From assembly GCF_949987535.1 (NCBI RefSeq), contig NC_080070.1, forward strand, positions 12,653,770-12,717,769: 64,000 bases of DNA. The letters are read 5' to 3'. Numbering within the stretch: position 1 is the stretch's first letter; each line of letters starts with the position of its first letter. The DNA is from Balaenoptera acutorostrata (Eukaryota > Chordata > Mammalia > Artiodactyla > Balaenopteridae). Below, one piece after another: positions 1 through 64,000 of this stretch. The position numbers were made by a program, and so were the translations under genes. Under the pieces are notes generated by a model, which saw only the letters and a program-made list of their open reading frames with translations, ran no database searches and was not told where the DNA came from.

Positions 1-364
1 CGAATCTGGAATTGAGAAATGATCAGACATTCTAACCTACAGGTCGCCCTGTCCTCCGTCCAGCGCTGAGCTGGGGGTTGCGGTTCACCTCCATTCATCC
101 TTATGCCATCAATATGCAGGTTTTCCAGAGTCCAGCTCCTTGCCCTTCAAACTAACCCTACCCACTGGGGCCCAGAATACCCAGGTGTGGACCATGGGGT
201 CCATCCTCCATCAGGATGAACAGGAGGAATCAGCATTGGTCAGAGAGGAGGGTCCATCACTCTGTATGCCTGAGGGGTGGTGATTTCCCTAAATCACAGG
301 TAGAACAGGGAAGGGCAGAACTCCACAGACACTCCTGGGACACAGTCAAGCCCACCATGACACT
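1..364. other. 3' flank of constant gene copy C, nothing recognised
   Basis: This lies beyond the polyadenylation signal of the last constant gene. I see no coding exon, recombination signal or clear repeat. In other mammals the TRB enhancer lies a few kilobases beyond the last constant gene, so it would fall outside the window. Confidence 0.5.
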
Positions 365-370
365 TTTATT
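365..370 (-). terminator. Polyadenylation signal of constant gene copy C
   Basis: AATAAA on the minus strand, about 180 bases past the stop codon of exon 4. The spacing suits a short TRBC 3' UTR. This UTR is unlike that of copies A and B. Confidence 0.7.
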
Positions 371-550
371 CCTTTAGTCAGTTTCAGATTCAGTGGTGAG
401 GAGCTCAATCTGCAGGGAAGCTGAGAGAAGGGACAGATATCCGTGTAGGAAGGAGATAAAAGGTGGAGAGAGAGAAACTCTTGAGGAACACAGACTGGAA
501 ACATGTTAAGGAGCATCCAAGGTGAGGATAATGCAATTTTGGAGCTGGTC

Positions 551-2207
<1,657 letters not shown>

Positions 2208-4649
2208 CTGGAAGGGAGAGGGGTTGGGAGCAGGGGTGGCCGGAGAGCCGGCTGGGCGTGGTAGGGCTGCGCCTGTGCGTGTGAGTCGGGGGCACAGGGA
2301 AGGGGGCCACGGGGTCATCGTAAAAGGAAATTGCGTAGTATTAGGTCCTGGTTGTTTGTGTGGGGGTCACCACCCGCTCCTCTGTGATTGTTCTCCCTCG
2401 GCCTGCCTGGCCTTTGTATTGACCCTACGACAGGCCTGTCCCCTGTGTCCCCAGCCCCTAAGGTGGCCTTACAAATGGCACTGCCCAACATTCTGAGTAA
2501 TGTTTCTTCTTTCCCCTTATTTGATTTCTTATCCGTCAAGAAAAGCTTACCTGTCTTTTTCTCCCCATAATATGTAGTAGTTATTTAAATAGAGCACTGG
2601 ATTGGAAGCAGAATAACGGAATTCAAAGCTTGGAAGTGACTTTGCCACCAACGTGACTTTAGACAGTCTCTCAATGTCTCTGCATCATTTTTCCTGCTTG
2701 TGACGGGAGAATCCCAACACCGACTGTCCGGAGCGGGGGTGGAGATGAAATGATATAAGGATTCAGAAAGCCCCTGCCCCCAGCTGGGTTACTTGTATGA
2801 GAGTCTGAGCGGCCAAGGAGTAAAGGGGGATTTGGGGCTAAGGGGGTCATTTTGGGGTTGGGGGTTTTTCTTCAGATGACAATATACAGATGGCATATTT
2901 GGGGGCACTCGTGTGAGTACAGCCTTTTGTATTAGGGTGTGCTCATGAGAATGGGAGGTTTTCTTTCTTTCTGCTGCTTTAGCAGGTCATCCTAGCCATT
3001 CCTCTGCCTCCAGGTAGCCCTGAGTTTCCTCAGCTCAGACAGATAGCCATCTCCCTGTGATTCAAATGCAGGCATCTTCAACCTTCTTTGCCCCTTTGAT
3101 TCCACATATTCTACTTTTCCCTACCAGCAAGCTTCCTAAATAGGCATCTGACACCATCAGAGCAAATTCGGCTCCCGGCTGTCTCGCTACAACTAAGCCT
3201 CAGGTCTGTGGCGTCCCCCAGGGCTCCAGGTGAAGGCATTCCAGTTAATTCCCCTGCGGCCTTTTCATCTGGCTGCCTCATTGCTTCTGGGCCCTCCTAC
3301 GTTCATGTTATTCTGCTCTTTGCTTTTTATCGATTGTTTTGTTTGTTTCTGAGCAATTCTGTTACAAGCAAGACACCTCATTCTAAAGAGATCTAGTTTA
3401 GGCTGGAAGATGGAGAAAATGTTCTTCTAACTGACTCTTCACATTTCCCTGGATGTGATCTGACTTCAGGGCTGGCTTCCTGGGTGTGTGACCTGTGCAC
3501 ACAGATTCACTTTTCCGAGGTAATGGATCATTAAAGGGCCAGGGTTTGGGACCCAGATTTACCTGGATCTGAGGTCTCCTGCTTTTCTCCACCCCCGCTG
3601 ATCACAGGAACCCAGCTACCCTCCGGGAAAACACACTTCAGCTGAGCCTCATTGGCTCCATCTTAACGAGCCTAAGTACAAACAGCGCTTGCTGTTGTCA
3701 AATCATCCAGGTAAATATACCCGTATTGAGGGGTTCCTCCCCTCTGGAGCCTCAATGCTCCCAACAGCAGGTGACCTTTAAGGTCCTTTTCCAGCACTAA
3801 GAGCCTAAGATCCTTCTGGGAATGTTCCTCACCTCACAAGCAAAATATCTGCATTTTAATGTATGTCCTGCACCATCTGGCTGTTTAACCTAGAAGACAT
3901 GGTGTGAGGAGGGAGATTTGGGGCCAGGGGATGAGGGGGGTACATTTGGTGAGTAAATCCACCCAGTGGCCCAGGTTCCCATCCAGCCCCCATGTGCTGT
4001 ACACACAGCCTGGCCCTCAGGGGTCTGGGGCTTAGGAAGAGAGGAAGAGTTTTAAACCTAATTTTAAATCCAAACTTCTAAACAGTAAATCAACAAACCC
4101 CGCTGATTTCGATTCTCTCCCTCACTGCCTGGCGTTTCTCTTTCACCTCTCTGTTCCACACTCTTGTCTGTCATCCTTTTCCTCCTCTGTTCCCTGGAAG
4201 CCTCCATCTGCACCTCCCAGGAGCCGGCTCTGCAGGGGGCCACACCCCGTGCTCATCCCTGCCTGTTCCTGCCCCTCCGGCTCATTTTCCCCTTTGCATC
4301 AGCTACACATCCTCCTGCCCTTCCCTCAGCCCAGGCTGTCCTCCTCGGTCTTTTTCTCCAATCAAGCAGCTCTCAGAGTCCTAATAAATCCTCTCTCTCT
4401 CCAATGCTCACCCTGTCCCTAAATATCTCAGAAACAAAGAGACCAAAGCCCCCCCTTTCCCTCTGTCCAAATTCCCGTCCCGGGAGTATCCCTACCCAAT
4501 ACCTTCCCCACCCAATATTCCCCACCTCCCTTGCAGAGTTGACCCCCAGCTGGACAACTGGCCACGCGCCTCAGCTCCAGCCCACACCACCCATCTCTGG
4601 GGCCCCCCCAGGCGCCGGGCTGGAAGGAGGGGAGACATCCAAATCTTAC
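2208..4649 (-). other. J-C intron of the copy C cluster
   Basis: Intron between the last J and constant exon 1. It contains a MIR-like stretch at about 2580-2750. Relative to copies A and B it keeps about 550 bp (2473-3023) that they lack, and lacks about 890 bp (joint near 3499) that they have. From about 3530 upward it is almost identical to the copy B intron. No exon is seen. Confidence 0.6.
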
Positions 4650-4696
4650 CTATGACCGTGAGCCTGGTGCCTGGGCCAAAATACTGCGTATAGGAG
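4650..4696 (-). other. TRBJ: TRBJ segment, J2-7-like, copy C cluster
   Basis: 47 nt, the human J2-7 length, encoding SYTQYFGPGTRLTVI with the FGPG motif. The heptamer CACTGTG ends at 4697 (4697-4703) and a GTAAG donor follows at 4649-4645. This is the last J before constant copy C. It is identical to the copy B counterpart. Confidence 0.95.
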
Positions 4697-4863
4697 CACA
4701 GTGAGGGGCCCCGCACTCAAACCCCCGCAGCCCCAAGGCCGCTCCCGCTCCCGGGCCCCAGCGCCCTGCTTCAGGGCTGCGAGCACACCAGGTGCCCGCG
4801 TCCGCCCCGCGCTCGCCGCCTTCCATCCTCCCCGCCGCCGCCGCCGGGCCCGCGGGCACTCAC

Positions 4864-4916
4864 CCACCACGGTCAGCCGGCTGCCGGCCCCGAAGGGCAG
4901 GGCGGCGCCTGTAAAG
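4864..4916 (-). other. TRBJ: TRBJ segment, J2-6-like, copy C cluster
   Basis: 53 nt as in human J2-6, encoding FTGAALPFGAGSRLTVV with an FGAG motif. Heptamer GGCTGTG at 4917-4923; donor GTGAG just 3'. It lies in a very GC-rich, CpG-rich stretch (about 4740-5100). The same segment occurs in all three J2-type sets. Confidence 0.95.
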
Positions 4917-4966
4917 CACAGCCCCGGGGCTCCCCACCCAAACCGAGGCGCGCCGCCCGCGCTCAC

Positions 4967-5012
4967 CTAGCACCAGGAGCCGCGTGCCCGGCCCGAAGTA
5001 CTGGGGCTGAGT
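4967..5012 (-). other. TRBJ: TRBJ segment, J2-5-like, copy C cluster
   Basis: 46 nt encoding TQPQYFGPGTRLLVL; the RLLVL ending is the J2-5 hallmark. Heptamer GGCCGTG at 5013-5019, then a 12-bp spacer and a GGTTTTTGC nonamer. Donor GTGAG. Identical in all three J2-type sets. Confidence 0.95.
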
Positions 5013-5073
5013 CACGGCCCCCCAGCGCCGCGCAAAAACCCGCCGCGTCCCCGGCGGCAGCGTCCCCGCTCAC

Positions 5074-5122
5074 CTAGCACCGACAGCCGGGTGCCCGCGC
5101 CGAAAAACAGAGGGTCGTTGCT
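5074..5122 (-). other. TRBJ: TRBJ segment, third in order (J2-4-like body), copy C cluster, variant 5' end
   Basis: 49 nt encoding SNDPLFFGAGTRLSVL. The FGAGTRLSVL body matches human J2-4; no separate J2-3 is visible. Heptamer GGCTGTG, 12-bp spacer, perfect GGTTTTTGT nonamer. The matching segments in the other two sets read SQNTQYF at the 5' end, although the flanks are identical; see findings. Confidence 0.94.
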
Positions 5123-5291
5123 CACAGCCCTGAGGCCCAGGACAAAAACCGGCGCTGCCCTCTCCTGACGTCCCGGACTCAGCCCAGGTCCCCACCGACC
5201 CCGAGCACAGCCCTAAATGAAGATGGGCAGCTGCCCACCTCTCTCCAGCCCGTCCTAGGGAGCGCTCAGGGACCCCAGCTGCCCTCCTTAC

Positions 5292-5342
5292 CCAGCACAG
5301 TCAGCTTGGAACCATTGCCAAAATACAGCTTCCCGGCGTTCA
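5292..5342 (-). other. TRBJ: TRBJ segment, J2-2-like, copy C cluster
   Basis: 51 nt as in human J2-2, encoding NAGKLYFGNGSKLTVL with an intact FGNG motif. Heptamer GGCTGTG at 5343-5349; donor GTAAG. Identical to the copy B counterpart. Confidence 0.95.
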
Positions 5343-5488
5343 CACAGCCCTGGGGACTCGGGCACAAACTTAGCCTTCCCTGAGAGCAGCCCAGGAGGGT
5401 CCACCGTCCACGCCCCAAAAGCCAGAATTCAGGCGGTCATCCAGGCTGGGCAGCCCATCCTCCCTCCCACCTGGAGCACCCTTCTTAC

Positions 5489-5538
5489 CCAGCACAGTGA
5501 GCCGGGTCCCTGGCCCGAAGTACCGCTCATTGTAGGAG
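5489..5538 (-). other. TRBJ: TRBJ segment, J2-1-like, copy C cluster
   Basis: 50 nt encoding SYNERYFGPGTRLTVL. Consensus heptamer CACTGTG at 5539-5545 and GTAAG donor. The other two sets have Q instead of R (a CAG/CGG difference). First J downstream of the D at 6.2 kb. Confidence 0.95.
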
Positions 5539-5545
5539 CACAGTG

Positions 5546-6149
5546 GGAAGGGGCTACCAAGAATTCCTCCCTCTTGCCCTCCTCCCCTGGCACAGACTGG
5601 GACCACCCTCCTTCTCCCTGGCTTCTCTCTTCCCACCTCTCTCCAGAACTAGCTGGACACAGAAATCTGGGCCCTGCCTGAGGTCATCCCCAATTTGCAG
5701 AGAGTCAGCTTGGCTTGGGGATTTACAGTAGTTGTGAAATTGGAAGGGGTATTTGTGATGGAGATTTTGCTGGATTGGGAAGTGTTCTAGGCTAGACCCT
5801 GCCTCTTACTACTTCTGGGACCTGCAACCTCCCTGGCCTTCGTTTCTGCAACTGAAAAATGGGGTAATATCTTCCCCACAGCGTTGTTGTGAGTGCTTAA
5901 CAAATTACACACCAGCAAGTACTTTGTCAAAGGGCAAGTTTTGTGAAAAGCACTGAATCATGATTCCACTTTAATGGCTTGATTCTTCACTTTCCTGGAA
6001 GCTGAGTGTGGAGCAGGGAGAGGCAGAGGTGATCACTGAGTCCAGATCCCTTCGAGATCACATCAGGGACCCGCTCAGGAGATCTCTCCCAGCTACTCTC
6101 CCCATGCAGGAGCCCCCCCTGGGCAGGTGGAGCTATTTTCTGAGGCAGG
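5546..6149 (-). repeat. D-J intron with MIR SINE (about 5796-5935)
   Basis: The core resembles MIR in direct orientation (tcttactacttctgggacct, then gaaaaatggggtaatatctt). The same element recurs at about 14325-14465 and 22800-22930, showing that the three D-J introns share one ancestor. Confidence 0.6.
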
Positions 6150-6188
6150 GCTTTTTGTAAAAGCCCTTCCTCTAACTGAATCATCGTG

Positions 6189-6208
6189 CCCCCCCCCCCC
6201 GAAGTCCC
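6189..6208 (-). other. TRBD: TRBD segment, D2-type, copy C cluster
   Basis: Diversity segment GGGACTTCGGGGGGGGGGGG (20 nt), flanked 5' by CATTGTG, a 12-bp spacer and nonamer 6228-6236, and 3' by CACGATG, a 23-bp spacer (6181-6159) and nonamer ACAAAAAGC (6158-6150). The GGGACT start matches human D2. The G run has 12 residues here and 10 in the copy at 14.7 kb. All frames favour glycine. Confidence 0.93.
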
Positions 6209-6236
6209 CACAATGTTACACTATGATACAAAAATG

Positions 6237-8473
6237 TCCTCTTCTATTGTCCCCCTCCCCTAACGACTGTGCAGAGGCAGGAAGTGCAGGTGGCAGAGGT
6301 TGGTCTGATTGAGTGGGGTGGGAAAAAAACTCAGAGTAATCGAAAGTGGGGAGGGGCTTGGGGAATGTCAGGGTGCTAGTGGAGGGGGAAGGGGACAGAG
6401 AGGCCCCTCCTGGAACTTACGCCACCCTGAGAAGACCTCCTATGTCATCAGGGCTCCCCTCTGGGACACACTGTGCCCACCTGCAAAGACTGGCATTTAT
6501 AGTGAGGCGGGTGGGAGGAGCATCCCTAGAGCAGGTGATGGCAACTTAGGGCAGGAGGACACAGCCTGGAAAGCTCTGCGATTCCCCATTGCTTCCTGAA
6601 TAGGGTCCAAGCTCCTTCCCCTTCATTAGTCCACAGATACTTAATGCACATCTACCATATGCCAGGCCTCATGCTGGTTGCAAGGATAGAGTCCACTCTC
6701 AAAGCGGGAAGCCCCAACCTGCCTTTTCAGCCTTATGACTTCCACCTTGGACCTCGCAGCCTGCTGAGCAGAAGTAACCAGAAGTACCTGACCCTGTAGT
6801 TTCATATCCTGTTCATACATCTGACTATCATGACCTCTCTCCCACATGGCTAACTGAGACCAATTCTTCCTTTGAAGAATTGCCACCTTCTCAGACTCTC
6901 CCCTGATGGTCCCAGTCACCTAGTGCTAGCCTCTGCCTGCATTTTAGGAGACAGCTCACGTTGCTGTTGAAAGCATCACCTAGTATGTTAACCGTTTCTA
7001 TTCATGAATTATCCCCATTATGAACAGGGAAGCTTCTCGGGGACCCTGACCTGGGTATCTTTGTTTTCTTGAAGGTTACGAGCAAATGTTGCAACGATAT
7101 GTGCTTAACGACGAGGCTCCTCTGCTCATGCATACAGGTAGACATATGTGTTCATGCATGTGTGTTGGTATGTGTGCAGACACCCATGTTAGAATGCACG
7201 CAGTGTTGCAGTAGTGGGAGGAGGCTGTGTGCTGCAGGCCTGTGAGGGGGACGATAGATGGCTGTTTCAGGCAGGCCTTAGGGTGATATCTGCTCCTGAA
7301 TTGGGTCACTTTGGGCAAACTCATTGATTCATTCATTTCTTTAAAGAGGATTTATTGGGTTAGTACACTGAACCAAGGTACTATGCCACGTCGCAAGGAT
7401 ACTGTAATACAACACAACCTGGTCCTCAAGGAGCTGACCTTCTAGTGGGGGTGTCAGACAAGGAAAGAGGTAGTTTCCATCAACTGTGGTCAGTGGCAGG
7501 AAGGAGATGCACACAGGGTACTGTGATAGCAAAATACAGGGGGAATTTCATCCAGTTGCATGGAGTAAGGGGCAAAGATCCTCCAGAGAAGGCTACTTGC
7601 TGGGGAAGATGTCATCGCTGAATCTGCAAGGATGAGTGGGAGCTCACATATGTGTCATTCCAGGTAGAGGAGTGCAAGATGGCCTGAGAGCCAGTGACTC
7701 GGGGGTTCAGGGTGACAGGAGTGAGGGTGAGTGTGGATAAAGTGGTGGAGGACAATGGTGGGTCTTTTATGCCATCCTGAGGACTTTGGGTTACATCACC
7801 ATGGTGACAATGAGAGAGTAAAGAGCTTTGGGAGGATTTCTAGAAATACCAACAGGGCTGATCCTTGGTTTTAGGGAAACTTATTTTCTATCCTCCCAGG
7901 ACTGATCAGGGACATATTCACACACATTTAATTCACTAGAGTGAAATTTATAACCAGCTTTGTAACTTAAACTGGAAGATACATCTGACAATGAGAATAG
8001 ATAGTAATAGTAATTTCTCTTCTTCTCACCTGGAATCACTCCTTGGTGACGAAGGAAGCTGAGGAGTGCCCTCAGGGAGACAGCGGAGAGGAGCGTGGGT
8101 GATGTATATGACACCCAGCTTTGTGGGCCATGGGGACATGACCACTCAGCAAGTGGACACAGCTCTTCCTCAGAGCATCTTTGTCCAGGTAGGACAGAAA
8201 TTTCCTATAGGCAGCATCACAGCTTTTTCTAGGTTGTTCCAGAGTAAGCCTCTCTCTTCACCAATCACACCCTTTCACATGTACTTAAGTCTTCCTGACA
8301 ATGAGGAGGAGTACCAGCCACAGGCTGGGACCCTGGACCCTCCTACCTGAGGGGACTGCACTTTCTTGAACACCTCTTGTTTCTACCCTGGCTGGAGTCA
8401 CATGGGACTTCAGAGATGGACGGAAGAGATATCTAGACACTCACAAGGCAGACTCAACCCAGATCAGGCCATT
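6237..8473. other. Intergenic: constant copy B 3' flank to D2-type segment, with L2 fragments
   Basis: No gene is seen. It contains a MIR/L2-like piece at about 6625-6690 and an L2-like stretch at about 7326-7830 beginning near an attcattcattt motif. The whole interval recurs nearly unchanged at 14764-17000 (offset 8527). Confidence 0.55.
6494..6501 (-). promoter_or_regulatory. Candidate TATA element upstream of the 6.2-kb D
   Basis: TATAAATG on the minus strand, about 285 bp 5' of the D, with ETS- and E-box-like sequence (aggaagtgcaggtgg) between. Germline promoters 5' of D segments are known in mouse. The assignment here is inference; a copy lies at 15021-15028. Confidence 0.3.
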
Positions 8474-8479
8474 TTTATT
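8474..8479 (-). terminator. Polyadenylation signal of constant gene copy B
   Basis: AATAAA on the minus strand, about 210 bases past the stop codon. Duplicated at 17001-17006 for copy A. Confidence 0.7.
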
Positions 8480-8690
8480 GGTTGAATCAGTTCAGGCCCG
8501 CCAGGGTCCCCCTTGGGCTAGGGAGATTTTGGTCATGAGTGTTTGGGGCGCATGCACACAGGGGTAGATACTGGGATGCGTGGAGAGATGAGAGCACCTC
8601 TTCTGAAGCACTGGGTAGGAATGGAAAAAGCAGAATTCACATCAGGGCAATAACAGGCTGGAAGCTCTTGGCTCCGCCTCTAAGCTGGCT

Positions 8691-10393
8691 TCAGGAATCC
8701 TTTCTCTTGACCTGAGGAAGAGAAAGTTCGGGGGTCACCAGGAGCCAGGAGTGCTGAGGACTAAGAGAAAGTAGGGTGTCCCACTGACATGACAAAGAGC
8801 AGGGTTTCCCCAACATCCATCCATTGGGTTTTCAGGTGACCCCAGTTTCTCCTTCACAGCATGGCGCTTGCATTGTGATCCCAGAGGTATAAGGTGTCTT
8901 CTGAGGCTTGTGGGTGACTCCCCCTCTTCCTCTCTGCCCACTCTGGTCCTGGCAGGATCTGTGTGTTCCTGGGTGTGAGTTGCTGTGTTTCAAGTGTCAC
9001 CTCGAACCTGCTGGCCCCACCCTGCCCTCCTCCTTACCATGGCCATCAGCACCAGGGCGCTGACCAGCACAGCATAGACGGTGGCCTTCCCCAGCAGGAT
9101 CTCATAGAGGATGGTGGCAGACAGGACCCCTTGCTGATAGGACACTGTTGGCAGGAAGGGAGAGCAGGTAGGTACCTGTGAGCAGGGATCTCTGGTCTCC
9201 TTGCCCACGCACCACCCCCCCTTCCATGCCCCACCAGGGTCCATGGGTTTTGAATTCTCTGGTTCCAGAGCAAAGACCATGGGAGACGGAGACAAAGGAG
9301 CAGGGGGCCACTTACCCGAGGTCAAGCCACAGTCTGAAAGAAAAAAGGGGGAGGGAAATGGATGAGAGAGTCCATCTTCAAAAGCAGATTCAGAACTAAG
9401 CCAGCCTTCCTCAGTCCAATAGCTGGCAAGGTGCTAACTCTTGCCAACAACCATGTGAGCTTGGAAGTGGATCCTTCCCCACTTGAGCCTTCAGATAAGA
9501 CTCCAGCTTTGGCTGACACCTGATTGCAGCCTCTGGAGGAAGACGAGCCAGCTAAGTTATGCCCAAATTCCTGACCCATCAAAACTACACAATAACAAAT
9601 GTGTGGTATTTTGAGCTGCTTTCAAAAAAATCAAGAAAAACAAAAAACTCAGCCAGACTCCCAGGCTCAGGGCAGCCTCTGGTCAGAGTCCTAGCACCTT
9701 CCTTCCTTCTGGCCACAGCATCCTTGAAGGTCACGGAACATGGCAGCACTGAACGGGATGAGGACCCACTGCTCAGACCCTGAGCTGTGCAGGCGGGTAG
9801 GGAGGGGGACCTTTCAGCACAGCTGAGTTGGGCTGACGATCTGGGATCTGGGGGAGGAATTAGCCCGAGGTGCCCTGTCCTCCCTCACGGTGGGCTTCCC
9901 ACACCCTCCCCTTTAGTCTGCATCTAGTCTCTCTGCTCTCCCCCCTGGATCTCCCCCTTTGTCTGCTCTGCCTCCCTCCTTGCTGAACCCTGCTGGAGCG
10001 GCTCACCTGCTCGGCCCCACACCTCGGCACTGATGTTCTGGGTGACGGGTTTGGGTCCGTCCTGCTTCCACTCGTCCTCGTCCGAGACCCCGTGGAACCA
10101 GACTTGGCAGCGGAAGAGGTTGCGAGGGTTGTACCAGAAGGGCGCGGAGACCCTCAGCCGGCTGCTCAGACAGTAGCTGGAGTCACTGCGGCTGGGGTCC
10201 TCCTTGTGGGGCTGAGAGTCCGTGCTGACCCCTGTCTTGACCTGCTTCCCGTTCACCCACCAGCTCAGCTCCACGTGGTCGGGGTAGAAGCCCGTGGCCA
10301 GGCACACGAGCGTGGCCTTCTGGGTCCGGGAGATCTCAGCTTCTGACGGTTCGAACACAGCCACCTTGGGTGGGGTCACCTTGCTCAGGTCGT
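8691..10393 (-). CDS. TRBC: T cell receptor beta constant gene, copy B (middle)
   Basis: Same role and architecture as copy C. Exon 1 10393-10007 (387 nt), exon 2 9333-9316 (18 nt, DCGLTS), exon 3 9144-9038 (107 nt, transmembrane), exon 4 8711-8691 (VKRKDS, TGA). All splice borders are intact and the product is 177 residues. It encodes the same protein as copy A as far as I can compare, and differs from copy C at three residues. Exons 1-3 closely match copy C, but sequence past exon 3 (tail exon and 3' UTR) is clearly different, as expected when gene conversion homogenises only the 5' part. Fed by the D at 14.7 kb and the J set at 14.07-13.18 kb. Confidence 0.97.
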
Positions 10394-13178
10394 CTGGAAG
10401 GGAGAGGGGTTGGGAGCAGGGGTGGCCGGAGAGCCGGCTGGGCGTGGTAGGGCTGCGCCTGTGCGTGTGAGTTGGGGGCACAGGGAAGGGGGCCACGGGG
10501 TCATCGTAAAAGGAAATTACGTAGTATTAGGTCCTGGTTGTTTGTTTGGGGGTCACCACCCGCTCCTCTGTGATTGTGCTCCCTCGGCCTGCCTGGCCTT
10601 TGCATTGACCCTACGACAGGCCTGTCTCCTGTGTCCCCAGCCCCTGAGGTGGCCTTACAGTTTCCTCAGCTCAGACAGAGAGCCATCTCCCTGTGATTCA
10701 AATGCAGGCATCTTCAACCTTCTTTGCCCCTTTGATTCCACGTATTCTACTTTTCCCGACCAGCAAGCTTCCTAAATAGGCATCTGACACCATCAGAGCA
10801 ACTTCGGCTCCCGGCTGGCTCGCTACAACTAAGCCTCTGGCCTGTGGCGTCCCCCAGGGCTCCAGGTGAAGGAATTCCAGTTAACACCCCTGCGGTCTCT
10901 TCATCTGGCTGCCTCATTGCTTCTGGGCCCTCCTACGTTCATGTTATTCTGCTCTTTGCTTTTTATCGATTGTTTTGTTTGTTTCTGAGCAATTCTGTTA
11001 CAAGCAAGACACCTCATTCTAAAGAGATCTAGTTTAGGCTGGAAGATGGAGAAAATGTTCTTCTAACTGACTCTTCACATTTCCCTGGATGTGATCTGAC
11101 TTCAGGGCTGGCTTCCTGGGTGTGTGACCTGTGCAGTCACACGGGACCCCACACTTAGAAGGGCCCCTTGTTGATTTAATGTGCTGGTGTCACCATTTTG
11201 AAATTCTAAGTAAATTTTAATAAAAGCCCTGGGTGTTCCCTTTGCGGTGGTTCTGCTTCCCATCAGGTCTGCTGCCCCACCCTGCTTTTCTCACCTTGCT
11301 GATAACTCCTCTGTCCCTAGGTCTTTACTGGCCGACCAGGTCTGAAATGGAAATCTCCTAACTTCTCTCTGCTGTCCTGGCTCCACCAGGCTTTCTGCCC
11401 CCAGCCTGGTTATTCACTCTCGCCTCAAAGACCCTGCCCCTGGGTTTCAACCAGCCCTCCAAGGGCACTATGGAATCTACTCCTCTGACCTCCTCCCCCA
11501 GCAAACTCTCAGCCCCTATTGGAAAAAGTAAAGATGCCTTTGGAGCCACGTGCGATGCTCCCCATGATGTTGACGTGATGGACCGAACGATCAGAAGCCA
11601 GACCTTCCTCACACCCTGAAGCACTGACTGCATGGCTGCACGATGAGGGCAAAGCCGGTTCTCCCTCCATGTTTGCGAGTCCCTGTGGGGTGTGGGTCGG
11701 TTTGCCCATGTGGGTGTACTGTGTGTGTCCTGGTGAGCTTCTGTTGCGTGTGCTTGGATGTGGGCTGAACTAGCCTCAGGCAGAACTCTGAAGTTTATTG
11801 GTCCTGTTCCCAGCCCTCCTCCCCATTAGCCACATGCCAAACCTGCCCCTCCTTTGGCACTGGGCTCCCCTCCCTTGCCAGTGGCCACCTAGCAGAAGGG
11901 TAGGGAGGGGACCACTGCATTACAAGAGGTTTCCTGGATACTCTCCATGTAGCTACTCTTGTAAGTCTCACAGCAGATTTGGCAGTAGGTATTGTTGATG
12001 ACATTGCAAAGAAGAGGGAAGGTTCCCACAGATTCACTTGGCCAAGGTCACCAGATCATTAAAGGGCCAGGGCTTGGGACTCAGATTTACCTGGTTCTGA
12101 GGTCTCCTGCTTTTCTCCACCCTGGCTGATCACAGGAACCCAGCTTCCCCTCCGGGAACACACACTTCAGCTGATCCCCACTGGCTCCATCTTAATGAGC
12201 CTAAGTACAAACAGCGCTTGCTGTTGTCAAATCATCCAGGTAAATATACCCGTATTGAGGGGTTCCTCCCCTCTGGAGCCTCAATGCTCCCAACAGCAGG
12301 TGACCTTTAAGGTCCTTTTCCAGCACTAAGAGCCTAAGATCCTTCTGGGAATGTTCCTCACCTCACAAGCAAAATATCTGCATTTTAATGCATGTCCTGC
12401 ACCATCTGGCTGTTTAACCTAGAAGACATGGTGTGAGGAGGGAGATTTGGGGCCAGGGGATGAGGGGGGTACATTTGGTGAGTAAATCCACCCAGTGGCC
12501 CAGGTTCCCATCCAGCCCCCATGTGCTGTACACACAGCCTGGCCCTCAGGGGTCTGGGGCTTAGGAAGAGAGGAAGAGTTTTAAACCTAATTTTAAATCC
12601 AAACTTCTAAACAGTAAATCAACAAACCCCGCTGATTTCGATTCTCTCCCTCACTGCCTGGCGTTTCTCTTTCACCTCTCTGTTCCACACTCTTGTCTGT
12701 CATCCTTTTCCTCCTCTGTTCCCTGGAAGCCTCCATCTGCACCTCCCAGGAGCCGGCTCTGCAGGGGGCCACACCCCGTGCTCATCCCTGCCTGTTCCTG
12801 CCCCTCCGGCTCATTTTCCCCTTTGCATCAGCTACACATCCTCCTGCCCTTCCCTCAGCCCAGGCTGTCCTCCTCGGTCTTTTTCTCCAATCAAGCAGCT
12901 CTCAGAGTCCTAATAAATCCTCTCTCTCTCCAATGCTCACCCTGTCCCTAAATATCTCAGAAACAAAGAGACCAAAGCCCCCCCTTTCCCTCTGTCCAAA
13001 TTCCCGTCCCGGGAGTATCCCTACCCAATACCTTCCCCACCCAATATTCCCCACCTCCCTTGCAGAGTTGACCCCCAGCTGGACAACTGGCCACGCGCCT
13101 CAGCTCCAGCCCACACCACCCATCTCTGGGGCCCCCCCAGGCGCCGGGCTGGAAGGAGGGGAGACATCCAAATCTTAC
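10394..13178 (-). other. J-C intron of the copy B cluster
   Basis: No exon. It carries an approximately 890-bp segment (11136-12026) absent from the copy C intron and lacks the 550 bp found there at 2473-3023. From about 12060 upward it is nearly identical to copy C, and throughout it is nearly identical to the copy A intron. Confidence 0.6.
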
Positions 13179-13225
13179 CTATGACCGTGAGCCTGGTGCC
13201 TGGGCCAAAATACTGCGTATAGGAG
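13179..13225 (-). other. TRBJ: TRBJ segment, J2-7-like, copy B cluster
   Basis: 47 nt, SYTQYFGPGTRLTVI, heptamer CACTGTG at 13226-13232 and GTAAG donor. Identical to the segment at 4650. Confidence 0.95.
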
Positions 13226-13392
13226 CACAGTGAGGGGCCCCGCACTCAAACCCCCGCAGCCCCAAGGCCGCTCCCGCTCCCGGGCCCCAGCGCCCTGCTT
13301 CAGGGCTGCGAGCACACCAGGTGCCCGCGTCCGCCCCGCGCTCGCCGCCTTCCATCCTCCCCGCCGCCGCCGCCGGGCCCGCGGGCACTCAC

Positions 13393-13445
13393 CCACCACG
13401 GTCAGCCGGCTGCCGGCCCCGAAGGGCAGGGCGGCGCCTGTAAAG
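13393..13445 (-). other. TRBJ: TRBJ segment, J2-6-like, copy B cluster
   Basis: 53 nt, FTGAALPFGAGSRLTVV, heptamer GGCTGTG at 13446-13452, GTGAG donor. Confidence 0.95.
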
Positions 13446-13495
13446 CACAGCCCCGGGGCTCCCCACCCAAACCGAGGCGCGCCGCCCGCGCTCAC

Positions 13496-13541
13496 CTAGC
13501 ACCAGGAGCCGCGTGCCCGGCCCGAAGTACTGGGGCTGAGT
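13496..13541 (-). other. TRBJ: TRBJ segment, J2-5-like, copy B cluster
   Basis: 46 nt, TQPQYFGPGTRLLVL, heptamer GGCCGTG at 13542-13548, GTGAG donor. Confidence 0.95.
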
Positions 13542-13602
13542 CACGGCCCCCCAGCGCCGCGCAAAAACCCGCCGCGTCCCCGGCGGCAGCGTCCCCGCTC
13601 AC

Positions 13603-13651
13603 CTAGCACCGACAGCCGGGTGCCCGCGCCGAAGTACTGAGTGTTTTGGCT
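13603..13651 (-). other. TRBJ: TRBJ segment, third in order (J2-4-like), copy B cluster
   Basis: 49 nt, SQNTQYFGAGTRLSVL. Heptamer GGCTGTG, 12-bp spacer, perfect GGTTTTTGT nonamer. Same as the copy A cluster segment; the copy C cluster has a different 5' end. Confidence 0.95.
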
Positions 13652-13820
13652 CACAGCCCTGAGGCCCAGGACAAAAACCGGCGCTGCCCTCTCCTGACGT
13701 CCCGGACTCAGCCCAGGTCCCCACCGACCCCGAGCACAGCCCTAAATGAAGATGGGCAGCTGCCCACCTCTCTCCAGCCCGTCCTAGGGAGCGCTCAGGG
13801 ACCCCAGCTGCCCTCCTTAC

Positions 13821-13871
13821 CCAGCACAGTCAGCTTGGAACCATTGCCAAAATACAGCTTCCCGGCGTTCA
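13821..13871 (-). other. TRBJ: TRBJ segment, J2-2-like, copy B cluster
   Basis: 51 nt, NAGKLYFGNGSKLTVL, heptamer GGCTGTG at 13872-13878, GTAAG donor. Confidence 0.95.
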
Positions 13872-14017
13872 CACAGCCCTGGGGACTCGGGCACAAACTT
13901 AGCCTTCCCTGAGAGCAGCCCAGGAGGGTCCACCGTCCACGCCCCAAAAGCCAGAATTCAGGCGGTCATCCAGGCTGGGCAGCCCATCCTCCCTCCCACC
14001 TGGAGCACCCTTCTTAC

Positions 14018-14067
14018 CCAGCACAGTGAGCCGGGTCCCTGGCCCGAAGTACTGCTCATTGTAGGAG
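14018..14067 (-). other. TRBJ: TRBJ segment, J2-1-like, copy B cluster
   Basis: 50 nt, SYNEQYFGPGTRLTVL, consensus heptamer CACTGTG at 14068-14074, GTAAG donor. Confidence 0.95.
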
Positions 14068-14074
14068 CACAGTG

Positions 14075-14678
14075 GGAAGGGGCTACCAAGAATTCCTCCC
14101 TCTTGCCCTCCTCCCCTGGCACAGACTGGGACCACCCTCCTTCTCCCTGGCTTCTCTCTTCCCACCTCTCTCCAGAACTAGCTGGACACAGAAATCTGGG
14201 CCCTGCCTGAGGTCATCCCCAATTTGCAGAGAGTCAGCTTGGCTTGGGGATTTACAGTAGTTGTGAAATTGGAAGGGGTATTTGTGATGGAGATTTTGCT
14301 GGATTGGGAAGTGTTCTAGGCTAGACCCTGCCTCTTACTACTTCTGGGACCTGCAACCTCCCTGGCCTTCGTTTCTGCAACTGAAAAATGGGGTAATATC
14401 TTCCCCACAGCGTTGTTGTGAGTGCTTAACAAATTACACACCAGCAAGTACTTTGTCAAAGGGCAAGTTTTGTGAAAAGCACTGAATCATGATTCCACTT
14501 TAATGGCTTGATTCTTCACTTTCCTGGAAGCTGAGTGTGGAGCAGGGAGAGGCAGAGGTGATCACTGAGTCCAGATCCCTTCGAGATCACATCAGGGACC
14601 CGCTCAGGAGATCTCTCCCAGCTACTCTCCCCATGCAGGAGCCCCCCCTGGGCAGGTGGAGCTATTTTCTGAGGCAGG
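14075..14678 (-). repeat. D-J intron of the copy B cluster, with MIR at about 14325-14465
   Basis: Near-identical duplicate of 5546-6149. Nothing else is recognised. The part up to about 14548 has a homologue upstream of the copy A J set, ending at the deletion joint near 23030. Confidence 0.6.
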
Positions 14679-14717
14679 GCTTTTTGTAAAAGCCCTTCCT
14701 CTAACTGAATCATCGTG

Positions 14718-14735
14718 CCCCCCCCCCGAAGTCCC
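14718..14735 (-). other. TRBD: TRBD segment, D2-type, copy B cluster
   Basis: GGGACTTCGGGGGGGGGG (18 nt). 5' signal: CATTGTG (14736-14742), 12-bp spacer, nonamer 14755-14763. 3' signal: CACGATG (14717-14711), 23-bp spacer, nonamer 14687-14679. Signals are the same as at the 6.2-kb D; only the G run is shorter, by two. Confidence 0.94.
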
Positions 14736-14763
14736 CACAATGTTACACTATGATACAAAAATG

Positions 14764-17000
14764 TCCTCTTCTATTGTCCCCCTCCCCTAACGACTGTGCA
14801 GAGGCAGGAAGTGCAGGTGGCAGAGGTTGGTCTGATTGAGTGGGGTGGGAAAAAAACTCAGAGTAATCGAAAGTGGGGAGGGGCTTGGGGAATGTCAGGG
14901 TGCTAGTGGAGGGGGAAGGGGACAGAGAGGCCCCTCCTGGAACTTACGCCACCCTGAGAAGACCTCCTATGTCATCAGGGCTCCCCTCTGGGACACACTG
15001 TGCCCACCTGCAAAGACTGGCATTTATAGTGAGGCGGGTGGGAGGAGCATCCCTAGAGCAGGTGATGGCAACTTAGGGCAGGAGGACACAGCCTGGAAAG
15101 CTCTGCGATTCCCCATTGCTTCCTGAATAGGGTCCAAGCTCCTTCCCCTTCATTAGTCCACAGATACTTAATGCACATCTACCATATGCCAGGCCTCATG
15201 CTGGTTGCAAGGATAGAGTCCACTCTCAAAGCGGGAAGCCCCAACCTGCCTTTTCAGCCTTATGACTTCCACCTTGGACCTCGCAGCCTGCTGAGCAGAA
15301 GTAACCAGAAGTACCTGACCCTGTAGTTTCATATCCTGTTCATACATCTGACTATCATGACCTCTCTCCCACATGGCTAACTGAGACCAATTCTTCCTTT
15401 GAAGAATTGCCACCTTCTCAGACTCTCCCCTGATGGTCCCAGTCACCTAGTGCTAGCCTCTGCCTGCATTTTAGGAGACAGCTCACGTTGCTGTTGAAAG
15501 CATCACCGAGTATGTTAACCGTTTCTATTCATGAATTATCCCCATTATGAACAGGGAAGCTTCTCGGGGACCCTGACCTGGGTATCTTTGTTTTCTTGAA
15601 GGTTACGAGCAAATGTTGCAACGATATGTGCTTAACGACGAGGCTCCTCTGCTCATGCATACAGGTAGACATATGTGTTCATGCATGTGTGTTGGTATGT
15701 GTGCAGACACCCATGTTAGAATGCACGCAGTGTTGCAGTAGTGGGAGGAGGCTGTGTGCTGCAGGCCTGTGAGGGGGACGATAGATGGCTGTTTCAGGCA
15801 GGCCTTAGGGTGATATCTGCTCCTGAATTGGGTCACTTTGGGCAAACTCATTGATTCATTCATTTCTTTAAAGAGGATTTATTGGGTTAGTACACTGAAC
15901 CAAGGTACTATGCCACGTCGCAAGGATACTGTAATACAACACAACCTGGTCCTCAAGGAGCTGACCTTCTAGTGGGGGTGTCAGACAAGGAAAGAGGTAG
16001 TTTCCATCAACTGTGGTCAGTGGCAGGAAGGAGATGCACACAGGGTACTGTGATAGCAAAATACAGGGGGAATTTCATCCAGTTGCATGGAGTAAGGGGC
16101 AAAGATCCTCCAGAGAAGGCTACTTGCTGGGGAAGATGTCATCGCTGAATCTGCAAGGATGAGTGGGAGCTCACATATGTGTCATTCCAGGTAGAGGAGT
16201 GCAAGATGGCCTGAGAGCCAGTGACTCGGGGGTTCAGGGTGACAGGAGTGAGGGTGAGTGTGGATAAAGTGGTGGAGGACAATGGTGGGTCTTTTATGCC
16301 ATCCTGAGGACTTTGGGTTACATCACCATGGTGACAATGAGAGAGTAAAGAGCTTTGGGAGGATTTCTAGAAATACCAACAGGGCTGATCCTTGGTTTTA
16401 GGGAAACTTATTTTCTATCCTCCCAGGACTGATCAGGGACATATTCACACACATTTAATTCACTAGAGTGAAATTTATAACCAGCTTTGTAACTTAAACT
16501 GGAAGATACATCTGACAATGAGAATAGATAGTAATAGTAATTTCTCTTCTTCTCACCTGGAATCACTCCTTGGTGACGAAGGAAGCTGAGGAGTGCCCTC
16601 AGGGAGACAGTGGAGAGGAGCGTGGGTGATGTATATGACACCCAGCTTTGTGGGCCATGGGGACATGACCACTCAGCAAGTGGACACAGCTCTTCCTCAG
16701 AGCATCTTTGTCCAGGTAGGACAGAAATTTCCTATAGGCAGCATCACAGCTTTTTCTAGGTTGTTCCAGAGTAAGCCTCTCTCTTCACCAATCACACCCT
16801 TTCACATGTACTTAAGTCTTCCTGACAATGAGGAGGAGTACCAGCCACAGGCTGGGACCCTGGACCCTCCTACCTGAGGGGACTGCACTTTCTTGAACAC
16901 CTCTTGTTTCTACCCTGGCTGGAGTCACATGGGACTTCAGAGATGGACGGAAGAGATATCTAGACACTCACAAGGCAGACTCAACCCAGATCAGGCCATT
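14764..17000. other. Intergenic: constant copy A 3' flank to D2-type segment, with L2 fragments
   Basis: Duplicate of 6237-8473 at offset 8527, including the L2-like stretch (about 15853-16357). No gene is seen. Very few substitutions separate the two copies. Confidence 0.55.
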
Positions 17001-17006
17001 TTTATT
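17001..17006 (-). terminator. Polyadenylation signal of constant gene copy A
   Basis: AATAAA on the minus strand, about 210 bases past the stop codon; duplicate of the signal at 8474. Confidence 0.7.
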
Positions 17007-17217
17007 GGTTGAATCAGTTCAGGCCCGCCAGGGTCCCCCTTGGGCTAGGGAGATTTTGGTCATGAGTGTTTGGGGCGCATGCACACAGGGGTAGATACTG
17101 GGATGCGTGGAGAGATGAGAGCACCTCTTCTGAAGCACTGGGTAGGAATGGAAAAAGCAGAATTCACATCAGGGCAATAACAGGCTGGAAGCTCTTGGCT
17201 CCGCCTCTAAGCTGGCT

Positions 17218-18920
17218 TCAGGAATCCTTTCTCTTGACCTGAGGAAGAGAAAGTTCGGGGGTCACCAGGAGCCAGGAGTGCTGAGGACTAAGAGAAAGTA
17301 GGGTGTCCCACTGACATGACAAAGAGCAGGGTTTCCCCAACATCCATCCATTGGGTTTTCAGGTGACCCCAGTTTCTCCTTCACAGCATGGCGCTTGCAT
17401 TGTGATCCCAGAGGTATAAGGTGTCTTCTGAGGCTTGTGGGTGACTCCCCCTCTTCCTCTCTGCCCACTCTGGTCCTGGCAGGATCTGTGTGTTCCTGGG
17501 TGTGAGTTGCTGTGTTTCAAGTGTCACCTCGAACCTGCTGGCCCCACCCTGCCCTCCTCCTTACCATGGCCATCAGCACCAGGGCGCTGACCAGCACAGC
17601 ATAGACGGTGGCCTTCCCCAGCAGGATCTCATAGAGGATGGTGGCAGACAGGACCCCTTGCTGATAGGACACTGTTGGCAGGAAGGGAGAGCAGGTAGGT
17701 ACCTGTGAGCAGGGATCTCTGGTCTCCTTGCCCACGCACCACCCCCCCTTCCATGCCCCACCAGGGTCCATGGGTTTTGAATTCTCTGGTTCCAGAGCAA
17801 AGACCATGGGAGACGGAGACAAAGGAGCAGGGGGCCACTTACCCGAGGTCAAGCCACAGTCTGAAAGAAAAAAGGGGGAGGGAAATGGATGAGAGAGTCC
17901 ATCTTCAAAAGCAGATTCAGAACTAAGCCAGCCTTCCTCAGTCCAATAGCTGGCAAGGTGCTAACTCTTGCCAACAACCATGTGAGCTTGGAAGTGGATC
18001 CTTCCCCACTTGAGCCTTCAGATAAGACTCCAGCTTTGGCTGACACCTGATTGCAGCCTCTGGAGGAAGACGAGCCAGCTAAGTTATGCCCAAATTCCTG
18101 ACCCATCAAAACTACACAATAACAAATGTGTGGTATTTTGAGCTGCTTTCAAAAAAATCAAGAAAAACAAAAAACTCAGCCAGACTCCCAGGCTCAGGGC
18201 AGCCTCTGGTCAGAGTCCTAGCACCTTCCTTCCTTCTGGCCACAGCATCCTTGAAGGTCACGGAACATGGCAGCACTGAACGGGATGAGGACCCACTGCT
18301 CAGACCCTGAGCTGTGCAGGCGGGTAGGGAGGGGGACCTTTCAGCACAGCTGAGTTGGGCTGACGATCTGGGATCTGGGGGAGGAATTAGCCCGAGGTGC
18401 CCTGTCCTCCCTCACGGTGGGCTTCCCACACCCTCCCCTTTAGTCTGCATCTAGTCTCTCTGCTCTCCCCCCTGGATCTCCCCCTTTGTCTGCTCTGCCT
18501 CCCTCCTTGCTGAACCCTGCTGGAGCGGCTCACCTGCTCGGCCCCACACCTCGGCACTGATGTTCTGGGTGACGGGTTTGGGTCCGTCCTGCTTCCACTC
18601 GTCCTCGTCCGAGACCCCGTGGAACCAGACTTGGCAGCGGAAGAGGTTGCGAGGGTTGTACCAGAAGGGCGCGGAGACCCTCAGCCGGCTGCTCAGACAG
18701 TAGCTGGAGTCACTGCGGCTGGGGTCCTCCTTGTGGGGCTGAGAGTCCGTGCTGACCCCTGTCTTGACCTGCTTCCCGTTCACCCACCAGCTCAGCTCCA
18801 CGTGGTCGGGGTAGAAGCCCGTGGCCAGGCACACGAGCGTGGCCTTCTGGGTCCGGGAGATCTCAGCTTCTGACGGTTCGAACACAGCCACCTTGGGTGG
18901 GGTCACCTTGCTCAGGTCGT
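17218..18920 (-). CDS. TRBC: T cell receptor beta constant gene, copy A (5'-most)
   Basis: Exon 1 18920-18534, exon 2 17860-17843, exon 3 17671-17565, exon 4 17238-17218 (VKRKDS, TGA). Essentially the same sequence as copy B at offset 8527, in exons, introns and 3' UTR. Ig-domain cysteines, hinge Cys, transmembrane Lys and an NIS glycosylation site are all present. Because the J1 cluster has no constant gene of its own in this sequence, this copy is the first acceptor for both J1 rearrangements (J1-6 to exon 1 is about 6.4 kb) and rearrangements to the J set at 22.5-21.7 kb. By position it replaces TRBC1; by sequence it belongs to the duplicated C2-type unit. Confidence 0.97.
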
Positions 18921-21686
18921 CTGGAAGGGAGAGGGGTTGGGAGCAGGGGTGGCCGGAGAGCCGGCTGGGCGTGGTAGGGCTGCGCCTGTGCGTGTGAGTT
19001 GGGGGCACAGGGAAGGGGGCCACGGGGTCATCGTAAAAGGAAATTACGTAGTATTAGGTCCTGGTTGTTTGTTTGGGGGTCACCACCCGCTCCTCTGTGA
19101 TTGTGCTCCCTCGGCCTGCCTGGCCTTTGCATTGACCCTACGACAGGCCTGTCTCCTGTGTCCCCAGCCCCTGAGGTGGCCTTACAGTTTCCTCAGCTCA
19201 GACAGAGAGCCATCTCCCTGTGATTCAAATGCAGGCATCTTCAACCTTCTTTGCCCCTTTGATTCCACGTATTCTACTTTTCCCGACCAGCAAGCTTCCT
19301 AAATAGGCATCTGACACCATCAGAGCAACTTCGGCTCCCGGCTGGCTCGCTACAACTAAGCCTCTGGCCTGTGGCGTCCCCCAGGGCTCCAGGTGAAGGA
19401 ATTCCAGTTAACACCCCTGCGGTCTCTTCATCTGGCTGCCTCATTGCTTCTGGGCCCTCCTACGTTCATGTTATTCTGCTCTTTGCTTTTTATCGATTGT
19501 TTTGTTTGTTTCTGAGCAATTCTGTTACAAGCAAGACACCTCATTCTAAAGAGATCTAGTTTAGGCTGGAAGATGGAGAAAATGTTCTTCTAACTGACTC
19601 TTCACATTTCCCTGGATGTGATCTGACTTCAGGGCTGGCTTCCTGGGTGTGTGACCTGTGCAGTCACACGGGACCCCACACTTAGAAGGGCCCCTTGTTG
19701 ATTTAATGTGCTGGTGTCACCATTTTGAAATTCTAAGTAAATTTTAATAAAAGCCCTGGGTGTTCCCTTTGCGGTGGTTCTGCTTCCCATCAGGTCTGCT
19801 GCCCCACCCTGCTTTTCTCACCTTGCTGATAACTCCTCTGTCCCTAGGTCTTTACTGGCCGACCAGGTCTGAAATGGAAATCTCCTAACTTCTCTCTGCT
19901 GTCCTGGCTCCACCAGGCTTTCTGCCCCCAGCCTGGTTATTCACTCTCGCCTCAAAGACCCTGCCCCTGGGTTTCAACCAGCCCTCCAAGGGCACTATGG
20001 AATCTACTCCTCTGACCTCCTCCCCCAGCAAACTCTCAGCCCCTATTGGAAAAAGTAAAGATGCCTTTGGAGCCACGTGCGATGCTCCCCATGATGTTGA
20101 CGTGATGGACCGAACGATCAGAAGCCAGACCTTCCTCACACCCTGAAGCACTGACTGCATGGCTGCACGATGAGGGCAAAGCCGGTTCTCCCTCCATGTT
20201 TGCGAGTCCCTGTGGGGTGTGGGTCGGTTTGCCCATGTGGGTGTACTGTGTGTGTCCTGGTGAGCTTCTGTTGCGTGTGCTTGGATGTGGGCTGAACTAG
20301 CCTCAGGCAGAACTCTGAAGTTTATTGGTCCTGTTCCCAGCCCTCCTCCCCATTAGCCACATGCCAAACCTGCCCCTCCTTTGGCACTGGGCTCCCCTCC
20401 CTTGCCAGTGGCCACCTAGCAGAAGGGTAGGGAGGGGACCACTGCATTACAAGAGGTTTCCTGGATACTCTCCATGTAGCTACTCTTGTAAGTCTCACAG
20501 CAGATTTGGCAGTAGGTATTGTTGATGACATTGCATAGAAGAGGGAAGGTTCCCACAGATTCACTTGGCCAAGGTCACCAGATCATTAAAGGGCCAGGGC
20601 TTGGGACTCAGATTTACCTGGTTCTGAGGTCTCCTGCTTTTCTCCACCCTGGCTGATCACAGGAACCCAGCTTCCCCTCCGGGAACACACACTTCAGCTG
20701 ATCCCCACTGGCTCCATCTTAATGAGCCTAAGTACAAACAGCGCTTGCTGTTGTCAAATCATCCAGGTAAATATACCCGTATTGAGGGGTTCCTCCCCTC
20801 TGGAGCCTCAATGCTCCCAACAGCAGGTGACCTTTAAGGTCCTTTTCCAGCACTAAGAGCCTAAAATCCTTCTGGGAATGTTCCTCACCTCACAAGCAAA
20901 ATATCTGCATTTTAATGTATGTCCTGCACCATCTGGCTGTTTAACCTAGAAGACATGGTGTGAGGAGGGAGATTTGGGGCCAGGGGATGAGGGGGGTACA
21001 TTTGGTGAGTAAATCCACCCAGTGGCCCAGGTTCCCATCCAGCCCCCATGTGCTGTACACACAGCCTGGCCCTCAGGGGTCTGGGGCTTAGGAAGAGAGG
21101 AAGAGTTTTAAACCTAATTTTAAATCCAAACTTCTAAACAGTAAATCAACAAACCCCGCTGATTTCGATTCTCTCCCTCACTGCCTGGCGTTTCTCTTTC
21201 ACCTCTCTGTTCCACACTCTTGTCTGTCATCCTTTTCCTCCTCTGTTCCCTGGAAGCCTCCATCTGCACCTCCCAGGAGCCGGCTCTGCAGGGGGCCACA
21301 CCCCGTGCTCATCCCTGCCTGTTCCTGCCCCTCCGGCCCATTTTCCCCTTTGCATCAGCTACACACCCTCCTGCCCTTCCCTCAGCCCAGGCTGTCCTCC
21401 TCGGTCTTTTTCTCCAATCAAGCAGCTCTCAGAGTCCTAATAAATCCTCTCTCTCTCCAATGCTCACCCTGTCCCTAAATATCTCAGAAACAAAGAGACC
21501 AAAGCCCCCCCTTGCCCTCTACCTCTGTTCCAGGACTAGGAGTACCCCATGCCAGGCCCTTCATCCCTTGCAGAGCTGACCCCACAGATGGCCACCTGGC
21601 AACACAGCCCAGCTCCAGCCCTCCCCACCCATCTCCGGGGACACGATGGGCTGCGAATGGAAGGCAGGGAGGCGGCCAGATCTCAC
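18921..21686 (-). other. J-C intron of the copy A cluster
   Basis: Near-identical to the copy B intron at offset 8527, including the 890-bp segment (19663-20553), up to about 21500. From there into the J2-7-like and J2-6-like region it diverges clearly. No exon is seen. Confidence 0.6.
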
Positions 21687-21733
21687 CTGTGACCGTGAGC
21701 CTGGTGCCTGGGCCGAAATACCGCTCATTGGAG
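21687..21733 (-). other. TRBJ: TRBJ segment, J2-7-like, copy A cluster (divergent)
   Basis: 47 nt, SNERYFGPGTRLTVT with intact FGPG, heptamer CTCTGTG at 21734-21740, donor GTGAG. The 5' residues and the VT ending differ from the SYTQYF...VI segment of the other two sets. The VT ending matches human J2-7. Confidence 0.94.
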
Positions 21734-21855
21734 CACAGAGTCCCGGTCCCGCACGCAAACCCCTCAGCGCCCAGCCACTCGGCCTCCGGGTCCCAGCGCC
21801 CGGCTCCGACCTTCCATCCCGCCCCGCCGCCGCTGCCGGGCCCGCGGGCACTCAC

Positions 21856-21908
21856 CCACCACGGTCAGCCGGCTGCCGGCCCCGAAGGGCAGGGCGGCGC
21901 CTGTAAAG
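21856..21908 (-). other. TRBJ: TRBJ segment, J2-6-like, copy A cluster
   Basis: 53 nt, FTGAALPFGAGSRLTVV, heptamer GGCTGTG at 21909-21915, GTGAG donor. Confidence 0.95.
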
Positions 21909-21958
21909 CACAGCCCCGGGGCTCCCCACCCAAACCGAGGCGCGCCGCCCGCGCTCAC

Positions 21959-22004
21959 CTAGCACCAGGAGCCGCGTGCCCGGCCCGAAGTACTGGGGCT
22001 GAGT
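21959..22004 (-). other. TRBJ: TRBJ segment, J2-5-like, copy A cluster
   Basis: 46 nt, TQPQYFGPGTRLLVL. Heptamer GGCCGTG 22005-22011, 12-bp spacer, nonamer 22024-22032. Confidence 0.95.
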
Positions 22005-22077
22005 CACGGCCCCCCAGCGCCGCGCAAAAACCCGCCGCGCATCCCGCCGCGTCCCCGGCGGCAGCGTCCCCGCTCAC

Positions 22078-22126
22078 CTAGCACCGACAGCCGGGTGCCC
22101 GCGCCGAAGTACTGAGTGTTTTGGCT
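22078..22126 (-). other. TRBJ: TRBJ segment, third in order (J2-4-like), copy A cluster
   Basis: 49 nt, SQNTQYFGAGTRLSVL. Heptamer 22127-22133, 12-bp spacer, perfect GGTTTTTGT nonamer 22146-22154. Confidence 0.95.
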
Positions 22127-22295
22127 CACAGCCCTGAGGCCCAGGACAAAAACCGGCGCTGCCCTCTCCTGACGTCCCGGACTCTGCCCAGGTCCCCACC
22201 GACCCCGAGCACAGCCCTAAATGAAGATGGGCAGCTGCCCACCTCTCTCCAGCCCGTCCTAGGGAGCGCTCAGGGACCCCAGCTGCCCTCCTTAC

Positions 22296-22346
22296 CCAGC
22301 ACAGTCAGATGGGAGCCATCCCCAGAATACAGCTCTCTGGTATTCA
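22296..22346 (-). pseudogene. TRBJ: TRBJ segment, J2-2-like, copy A cluster, FGXG motif broken
   Basis: 51 nt, encoding NTRELYSGDGSHLTVL. The conserved Phe of the J motif is Ser (TTC-type codon changed to TCT), giving SGDG. The GTAAG donor and the GGCTGTG heptamer (22347-22353) are intact, so it can probably recombine and splice but would give a beta chain without the J Phe. The counterparts in the other sets keep FGNG. Best called an ORF-type, probably non-productive J. Confidence 0.85.
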
Positions 22347-22491
22347 CACAGCCCTGGGACCCCGGAGCAAACTTTGCCTTCTCAGAGAGCAGCCTAGGAG
22401 GGTCCAGCGCCCACGCCCCCAAAGCCAGGGTTCAAGGGGTCATCCAGGCTGGGCAGCCCATCCTCCCTCCCACCTGGAGCACCCTTCTTAC

Positions 22492-22541
22492 CCAGCACAG
22501 TGAGCCGGGTCCCTGGCCCGAAGTACTGCTCATTGTAGGAG
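22492..22541 (-). other. TRBJ: TRBJ segment, J2-1-like, copy A cluster
   Basis: 50 nt, SYNEQYFGPGTRLTVL, consensus heptamer 22542-22548, GTAAG donor. First J of a set that has no D2-type segment upstream; the nearest D is D1, about 5.6 kb 5'. Confidence 0.95.
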
Positions 22542-22548
22542 CACAGTG

Positions 22549-23030
22549 GGAAGGGGCTACCAAGAATTCCTCCCTCTTGCCCTCCTCCCCTGGCACAGAC
22601 TGGGACCACCCTCCTTCTCCCTGGCTTCTCTCTTCCCATCTCTCTCCAGAACTAGCTGGACACAGAAATCTGGGCCCTGCCTGAGGTCATCCCCCATTTG
22701 CAGAGAATCAGCTTGGCTTGGGGACTTACAGTAGTTGTGAAATTGGAAGGGGTATTTGTGATGGAGATTTAGCTGGATTGGGAAGTGTTCCAGGCTAGAC
22801 CCTGCCTCTTACTACTTCTGGGACCTACAACCTCCCTGGCCTTCGTTTCTGCAACTGAAAAATGGGGTAATATCTTCCCCACAGCGTTGTTGTGAGTGCT
22901 TGACAAATTACACACCTGCAAGTGCTTTGTCAAAGGGCAAGTTTTGTGAAAACTTTTATGATTATCCCACTTTAACGTTTTGATTCTTCATGTTCCTGGG
23001 AAGCTTAGTGTGGAGCAGGGAGAGGCAGAG
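22549..23030 (-). other. Truncated D2-J2 intron upstream of the copy A J set
   Basis: Homologous to the copy B D-J intron, including the MIR (about 22800-22930), as far as the shared stretch gtggagcagggagaggcaga. It then stops near 23030, about 150 bp short of where the D2 segment should lie. No D or D-type recombination signal follows. Confidence 0.8.
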
Positions 23031-25283
23031 GGGGTTCGTTTGGGCGTCACCATCCCAATTCTCTGCTGTTAGTCTCCCTCATCTTTGCCCCTTCTTTCTC
23101 CCCCCAATGGGCACTCACTACTGACTGCCTCCCACAAGTCCCTAAGGTGGCATTATATCCTGATTTTCTTGGCTGTGTTTGAAAAGCCCTGTACTTGGGG
23201 CCCTGTAGGATTATCCATCGAATGAGTATATCTGTCTATTTTCTTCCTAGTTCAAATCCCTCTTTGGTGCATGACTATCTAACTTTTCAGACTTAGAAGT
23301 AATTACAGTAGAGTTGAAATAAGCCTGGATTTTGAGGCAGAGGATTCCTACTAGTAGCATGATCCTGAGAACTAAACTGACTTTTTCCAATGATCATTTT
23401 CCTGTTTTTGCAGGGTGTATGTGCTTATCTGTTTGAGTGACAGCACATATTAATTAGAATTAGCCATTCTTCCCCAGAAGAGATACTTTTCCCGTTGCAT
23501 CTGACATATTCTTTTCTCTATACTCTACCCAACTCATGTTTTGTTTTGATTTTACATGTAACTGGCTTTGTGGAGCCCCCATGCCTCTGGCTATTATCCT
23601 ATCTGATGTTCCACACTGACTGCTACACCAGGGCGCCCGGGGTGTCTGGTAGCTTGCCGAGGATGGCTGGAATCCCATGAAAGGAACTGTTCATGGGTTG
23701 AACACTTTCTTATTTCCAGTGCCCAGCAAACCTCTCTACCCGCTTTTGAATCCTAGCTCTAGCCGCGCTTTATATTCATAAAAGCAGCAAAAGCTTAGAA
23801 ACGAACAAATCCCGAAGTCCTAGGGCCAGTTCATCAGAGGGTTCATATTATAAAGTCCCAGGCCCTTTGACATGCCTGACAGAAGGGAGAGAATTTCTGG
23901 AATTGTTGGAAGGCAGGCCCTCATGTGAAGACATGGAGGGATGGGAAAAAAACACGTCTACCTTTCAAGCACCCTCCTTGTTGCCAGAATGTACTGTGCC
24001 CTCTGTTTGGCTCTGTTCTGGGAATGAGTTTGTGGAGCAGAAGTATGGCAAACCCAGATGTCTCCACTTTATCCGAGTTTGGGAAATGTTTCTAATGGGA
24101 AAATTGAGCCACAGGTTTGGAAAAAGGCAAACTCTGTGACACAGTGAGGATAAACAACAAGAATGAAAAGGATGGCTACAAGAGGGTAAATCCTTTACAA
24201 AGGATTTTCACATGATTTAGTCCCTTAACAGTTTCAGGACCCCAAGAGACTACCATTGTCACCTCTGTTTTATACATCTCAGAGGGCCTGAGACAGTTTA
24301 GGTCACTTTGCAAATTGCATGAGCCCCTCCTTCCCCAGAACCCAGGCATTTTGAATCCCAGTGATTTGTACTTTCCAATTTCCATGACACTCCCTGGCAC
24401 GTGCTCCCATCTGCAGGACAAAGGCTGCTCCAGGCCAACCAATCTGGTAGAACCTCTGTGGCCCACTGCTCTGGCCGTGTCTCTAACTCCAGCCCAGGCC
24501 CGTCTCACCCTTGCCCTGCTTCTCCCACCTGCCTGCTTTCTCCAGAGGGTGGTAATGGTGTGTTAGTGTTTCACGATGGGCCTCTGACTCGCTGATCTCA
24601 GCACAGATCCTGAGGTTTGAGAGCATGGGGCCTCAACCTACTTCTTTCTGCCTTTGCTGTTGCTAAGATCGTGTAAGTTTCCAGTTGTAACAGCTTATTC
24701 AGACCTACCTCCTCTGACCCCCACCAAGCGCAATGTTCCCCAGGGCCACCCCTGCAAGCTCACATGATGCCGTGACACGGACCTCGGCCCTTAGGGCTCA
24801 GGAGCCCCCCTCAAGCCACCTCAGTCTCACCAAGCTGCTCCCCTATGGCCTCCCGAGTCCTTAAACCACCTCAGGAAGACACACATGGATCTTGGAGACA
24901 GAGAAGGAGGACAAGGAAGGCGAGGACAGTGCTCTGAGCTGGAGGGAGGTGTTGGGGTGGATTTTAACATAGAAGACGGAGCTATTCACCAAAACGGGGT
25001 CAACAGTGCAGGATCAGAGTTAGAAGGAGGGGGGGAAATGGAGAAGATCAGATAAGAAAGGGAAAGTAAAGCAGCACACCCGCTGAAACAGGAGAGAGGA
25101 ATCTTGGAGAACAATAAGAAGAAGAATGAGAAAACACAAAGCCGGGAGAGGAAGCATAGAAGCACAGCTCCTTTGAGCCCTCGGCCGAAGAGCCGCATCA
25201 AACACAGCAGAGCAAGCTGGAGATGCTCCGGAAGGAAAGGGCAGTTCTGACCCCCTCCTTACACCCCCCTCCCTGCCTGATAC
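23031..25283 (-). other. Truncated J1-C1 intron (remnant of the cluster lacking TRBC1)
   Basis: Immediately past the joint the sequence aligns with the end of the J2-C2 introns: gtttgggcgtcacca here against gtttgggggtcacca at 10544, then ccctaaggtggcattat against cccctgaggtggcctta. A MIR-like stretch at about 23300-23420 parallels 2580-2710. This identifies it as the intron that once led to TRBC1. No constant exon is present. The rest, up to J1-6, shows nothing I recognise. Confidence 0.75.
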
Positions 25284-25336
25284 CTGTCACGGTGAGCCTG
25301 GTGCCGATCCCAAAGTGGAGGGGCGAATTATAGGAA
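25284..25336 (-). other. TRBJ1-6: TRBJ1-6
   Basis: 53 nt as in human, SYNSPLHFGIGTRLTVT with an FGIG motif (human FGNG). Heptamer AGCTGTG at 25337-25343; donor GTATC. Confidence 0.95.
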
Positions 25337-25778
25337 CACAGCTGCAGGAGGCTGTAGGAAAAACCCCCAGAGGTCTCCAGCCAGAGCGCTAGTCTTAGCT
25401 CCTTGAGAGCAGAGATGACCACCTTTCCCTGCCTGGACTCACGGCTCTGGACCAAAGGGATCCCACTGGGAGAAAGGCCTAAGCACACTCTGGGGAAAGA
25501 GGGGAAAGAGGAGGAGGCTTAGGAGGGGCCGATCCACGCACAGGAGAAGGAGGGATGGACCACCGACAGAAGAGTAAGGAAGCAGTTTATGGGCTGAAGA
25601 CTTAGAGGACAGACAGAGGAATCAACCAAGCCTCATCTAAAGCAGCGGCAGACCCAGCTCCCTGGAAGCCCCACAGGGACCAGAGTTTACTCAATTCCCT
25701 CCCACCGGGGCTGGACAGAGAGATAGACACTCCGGGTCCAAGGGACAATGGCCCTGTCTCCCGGCTCCGGCGCCTTAC

Positions 25779-25828
25779 CCAGGACAGAGAGTCGAGTCCC
25801 ACCTCCAAAGTGCTGCACCCGGTCGCTC
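25779..25828 (-). other. TRBJ1-5: TRBJ1-5
   Basis: 50 nt as in human, SDRVQHFGGGTRLSVL with FGGG. Heptamer TACTGTG at 25829-25835; donor GTAAG. Confidence 0.95.
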
Positions 25829-26051
25829 CACAGTATAACACGGGCGTGGCAAACCCCAGAGCGGCCGGTATGGGGCCCTTCTTTCCAGAAACGAGCTTCC
25901 CCCCAGAACTTCGGGGGGTGCTAGCACCTTCTCCGCTCACCCACACTCTCCGCCTTTTCTCTGCTGCGTTCTCAGTCCCTGCTTTCTCTAAGGGGAACTT
26001 CTAGAACTCCAGCCTTACAACACATCATCCCCAGGGAAGACCTTTACTTTC

Positions 26052-26102
26052 CCAGCCCAGAAAGCTTCATTCCGCTGCCAAAATACAGGCTTTCATTAGT
26101 CA
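26052..26102 (-). pseudogene. TRBJ1-4: TRBJ1-4 with lost splice donor
   Basis: 51 nt as in human, TNESLYFGSGMKLSGL with the FGSG motif intact. Heptamer TGTTGTG 26103-26109. The dinucleotide after the J end is GA, not GT (CTGG then GAAAGTAAAGG). The nearest GT lies four bases further, and using it would add GAAA and shift the frame into the constant exon. The usual LTVL ending is also altered. Likely non-productive. Confidence 0.85.
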
Positions 26103-26659
26103 CACAACACTAAAGCCTGGCAGGGAAACTGTGCCTACGCCTCCCATTCCTTCCCCATCCCCCTGCCGGTCCCCCTGCAGCTCTCCTGTCCCCTTCCTTG
26201 GCGGAATTTTAACTCCCGGAGGTGGAGTGGGTGACAACTGTCCAACCCGAAGAGCTGCGGTCAGAGGACCAGTTTGGCCCCCTGTGAGACTTCTCACCCC
26301 CCTCTCCTGTGTCCATCTCCTTTCTGCGCGAGGGAGAGAAACGGCAGGACTGACAGATCCAAGGCCAGACGCTCTCCCATCTACCGTGGCCATGAGGGGC
26401 ACCCTCCAAGGAGATGGAAGATGGACAAGGAGACCCCTTTCTAGCTGAGACTACTTGCCTCTCGGTAGGGAAACCCAGGCTTGGCACAGCGAGCCTATGA
26501 CATTATTGGAGATGGAGGCCGTCCATCTCATTTCATCAAGACGAGAATTCAGATTTTTCTGATAAAAACATGCTTTAACCTAGGCACCCATATCGGAGGC
26601 TCCATCTGGACCCTGCCCTTCCCTGTAGGTTCCCAGCCCTCCAGTCCCAACTGGCTTAC

Positions 26660-26709
26660 CTATGACAGTGAGCCGGCTTCCCTCCCCAAAATAGTAGGTG
26701 TCTCCAAAG
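26660..26709 (-). other. TRBJ1-3: TRBJ1-3
   Basis: 50 nt as in human, GDTYYFGEGSRLTVI. Heptamer GGCTGTG 26710-26716, 12-bp spacer, nonamer GGTTTTGAA 26737-26729. A CHR SINE sits seven bases beyond the nonamer, and its target-site duplication overlaps the nonamer; see findings. Confidence 0.95.
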
Positions 26710-26744
26710 CACAGCCTCCCAGATTCACTTCAAAACCTCTCCTT

Positions 26745-27040
26745 GGGCTTCCCTGGTGGCGCAGTGGTTGAGAGTCTGCCTGCTAATGCAGGGGACACGG
26801 GTTCGAGCCCTGGTCTGGGAGGATCCCACATGCCGCGGAGCGGCTGGGCCCGTGAGCCACAATTGCTGAGCCTGCGCGTCTGGAGCCTGTGCCCCGCGAC
26901 GGGAGGGGCCGCGATAGAGAAAGGCCCGCGCACCGCGATGAAGAGTGGCCCCCGCTTGCCGCAACTGGAGAAAGCCCTCGCACGAACCGAAGACCCAACA
27001 CAGCCAAAAATAAATAAATAAATAAATAAATAAGAAAATC

Positions 27041-27073
<33 letters not shown>
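26745..27073 (+). mobile_element. CHR-type SINE inserted beside the TRBJ1-3 recombination signal
   Basis: tRNA-derived head (GGGCTTCCCTGGTGGCGCAG, B-box-like GGTTCGAGCCC), AAATAAAT tail and long A run. Target-site duplication aaaacctctcctt at 26732-26744 and 27074-27086. The target lies in the J1-2 to J1-3 spacer. Confidence 0.93.
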
Positions 27074-27080
<7 letters not shown>

Positions 27081-27282
27081 CTCCTTGTCTGCTGGGATTC
27101 TGGGAGAGGTTAGGGTGTTCATGGCTCCCTTCCCTCCCAGAGCCACCAGCCCCCTTCAAACACTCTGCATACCGTTCCAGAACTTTCCAGGGCCCCAGGA
27201 CCCAGGAGCTGGGTCATCCCTTCCCTCCCACATTCCCCGAGAGTCCTCCCTCATGGTACCCACCTGGAGACCCTGGCCTTAC

Positions 27283-27326
27283 CTACAACAGTCAGCTTGG
27301 TCCCTGGGCCGAAGGTATAGTCATAG
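27283..27326 (-). other. TRBJ1-2: TRBJ1-2
   Basis: 44 nt, YDYTFGPGTKLTVV with FGPG, four bases shorter than human J1-2. The heptamer TGATGTG (27327-27333) is imperfect but keeps GTG at the coding side; the nonamer is weak. Donor GTAAG. Confidence 0.9.
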
Positions 27327-27413
27327 CACATCAGAATACAGCCACCTTACAATGCACGCTTGGGACCCGCCTTCCCCTACGAGGGGCCAGGAAAGGCCTG
27401 GACTATGTCTTAC

Positions 27414-27461
27414 CTACAACCGTGAGCCTGGTGCCTTCTCCGAAGAAGACTTCAGTGTTTG
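27414..27461 (-). other. TRBJ1-1: TRBJ1-1
   Basis: 48 nt as in human, NTEVFFGEGTRLTVV. Consensus heptamer CACTGTG 27462-27468; donor GTAAG. Confidence 0.95.
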
Positions 27462-28108
27462 CACAGTGACGCGGAGCACGGAGGAAAACAAATGCGAGGT
27501 GTGCAGAGAGGAGGGGGTTTTGCTTGGTGCCTGGTGGACTCTGGGACTAGGAATCCCCTCCCGTGCTTTACAGATGTTGCACAGAAGAATGTTTTCGACT
27601 TTTGACTCTTGGGGCCACGGAACACGGGCAGAGTCCATCCAGCGGGCCCTGTGCCCTGTTTTTTGATTCTTCCTTAGGGTCCATCAGAAGGATGTGGGCC
27701 TGGAGAGGAGGGCAGGGTCCCAGAGACCCGTGACTGTCCCTGGAGGGCTGGGATAGTGCCGGCTTCTTCCTTCATAGAATGGTCACCTCCCATGTACCTT
27801 CCCATTGACCTTGTCCTTGGGTGGGGGGAGGGGGAGGGGTGGGATAAAGGGGTCTCTCTGAGGCCTTCACCCATGAGGCCACAGAGACATCTTCTTATGT
27901 CTGGCCTTTCTGCCTGGAAGCTTCAGCTCTGATCCAGGCCTGTCCTTCTCCACAGCCTGGGCTTGACAGGTTGACGGGGGGAAGGTGGAGACATTCTGAC
28001 CCAAACCACCCTTGGGCCTGTGACCTGGGAGAAGAATGGAAGGACGGTGGGAATTGGGACAGGCAGAAAGGTTTTTGTAAAGGATTCCCGTAGGGTTGAA
28101 TCACCGTG

Positions 28109-28121
28109 GCCCCCCTGTCCT
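28109..28121 (-). other. TRBD1: TRBD1
   Basis: Diversity segment AGGACAGGGGGGC. 5' signal: heptamer CGTTGTG (28128-28122), 12-bp spacer, nonamer 28149-28141. 3' signal: CACGGTG (28108-28102), 23-bp spacer, perfect ACAAAAACC nonamer (28078-28070). The flanks (CACGGTGATTCAAC, TTTTTGTA) are close to human D1. With D2 lost upstream of the copy A J set, this D serves 12 J segments before the next D. Confidence 0.96.
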
Positions 28122-28133
28122 CACAACGTTACA

Positions 28134-28141
28134 GCTTTATA
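28134..28141 (-). promoter_or_regulatory. TATA-like sequence inside the 5' signal of TRBD1
   Basis: TATAAAGC on the minus strand falls in the 12-bp spacer and first nonamer base of the 5' D1 signal. A germline promoter lies just 5' of D1 in mouse; whether this TATA is used is inference. Confidence 0.3.
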
Positions 28142-28149
28142 CAAAAACG

Positions 28150-28400
28150 TCTCCTCCCATGTGCCCGCCCCTCCAAGCTGGAGTCTGGGAGAAACCACCA
28201 GAGCAGCTGCCCCTGTGAGGGCACTGGAGGGTGAGGCGGTGACATCACCGCCCCAGGTGCAAGTGGCGGGGAGGACGGACCAGGCCAGGGGGCTCCCTCC
28301 TCATGCTCATGCCCTTCTTAGCTCCTCAGAGCCGTGTGTCTGTGCATCAGGGGCTGCTTTCCCTGGTATCCGCCCCTCTGCAAGCTGGCGTCATAGTAGC
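28150..28400 (-). promoter_or_regulatory. Candidate germline D1 promoter region
   Basis: Immediately 5' of D1 in the sense direction: GC boxes (gcccgcccctcc), a RUNX-like aaccacc, E-boxes (cagctg, caggtg) and a CRE-like gtgacatcac within about 120 bp. The motif cluster is seen; the promoter role is inferred from the mouse locus. Confidence 0.35.
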
Positions 28401-28919
28401 AGCCCCTTTCTATCTCGGGACTGCCCCGATGCTGGGCACCCAGAGGTCACACCTTTCAGCACTCAGTACCCAGACTCTGCCCCGTTGGCCCAATTCTGAA
28501 CCTCCAGGGTGGTCTGAAGGAGAATTGGCCACTAGCTACACAGAGTTAGGGCTTTCCCAGGGGTAGATAAAGTGATAGCTGAGAGCTGTATTTCTAACCA
28601 GTGTGAGGTGAGGGGGGACCACGTGTGTCATCAGCTGCTGCACATCTCACTGTGGACTTTAGACATTCGAGTTCAGTGGAGGGCGTTGGGGGAACCAGAT
28701 GTGGAGAACTGAATGAATACGGCCTCAGGAATGTTCAAATACAATCACACGGCCAAGCGATCATGGTCAAGGTCTTCTCCCTCTTTTCCCTGAAGGGCAG
28801 AAACATTTTACGTTTTTGGTAGATATTTTATCCTCCCTGAGCAAGATTACCTAGAAATTGAACCTCCAGCTGAGTGGTCTGCATCTCATTTCACTAGATG
28901 GTGCTTCCTTTCGTTGCCT

Positions 28920-29715
28920 TTTAAACTATGACAACATCTAGAAGAAAAAAAGACACTCGACCACATAATGATAACACACTTACAGGGGGAAATAGACGCA
29001 GAATCAAAAGATAAAGTATGCTTACAGTATGGGAAAAACATTAGTGATTCTCATCATGAGGGCTGATCTCCCCATGATGATGAACTCCTAGAAATCAATT
29101 AGAAAATAATCCAGAGCCCAATAAAAATGGCAAAGAACAGAGGTTCAGAAAAAAAGATCCAAATGGTGCTTAACCATAGGAAAAAGAAATCTTGCAATGA
29201 TAAATACAAAGTAAAACTGCATTGAAATGTCACTTTTCACCAATATGATTGACAAATTGAATTATGGAAGACCATTCTATTGGCTAGTTTCTGGTGAAAT
29301 ATGCACTTTTACACATTGATTGCTGGTGGGTGCAAAATAATACAACTCTTAATGGGAGCAATTTGGAAATACCTATAAAAATTACAAATGTGCTTACCTT
29401 TTCACCTAGAAATCCCACCTTTGAGAGTTTACCCTGTAATTATTCTTGCATACAAAAAAAAAAGTGCGTAAAGTATTTGCATTATTTGGAATAGCAAAAA
29501 GATTGGGAAAAACTCAAGTGCCCACTAGTAAGGGGTTGGGTAAATAAATTGTGATACATTCACACAGAATATTATTCAATGCTAAAAAAGAATGAAAATG
29601 TTTCATACTGCTATGGAAAGTTTTCTAAGATATAATGTTAACTGGATAAAAACAAGCTGTAGAATAAGGTTCCTGTATGCTACCTTTGTCTAACAAAATA
29701 AGAATAATACTTATT
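28920..29715 (+). mobile_element. Old L1 3' fragment
   Basis: Degenerate L1 ORF2 and 3' sequence: motifs such as ggtgggtgcaaaataatac, atttggaatagcaaaaagat and aagtgcccactagtaagggg correspond to the end of L1 ORF2. Interrupted by a SINE at 29716. It continues to about 30140, and a separate L1 tail fragment (cagaaactaacacaccactg) follows at about 30148-30238. Confidence 0.7.
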
Positions 29716-30028
29716 GGGCTTCCCTGGTGGCGCAGTGGTTGAGAGTCTGCCTGCCCATATAGGGGACACGGGTTCTGAGCCCTGGTCTGATAGGATCCCA
29801 CATGCCGCGGAGCAGCTGGGCCCGTGAGCCACAGCTACTGAGCCTGCGCGTCTGGAGCCCGTGCTCCGCAGCAAGAGAGGCAGCGACGGTGAGAGGTCCG
29901 CGCACCACGATGAAGAGTGGCCCCCACTCGCCGCAACTAGAGAAAGCCCTCACACAGAAACGAAGACCCAACACAGCCAAAAATAAATAAATAAATAAAT
30001 AAAGTGTAAAATTTATATATTAAAAAAA
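29716..30028 (+). mobile_element. CHR-type SINE inserted in L1
   Basis: Full-length head and AAATAAAT tail. Target-site duplication aagaataatactta flanks it (ending at about 29714, and again at about 30029-30042). Confidence 0.9.
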
Positions 30029-30239
30029 AGAATAATACTTACTATTAAAATAAGAATTATACTTCTGTTTGTTTGATGCTGCATGAAGAAACACTGGAAC
30101 GATACAAAAGCGATGGATAAAATGATTACCTGTTAAGAATGAGTGGATAGCTGATTCACTTTGTTATAAAGCAGAAACTAACACACCACTGTAAAGCAAT
30201 TATACTCCAATGAAGACGTTAAAAAAAAAAAAAGAAAAG

Positions 30240-33200
30240 AGTGAGTGGAGGAGACAGAGTATAAGGAAAATTAACATTTCTCAGTGTCAACTTTACTGTG
30301 TTGATTTTTGAGCCATAGATAGCTATTTTATTTTAAATAGATAACATAGCTATTATCTATTTTATTTTAAAGTAAAACAATAACATTTTAAAAGAAAAAC
30401 AGCAGCAAAATACTGCTTTAAGTGATATTTTAAAATCTGCCACTAGAAAAAAAAGATACTTGTTTTATTTACAAACTCGTTTTTTCCAAAGAAGACCAGT
30501 TTATACAAGAAGCTGTTGTACTGTCTTGAATTTGCTCAGTGAGTCTGCAATCACCTAGGAGGCTCGTGAAAAATACATATTTCTGAGTAGTCCCCAGGAT
30601 ACTTTGAGCTCAAAATCTCTAGGTTTATTAATTTGCATTTAAATAAACAATTAAGCACAAAATGACCCTGGGTACTTCCACTTCTGCACCAGTCCTGGGA
30701 CCCACTGCTTGTCCTTGAGGAGAAGGGCAGCTGTCAGCTGGAAGCACAGCAAAGTGCTGTCTGGTGGTGCGAGAGCTGGCCGCAACTGGCACGACTCCTA
30801 GAATTTAGGGAAAAAGGAAGAAGAGGAGACAGTCTGTTTATTTAACTCAGGAATAGTGACAGATCTCACAGTAGCCCAATAAAAGGCCATCAATTGCTTT
30901 TATCAATCGGAAGGTGGCAAGGCCTCTTCCTTGTTCCCTTTCCACATTGAGGAACTTTCATCAATGTACTGATTTACTTTGATCTAGTTCCATATGGTAT
31001 TTTCCTTATTAACCCTTTTTGCCTGTCACTAATTTACTCCCTAAGAGTTTCCTTTTGACCATCTAGCTGGGGACTCTCATCCCGACTTGGACTTACAAAG
31101 AATACCACCCTGTCTTGGTTTCACAACTACTTTTTATCCTGATGGGGTTTGTCCCAGATCTTTGCCACTGTGTCACTCACTGTTAGTAGCCCAAGTGCCC
31201 ACGAAGCTTTTTTTGGGGGGTTGGGGGGCGGGGTGAAAGGAGTTCAGACCAGTCAGGCAGGTGCCGAGTGAGGTCATTCATTGTCTTGGGCAGCAGGGGG
31301 AAGCCTTTCCTTATTTTTTGTTAGACCTAAGCGGCTGTACTCTCAGCACGGCCACCTGAGGGGGCGAGAAGAATGTGTATAGTGATCAGGGGACCCGAGG
31401 GGAAGCTGGTTAGTTACCTGTGCGCCTTTCTCAAGGTGTGTGTTGGGATGTAGGGAGGAGATACGCAAATAACACATATGTGTAATTTCTGAAAACTTTC
31501 AAGTCCGTTAATTGACCCATTTGAACCCAAACTTTGTCTCCTCATTTCCCCAGATTAAACTGAAATCTGAAGAGGCTAAAGGGCGCGGGATGAGGAGACA
31601 GGGCTGGAACCAGCACCCAGGCTTCCTCGCTTAAGTTCCGGGGGCTCTGCTGGGCACTGTACCTGAGCCGCTGGGGCCCCGCTCCTCAAGCAAGTTCATC
31701 TCCTGTAGCCAGACTGCGGGGCTCCCACCCACGCCCTCTACTTACATCTGTGGACCTTGGGCAAGTTACTGAACCTTTTTAAACTCCAGTCTCCTTATCT
31801 GTAAAGTGGGAATGATGATGACGATAAATAAAATAAAATCTCCCTTATGGAGCTCTTGTGAGACCTAAATAATACACGTAAAGTTTTATCACTGTGCCTG
31901 CATATAGTTAGTAAAGACGTTCGTGACTGTTGTTTTCACAGAGAGTACTGGTCTAGGGCTCTCTCTACCACACTGGTTCCCAAGCTCTGGCATCCCTCAG
32001 GATGACTTGGAAGTCTTGTTAAAAGCAAGCTGCTGGACTCCATCTTAGAATTTCTGACTCAGTAGGTCAAGGGTGGGGACCTAACAAGTTGCATTTCTCC
32101 TAAATTCCCAGGTGATTCTGGTGCTGTTGGTCCAGGGACCACACTCTGAGAATCATTCTTCTGGAAGGCTCTTCCTTTCTTCAGTACGTTTGCCTCCACT
32201 CCTAGCTCATCGTTCATTCATTTATTCAATCACGGCGTGCCTACCATAATCCAGATGTCGTTTAATCAGTAGATATACCAGGATGAGTAAGGCAAGATTT
32301 CTTCCGTGAGAAGCTCATGGTTGAAGGACAAGGTAGATACATCCATATACACTCAGCAGCACGAGCAGAACTGTGATAGAAGAAAGCATGGAAGAGAAGG
32401 AGGACTCCTTACTCAGACCAGAGGGTCCACGGGGCCAGGGCAGGGATGTGGAGAAGAGGATGGGGAGCAGGAAGAGTCAAAGGCTTTTCTGAAGAGGGTG
32501 AAGGGGTGGGTGGGAAGCGCGTCAAACCAGATGGACCAGTCGTGTCCAGAGCTAGAGGCCAGAGGTTCATGCTTGTTGGAGGAAACCCCCAGGACTTCTG
32601 AGCGTTGGAGCACAGCAGGGGAGGGGAGGGGTGAGGAGACGGAGGCTGGAAACATAGGCAGGGGCAGAGCAGGAAGAACCCTACGTCTCCACGATGAGGA
32701 GCTTGGCTTCTACTTCGAAAATGTGAGAGATCAGGAAAGGTATTAACCAGGAATCAAATAACGGGCCGGACCTCTCTGAGCGCAGGGTTAGAAGACGGGC
32801 AGGAGACCAGCACCCCACAGGAAGTGCTGTGAGGCAGGGGATGAGCTGGAGAGATGTTGAACAGCAGAGCTGATGGACCATAGTTGCAGCTGGAGAGCCC
32901 ACGAGATGGGGTAGGGGAAGCAGGGGCTGGGCTTTGGGACCAGGCAAATAGGGACTCAAAACTCCAGATCTGCCATTTGCTGGATGAGGGATGTGGGTAA
33001 ACTAATAACCTTCTCTGAACCTCTGTTTCCTTGTCTGTACTGCTGGAATAATAACCACCCCAGAGGGGAGAGGGAACTAAATCTGAAAGTGCCTATAAAG
33101 TACTCAGTATGGCGTATTCATGTCAGTACCATCACATGGGAAGAACAGAAGGCAGATTTCTCAGGAGCGTGAGGGATGGAGACCCAGGGAGCTCTTGTCT

Positions 33201-33670
33201 TCCTCAGACACATGAGATGGTCGTTGGGAAATAGGGGCCAATAGGGTCTCCCGCTGCCAGGAGAGAACACAAGCTGCGGCTCGGAGGGGACTCAGAAGAG
33301 GCCAAGGTGATTGGCACAGGTGCTTCCCTAGGTGTGGGTACCAGTGAGAGGAAGTACGGGATCTTACAGACCATGCCTACGTGTGCACACATCAGCACTG
33401 CACTCAAGACGCAGAGAAGTACCAAGGCCAATGCAGCCTTTCTGAAATGAATTTTCCTCTAGAAAACCTGCCCCTGATTATTATTTTCTGGATTCCTTCT
33501 CTTCACGTGCTGCTATACCAATGTGCCATGGAAGACACTTTGGGAAGTGGAGTACTCTGCTCATCTGTAAGGGGTAGGGCCCTGTCTGACCTCAGATGGG
33601 AGGAGATGTTTCCCAGAGTGAAGGGGCCGGAGGGAGCAGGTACAGGCCTGGGCAGTTAGAGCAGAGTCAC
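30240..33670. repeat. Intergenic between trypsinogen and D1; MIR and L2 fragments
   Basis: No gene is seen. MIR in direct orientation at about 31735-31930 (gggcaagttactgaac, ctgtaaagtgggaatgatga) and about 32940-33110; an L2-like stretch at about 32210-32560 (cgttcattcatttattcaat). Longer minus- and plus-frame openings here have no recognisable product. Confidence 0.5.
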
Positions 33671-33676
33671 TTTATT
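33671..33676 (-). terminator. Polyadenylation signal of the trypsinogen gene
   Basis: AATAAA on the minus strand, about 30 bases past the TAA stop, the compact 3' end typical of trypsinogens. Confidence 0.85.
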
Positions 33677-33705
33677 AGCATAATGATGGCAGAGGGGCGG
33701 GGGCT

Positions 33706-37053
<3,348 letters not shown>

Positions 37054-37089
37054 GGTGGAGAAGTGTAGTTGAGTGGCTGATGGAGAGCC

Positions 37090-37095
37090 TTTATA
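37090..37095 (-). promoter_or_regulatory. TATA box of the trypsinogen gene
   Basis: TATAAA (in GTATAAAGG) 37 bases upstream of the start codon on the minus strand, as expected for a short trypsinogen 5' UTR. Confidence 0.8.
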
Positions 37096-37165
37096 CCTCC
37101 CGAGGAGAGGGAGTGGGTGTGTAGGTGAGGGTGGAGGGTCACCACACCCCAACCCCGTACAAACA

Positions 37166-37186
37166 CACCTGCAGCTTTCCTTTTCC
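37166..37186 (-). promoter_or_regulatory. Candidate PTF1 site of the trypsinogen gene
   Basis: E-box CACCTG followed one helical turn later by TTTCC, then TTTTCC, about 70 bp upstream of the TATA box. PTF1 binds such E-box plus TC-box pairs in acinar enzyme promoters. The motif is seen; binding is inferred. Confidence 0.45.
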
Positions 37187-39715
37187 TGGAGTCTTGCATC
37201 AGTTCTACTATGTTTGGCCACTCTGTGGATTCATGGCTTGTGGGTGATAAGGAAACAGCTTCTGAGGACAAGGAGGAAGACAAGCTGATTCCGAGGAGGA
37301 CTCTGGGTTGAGGGAAACAGGGAAAGCTGAGACCCCACATATCACAGCTGGGCCTCCTTAAGCTGAGGAGGTGAGGCTTAGGAGGAGGGAGAGTGACCTG
37401 GGCCCCTGAGAATCCTCTGACCTCGTGGAGCTTTACTCGACTAACTTGAAGGAAGGGCTGATATTTGTAGCAAACTTGGCTGCTCAGTATCCTGGTCCCA
37501 CGGGAGGAAAGAAGTCTTGACTAAGTCATACTTGTAAACGTGAAGACCCTTCTCAAGTCTAAACCACTGGGTAGGAAGGTCAGATCCAAAGCCTTGGGGA
37601 ACCAGGATCCCAACATCAAGAGGTGATGAGATGGGGGAGGCAGAGTTTCTTGTGAGTCTGGGCTTTCGAACTGGCTTCCTTCCTACCAAGGCTTGTGGAA
37701 AGGGGGACATTTGGAAGGAGGAGGGTCCAAGGGGTAAGTAGGTATTTACCTGATACATTGGGGGACACGGAAGACCACTACCACATTGCTCCTCTTCCTC
37801 ACTATCAAGACACTGGTCTTTCTCATCGCCCATGCTGCCATGGGTTCTCTTTAAGCAGCCTCCTGGTCACCATGGGAATCTGCCCTGACGGTGATGAAGA
37901 TTGCCACCACCTGCTAGGAGCTTGCTAGCCTGAGCTAGAATTATATGCTCCAGATCAGATATTAGAAAAAGTTTGAACAATGGTAAATTTGGGTCCTGAT
38001 CAGGGAAACAGCAGTAGGTGGAGAAATTGGCACATGATAAAGGTTGAGTATTGGGTGATTGAAAACAACATTGAAGGTGGGGGAGTTCTGGAATTTTCTA
38101 TTTTTGATGCAGTGGGACTATTTTGCTGGGCTCAGTGCAGAGTGGATCTTGCCAGAAATGATCTCAATTTGCAAACTGCCATAGTCATCAAGACACAGCT
38201 CTGTAATTTATTGAGGCACAACCTGGCCAGAGGGGTAGAGATGTAACTGGTGTCTGTGCTTGAGTCTAATGACGTGAACCAGGTCGAGGAGCCTTCCCAT
38301 GATGAAGCTTTTCCTTCTCAGCTCTTCTGAGCTCAGGGTTCCTGAGAGGCAGGAGTGGGCAGAGTTCACATACGAATTCTCAGAAAGGTAAATATGAGTG
38401 AATGTTCTGGAAATGGTGAACAAAGTCAGAAAAGCTCAGAAGTCTGGTGGTGAGCCAGGAAGTAGGCTGGAGGGATAGAGTAAATGGAAACAGAATTAAT
38501 TGGGGGAGATGCAGGTGGGGCTTGTGGGTGGAGAGGGACCCACAGGCTGTCTTCTGATTCAGTGCCTGGCACGGCTGGAAGCCAGCTTCTCCAGGACAGG
38601 ACACCCAGAGCTCTGAGCTCTCCCCATCCTCACTGCACACCCTCTAATACCTGATGGGCTCATATCTAGGCAGGAATACTGCTATATTTGTACAGTGCCT
38701 GACAGCTTTTAAATGAAAGAGCTTTCACTCACACAAGTAGCAGTGGTATGCTGATTTTCATTTGTGTTGAGTTTCAAGTTTCAGTTTTCATAAATGTTTT
38801 AATCTTGAGGTGTGCAGAACAAGATTATTTCCATTTACAGAGGATGAGACTGAGAATCAGAAAGATTTTGTCTTGTCCGAGAATACAGATCTAAAACTGG
38901 CAGAGCTGGCCTCAAGGCTACTGGAAGACGGGGAAAGTACTGTGAAGCATGGGAATCGCTGCAGATGGCAGCTAAGGGGTCAAGTCAAGGGACAAACTAC
39001 CTCCGGATCCCTCCTGATGCTTGCCTCCCTGGCAGAAAGAGAAGCTTGAATTAATCTTCCACCTGGCACCTGGCCTCACAGCCCTATCTTGCCATGGCCT
39101 TGGGCCCCTCTGGGCCACGTTGAAGGCACAGGTAGCTCGCTCAGGTTGTGGAGTCTCCATAATAGAGGCTTTTTCATAAATATCATGAAATATGCTATTT
39201 TGTTTTGTCCCCATGTTGTGGGGTCTTCATAGGAAGCCTTGCCTTAGAGGATAAGGAGAGACTCTTGCTGTAGATACCAGTATGCCCTGGACAGGTACGG
39301 GGAGGTGATCTTTGGTAGAAGATAGGAAATTATCCTGGGAAAAGGGAGAAAGTTTTTGAATTGGTGCTTTGTGGCTCTGACTCTGTCTGAAAGGGAACCC
39401 CCAACTGCTTGGGCTTTTCTGTGTCTAAAGCCTTAAGACTAGCCTTCTCCTGATGGTTTGCGCTCCCCCTTAGAATCAACTATCACAACCACAATACAGT
39501 ATGAGGTGAGTTTTGGTCAAAGTATCAGGAGTCACCTTACAGGCAGAGAAAATAGATATAGGTGGAAACCATTACCTCATACTCTAGGCTCAGATGTGTA
39601 GGTTGGATTCCGGTGCACATTTGCCCAAATTCAATTTGAATAAGTCTCTGCAGCACTTGGCACTCTCCATTCTGAATTTTGGATTCCTTTGTCTATTTCT
39701 CTAAGACGTTCTCCT
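37187..39715. other. Intergenic upstream of trypsinogen, no gene seen
   Basis: A MIR-like piece in reverse orientation lies at about 38830-38930 (ccatttacagaggatgagac). Otherwise nothing is recognised; no further trypsinogen exon was found. Confidence 0.45.
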
Positions 39716-39717
39716 AG

Positions 39718-40050
39718 GACTTCCTTGGTGGTGCAGTGTTTAAGAATCCGCCTGCCAATGCGGGGGACATGGGTCCGAGCCCTGGTCCGGGAAGATCCTA
39801 CATGCCTCAGGGCAACTAAGCTCGTGCGCCACAACTACTGAGCCTGCGCTCTAGAGCCCGTGAGCCACAACTACTGAAGCCCGCGCGCCTAGAGCCTGTG
39901 CTCCGCAACAAGAGAAGCCACCGCAATGAGAAGCCCGCCCAACGCAACGAAGAGTAGCCCCCCCTCGCCGCAACTAGAGAAAGCCCGCGCACAGGAACGA
40001 AGACTCAATGCAGCCGAAAATAAATTAATTAATTAATTAAAAAAAAAAAC
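39718..40050 (+). mobile_element. Older CHR-type SINE
   Basis: Diverged head (GGACTTCCTTGGTGGTGCAG) and AATTAATT tail. It contains an internal repeat of gagccacaactactga, making it longer than the young copies. Confidence 0.85.
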
Positions 40051-40149
40051 ATTCTCTTGGTTGATTTTTAGCTCTTGGCACATCAAGCCACTGGCTTTTC
40101 ATTATGGTAATCGTGGATCATTTCTGTGCGCTTTACTACACCAAATGTG

Positions 40150-41770
40150 TGTGAGTCTTTCATGGACCTTTTTCACTTTATTATCACAACCACCTATGGG
40201 GTTGCCATTTTATAGATGACAAGATGAGCTTTATAGAGGTGAAGTAACTTTCTCAAGGTCACACAGCCAGTAAGCTGTAGAGATGGGATTTAAGCATGGC
40301 AGCCCAACTCCAGAGCCTGTAAATTCTACCACAGAACGTTTGGCTTCCCTTCCCCTTATTTGATCCTCACACAGCCTCATGAGTTGGGCAACAGATACCA
40401 TTTTCTCCTTTTTACCAATGAAAAATCTAAAGCTAAGAGGTTAAGTGACTTCTCCAGGGTGACCCCGCTAAGGAATCCATAAATGACACCAGAACCTTTC
40501 CCTGTGGAAGCTAAGTTCATTCCCATCATGTTGCTACATAGTGGAGTCTTTCAGATCTCCTATTGGTCTGAAAAGTAGATTTTTGTCAGATTCCAAATCG
40601 TTAGTTTCTTTTTAAAAAATACTTCCCTCCCCCAGCGCCCCAGCTCAGGTATTTCTCCTCAGCTCTTAGTCAACTCCTCCTTGGCCCCCAGGGTCATTTA
40701 CTACCTCCAACCAGATTGGCAAATTCTCTGCTGTCTTTCCTCCAAACTCCCAACTCCTTCCCGCCTCCATCATTTTTTCTAAACTACATATTTTGCCCAT
40801 TGTGCAATTTCTCTTTATCCACTAAGAACTATTTTCTTGAATGTTGCAGCCTGGGAATCACTGAATCTGGATAGTGAAGGGGTGGTCTGTGTGATCCAAA
40901 AACACTGAAGGGTGAGACAGAGGCTAGAGGCACAGACTGGTCATTGGCTGGTTGGCCAAATGGAGTAGTCTGTTCCTCCTCGCCACCCCCCTCCTGCTCC
41001 CCACCTTGAAGCAAGGAAGATGGGTACGTCTACTTGCATATTTTATCTAGTCTTCAGGCTGATATAGAGGGGCGAATGGGGGAGTCTCTAGCAATTGAAG
41101 CTTTTTATCTAAAGATAGATTGGTTCCTATACTATAATGGTCTTTTTGTTCACATTTCAGTCATTCCTTGTCTCATCCCTGGGCTTATTAATGCTGCTTA
41201 AGTGACTCCAGAGTCTACTGAAGAGTACTCAGAGGAGAGCCAGTAAGGAGTTTGGGAGGAATACCCACGTGGCTGTGATTGTAGCAGCCATGACTTGTAC
41301 CATGATACTCAGAGTTGAATAAATGACAGGTGTATTTACTTTTCTAAATCATATTAGATCCAGATTGAGCCCTACAAGTCAAGTTCAGTGGTAAGCCCAG
41401 TCAACTGAGCTCCCTCCACTCATTTAGCTTTTAAAAACTCTAGACTCTGTTGTCCATTTGGAAGGCAGCCAACTGGTCAGCCCACTTCCTATAGGCCGAC
41501 CTATCCAGGAGGATCTTCAAAAGGCTCCCAAGTCTCAGAACTGAGTGTTCAGTCCACACAGGAACCAACACAGCTCCAAACTGAGGACCGTCCAAGTTCA
41601 GGGCCACTGTGTTTGAGCAGATTCTGGGCTTGCCTCTCTAGAACCCATCATATCTGTTCCCTTTCCCAGCCTGGGGGTGGGGCGGAGCATAGGGAGCTGG
41701 CACACGTTTTTGGGCCACCATTCTACCTAAGCAGAAAGGTGAAAGCCTCTGTTCCCTCCCTGTTAGAACA
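40150..41770. repeat. Intergenic; MIR fragments, otherwise nothing recognised
   Basis: Reverse-orientation MIR-like sequence at about 40190-40330 (aaggtcacacagccagtaag) and a weaker one at about 40365-40500. No gene is seen in the remainder. Confidence 0.45.
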
Positions 41771-41785
41771 ATCTAGTTCTTTTTT

Positions 41786-42130
41786 TTTTTTTTAACAAAC
41801 TCTTTCTCTTTACCAAGGGCCGTTAATATCTGCGTCATTTTTTTTTAATTTTATTTATTTATTTTTTTGACTGTGTTGGGTCTTCGTTTCTGTGCGAGGG
41901 CTTTCTCTAGTTGTGGCAAGTGGGGGCCACTCTTCATCGTGGTGCGTGGGCCTCTCACTATCGCGGCCTCTGTTTTTGCAGAGCACAGGCTGCAGACGCG
42001 CAGGCTCAGCAGTTGTGGCTCACGGGCCTTGTTGCTCCGCGGCATGTGGGATCTTCCCAGACCAGGGCTCGAACTCGTGTCCCCTGCATTAGCAGGCAGA
42101 TTCTCAACCACTGCGCCACCAGGGAAGCCC
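41786..42130 (-). mobile_element. CHR-type SINE with extra 3' sequence
   Basis: SINE body at about 41845-42130 with head at 42130. Target-site duplication ctagttctttttt at 41773-41785 and 42131-42143. Between the SINE A-rich tail and the duplication lies about 50 bp of non-SINE sequence ending in a second A run, consistent with a 3' transduction. Confidence 0.85.
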
Positions 42131-42255
42131 CTAGTTCTTTTTTAATGGCCTTACATTGCCTGAACTCAAATGCTTTTTGTAGAGTTTTTTCTCCAGGGAA
42201 GTCCACATGGCTTCGCAAATTTTTCTCTTTTCTGCTGAATCATATTTATTTGCTC

Positions 42256-43140
42256 AATGTATTAGTTTGCTAGGGCTGCCATAACAAAATACCACAGAAA
42301 TCTATTTTCTCACAGTTCTGGAAGCTAGAAGTCCACAATCAAGGTGTTCATAAAAGAAACTTTCACATATTGAGGTATGGAGAAGTCATTCTGGCTTATA
42401 CATGAGTTAATTTGAATTTTATGCTAACTAAAACAGCCTGTTTGTGGCCTATCAGCCATACACTGTACATCTGCTTTAATTATTAAAGAAAAGGGCACAT
42501 TGACTGGAAGTAAAAATGTCTATGTTAAAAAATAAAATGCCTCTTTTCCTGGGACACCAGCGCTGATATTCCTTCGATGATAAGACACCTTCTCAGGGAC
42601 CAAGGACATACTGACTCACTGTACGTGTTGATGTTTTTTTTAAACCTTGAAGGAATGTACCCCTGACTTGCTTAATGTTCTTTGTTCTGACAAGATATAA
42701 AACTGGGTTGAAAACCATGCTTCTCCGGAGCAGTTCCTCAGAGCTATCTGAGAGGCTGTCTTCTGGGCTATAGTCCTCAGCTTGGCTCAAATAAAACTTG
42801 TTTCTATTCCTATTACAGATTGTGTATTGATTATTTTCGTCGACAGTGTCCACAGGGTTGTTTTCTACTGAGGCCTCTCTCTCCTTGGCTGGCAGGTGAC
42901 CTTCTTCTAACTGTGTTCTCATGTCGCCTTTCCTCTGGGGCACATCCCTGGTGTCTCTCCGCTTATGTCCTAATCTTTTCTGATAAGGACACCAGCCAGA
43001 CTGGATTAAGGTCCACTCTAATGCCCTCATTTAAATTATTTCTTTAAAGATCCTATCTCCAAATACAGTTACACTCTGAGGGACTGGGGGTTAGGACTGC
43101 AGCATAGGAATTTTGGAGGAACACAGTTCAGTCCATAACA
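42256..43140 (-). mobile_element. MLT1-type MaLR LTR, split by an ERV LTR
   Basis: Reverse-orientation MaLR LTR with typical ends tgtattagtttgctagggct and cagtccataaca. Left part is 42256-42347, right part about 42846-43140. Confidence 0.75.
42348..42845 (+). mobile_element. Solo ERV-type LTR inside the MaLR LTR
   Basis: Promoter- and poly(A)-bearing LTR: TATAAAA-like box near 42697 and AATAAA within ggctcaaataaaacttg. A four-base GTGT repeat flanks it (42344-42347, 42846-42849). No retroviral coding sequence is present. Confidence 0.65.
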
Positions 43141-43790
43141 CTAACTAAATATTTACTGAATTCCTGTGATGTTCCTGTAATTTCTCTAAGCTTTATGGAA
43201 ACAGCAATGAAGAAGACACAAAAGGTCCTTGCTTTCATGGCATCTATGTGTATTTATGCGCGTTCGTGTCCACACATATGTAAGGAGGTATAGCTATGAG
43301 AGGCAGACAGTAAATTAAAAATGTACATATACATATAAAATGTGTATATAATGCATACAGTTGACCTTTGAACAACATGGGGTTTGAAATGCACTGGTCT
43401 GCTTATACATGGATTTTTTTTTTCCAATAAATACTATAATATTACACGATCTGAGGTTGGTTGAATGCACAGATGTGGAACTTCGGCTACAGAGGGCCAC
43501 CTATAAAGTTATACATGGGTTTTCAACTGTGCAGAGGGTTAGTGCCCTTAACCTGCACCTTGTTCAAGGATCAACTGTATATTTATATCAGACTATGGTG
43601 ATTAGATGTTATTAAAATAGGATAAAGTGATAATAAATGTGAGTAACTGGTGGCTGGGTCCACAAGTGCTATATTAGGTAAGAAGGTCAGGAAAGCTGTC
43701 TTAGGGGAGATAGTATTTGAGTTGAGAACCTGAATAAGAAGATGCCAGCCCTGTGAAGGTGGGGTAAGCAGGGCTTTCATCATTCCCTGC
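43135..43790 (+). mobile_element. L2 fragment interrupted by a Tigger-type MITE
   Basis: L2-like 3' sequence (actaaatatttactgaattc, then ggtccttgctttcatggcat) runs to about 43340 and resumes after 43580 (gtcaggaaagctgtcttagg). Confidence 0.55.
43358..43577 (+). mobile_element. Tigger/MER2-type non-autonomous DNA transposon
   Basis: Inverted ends CAGTTGACCTTTGAACAACA and TTGTTCAAGGATCAACTG with a TA duplication on both sides (43356-43357, 43578-43579), as in Tc1/mariner elements. 220 bp, no coding capacity. Confidence 0.85.
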
Positions 43791-44220
43791 TGAGTCTATA
43801 ACAGAAATAAATTGACACATACAACCACTGCTTTTTAAATTAAATTACCCTATCATCTAGCATATGGATATTTACCTTGCTATTAATTTTAATTGTAAAA
43901 ACTGATATTTAAAGGATGGTCAGCAATACACTGAAATATTCTTATCAGTTAATGTAAAGTATATTTTTTGACATGAAATATTGTTGGCTTAAGAGAATAA
44001 ATGATAAAATACATATCATATGATCTAATTTTATTTAAATGGGTGATTTTAATTTTCCTCAGTTTAATAAACTGTGTATTTCAGAAAAAAACATGCATTT
44101 ATTTTGTTATTAAAATAGCTAAAATAAAGAGAAACAACTATAATAATAAATAAAATTTTCCCAGAGAGGGCAATACCTAACCTTGAGGATGGAATTGTTA
44201 GTGGTAAAATTTCATGTATC

Positions 44221-44538
44221 GGGCTTCCCTGGTGGCGCAGTGGTTGAGAATCTGCCTGCCAATGCAGGGGACACGGGTTCGAGCTCTGGTCTGGGAAGAT
44301 CCCACATGCCGCGGAGCAACTAGGCCCGTGAGCCACAATTACTGAGCCTGCGCGTCTGGAGCCTGTGCTCCGCAACAAGAGAGGCCGCGATAGTGAGAAG
44401 CCCGCGCACCGCGATGAAGAGTGGTCCCCACTTGCCGCGACTAGAGAAAGCCCTCGCACAGAAACGAAGACCCAGCACAGCCAAAAATAAATAAATTAAT
44501 TAATTAATTAATTTTTTAAACAAAAGTATTCAAAAAAA
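44221..44538 (+). mobile_element. CHR-type SINE
   Basis: Full-length young copy. Target-site duplication aaaatttcatgtatc ends at 44220 and recurs at about 44539-44553. The tail holds a short non-SINE insert (acaaaagtattc) before the final A run. Confidence 0.9.
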
Positions 44539-44553
44539 AAAATTTCATGTATC

Positions 44554-47220
44554 ACAGTGAGAAATAAATTTAACTAGTAACTAAATTGTGTGTTTTGTCT
44601 CTACCAGGCACAGTGTGATGCTGTTTACATGGATGACTTCATCTCATTCTTATAATAATCCTCACGCCTTTCTTTTTTGGCATCATTATTATCCTTATTT
44701 TATATATGAAAATATTATATATATGTATATGAAATTGTGTAACTTGTCAAGGTCACACCTGGTGATAAAGCAGTGGAGTCAAGTTTTAAGCTCAGGTCTG
44801 CCTGGGAACAGAAATCAAGCCCCTAACCACAGTGTTTTACTGCTCCTTAGGAGAAAAGTTTGCCATTATATAGGAAGATGCTCACACCCCAAGGCTTATT
44901 TGTAGGTGAATTTGCCCATTTCCTAGGGAGCAGGGAACAGGAGGGTAAACTAGCACTTTTGATCCATGTGGTCAAGTGGGTGCACACGTGGATCCCTGCG
45001 AGCTAGAGAATCAGCATGTGTAGAAACCGGGTAAGACCCACTGGAAACTGTACAGCACTAGGGGCGTGATGGGAATCGCTTCTTCATAAAGCCAGGATAC
45101 AGGAAAAGCTACACACTTAGTGAAAGGGCAAACTAAAAAAAATAACCCCACAGGCAATTGACAAGGACTATTCTTTTTCTTGGTCTTGGCTTTGGGTGGA
45201 GGATTAAAAACAGCTTCCTCTGAATATTCATGGCCACTGAGTAGTCAGCCCTTTGGGGTTTGGCATAGACACTGTATGGCCAAGAAGATGGACACTGAGA
45301 ATTATAAAGGAAAACATCAGGTCTGTTGCATCCCAATTGCGTGACAGAGGCAAAAATAAATATTTCCTGGAAAGCCCACCTTTACTCCAGGATTTAGGGA
45401 ATTCCCAAAGATAAATTTTATAATATCAAATTACACAATGCTCAAGGAAATAAGCCACCCTGAGTGAGAAGCAGCAGAAACCACAAGAAAACCAGGTGCA
45501 TAAAGTCATCAGATGTTGGCACGAACAGATAAAAATTCCAAGTGTAAGTCTGATATCCTTAAAGAAATAAAATAACTGAAAAATACATGACGAGCAAGAT
45601 TCTTCAAAAATGACTGCTCATATTTGTAGAAAGACCCAATAGATTTCCTAGAAATGAAAATATATTTTAAATTAAAAAGTCAATTGAAAAAAAAAAGTCA
45701 GTTGAAAGGTGAAATGGCTTAATGGAGTTGAGGTGTGAATTAGTAACTAGGACAGAGAGTCTAAAGGAATTACCCCTAACACAGCACAGAGAAGCAAAAA
45801 GAGGAAAAATGTGAATGAATGGCTAGAATTTAGATGATACTGGGAAAGTTGAACACAGGCTAGATCTATTCTTCAGGACTGAAGTTCTGGCCCTTGCGAA
45901 GATTTTCCTTTACCACTACGTTTCAGAACCATACTTATGTTAAACTGTAATGATCATTCCAGAATAAAATGCAACCCTACCCAGAAAACAGCCCCATAGT
46001 TTTTCAGCTAAAAATAGGGAATTCCCACAAAACCTTGAGTACGGATTGAGGGTAGGGTGGGTGTGGAATGGGAGTGTGGACCATGAAACTGGGACTTGCT
46101 CTTGAAATCAAAGTGTGCCTCCTTCCAGCTATGCTTGAATCTTGTCTTAATTATACATTTTCCACTGAATAACAGAATACTCTGTGTGTGTTCAACTTTA
46201 CAGTTTTGCAAATCAACTAACACCCAGTTCTGAATGCCATAAGGCATTTAGTAAAAAGCCAGGAGCAGCTTTTCAAAGGAAGAATAGTTGTTGCCAGGTA
46301 GAAGACAGTATGGCTTTACACCAAAACTCTTTGCATCTGCCTTGTGATTCTCTTACTGGGGAATGCCACGAGCTCTACAGAGCAGCCCTATCAGCCATGG
46401 GCACTTCAAGAATAACTGAGCTACTTGGTCTATGGCCCAGGTGGCTGGGAAGCTTACATCATCGCCTCATTCTGCTACAGAACTCTGTCTTGCACTGGCC
46501 CAGCCTTACAGATTACACAGTAAATGGACCAGAGTAGCACACCCAACTGTAGTATATGTTAACTCCGAAATCCAGAAAGTCCCATGAAGCATTGCACCTC
46601 TTTCTCCACAGCAGATGATGTAAGATGCAGCAGCTTGCCCCTCACTTTGGAGGACATTCCAACATATCTCACACCTCTGGACTACTCAGAAGCTCACCAA
46701 ATTGGCAGGTCCCTGAATTTTTGCAGATTTACATTGGTCTGGCATGCATATGTCATACCAAGGCATCTAGAGTGCTTTATAATTTCCATTCACCAAGAAC
46801 AATCAGCATAATGCCGTCAGTGTAATGGACCAGTATGCTATCAAGATGACTAAGGGCCTTCTAAACTATATCGATAGACAACAGGCTAAATATAGCCTTG
46901 AGATAAAATACTTAAAGGGTATTTCTGACTGTGCCACTTGAAGGCAAATTGTATCTGATTGTCTTTACTGAATATTTCTAAACATTCCTCTGGAAGACAT
47001 TTTATCCTCAACCTCCAGTAGCAACTCTTCCTGTCTGTGGATGGGGCCCTCCAGCGGATCCTACCAATTCTCTCCCCATCCCAGCCTACCCATTCACACC
47101 CATCCCCACCCACCAGTGCACAGGCAGCTGCATCTGCCCTAGGGCTGCGGTTTCCCCCCTCCAGCCTGCTTCCCAGGGTTCTCAGGCTCACCTGGATGGA
47201 GCCGGGTAGGAGGGAGCAGG
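44554..47220. other. Intergenic between the TRBV29-like pseudogene and the 44-kb SINE
   Basis: A MIR-like piece at about 44690-44850 (aaggtcacacctggtgataa). The stretch at about 46190-46990 looks like old, reverse-transcribed or retroviral-type sequence, but I cannot name it. No gene is seen. Confidence 0.35.
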
Positions 47221-47259
47221 GGTTCTTGCTGAGACCTTTGATCTGTGCCCACCACGGTG

Positions 47260-47860
47260 TCTCCAGCGCTGCAGAAATAAGAGCTGCTGTCTTCGGGGCT
47301 CACGTTGCTCACAGTTAGAGTTGAGACGTCAGGTGTGGGCGGCGAATGGGAAACTTGTCCTTGGTAAGCCCACTCTCATAAGTGGCCTCAGAGCCCTGAT
47401 TCACAGTTGCCATCAGCAGCAAGCTCTGTCCTGGAAACTGACGGTACCAGTACATGAAGGTGAGCTGGCTATCGACCTAACACTGGATCATCACGGAGGT
47501 CCCGCATTCACAGATGTCCCTGCTTGGCTTTTGAGATAGGAGAGCACCGAACACAGAGCCTAGTTCCAGAGAGACAGAAAAACCCATGAGGGCCAACAAG
47601 CTTGTCCCCAGTCAGGAAGGTCTTTTACTATTTGCTCCAATACCACCTTGGCCCCCAAAGAACCCTGTAGCACTGCCTGCACTTTGGTTTTGTTCTGCCA
47701 ACTGTTATTGCGTCAGGATCCTCTAATCCAACATCTCCCCCATCCTCTAACTGGTGGCCTCGGACACCCTACTCCTCTCCCCAACATCCACATTTACCCC
47801 AAACTTCCCCCAGTATAAGGCCATACCTAATCCCAGGAGAAGTAGCAGAAGAGTCAACAT
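47260..47860 (-). pseudogene. TRBV29: TRBV29-like variable gene, pseudogene
   Basis: Leader exon 47860-47827 encodes MLTLLLLLLGL, as in human TRBV29-1. V exon 47559-47260 keeps SQKPSRDIC, the IQC Cys, MYWYRQFPGQSLLLMATVNQ and a YFCSA end. Two lesions: an in-frame TAG directly after the first conserved Cys (CAG expected), and a one-base deletion in the framework-3 ...LTFSTLTV region that shifts the frame. The recombination signal remains: CACCGTG (47259-47253), 23-bp spacer, GCAAGAACC (47229-47221). Position between TRBV27 and trypsinogen agrees with the human order. Confidence 0.92.
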
Positions 47861-48209
47861 CTTTAGGTGATGGCCTTGCCTCTTCCCAGAGAAAAGGCAC
47901 TAAGGCATCAAATTCAAGTTCATCTTTTGTCACCACTGTGTAGCTCATCCCTACTGGCTCTCCCTTCCCTTCCTGTCATAGGCAGTCGTGTTTCTGCAGA
48001 ATATGGAGACTTGTCTGCCCCCTAGTGGAGCTGTGTGGCCCTTCACTTAGGCTGGATCTTCATTCACAAGTCTCTCAGCCTGCAATTGCAGTCTATCCAC
48101 CACGTATCCACCACCTCCCCATCCATCATTACCGAGCATCACGTATGTGCTACTCCTTGGGTGTAAAGTAAGACTAGGTATGCAATATTGACCTTAGATA
48201 ACTAAAGGT
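47861..48209. other. 5' flank of the TRBV29-like pseudogene
   Basis: I looked for the conserved TRBV promoter decamer (AGTGAYRTCA) and did not find a convincing match. No repeat is recognised. Confidence 0.4.
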
Positions 48210-48349
48210 AAAATTTTAGAATATTAGGGAAACATAATTCAGAATATCGACTGTCTGCTGAGTCTTTATTTTGGTTGTCCCAAATTGAACTCATTTTTCC
48301 TTCCCTGATACCTACTCCAGTAAACTGGCTCCTACTCCTGAATACATTC

Positions 48350-48870
48350 CTCTTAATAAGTGGTACATGTATATACAGTGGAATATTAGTCATAAAAAGG
48401 AAAGAAATTGTGCCATTCGCAGAGACATGGATGGACCTAGAGACTGTCATACAGAGTGAAGTAAGTCAGAAAGAGAAAAACAAATATCGTATAATATCGC
48501 TTATATGTGGAATCTAGAAAAATGATACAGATGAACTTATTTGCAAAGCAGAAATAGAGACACAGATGTAGAGAACAAACATATGGACACCAAGGGGGGG
48601 AGGCGGGGTGGGATGAATTGGGAGATTGGGACTGACATACACACACTACTATCTATAAAATAGATAACTAATGAGAACCTACTGTATAGCACAGAGAACT
48701 CTACTCAACGTTCTGTGGTGAACTAAATGGGAAGGAAGTCCAAAAAAGAGGGGATATATTTATACATATAACTGATTTGCTTTGCTGCACAGCAGAAACT
48801 AACATAACATTGTAAAGCAACTATACTCCAATAAAAATTAGTTAAAAAATAAAAATAAAAAATAAATGGT
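48350..48870 (+). mobile_element. L1 3' end, cetartiodactyl type
   Basis: End of ORF2 and 3' UTR (gcagagacatggatggacct, cctactgtatagcacagaga, gcagaaactaacataacatt, actatactccaataaaaatt) followed by an A-rich tail. Confidence 0.85.
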
Positions 48871-48908
48871 AACCCCACTCGTCTTGTTGTCTAGGCTCAG
48901 AAATTCAT

Positions 48909-49199
48909 CTTTTTTTTTAATTTTAAATTTATTTTTGGCTGCATTGGGTCTTCATTGCAGGGCACGCAGACTTTCTCTAGTTGTGGCTAGTGGGGGCTAC
49001 TTTTTGTTGCGGTGTGTGGTCTTATTGCGGTGGCTTCTCTTGTTGTGGAGCACAGGCTCTAGACACACGGGCTTCAGTAGTCGTGGCACACGGGCTCAGT
49101 AGCTCCACGGCATGTGGGATCTTCCCGGACCAGGGCTTGAACCCATGTCCCCTGCATTGCCAGGCGGATTCTTAACCACTGCGCCACCAGGGAAGTCCC
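48909..49199 (-). mobile_element. Older CHR-type SINE
   Basis: Reverse orientation; head at 49199 (gggacttccctggtggcgca on the minus strand), moderately diverged. Confidence 0.85.
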
Positions 49200-49439
49200 G
49201 CCTGTGTCTTCTTCCTCTTATGCTCTAGCTGAGTATCCTTACAAGGTCTGTGTAATCATCTTAGCCGTGAGCACAACCATATGCTGAGTCCCGTGTGTCC
49301 TCTTGTGAGTCTCTGAAAGTGAATCTCCAAAGTGGGGATTTTTTTTTTTCCTGATTAGGAATACTTTACTGTTTCTCTCTCTCAACATATATTTCCTTCA
49401 CAGCACGTTTAGTTTTTCATACAATGTTATTTAATAACA

Positions 49440-49660
49440 GTAATTATTATAAGGAGTGTATTGGTTTCAGACTTTGGACCTAGACTGCCTGGGTTTCAAA
49501 CCTGGTTCTTCGACTTATTCGTAGCTGCAGGCAAATTCTGGGCCTCAGCATCCTTATATGTAAAATGGGACTAATAAAAGTACCAACCTCCCAGGGTTAT
49601 GGTAAGAAAGCAACAAGTTGATACATAGAAATTGGTTATAACCATGCATGTCTCAGTAAA
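49440..49660 (+). repeat. MIR SINE
   Basis: gacctagactgcctgggttt, then gtaaaatgggactaataaaa and ccagggttatggtaag, the MIR core order. The flanking 49200-50290 shows nothing else I recognise. Confidence 0.65.
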
Positions 49661-50293
49661 TGTAGCCATTAAAAGCATTGACTGTTATCCCTACTACTAT
49701 CATCTACTGAAAACTAATTTTGTCTCAGACACTACATTAAAATTCTTCACTGATAAAGGATTTCTTTTACTCAGCAGACTTATGTAAGTCTTTGTCTTTT
49801 TAGATTGACCTTCCAAAATATTTCTGCAGGAATTGTTTTCAATGAAATCTAATCTATAAAACTAAAACTACACTTAATATGCCTTCTTTAGCCTCCACGG
49901 ATATTAAACTTTCGTTCATTACCAAATATCCTACATCATCTCTATTGATTTTTTTTCTAAGCTGCATGATACTTTTGTAACAGGCATCTTACACAAATGC
50001 ATCAGGCTCTGCTTACCTGCTAGGAAGGAAAAGCTACAAACTCCAGGGAAATTCTGACACTAGCCATCAATTTCTTTCCCCTGAATTCCTGATGAAATCT
50101 CTTAACCAGAAGTGGTCAGAAGAAGTAAGTCTGACTTTGTGTTCTGATTCAAGTGCTATCTTCCTGTTATGCTGTTCTTTGCTTTTGAAATGATTGGTTT
50201 TAGCATTTAGGAGATGTTATCAGACTGCTAATAGCTCCCAGCTATCCCGAGGACATCTGTGCCTCCAGGTTGGCATCTTGCATGGCAGAGTCT

Positions 50294-51144
50294 TGTAACA
50301 GAGAAGAACAAACCTGACTCCATATTGGATCTATTCCTTTACCACTCATCTTTGTGCTCTGTTGCCTGTGCTTAGTCACGCTGACTCTGCACCTTTGTAA
50401 AGAATGTTGCCTATAACCTGAAATATACATGATAGCCCATTCTCAAGGCTCTGCCTCCCAGGCTTGACCTTTAAAAGTATAACAGTGTTCATTCACATAG
50501 AGATACAAAGTTGCAGAACAGAGAACAACATTTATCTTGTTGGAGGTTTACGGGAACACTGACCACACGGACTTGGACAACAGCAAGAGGAAAGGATTAT
50601 CGCATTCCCGCTGGGGCCGGGCCAGCGCCGAGAAGTCTGCAGCAACGAGCAATACCCGCTCCCCGTTTAGTATAAAAGAAGCCTGAGGGCTTCCCTGGTG
50701 GTGCCGTGGTTGGGGGTTCGCCTGCCAGTGCGGGGGACGCGGGTTCGGGCCCTGGTCTGGGGGGATCCTGCGTGCCGCGGAGCTGCTGCGCCCGTGAGCC
50801 ACAACTGCTGAGCCTGCGTGTCTGGAGCCTGTGCTCTGCAGGAGGGGCCGCGATAGTGAGAGGCCCGCGCACGGTGATGAAAAGTGGCCCCCGCTCGCCG
50901 CAACTAGAGAAAGCCCTCACACAGAAACGAAGACCCAACACAGCCAAAAATAAATAAATAAATTAATTAATTAAAAAAAAAAAAAAAGAAGAAGCCTGAG
51001 TTTTAACTTGGGTAAGATGGTTCTTCCCATCTTCTTGGTCCGCTGGCTTTCCAAATAAAGTCGCTATTCTTTGCCCCAACACTTTTTGTCTTGATTTATT
51101 GGCCTGTTGTGTGGTGAGCAGTGTGGGCTTGGACTCGGTGACAA
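50294..51144 (+). mobile_element. Solo ERV LTR, split by a CHR SINE
   Basis: Starts tgtaacagagaagaacaaac and ends near ggtgaca; TATAAAAG box at 50671 and AATAAAG at about 51055. No retroviral coding sequence is adjacent. The SINE lies directly 3' of the TATA region. Confidence 0.65.
50687..50986 (+). mobile_element. CHR-type SINE inserted in an ERV LTR
   Basis: Head at 50687, AAATAAAT tail. Target-site duplication agaagcctga on both sides (ending at 50686, and again at about 50989-50998). Confidence 0.9.
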
Positions 51145-51509
51145 TACGGGAAATGTGTATATAATTTTGTTAGTATTAAGGAATTAGAAATAATTTTGTT
51201 AGGTAAGGTAATATTATGCTAAGATAAGAAAATGTCATTATTTTAGAGCTTACTAAACTCTGCAGTAAAATATTACAATGTCTGGAAATTGCACCAAAAT
51301 ACATAAACTAAAAATGTCGGGAATAGAAGAAGGAAGGGTAGCAAAATGTTAATTACTGAATCTGGGTAATAGGACTCATTATTCTCTCTGCTTTTGTGAT
51401 AGAAATTTTCCTAATAAAAAACTTGAAAATATTATACCAAGAGAAACATGGGAAGTACAAACTATTTTTATGCAATGCTTTACCATAACATTAAAATAAG
51501 TACCATAGG

Positions 51510-51806
51510 GGCTTCCCTTCCCTGGTGGCTCAGTGGTTGAGAATCTGTCTGCTAATGCAGGGGACACGGGTTCGAGCCCTGGTCTTGGAGGATCCCACAT
51601 GCCGCGGAGCAACTAGGCCCGTGAGCCACAATTACTGAGCCTGCGCGTCTGGAGCCTGTGCCCCGCAACAAGAGAGGCCGCAACAGTGAGAGGCCCGCGC
51701 ACCGTGATGAAGAGTGGCCCCCGCTTGCCACAACTAGAGAAAGCCGTCGCACAGAAACGAAGACACAACACAGCCATACATACATACATACATACATACA
51801 TACATA
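51510..51806 (+). mobile_element. CHR-type SINE with (CATA)8 tail
   Basis: Head slightly rearranged (ggcttcccttccctggtggc). The tail has become a perfect (CATA)8 microsatellite at 51775-51806. Confidence 0.88.
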
Positions 51807-51829
51807 AAAAGAATGTAAGCAGACAAGAA

Positions 51830-53729
51830 TAGCATTTAAAAAAAAAAAGAGTTAAGTTCCTTGAAGTTTGGGATCATTCATGCTCCTTTCAGGCACAGTT
51901 TCTGCCCGAGCCCCTCAGTACTATATATTTCTCTATTTAAACATTAAATTAAAATATGCCTAATGTTTGTCAAGATGAAGAAACAAACTTGTCACTTCTG
52001 TCATACTCTATGAGCAATTTAAGATTATTTATGTTTAAAATTTTAAACAGTGAGACAATATTTACTGTGAAGTGTAAGATTTTTGTTTGATAAATACAAG
52101 TTTGGGTTCATACATGAGCTATTTCACTGAATCTGAGTAAGATTTTTAACATTGAAATGCATGAATACATTCTTATTTTGTAATTGTTGATTTTTTTAAA
52201 TCTAAAGAATATGCTGATTTTTAGTGATTATTACATGACTGTTAATGAAAATAACATTGTCGTATAGGGGAGGGGGGAGGGTGGTGTTAAATATTATTTG
52301 CTCTGGCAGACAAATAGACTAGATAACGCCATGGCAGGAGGGAAAGGATTCTGGGCCTTTCTCTTACTTGTTATGAAGGAGAGAAATTCCAAACTGAAAG
52401 ATACTCAGGAAAAGATTACCTTCACAGCGTCCCTTTGTCACAAGCTCTTTCCTGTCTTCACAGCAGCAGTTTGGTGGCAGAGGGTCAACATGCCTGCTCT
52501 AAGCCCAGTGACCCCAGCAGCTCATGTGAAGGGCCTCTCCCCAGGAAAACTCCCCTCCTACCCCTGGCCACCATGCCTCCTCTCTGGGGCTGGAGGTGAC
52601 TGTGGATTCGAAGACTAGAAAATTCTGTGCCTGAACCTGGGATGGTGAGGCTTTTACTGAAATCGGTAAGTCTAGAGAAGAAATGGGCAGCATCTATGCT
52701 TAATAATAACATCATCCAAGTGAAAAGCTTATCTCTTAGAGACTTTACTCGTCAGCCTTGTTATCTAAGCTGCTTATAAAAAGCACTCTTGGCTGGAAAG
52801 AGAGATAAGGAGGACATATTCTGATTAGAATTCTGGAAGGCATCATAGAGTCCTTGCATTGATATTTATTGAACTCTGGCTATATGCCAGGCACTGGGAG
52901 TACAGCTATGGACCACAGAGACACAGAGATCCACGCCTCAGAGCTTCCATTCAATTCATCAACCCTTATATCACACACAATGGGAGATTTACATCAAGCA
53001 AGGACTTACTTCACTAAGACTATTGCAAAACTACAATGCATAAAAGGCATGTTGTGTTCAGGAAATGACCAGGGACCTCCTGGGGAACCTGGGAAGCGGT
53101 CATGAGATCCAGAGAAGAGCGTGAGTTTGCAGGTTGACCTAGTGGAGGAAACGTGATGGGCAACTGGAGGTTATCTCGGTAGACAGGTGATGAAATGCAG
53201 TTATCAAATAACTCCGTATAAGGTGTTGAGTCCTGAAGAAGTGAAATCCAAGGGCCAAGACCTGAAGTTGGAAAGGCAGTTTATTTAGAAATGGAGTAGA
53301 ACAGGACACTCAAATGCTGTTTTGGAAGAGGGTGGGGGGAGGGGAACAGGGAAATGCGATGGGCTGGACAGCCCAGGGGGCCCTGGGGAGAGTCCTTGAA
53401 GACCAAGTGTGTCAGCTAGAAAGATGTGCTCTGCAGCAGGTGGTGTGAGGGGAGCTGGACTGATGTCAGGTGACTTCTGTAAAGGGCCTGGGTGGAGGGA
53501 GCCTATTGAAACAGCAGAAGAGAAGAAAGGAAAAGAGGATGGTGACAGCTCACCCACAGGTGCTGTCCTTTGTGTGACTTGGGGATGGACTCCTACTGAC
53601 TGGGGCCCTGGAGCTCTAGATGTCTCCCCGGTGGGGGTGGAGAAAGGCTTCTGCGAGCTTCTGCAGGCGGTAGCTTCCCCTGGTAGGGGCAGGGCCCAGG
53701 AAGGCCGAGCCACCTTCCTGCTGTGACAA
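51830..53729. other. Intergenic; L2 fragment at about 52845-52960, no gene seen
   Basis: tatttattgaactctggctat and gccaggcactgggagtacag identify an L2 piece. Several 70-140-codon openings on both strands resemble nothing I know. Confidence 0.45.
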
Positions 53730-53768
53730 CCTTTCTGTGCAGAGAGGAAGTGGCTGTGCAGGGTTGTG

Positions 53769-54229
53769 GGTTAACCGCTGGCAGAAGTGTCTGAGAAGGG
53801 CTGGACGTCTTCAGGTTGGGAGAAATGCTCAGCCTTATTTTAAAAGACACATATCTCTTAGAGACTCCCATTGTTGGTACTCCTTGCACCAAGTGAGCAA
53901 TAGATTAGTTGTAGCCCCATTCCTGGCTCTTGTCTGGATCATTACATATAGGTCACAGTACATATTTTGGTCACACCACTGTCACCTTCTTTCCTGACCC
54001 TGAAACCTGATAAGCTGGGATTTTCCTGGCATCAGCACCCATGGACATTGTGGATAAAGAAAGATGGTACCTGGAGAGAGAGCTCAGGAGAGAGCTGATG
54101 TACAACCACCAGAGACAGGCTTAATGTAAGGGTCTGGCAAACCAAGCTCAAGGACATTCTACCTGTGCCCGTGAACCACCTATTCCAAGGAGACAAAGAG
54201 CTACGCTGCAGAGAAGGCCCAGTGCTCAT
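53769..54229 (-). pseudogene. Decayed TRBV relic (TRBV6/27/28-like)
   Basis: Leader-like exon starts at 54229 (MSTGPSL, frame then lost) and V-like sequence runs to 53769. Recognisable landmarks in several frames: aaaatatgtactgtgaccta (for CAQDMNHDYM), cagacaagagccaggaatgg (RQDPGMG), gagtctctaagagatatgtg (GDVPEGY) and cttctgccagcgg (CASS with a 2-base loss at the Cys codon). Stops and indels throughout. The recombination signal is still readable: CACAACC (53768-53762), exactly 23-bp spacer, ACAGAAAGG (53738-53730). Position between TRBV27 and TRBV29 is that of human TRBV28. Confidence 0.8.
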
Positions 54230-54259
54230 GGAAGGTGAGTTCATGGTGGGGTGTCTGTG

Positions 54260-55825
54260 TTAGCTCTGGCATTAGTGAAAAAAGACCTGGGTACTAGGGA
54301 GTCAGTCTGTGATATCTTGTCTGCCAGTTGCCCCTTCTGAAGACCAGAAGGCACGCCCATTTTCTCCATCGCACCGAATGGGATTTTCAGGTACAACTGG
54401 TCAACTCGGAAGGAACAGCAGCTGGTGGCCTCTGTCTGTGCAGGTTTATAGTGATGTATTCTTATCTTTTGTCTTTTCTTAAATTTCTTAAATCTCTACA
54501 CACATTATTATCTCAGCATCACAAATTTTCATTAATGTATGGTGGTTGAATTTTCTGATTATTTCCATAGTCTGGATCCTTAGGATGATTCTTCATCATC
54601 CCTACTGTCTTCCTAAACTCCTCCTCAAAATTGCTTTTACCAATTTACCCAAATCTGCAAGTTTACTTTCATCCCACTGACTCTCCTGTTACAAAGATTT
54701 CCATCTTCAATGACTTCCCCTTAGTGAGGGGCTTGCCAAAGTTCCCCTCGCCCTGAGCCCACACTGGGGGTACCTGTCCCTCTGTAGTTCGATAATTAGG
54801 TCAATTGTTATTGGGGACTACGATGTAGAAGAAGGGAAATGACTGTAAAGTCCACACCCCTTTTCTCTTTCTTTCTTCAGATCCACACCACCATTCTGGC
54901 CATCCATTTTGCTGTGCACGATTTGTGCTCTTTTTTTACCATCCTTTTATTTAGTCCAAACACTGAGATGCCTTTGTTCTCCTAGCTTAACCCAGGTCTA
55001 TAATACGCTCTCTGTTTAATACTTTCATCTTTTATTCTTATCAATTTCCTTTCACTTTTTCTACATGTTTCTAAGAACATATCTCATGTCTATTTCTTGC
55101 ACTTGAGGAACGTGTTGGTAATCCCAGACAAAGAAACTGGGAGGAAACTGTGGCTTCTCCATCTGAGAGTAGAGAGACCTGGATTCTGGATGTCTAGGGA
55201 AAACCTAACATTTCATATGTGTGTGTGTGTCCATGTAACTGTGTGTCATTCTATGTATGTGTATATTCCTCTTTTTAATTTATTTTTTAATTTTTGCATG
55301 TAATTTGGGTATATTTAGTTTTAATCATTTTGGTTTTTTCTCAAATATGAAGTACATCAAAACTCAGTTATATGCAGGAACCAGTTTTTAAGGATTGCTG
55401 TGAAACTGTGCTCCCTGACTATTCTTCAAAACTCCTTGGTTAGTCACATGAAAAACTGGATGAATTGGTTTTCATCAAGACTGGCAGGGGGATTAAATTT
55501 GTAGAATGTGGTGAATTGAGTGTGAAGTACCAATGGAGATTTCAAGTGACATTAACATGTAGAAAGCTGCATAAATTGAGCTGAAGCTCAGATTAGATAT
55601 CTGACTAGAATACTGAATTTGATGTTATTAGAATAGAGAGTTTCATTAAAGTGATGAACTTGAATGATGCTGCTCAGGGAAAGCGTATAAAGTAATAAGA
55701 AGAGGGAAAATGATGGAATACTGGAGAAAACCATTTTTAATGGAAGAATATAGAAATGGTTGTCTACCAAGGACATTGACAATGAGTGAACCAAAAATTA
55801 AGATTGAAACAAATCATGAATAGTG
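54260..55825. other. Intergenic, nothing recognised
   Basis: AT-rich sequence without clear repeat signatures or coding exons that I can identify. Confidence 0.35.
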
Positions 55826-55828
55826 TTC

Positions 55829-56178
55829 TTAGTCTGTTTGGCTGCTATAGCAAAATACTACAGATTGGGTAGCTTATAAACAACAGGAACTATTTCCCAC
55901 AGTTCTGGAGGTTGGAAGTCTGAGATCAGGGTGCCTGCATTATTGTTGGGGGCTCTTTTCTGGTTGTGGACTTTTTGTTGTAACCTCACTTGGTGGAAGG
56001 GGCTACGGAGCTCACTGGGGTCTCTTTTATAAGGGCACTAATTCCATTAATGAGAGCTCCACCCTTATAACCTAATCATCTCCCAAAGGCCCAACCTCCT
56101 AATATCATCACATCTGCAATTAGAATTTCAACATAAATTTGTTGGCGGGAGGGCATAAATATCCAGGCCATAGCATGT
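55829..56178 (-). mobile_element. MaLR-type LTR (MST/MLT1)
   Basis: Reverse-orientation LTR with tagtctgtttggctgctata, cccacagttctggaggttgg and ggtctcttttataagggcac, ending near ccaggccatagca. Confidence 0.75.
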
Positions 56179-56179
56179 T

Positions 56180-57529
56180 TTAACTCTAAAAATTCACCAA
56201 ATTTTGTAGATATTTCTTTAGCATGTGTGAAATTGATTGAGGTAGAAGTTAGGCACTGGAAAAACATTCCATAAAGAAGACCGAGACTGGATTCCTCTTA
56301 TAGAGAACAACTTAAAACCAGAACTCTCCTGGTCCTAGGAAACAAAGAGCAGAGTAACCTGGTGCCTAGGGCAGGTCTACGTCAAGAATAAGCGTATCCC
56401 AGCTCTAAGCTCTGAAATAACGGAGGGAACTAGGTTTGTGGATTCTTCATAAGTATGAAGGAATCTGTCGACATCATTGTCTCAGAGGTTCTCATGGGAT
56501 GGGAGTCACCTGTGATGACTTCCAGGAACTAAGAATAAGTTATTGGATGTAGACTCTATTTCACAGGGAACAGTCTTGGTCTTATAACCTCCACTGACAT
56601 ATTTGATTTAATTAGTATAATTCTATTTATATTGAGAATATGATAAAAGGTATAATGGAAACCCAGCTTGGACCTAAGGAGCAGCAAATTTTGTAGTTCA
56701 GAAATGTCTGGGTAAGTATTTCAAAAAGGAGAGGATGGTCCCCTGGAAGTCTCTGTGTATGACAGCATGCGATGATCCCAGGAGAGAGCTCACCTTGAAG
56801 TAAGGTGGGGATGGGGGCGTGGCAGGGTAGACTGACCCAGTAATACAACCGTAGTTCTTGGAAAGATGAGCAGATTCTAAGCTCAGCTGGGTTTTTATTG
56901 CCAGAATTTGTGTCTCGGATGAAGTCCTCCGCATCTCCTTGTTCCAGGTTATAATTACTATTTTAGTGGTTGGTAAGGAATGTATGTAATTGAATGAACC
57001 TTTACACTAAAATCTCAGTAAGACATTGGGGATCAAGACACAGACCTGCAGTCTTGCCCCTCCAACACCGGCAAGGAAAAGGTTGAGCCAAAGTCTTCCT
57101 CTTGTACTTCATCGATAGAGGTGCCACTCCGCAGGGAACTATGCCTGGGAGTAATGATGGAACTCACTGGGAGCAATAATAGGGTCTGCTGCATTGCATT
57201 GCTTGGCAGTTGGAATGGTACAGAGCAGAAGCATCTGCCATGGCTGGCAGGTATTTTAGGGACCAACAGAAAAAGAAAAGAATCCCATGGATACAGTGGT
57301 ACCTGAGAGAGGCAACATCCTTGTCAGGATGACATATAGCACAGAGTAAACAGGGGCTGGAGTAGAGGAAGAATAAAACTCTACTAGAGTACAAGATTTA
57401 TCTTGTTTACATACCCATGTGAAAACCCCTGGCATCCCCCCAGAGTATGTGTGGGAGAGGACTTTGCAGGGGGCTTAGATCCTAGACTAGTAGGAGGGGT
57501 ATTGGGAAGATGATCTAAGAGAAGACTGA
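56180..57529. other. Intergenic, nothing recognised
   Basis: No exon, recombination signal or firm repeat assignment. Confidence 0.35.
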
Positions 57530-58470
57530 TTCCTTCATTCATTTAACACGACTCTCTTCAAGCACTCTGGTAAATATGGAGATTAAAAAAAGTAACCAGT
57601 ATAGGCACGGTCCCTGCTCTCATTAATTTCAACATTTATTCACATAAATTTTAAATAGCAAACAATCAAGTGTCCTTGAGGACAGAAGCTCAGGCTGTCT
57701 TAAGAGCACATAGCAGAGGAACTAACTTAGTCAGGGGTTCGAGGAAATCTTCCTGGAGGAAATGACTTCTGAATTGGTATGCGGGGAAATCGTCAGTTAG
57801 GGATCCGGCTAGAGAGGGAGAGGAAGAGTGCTCTAGGGAGAGTAAACATCATTGGTGAAGACCCAGGAGTGCGTCAGCGTAGGATGTATTTGGGGACCTG
57901 AGGGAGGTGGACTCTGTCTGCTAGAATGGAAAGCAGTTGTGGTAACTGAAGGAAAGAAGACATTCCCGTTAGGAAGGTAGACAGGTGCAAAGACTGCGTC
58001 TTGGAGGGTGTTGAGAGGCTTGTGAAGTACCACAAACTCGAGACTTTAGCTAAGTTAATGAGAAACCCTGATGGGTTTTAAGCTCCAGAGTGGTTTGTGG
58101 GTGGGGGCAGGTAGCAAATTGGAAGGTGGTTAAGGAATCCAGGTGAGAGACAACATTTTCTGGATCACAGTGTTGTCCGTGAGGTTAGAACAATTAGTAA
58201 AATTTGCAAGGAATTTAATACTGAGAAGTCTGCAGGGGATGGATGGATTGGGTGTGGAAGGAGAGAATCTGAGAAATGGTGAGGACGACTCCTACATCTT
58301 TGGCTTGGGCATTTGGGTGGATGGCAGACCATTTGCAGAGATGAGAAAAATGGGAGATAACAGATTTAGTAAACAAGTCAGATGTGCTACTCCTCCAGGT
58401 GACAAAACCTCCAGGAATAGGACCTGGAAGGTGGGATGAAATTTTGTTGAGTGATTGGATTGAAAATGAA
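57530..58470 (+). mobile_element. L2 fragment
   Basis: Begins tccttcattcatttaacacg, continues with ggtccctgctctcattaatt and a long L2 3'-type stretch (aatcttcctggaggaaatga). Confidence 0.6.
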
Positions 58471-58823
58471 ATCTTCAGTTTGGGCAACGATGACGCTCAG
58501 TAAGGAGAAAGGATTGCAGTGCGTGTAAAATTCCTTTTCTAGGAAAGGAATTCTTTACCCATGGTGCTAGACTTAACACAGGTAGCTTGTCCTGCCTGCA
58601 CTGTGAAAAGCTCATTGTTACCGGAAGTAAGAGGAGGACACATTGCAGAGGGGCTGCCTTGCTCAGAGCCCACAGAGTTGGAGAGTCAGGGAAGGACTCC
58701 TGTGGGCACTGATGGCGGGGGAAGTTTGTCCTCTCGGTTGGGTGGGGCCTCCGGAGGGTGGGGCCTCCCTGCTCTCGTGGTTGCCCTTTTTGTGCAGAGA
58801 GCGGCTGACTGTGCCGTGCTGTG

Positions 58824-59293
58824 GATAAACTGCTGGCACAGAGGTACAAAGAGGTCTGGTTGGTGCTGGCCGATGCCAGGGTCAGGGGGAAATCTGGCTT
58901 CTTTTTTCGAGAGACAATGTAGCCATCAGGGACATCTCCCTTTTCAACCAACTCAAGATTGCTTGAAAAGTAGATCAGCTTTAGACCCAGCCCTGGGTCT
59001 TGTCGATACCAGTACATAGCATCGTGGTTCATATTCTGAGAACAAGTCAAGGTCACCCTCTTCCTCGTCTCTGTGATCTGGTGTCTCGGGCTCTGGGTCA
59101 CATCGGCTTCCAGGGGGTCTGTAGGGGAAGGAGACAGAACTAGAGACAGCTGAGTAGTCGACTTGCGCTGCAGCTTCTAGGAAAGGGCTTGAGGTAAGAC
59201 CTGAAAGCTATGGCCAAGGCATGCGCATGAGTTCTAGGACTCACCTGCTCCCAGGAGACAAAGCAGGACACAGCCCAGGAGCCGGGGACCCAT
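58824..59293 (-). CDS. TRBV27: T cell receptor beta variable gene, TRBV27-like, functional
   Basis: Leader exon 59293-59245 (49 nt, [16 protein letters not shown]) and V exon 59118-58824 (295 nt), with GTGAG donor and CAG acceptor. The mature V region reads [13 protein letters not shown]..., with first Cys in [11 protein letters not shown], Trp in [24 protein letters not shown], an NQT glycosylation site and LYLCASSL at the end. No stop or frameshift. Recombination signal: CACAGCA (58823-58817), 23-bp spacer, ACAAAAAGG (58793-58785). Leader and framework are closest to human TRBV27 among those I recall; TRBV28 is the next candidate. It encodes the V part of TCR beta and joins to D segments 30 kb or more downstream. 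Confidence 0.92.
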
Positions 59294-59337
59294 GGCAGCA
59301 TCACTCTGCCAGCCCTGGGGGCCCTAGCTGGTTTCTG

Positions 59338-59347
59338 TGATGTCTCT
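59338..59347 (-). promoter_or_regulatory. TRBV promoter decamer
   Basis: AGAGACATCA on the minus strand, 45 bases upstream of the TRBV27-like start codon. It matches the conserved TRBV decamer AGTGAYRTCA (CRE-like) at nine of ten positions. Confidence 0.5.
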
Positions 59348-59349
59348 CT

Positions 59350-61915
59350 CTCTGCAGCTACTCGATCCTCATTTTCAGGGGAGAAGCCACTCCCATTTCC
59401 TTAGAGGGCTGAAGGGATAACACAGGTGATCAGTCGTGGCCAATGGGGGCTGGCAAGGCTTGTGATCACCGTCATTTTCCTTGTCCTCCTTTGAGGCTGC
59501 TGGTTTCTATGCATTTGACAATGTCTTCTTATTAGCACACTCTTGTCAAAGTTGAAAAATAGTTCTGTATTTTGGATCTTTATGATGAAAATTGGTATAA
59601 CATTTGATTATCACTTAGAAATGTGAGAACATGAAACTCATGCTATCATCAAAACAACACTTTTTTTTTTTACTTTAGAAGTCCTCATTTCTACTCTGTA
59701 GAAAAAAAAAATCCAAGTATATTCATATCTTTGTCTATCCACAGATATATTTTTTAGCCACTACCTTTTAAAAGAGTCTCATGTGTAAAAACTTAGCCAA
59801 ATCCACATCATGGGTTATTTTATTAGTCTGTATCCAGTTCATGACCCTAGACTCAGGGCTCTTCTCCTTAGCAGATTAAATTTAGTAACGGGTGTGAGTA
59901 GCTGCTTTCCTCAAGGATGGTGTTGGATGTATCCTTCTTCCTTCTCTCTCCGCTTAAAGGGGTTGTGAAAGGCAGAGGAGAGATCTGCCTTCTTCAATAA
60001 CCTCTTATTTTTATCAGCCAACTCAGTTTCTTTGCTGATTGTGGGGTGTGCTTTGCTGTCTTGTGGTCTCCAGCTGGGGCTCCACACGGAAGGGTTCTGT
60101 CGCTGGATATTTCACTGCAGCCGGGCTGTCTTTTCTGCTCTGGATCTAAGTCACAGGGAGCTCTGCCTATAGCTGGGGTGTTGCAGCATCTTCTTACTCC
60201 TCCAGCCACTCACATATTGCTTCTTTTCTGGGTCATGATGTCTTCCCTGCATTGAGGTGACTTTCCAGGGGTTGCTGAGAGTATTTCCCCCCTTGAACTT
60301 TTCTTGAGCTTTGTTGGAACCAAAGTATTCTTGGGGGTGTGGGGAGGAGGAGAGGGAAGGACACTGCCCCATCCTCCTAATTGCTTCAGTCACAGCTAGA
60401 GCTTCGCAAAGCCCTTCTGTATTTTGCCGGATCATTATCATCTCCAGGCAAGAAGTGGGTCCTCATCCCAGTTCCTGGGCTGCCCTCAAACCTCAGAGAT
60501 GGCTTTCTGCCCCCAACCCCTTTCATGATGGAGGTTCAGGTCCAACACTCCCTATTCCATACAAATAAGGGAGATGCAGTTTGCTATCATGACATGAACT
60601 CTGCTCTAGGGAGGAGTGTTCTTTCTTTTTATATTTCTGTGCCATTCCCTTTTGGAAAAGACTGTGGGAAGCAAATTTTGCTCTACTTCAGTCCTAGGCA
60701 AGTCCTCCATAGCCTAGCTACGGGTACAAGTGTTCCAGAAAAAAATAAAGCAGGTTTAATTCTCAAGAACCTGCCTTAAGTAAATAACTTCGTATTATTC
60801 AGTTAACGTGTCATCCCAAATCGCATCTTTCGAAATCTTTCACAGTTTACCCCCATCCACAAAGCTAAACTCACTATTTATACTCCTGTCCATTGGATTT
60901 TCCAAGGTTCCATGGTACTTCCAATGTCATCGAGGTGGACAATTACAACTCAAAGATTTATAGTTTATCCCAAGTACTTTCCATATTAGATTAACCAAAG
61001 ATTTAGGAGGCAGCTGCTTCTATATTCCTAACCCCCCATGAGCTAATTCACTCTCCTCAGACCCATGCTTCTCCCCGCATCCCCATCCTGTTGGCTGTGA
61101 GGCTGCTCTGGTCTCTTCTTTCTTTCTCAACATCAACCAAGACACTAAAGTGATGTTGTTGACCTGAGTCCCTGATATCCTTGTACCAGGAGCCACTTCC
61201 TGTACCTCCCCCACCCTTCCTTCCTGGAACCTTCCCTCTCATCTCGCCTTCCCAAGGCCACCACACGCAACAGTCTGGGGAACTTCACTTCCCCAGTGTG
61301 GACCAGGCTCCTGTGTCCCTAACAAAAGCACTGGGAAGAAAACAGAATCCTCTAGATGTCCAGGAGCTCTGAAATGTCTCCTCCATCTTTTGCACTTTAA
61401 TGTAATGCCTTTCACTCTACACTGTCCATCCCTTTATGTCTTCCCCTGTGCCTGATTGCTCCCAGCCTCTCCTCTGAGGAGAGTGACTCAGTGAGTCTGC
61501 TGCATCTCTTATCATCCTTCCTGGTGACAGTCTCTTGACAATAATAATTATGCCTGCCTCTACCCAATTAAGGAAACATTTCTTTAAAATCCCTGCAAGT
61601 AGAATACACTGGTCCCTTTAAATATATAACAATATTTTCTCTATGGGTGATCCTGAGCAAGGATAACAGACTACAGAATTTCACCACCCTTCAAATCCTA
61701 TTTTACTTCTGCTCAGGCCATTTTTGGTTCTGAGGAAGTCATTTTACCCTGTATATTTTTCTATACTATATGATTAACTTTTCAAAAACCTTGAGAGAAA
61801 TAGCTGTATATTGAGTTTTCTTTTAATTGGTGATACAGTATTCAATTTTATCAAACCTCTTATCAGTGTCTGAAATGCATTTATATTAAGGAATATGTTA
61901 GTGCCCTCTAGTGGA
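59350..61915. other. Intergenic 5' of TRBV27, no gene seen
   Basis: I found no V exon or V-type recombination signal. The stretch around 59990-60760 has openings on both strands but no recognisable product. Confidence 0.35.
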
Positions 61916-61917
61916 AT

Positions 61918-62380
61918 AATACTGCAATAGTCAGAGTAATGGCTCTTTAAAGATGTTCAAGTCCTAATCCCTTCATTCTGTGAATGTTTAGATAGCAAAA
62001 GGGAGTTAAGGTTGTGCATGCATTTAAGGTTGCTTATCAGGTGGCCTTGAGCAGTAACTTAGATTATCCAGGTGGGCTCAATCAAATCACATGGGTCCTT
62101 AATAGCAGAGAACATTTCCCAGCTGTGTTTATAGGGAGACGAGTATGGAAGAGTCAGAGAGGCCGAATGCTGCTGACTCTGAAGCTAGAGGAAGGGAGCC
62201 TTAATGTAAGGAGAGCCTTCAGAAAGGAACAGAGACTCGCCAATGTACTGATTTTAGCCAGGTGAGACCTGCATTGGACTTCTGACCTCCAGAATTATAA
62301 GGTAATAAATTTGTGTTGCTTTAAGCCATTAAGTGTGTGGTAACTTGTTATAGAAGCAACAGAAAACAATCACCAACACT
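61918..62380 (+). mobile_element. MLT1-type MaLR LTR
   Basis: Direct orientation: gtcctaatcccttcattctg, gattatccaggtgggctcaa, cttctgacctccagaattat and gctttaagccattaagtgtg in LTR order. Confidence 0.75.
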
Positions 62381-62745
62381 AAAAATTTGTGGCACAATGT
62401 GGTAAAAAAAACATTTAAGATGGGAAAAGCAAGGAAACCATAAACAAAACAAAAAGACAACTTATGGACTGGGAGAAAATATTTGCAAGTTATGCAACTG
62501 ACAAGGGATTAGTTTCCAAAATATACAAACAGCACATACAACTGGGCATCAAAAAAAAAAACAACTCAATCAAAAAATGGGCAGAAGACCTAAATAGACA
62601 TTTCTCCAAAGAAGATATACAGATTGCCAACAAACACATGAAAGGATGCTCAACATCACTAATCATTAGAGAAATGCAAATCAAAACTACAATGAGATAT
62701 CACCTCACACCAGTCAGAATGACCATCATCAAAACTCTACAAATT

Positions 62746-63027
62746 GGGCTTCCCTGGTGGCGCAGTGGTTAAGAATCTGCCTGCCAATGCAGGGGAAACG
62801 GGTTCGAGCCCTGGTCTGGGAAGATCCCACATGCCACGGAGCAACTGGGCCCGTGAGCCACAACTACTGAGCCTGCGCGTCTGGAGCCTATGCTCCGCAA
62901 CAAGAGAGGCCGCGATAGTGAGAGGCCCGCGCACCGCGATGAAGAGTGGCCCCCGCTCGCCACAACTAGAGAAAGCCCTCGCACAGAAACGAAGACCCAA
63001 CACAGCCAAAAATAAATAAATAAAAAA
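62746..63027 (+). mobile_element. CHR-type SINE, first of a tandem pair in L1
   Basis: Full-length copy, low divergence. The pair shares one outer target-site duplication, aaaactctacaaat, at 62731-62744 and 63389-63402. Confidence 0.92.
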
Positions 63028-63029
63028 TT

Positions 63030-63380
63030 GGGCTTCCCTGGTGGCGCAGTGGTTGAGAATCTGCCTGCTAATGCAGGGGACACGGGTTCGAGCCCTGGTC
63101 TGGGAGGATCCCACATGCCGCGGAGCGGCTGGGCCCGTGAGCCACGGCTGCTGAGCCTGCGCGTCTGGAGCCTGTGCCCCGCAGCGGGAGGGGCCGCGAT
63201 AGTGAGAGGCCCGCGCACCGCGATGAAGAGCGGTCCCCGCACCGCAATGAAGAGTGGCCCCCGCTTGCCGCAACTGGAGAAAGCCCTCGCACGAACCGAA
63301 GACCCAACACAGCCAAAAATAAATAAATAAATAAATAAAGTAGGGGAAAAAAAAATTTAAAAAAAAAAAAAAATTAAAAA
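63030..63380 (+). mobile_element. CHR-type SINE, second of the tandem pair
   Basis: Begins two to three bases after the first copy's tail. It contains an internal partial duplication (the gcaccgcgatgaagag unit occurs twice). Probably inserted into the A-rich tail of the first, or retrotransposed with it as a dimer. Confidence 0.9.
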
Positions 63381-64000
63381 AACAAAACAAAACTCTACAA
63401 ATAATAAACGCTGGAGAGGGTGTTGAGAAAAGGGAACCCTCTTGCACTGTTGGTGGGAATGTAAATTGGTACAGCCACTATGGAGAAAAGTATGATGGTT
63501 CCTTAAAAAACTAAAAATAGAGCTACCATATGATCCAGCAATCCCACTCCTAGACGTATATCCAGAGAAAACCATAATTCGAAAAGATACATGCACCCCA
63601 ATGTTCACTGTAGCACTATTTACAATAGCCAAGACATGGAAGCAACCTAAATGTCCATTGACAGAGGAATGGATAAAGAAGATGTGGTACATATATACAG
63701 GGAATATTACTCAGCTATAAAAAGAATGAAATAATGCCATTTGCAGCAACATGAGTGGACCTAGAGATTATCATACTAAGTGAAATAAGTAGACAGAGAA
63801 AGACAAATATCATATGATATCACTTACCTGTGGAATCCAAAAAAGTGATACAAATGAACTTATTTACAAAACAGAAACAGACTCACAGACATAGAGAACA
63901 AACTTCTGGTTACCAAAGGGGAAAGGGAGGGGGAGGGATAAATTAAGAGTTTGGAATTAACAGATACATACTACTATCTATAAAATAAGCTACCAGGTCC

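Follow-up and report, generated by a model that had tools for sequence, protein, structure and literature searches.

To our knowledge, placental mammals have been described as keeping tandem, self-contained D-J-C units in the TRB locus. A sequence-only reading of the DNA considered here proposed that a whale departs from this plan: TRBC1 and the next D segment were thought to have been lost in one deletion, leaving one D and one C for two J sets. Does this arrangement exist in the germline of the animal, and how did it arise? A natural locus with one D and one C for two J sets would show that the D-J-C unit is not required, and the hybrid locus would constitute a germline experiment on why TRBC1 has been kept in most mammals. 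In practical terms, cetacean TRB assays that assume the presence of TRBC1 or of a third D would need revision. The window that we analyzed is a stretch of 64,000 nucleotides from Balaenoptera acutorostrata (C13:12653770-12717769 in an assembly of 2.77 Gb and 1374 contigs), which carries the D-J-C end of the TRB locus on its minus strand.

Organization of the locus

The region has the features of a mammalian TRB D-J-C region: D segments with 12/23 signals, J segments with an FGXG motif and a splice donor, four-exon TRBC genes, and an inverted TRBV30-like exon downstream. The C1-set domain (PF07654) is annotated on a protein identical to the TRBC of the window. TRBC exon 1 matches a blue whale entry at 98% identity and a partial Sousa entry, which covers 62% of the exon, at 94%. 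The inverted V exon was identified by a V motif scan on the plus strand, approximately 11 kb past the window start; its name, TRBV30-like, was given from the V motif, position, and orientation only. Because neither the window nor the next 20 kb contains N bases, the sequence from D1 to the inverted V exon is continuous. Upstream of D1 lie trypsinogen-like reading frames (33706-36180, minus strand) and a TRBV27-like exon (58835-59119, minus strand), which is the expectation for a mammalian TRB locus. A narwhal entry matches this V exon at 92% identity across 94% of the query. The blue whale match at 63% is another V, and no blue whale TRBV27 was among the matches listed. Taken together, the TRBC and V identities point to a baleen whale, a lineage well apart from the dolphin, although few residues are involved and one of the genes is prone to conversion.

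Read along the minus strand, the order of elements is D1, six J1, a junction at 23031-23034, six J3, constant gene copy A, D2-J2-C copy B, and D2-J2-C copy C. The scans for D and J used consensus recombination signals. D1 (28109-28121) is a 13-bp segment with 12- and 23-spacer signals that matches 28/32 signal bases in the two-signal scan, and no other D precedes the J1 and J3 sets. The J1 set (25285-27461), delineated by J scans, translations, and donors, consists of J1-1 (27415-27461), J1-2 (about 27284-27326), J1-3 (26661-26709), J1-4 (about 26050-26100), J1-5 (25780-25828), and J1-6 (25285-25336). J scans likewise located the J3 set of copy A, which comprises six J without a D of their own (21688-22541). 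The constant gene of copy A (17218-18920), the equivalent of dolphin TRBC3, was traced from the exon 1 reading frame, donors, and anchors in exons 2-4; its derived coordinates are 18534-18920 for exon 1, 17843-17860 for exon 2, 17565-17671 for exon 3, and 17218-17238 for the coding part of exon 4. Copy B comprises a D2 (14718-14735, two-signal scan), a J2 set (13180-14067, J scans), and a constant exon 1 (10007-10393) identical to that of copy A. Copy C comprises a D2 (6189-6208), a J2 set (4651-5538), and a constant exon 1 of the TRBC2 type (1821-2207), found by the same respective means. All of these elements are on the minus strand. Copies A and B have a common third intron and 3' end, from which those of copy C differ; the J-C intron of copy C also contains approximately 550 bases (2474-3022) that are absent from A and B.

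Two J sets within the window are thus incomplete: J1 is without its own C and J3 is without its own D. The artiodactyl 1-3-2 arrangement provides three C genes, one for each J set; the window also contains three C genes, but none of them follows J1, and two of the J sets are of the J2 type.

The junction and the missing genes

A sharp junction between a D-J intron and the sequence that precedes a constant gene is confirmed. On its left side, the match to copies B and C in a self-BLAST of the window stops at 23031 (93.7% and 94.4%), and identity in a MAFFT alignment drops to background above this position. Between 22580 and 23031, the sequence is 94.9% identical to the D2-J2 introns of B and C. 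In the 500-base bin adjacent to the junction on this side, A stands apart from a concordant B and C at 23/499 columns, and no other difference occurs. The segment at 22542-23031 (minus strand) is homologous to the D2-J2 introns of both copies, and we designate it the D3-J3 intron remnant.

For the right side, a 150-base query (23032-23181) was scored at 2522 placements, which were 250-base windows taken every 50 bases on both strands, with the query's own location left out. All of the twelve highest-scoring placements overlap pre-C sequence of copy A, B, or C; the top score was 81 for A, 81 for B, and 74 for C, compared with 50 for the best unrelated placement in the window. Under stricter scoring, 23032-23331 reached 40, whereas 500 shuffles gave at most 35 and the best unrelated placement scored 27. 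The last aligned base is 23034, which faces 19067; the latter lies 147 bp ahead of copy A exon 1, whose first base is 18920. The segment at 23034-25284 (minus strand) is designated the J1-C1 intron remnant from local alignment of its last part, 23034 to about 23161. Together with the side-by-side sequences, the self-BLAST end (23031) and the alignment end (23034) place the junction at 23031-23034 (minus strand), close to the breakpoint of about 23030 that the sequence-only reading had given. That reading had also assigned the left flank to the D2-J2 intron of the copy B cluster and the right flank to the end of a J-C intron about 140 bp before exon 1, and both assignments are borne out. It had, moreover, staked the deletion on homology of the right flank to pre-C intron, and this homology was found. 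Bases 23032-23033 belong to neither side. With copies A and B as stand-ins for the lost parents, microhomology at the join amounts to a few bases at most, and the join looks like a product of non-homologous end joining.

A scan of the whole window for D segments with both recombination signals returned three D at 25/32, whereas the interval between J1-6 and J3-1 contained none at a score of at least 22/32. D-like places in this interval number one at 21/32 and three at 20/32, the whole window holding 20 and 49 at these levels; the one at 21/32, at 22807, was taken as chance, given how many places in the window reach the same level. No match to TRBC exon 1 was found between J1-6 and J3-1. The J1 set is therefore without a constant gene and the next six J are without a D, as had been claimed.

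Searches were extended to the whole assembly. A TRBC exon 1 DNA query returned four matches, corresponding to the three genes of the window and one fragment, and a D2 region query against the 1374 contigs returned two, corresponding to copies B and C; all of these first-look candidates were scored (4/4 for exon 1, 2/2 for the D2 region). A 21-base piece of the D-J intron had three matches, all inside the window. The fragment, at C13:53484939 (85%), was considered as a displaced TRBC1 and rejected. It contains exon 1, exon 3, and exon 4/3'UTR pieces of copy C with introns absent, ends A-rich, and shares the scaffold of the locus at a distance of approximately 41 Mb; this structure identifies it as a truncated processed copy of the TRBC2 type, not TRBC1. 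A displaced D3 was also rejected, the D2 region query having returned copies B and C alone. Neither TRBC1 nor a third D was found elsewhere in the 2.77-Gb assembly by the exon 1 and D2 region searches.

A germline deletion that fused clusters 1 and 3 is, in our view, very likely. The deletion is supported because a single junction has non-homologous sides, neither gene was found elsewhere in the assembly, and the same gene content is reported for the dolphin; on these grounds the interpretation offered by the sequence-only reading holds. The deleted block would extend from 147 bp before TRBC1 exon 1 to approximately 160 bp past the cluster 3 D, and the product would be a D1-J1-J3-C3 hybrid. 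If the interval from C3 to D2 (19067 to 14558) serves as a guide, approximately 4.5 kb would have been lost. Two details of the earlier claim call for adjustment. The lost D had been called D2; its loss stands, but in artiodactyl naming it is the D of cluster 3. The wording "one deletion" holds for the deletion, but its singleness rests on parsimony, which is not proof.

The dolphin locus and competing explanations

The bottlenose dolphin TRB locus is reported to contain D1 and six J1 without C1, J3 without D3, and then C3, D2-J2-C2, and an inverted TRBV30 (PMC8070946). The window resembles it in the absence of C1 after J1 and of D3 before J3, in cluster order, and in a nonconserved TRBJ3-2, which in the dolphin is classified as an ORF with a nonconserved J motif (PMC8070946). 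In copy A, J3-2 (22297-22346, minus strand) has SGDG in place of FGXG, and its counterparts in copies B and C have FGNG. Copy A corresponds to dolphin cluster 3 because the odd J3-2 motif is found in A and is absent from B and C. The window thus combines the features of the dolphin locus (C1 and D3 lost, TRBJ3-2 without the J motif) with a recent extra D2-J2-C unit, which gives it three C genes compared with two in the dolphin (PMC8070946). The dolphin C genes differ at two extracellular residues and one cytoplasmic residue (PMC8070946); copies A and C differ at one residue in each of exons 1, 3, and 4. Two differences count against the correspondence: the dolphin J3 and J2 sets have seven J each, compared with six each here, and dolphin TRBJ1-5 contains a stop, whereas J1-5 is open in the window (PMC8070946). 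The junction does not figure in the portion of the dolphin report that was available (PMC8070946). Among the papers listed by searches of the open-licence literature, none besides that of the dolphin concerns a whale TRB locus.

The dolphin authors ascribe the absence of C1 and D3 to an assembly gap (PMC8070946). We lean toward a different view, in which all living cetaceans inherited one ancient deletion of TRBC1 and TRBD3 and the "assembly gap" of the dolphin reflects its true germline. Judged from the likeness of the two species, the deletion probably predates the split of toothed and baleen whales. If this is true, whales have lived for >30 million years on a fused D1-J1-J3-C3 cluster, and a gap in the dolphin reference would become biology.

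The strongest competitor, to which we assign a distinctly lower probability, holds that the deletion is real but private to a haplotype or species, and that the dolphin keeps C1 and D3 inside a true sequence gap. Strain-level deletions are possible, as NZW mice reportedly illustrate. A gap is also what the dolphin text gives (PMC8070946). However, that two cetaceans should each have lost or gapped exactly the same two genes independently is less probable than one shared event, and the J3-2 anomaly marks the surrounding cluster as orthologous.

Dolphin cDNA was considered as a test of D3 loss and proved uninformative. In the Results of the dolphin report, D was assigned in 21/32 clones (9 D1-J2, 7 D1-J3, and 5 D2-J2), and J2, J3, and J1 were used in 20/32, 11/32, and 1/32 clones, respectively; the Discussion gives slightly different counts and names TRBV30-D2-J3 clones (PMC8070946). 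The dolphin reference contained no D3, and D3 use could not be scored (PMC8070946). D1-J3 joins are no test of D3 loss because the pig, in which D3 is present, shows 23 D1-J3 versus 1 D3-J3 (PMC6230588). Such joins also occur in goat, where D1-J3 stands to D3-J3 as 1 to 2 (PMC7488459), and in sheep, where the figures are 6 to 9 (PMC2806336). As to J1, its use is 66/163 in pig blood, summed from printed totals (PMC6230588), and 3 in goat, for which the printed J counts sum to 28 for 27 clones (PMC7488459).

The extra unit, copy B (6030-14558), is by its pattern of shared sites a recent mosaic, which follows copy C across D and J and changes over to copy A in the J-C intron. In three-way bins on the D-J side, B and C agree against A at 23, 28, 71, and 9 sites versus 0, 8, 0, and 0. 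From the bin starting at 21031, sites at which B equals A dominate (17 versus 1), after which there are zero B-C sites. Three substitutions and two bases of a G-run are the differences between the A and B units in an alignment of approximately 6 kb that reaches from the J-C intron to D2, with two gaps at its end left uncounted. The two D2 segments (14718-14735 and 6189-6208) measure 18 and 20 bp by scan; they differ by two bases of a G-run, which could be real or a sequencing error. Copy B may be the product expected of unequal crossover in the J-C intron, in which case it is likely a copy-number variant, or may be a false duplication. With copy B set aside, the order in the window would be D1-J1-J3-C3-D2-J2-C2, which is the dolphin order.

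The near-identity of clusters A and B makes this locus a hard assembly case, and it bears on the proposal that near-identical cluster reads were collapsed or misjoined while TRBC1 and D3 are present in the animal. The gap invoked by the dolphin authors (PMC8070946) and the draft of the wild Bactrian camel, in which D1-J1 adjoins a TRBC2-like gene and a gap was held responsible (PMC6558370), lend this proposal some weight. A repeat-driven misjoin, however, would be expected in shared sequence, and the sides of the junction are unrelated. Furthermore, the divergence of the flank from B and C is similar to that of the rest of the J3 set, and a further exon 1 gene or D2 region is absent from the 1374 contigs searched. 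We consider assembly error improbable. Unequal crossover between TRBC genes is named by the cattle authors as the usual explanation for changes in cluster number (PMC2685407), and copy B resembles a product of such a process. As a source of the hybrid, unequal homologous crossing over, whether in TRBC genes or in D-J regions, is very improbable, since it joins equivalent positions and the junction joins a pre-C position to a post-D position. These explanations overlap; their probabilities and that of the germline deletion need not sum to one.

Predicted working of the proposed hybrid cluster and comparison with other TRB loci

If a germline deletion fused clusters 1 and 3, a single D and a single C are predicted to serve the two J sets, and neither J1 nor J3 would have a D other than D1. 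Transcription of a D1-J1 or D1-J3 join would continue into C3, and the donor of the joined J would splice past the remaining J to the C3 acceptor. D1 would also be able to join the downstream J2 sets, each of which has its own C. Splice sites accompany the four exons of the copy A constant gene, and the FGXG motif and GT donor are kept in J1-1, J1-3, J1-5, J1-6, J3-1, J3-3, J3-4, J3-5, and J3-7. J1-2 also keeps both, with a recombination signal that appears weak by eye; dolphin TRBJ1-2 has a noncanonical nonamer (PMC8070946). J1-4 is without GT at the usual donor place, and J3-2 is without the F of FGXG. The statement that D1 serves 12 J is thus correct in its count, but not all 12 are intact. 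It is also correct in that D1 is the only D upstream of these J, but D1 can join the downstream J2 sets as well, nine D1-J2 clones being reported in the dolphin (PMC8070946). In sheep, TRBJ1 was cis-spliced to TRBC3 in 4/72 clones although TRBC1 is present (PMC2806336), which offers a precedent, by analogy, for the splicing of J1 to C3.

Among the artiodactyls, the accounts available for sheep, goat, cattle, pig, and dromedary give the cluster order 1-3-2, as in the window, but each cluster in these species has its own D and C, which is not the case here. In cattle, the C genes of the first two clusters have a common third intron and 3' end (PMC2685407), like those of copies A and B. The draft of the wild Bactrian camel is similar to the window in that D1-J1 lies next to a TRBC2-like gene; its authors considered a gap most likely, the domestic Bactrian camel having three clusters (PMC6558370). 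Pinniped TRB loci have fewer D-J-C clusters, with only one annotated in some species (PMC13128417). Whole clusters are missing in these animals, and a hybrid cluster is not described in the part of that report available.

The pairing of each J set with its own C, which the sequence-only reading had extended to other mammals, is not universal. NZW mice reportedly carry a natural germline deletion of Cb1-Db2-Jb2, described by Kotzin in 1985 and Noonan in 1986, in which J1 uses the downstream C. As in the window, the first C and the next D are lost from the germline and J1 is left with a downstream C. The NZW deletion removes the Jb2 set as well, whereas the window keeps the next J set, J3, which shares D1. 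By analogy, the NZW deletion is a precedent in kind for the deletion proposed here. The absence of Db2-Jb2 from NZW mice is also stated elsewhere (PMC7550431). What the whale adds is a junction of non-homologous sequences at which the next J set is kept without its D, an arrangement perhaps common to cetaceans.
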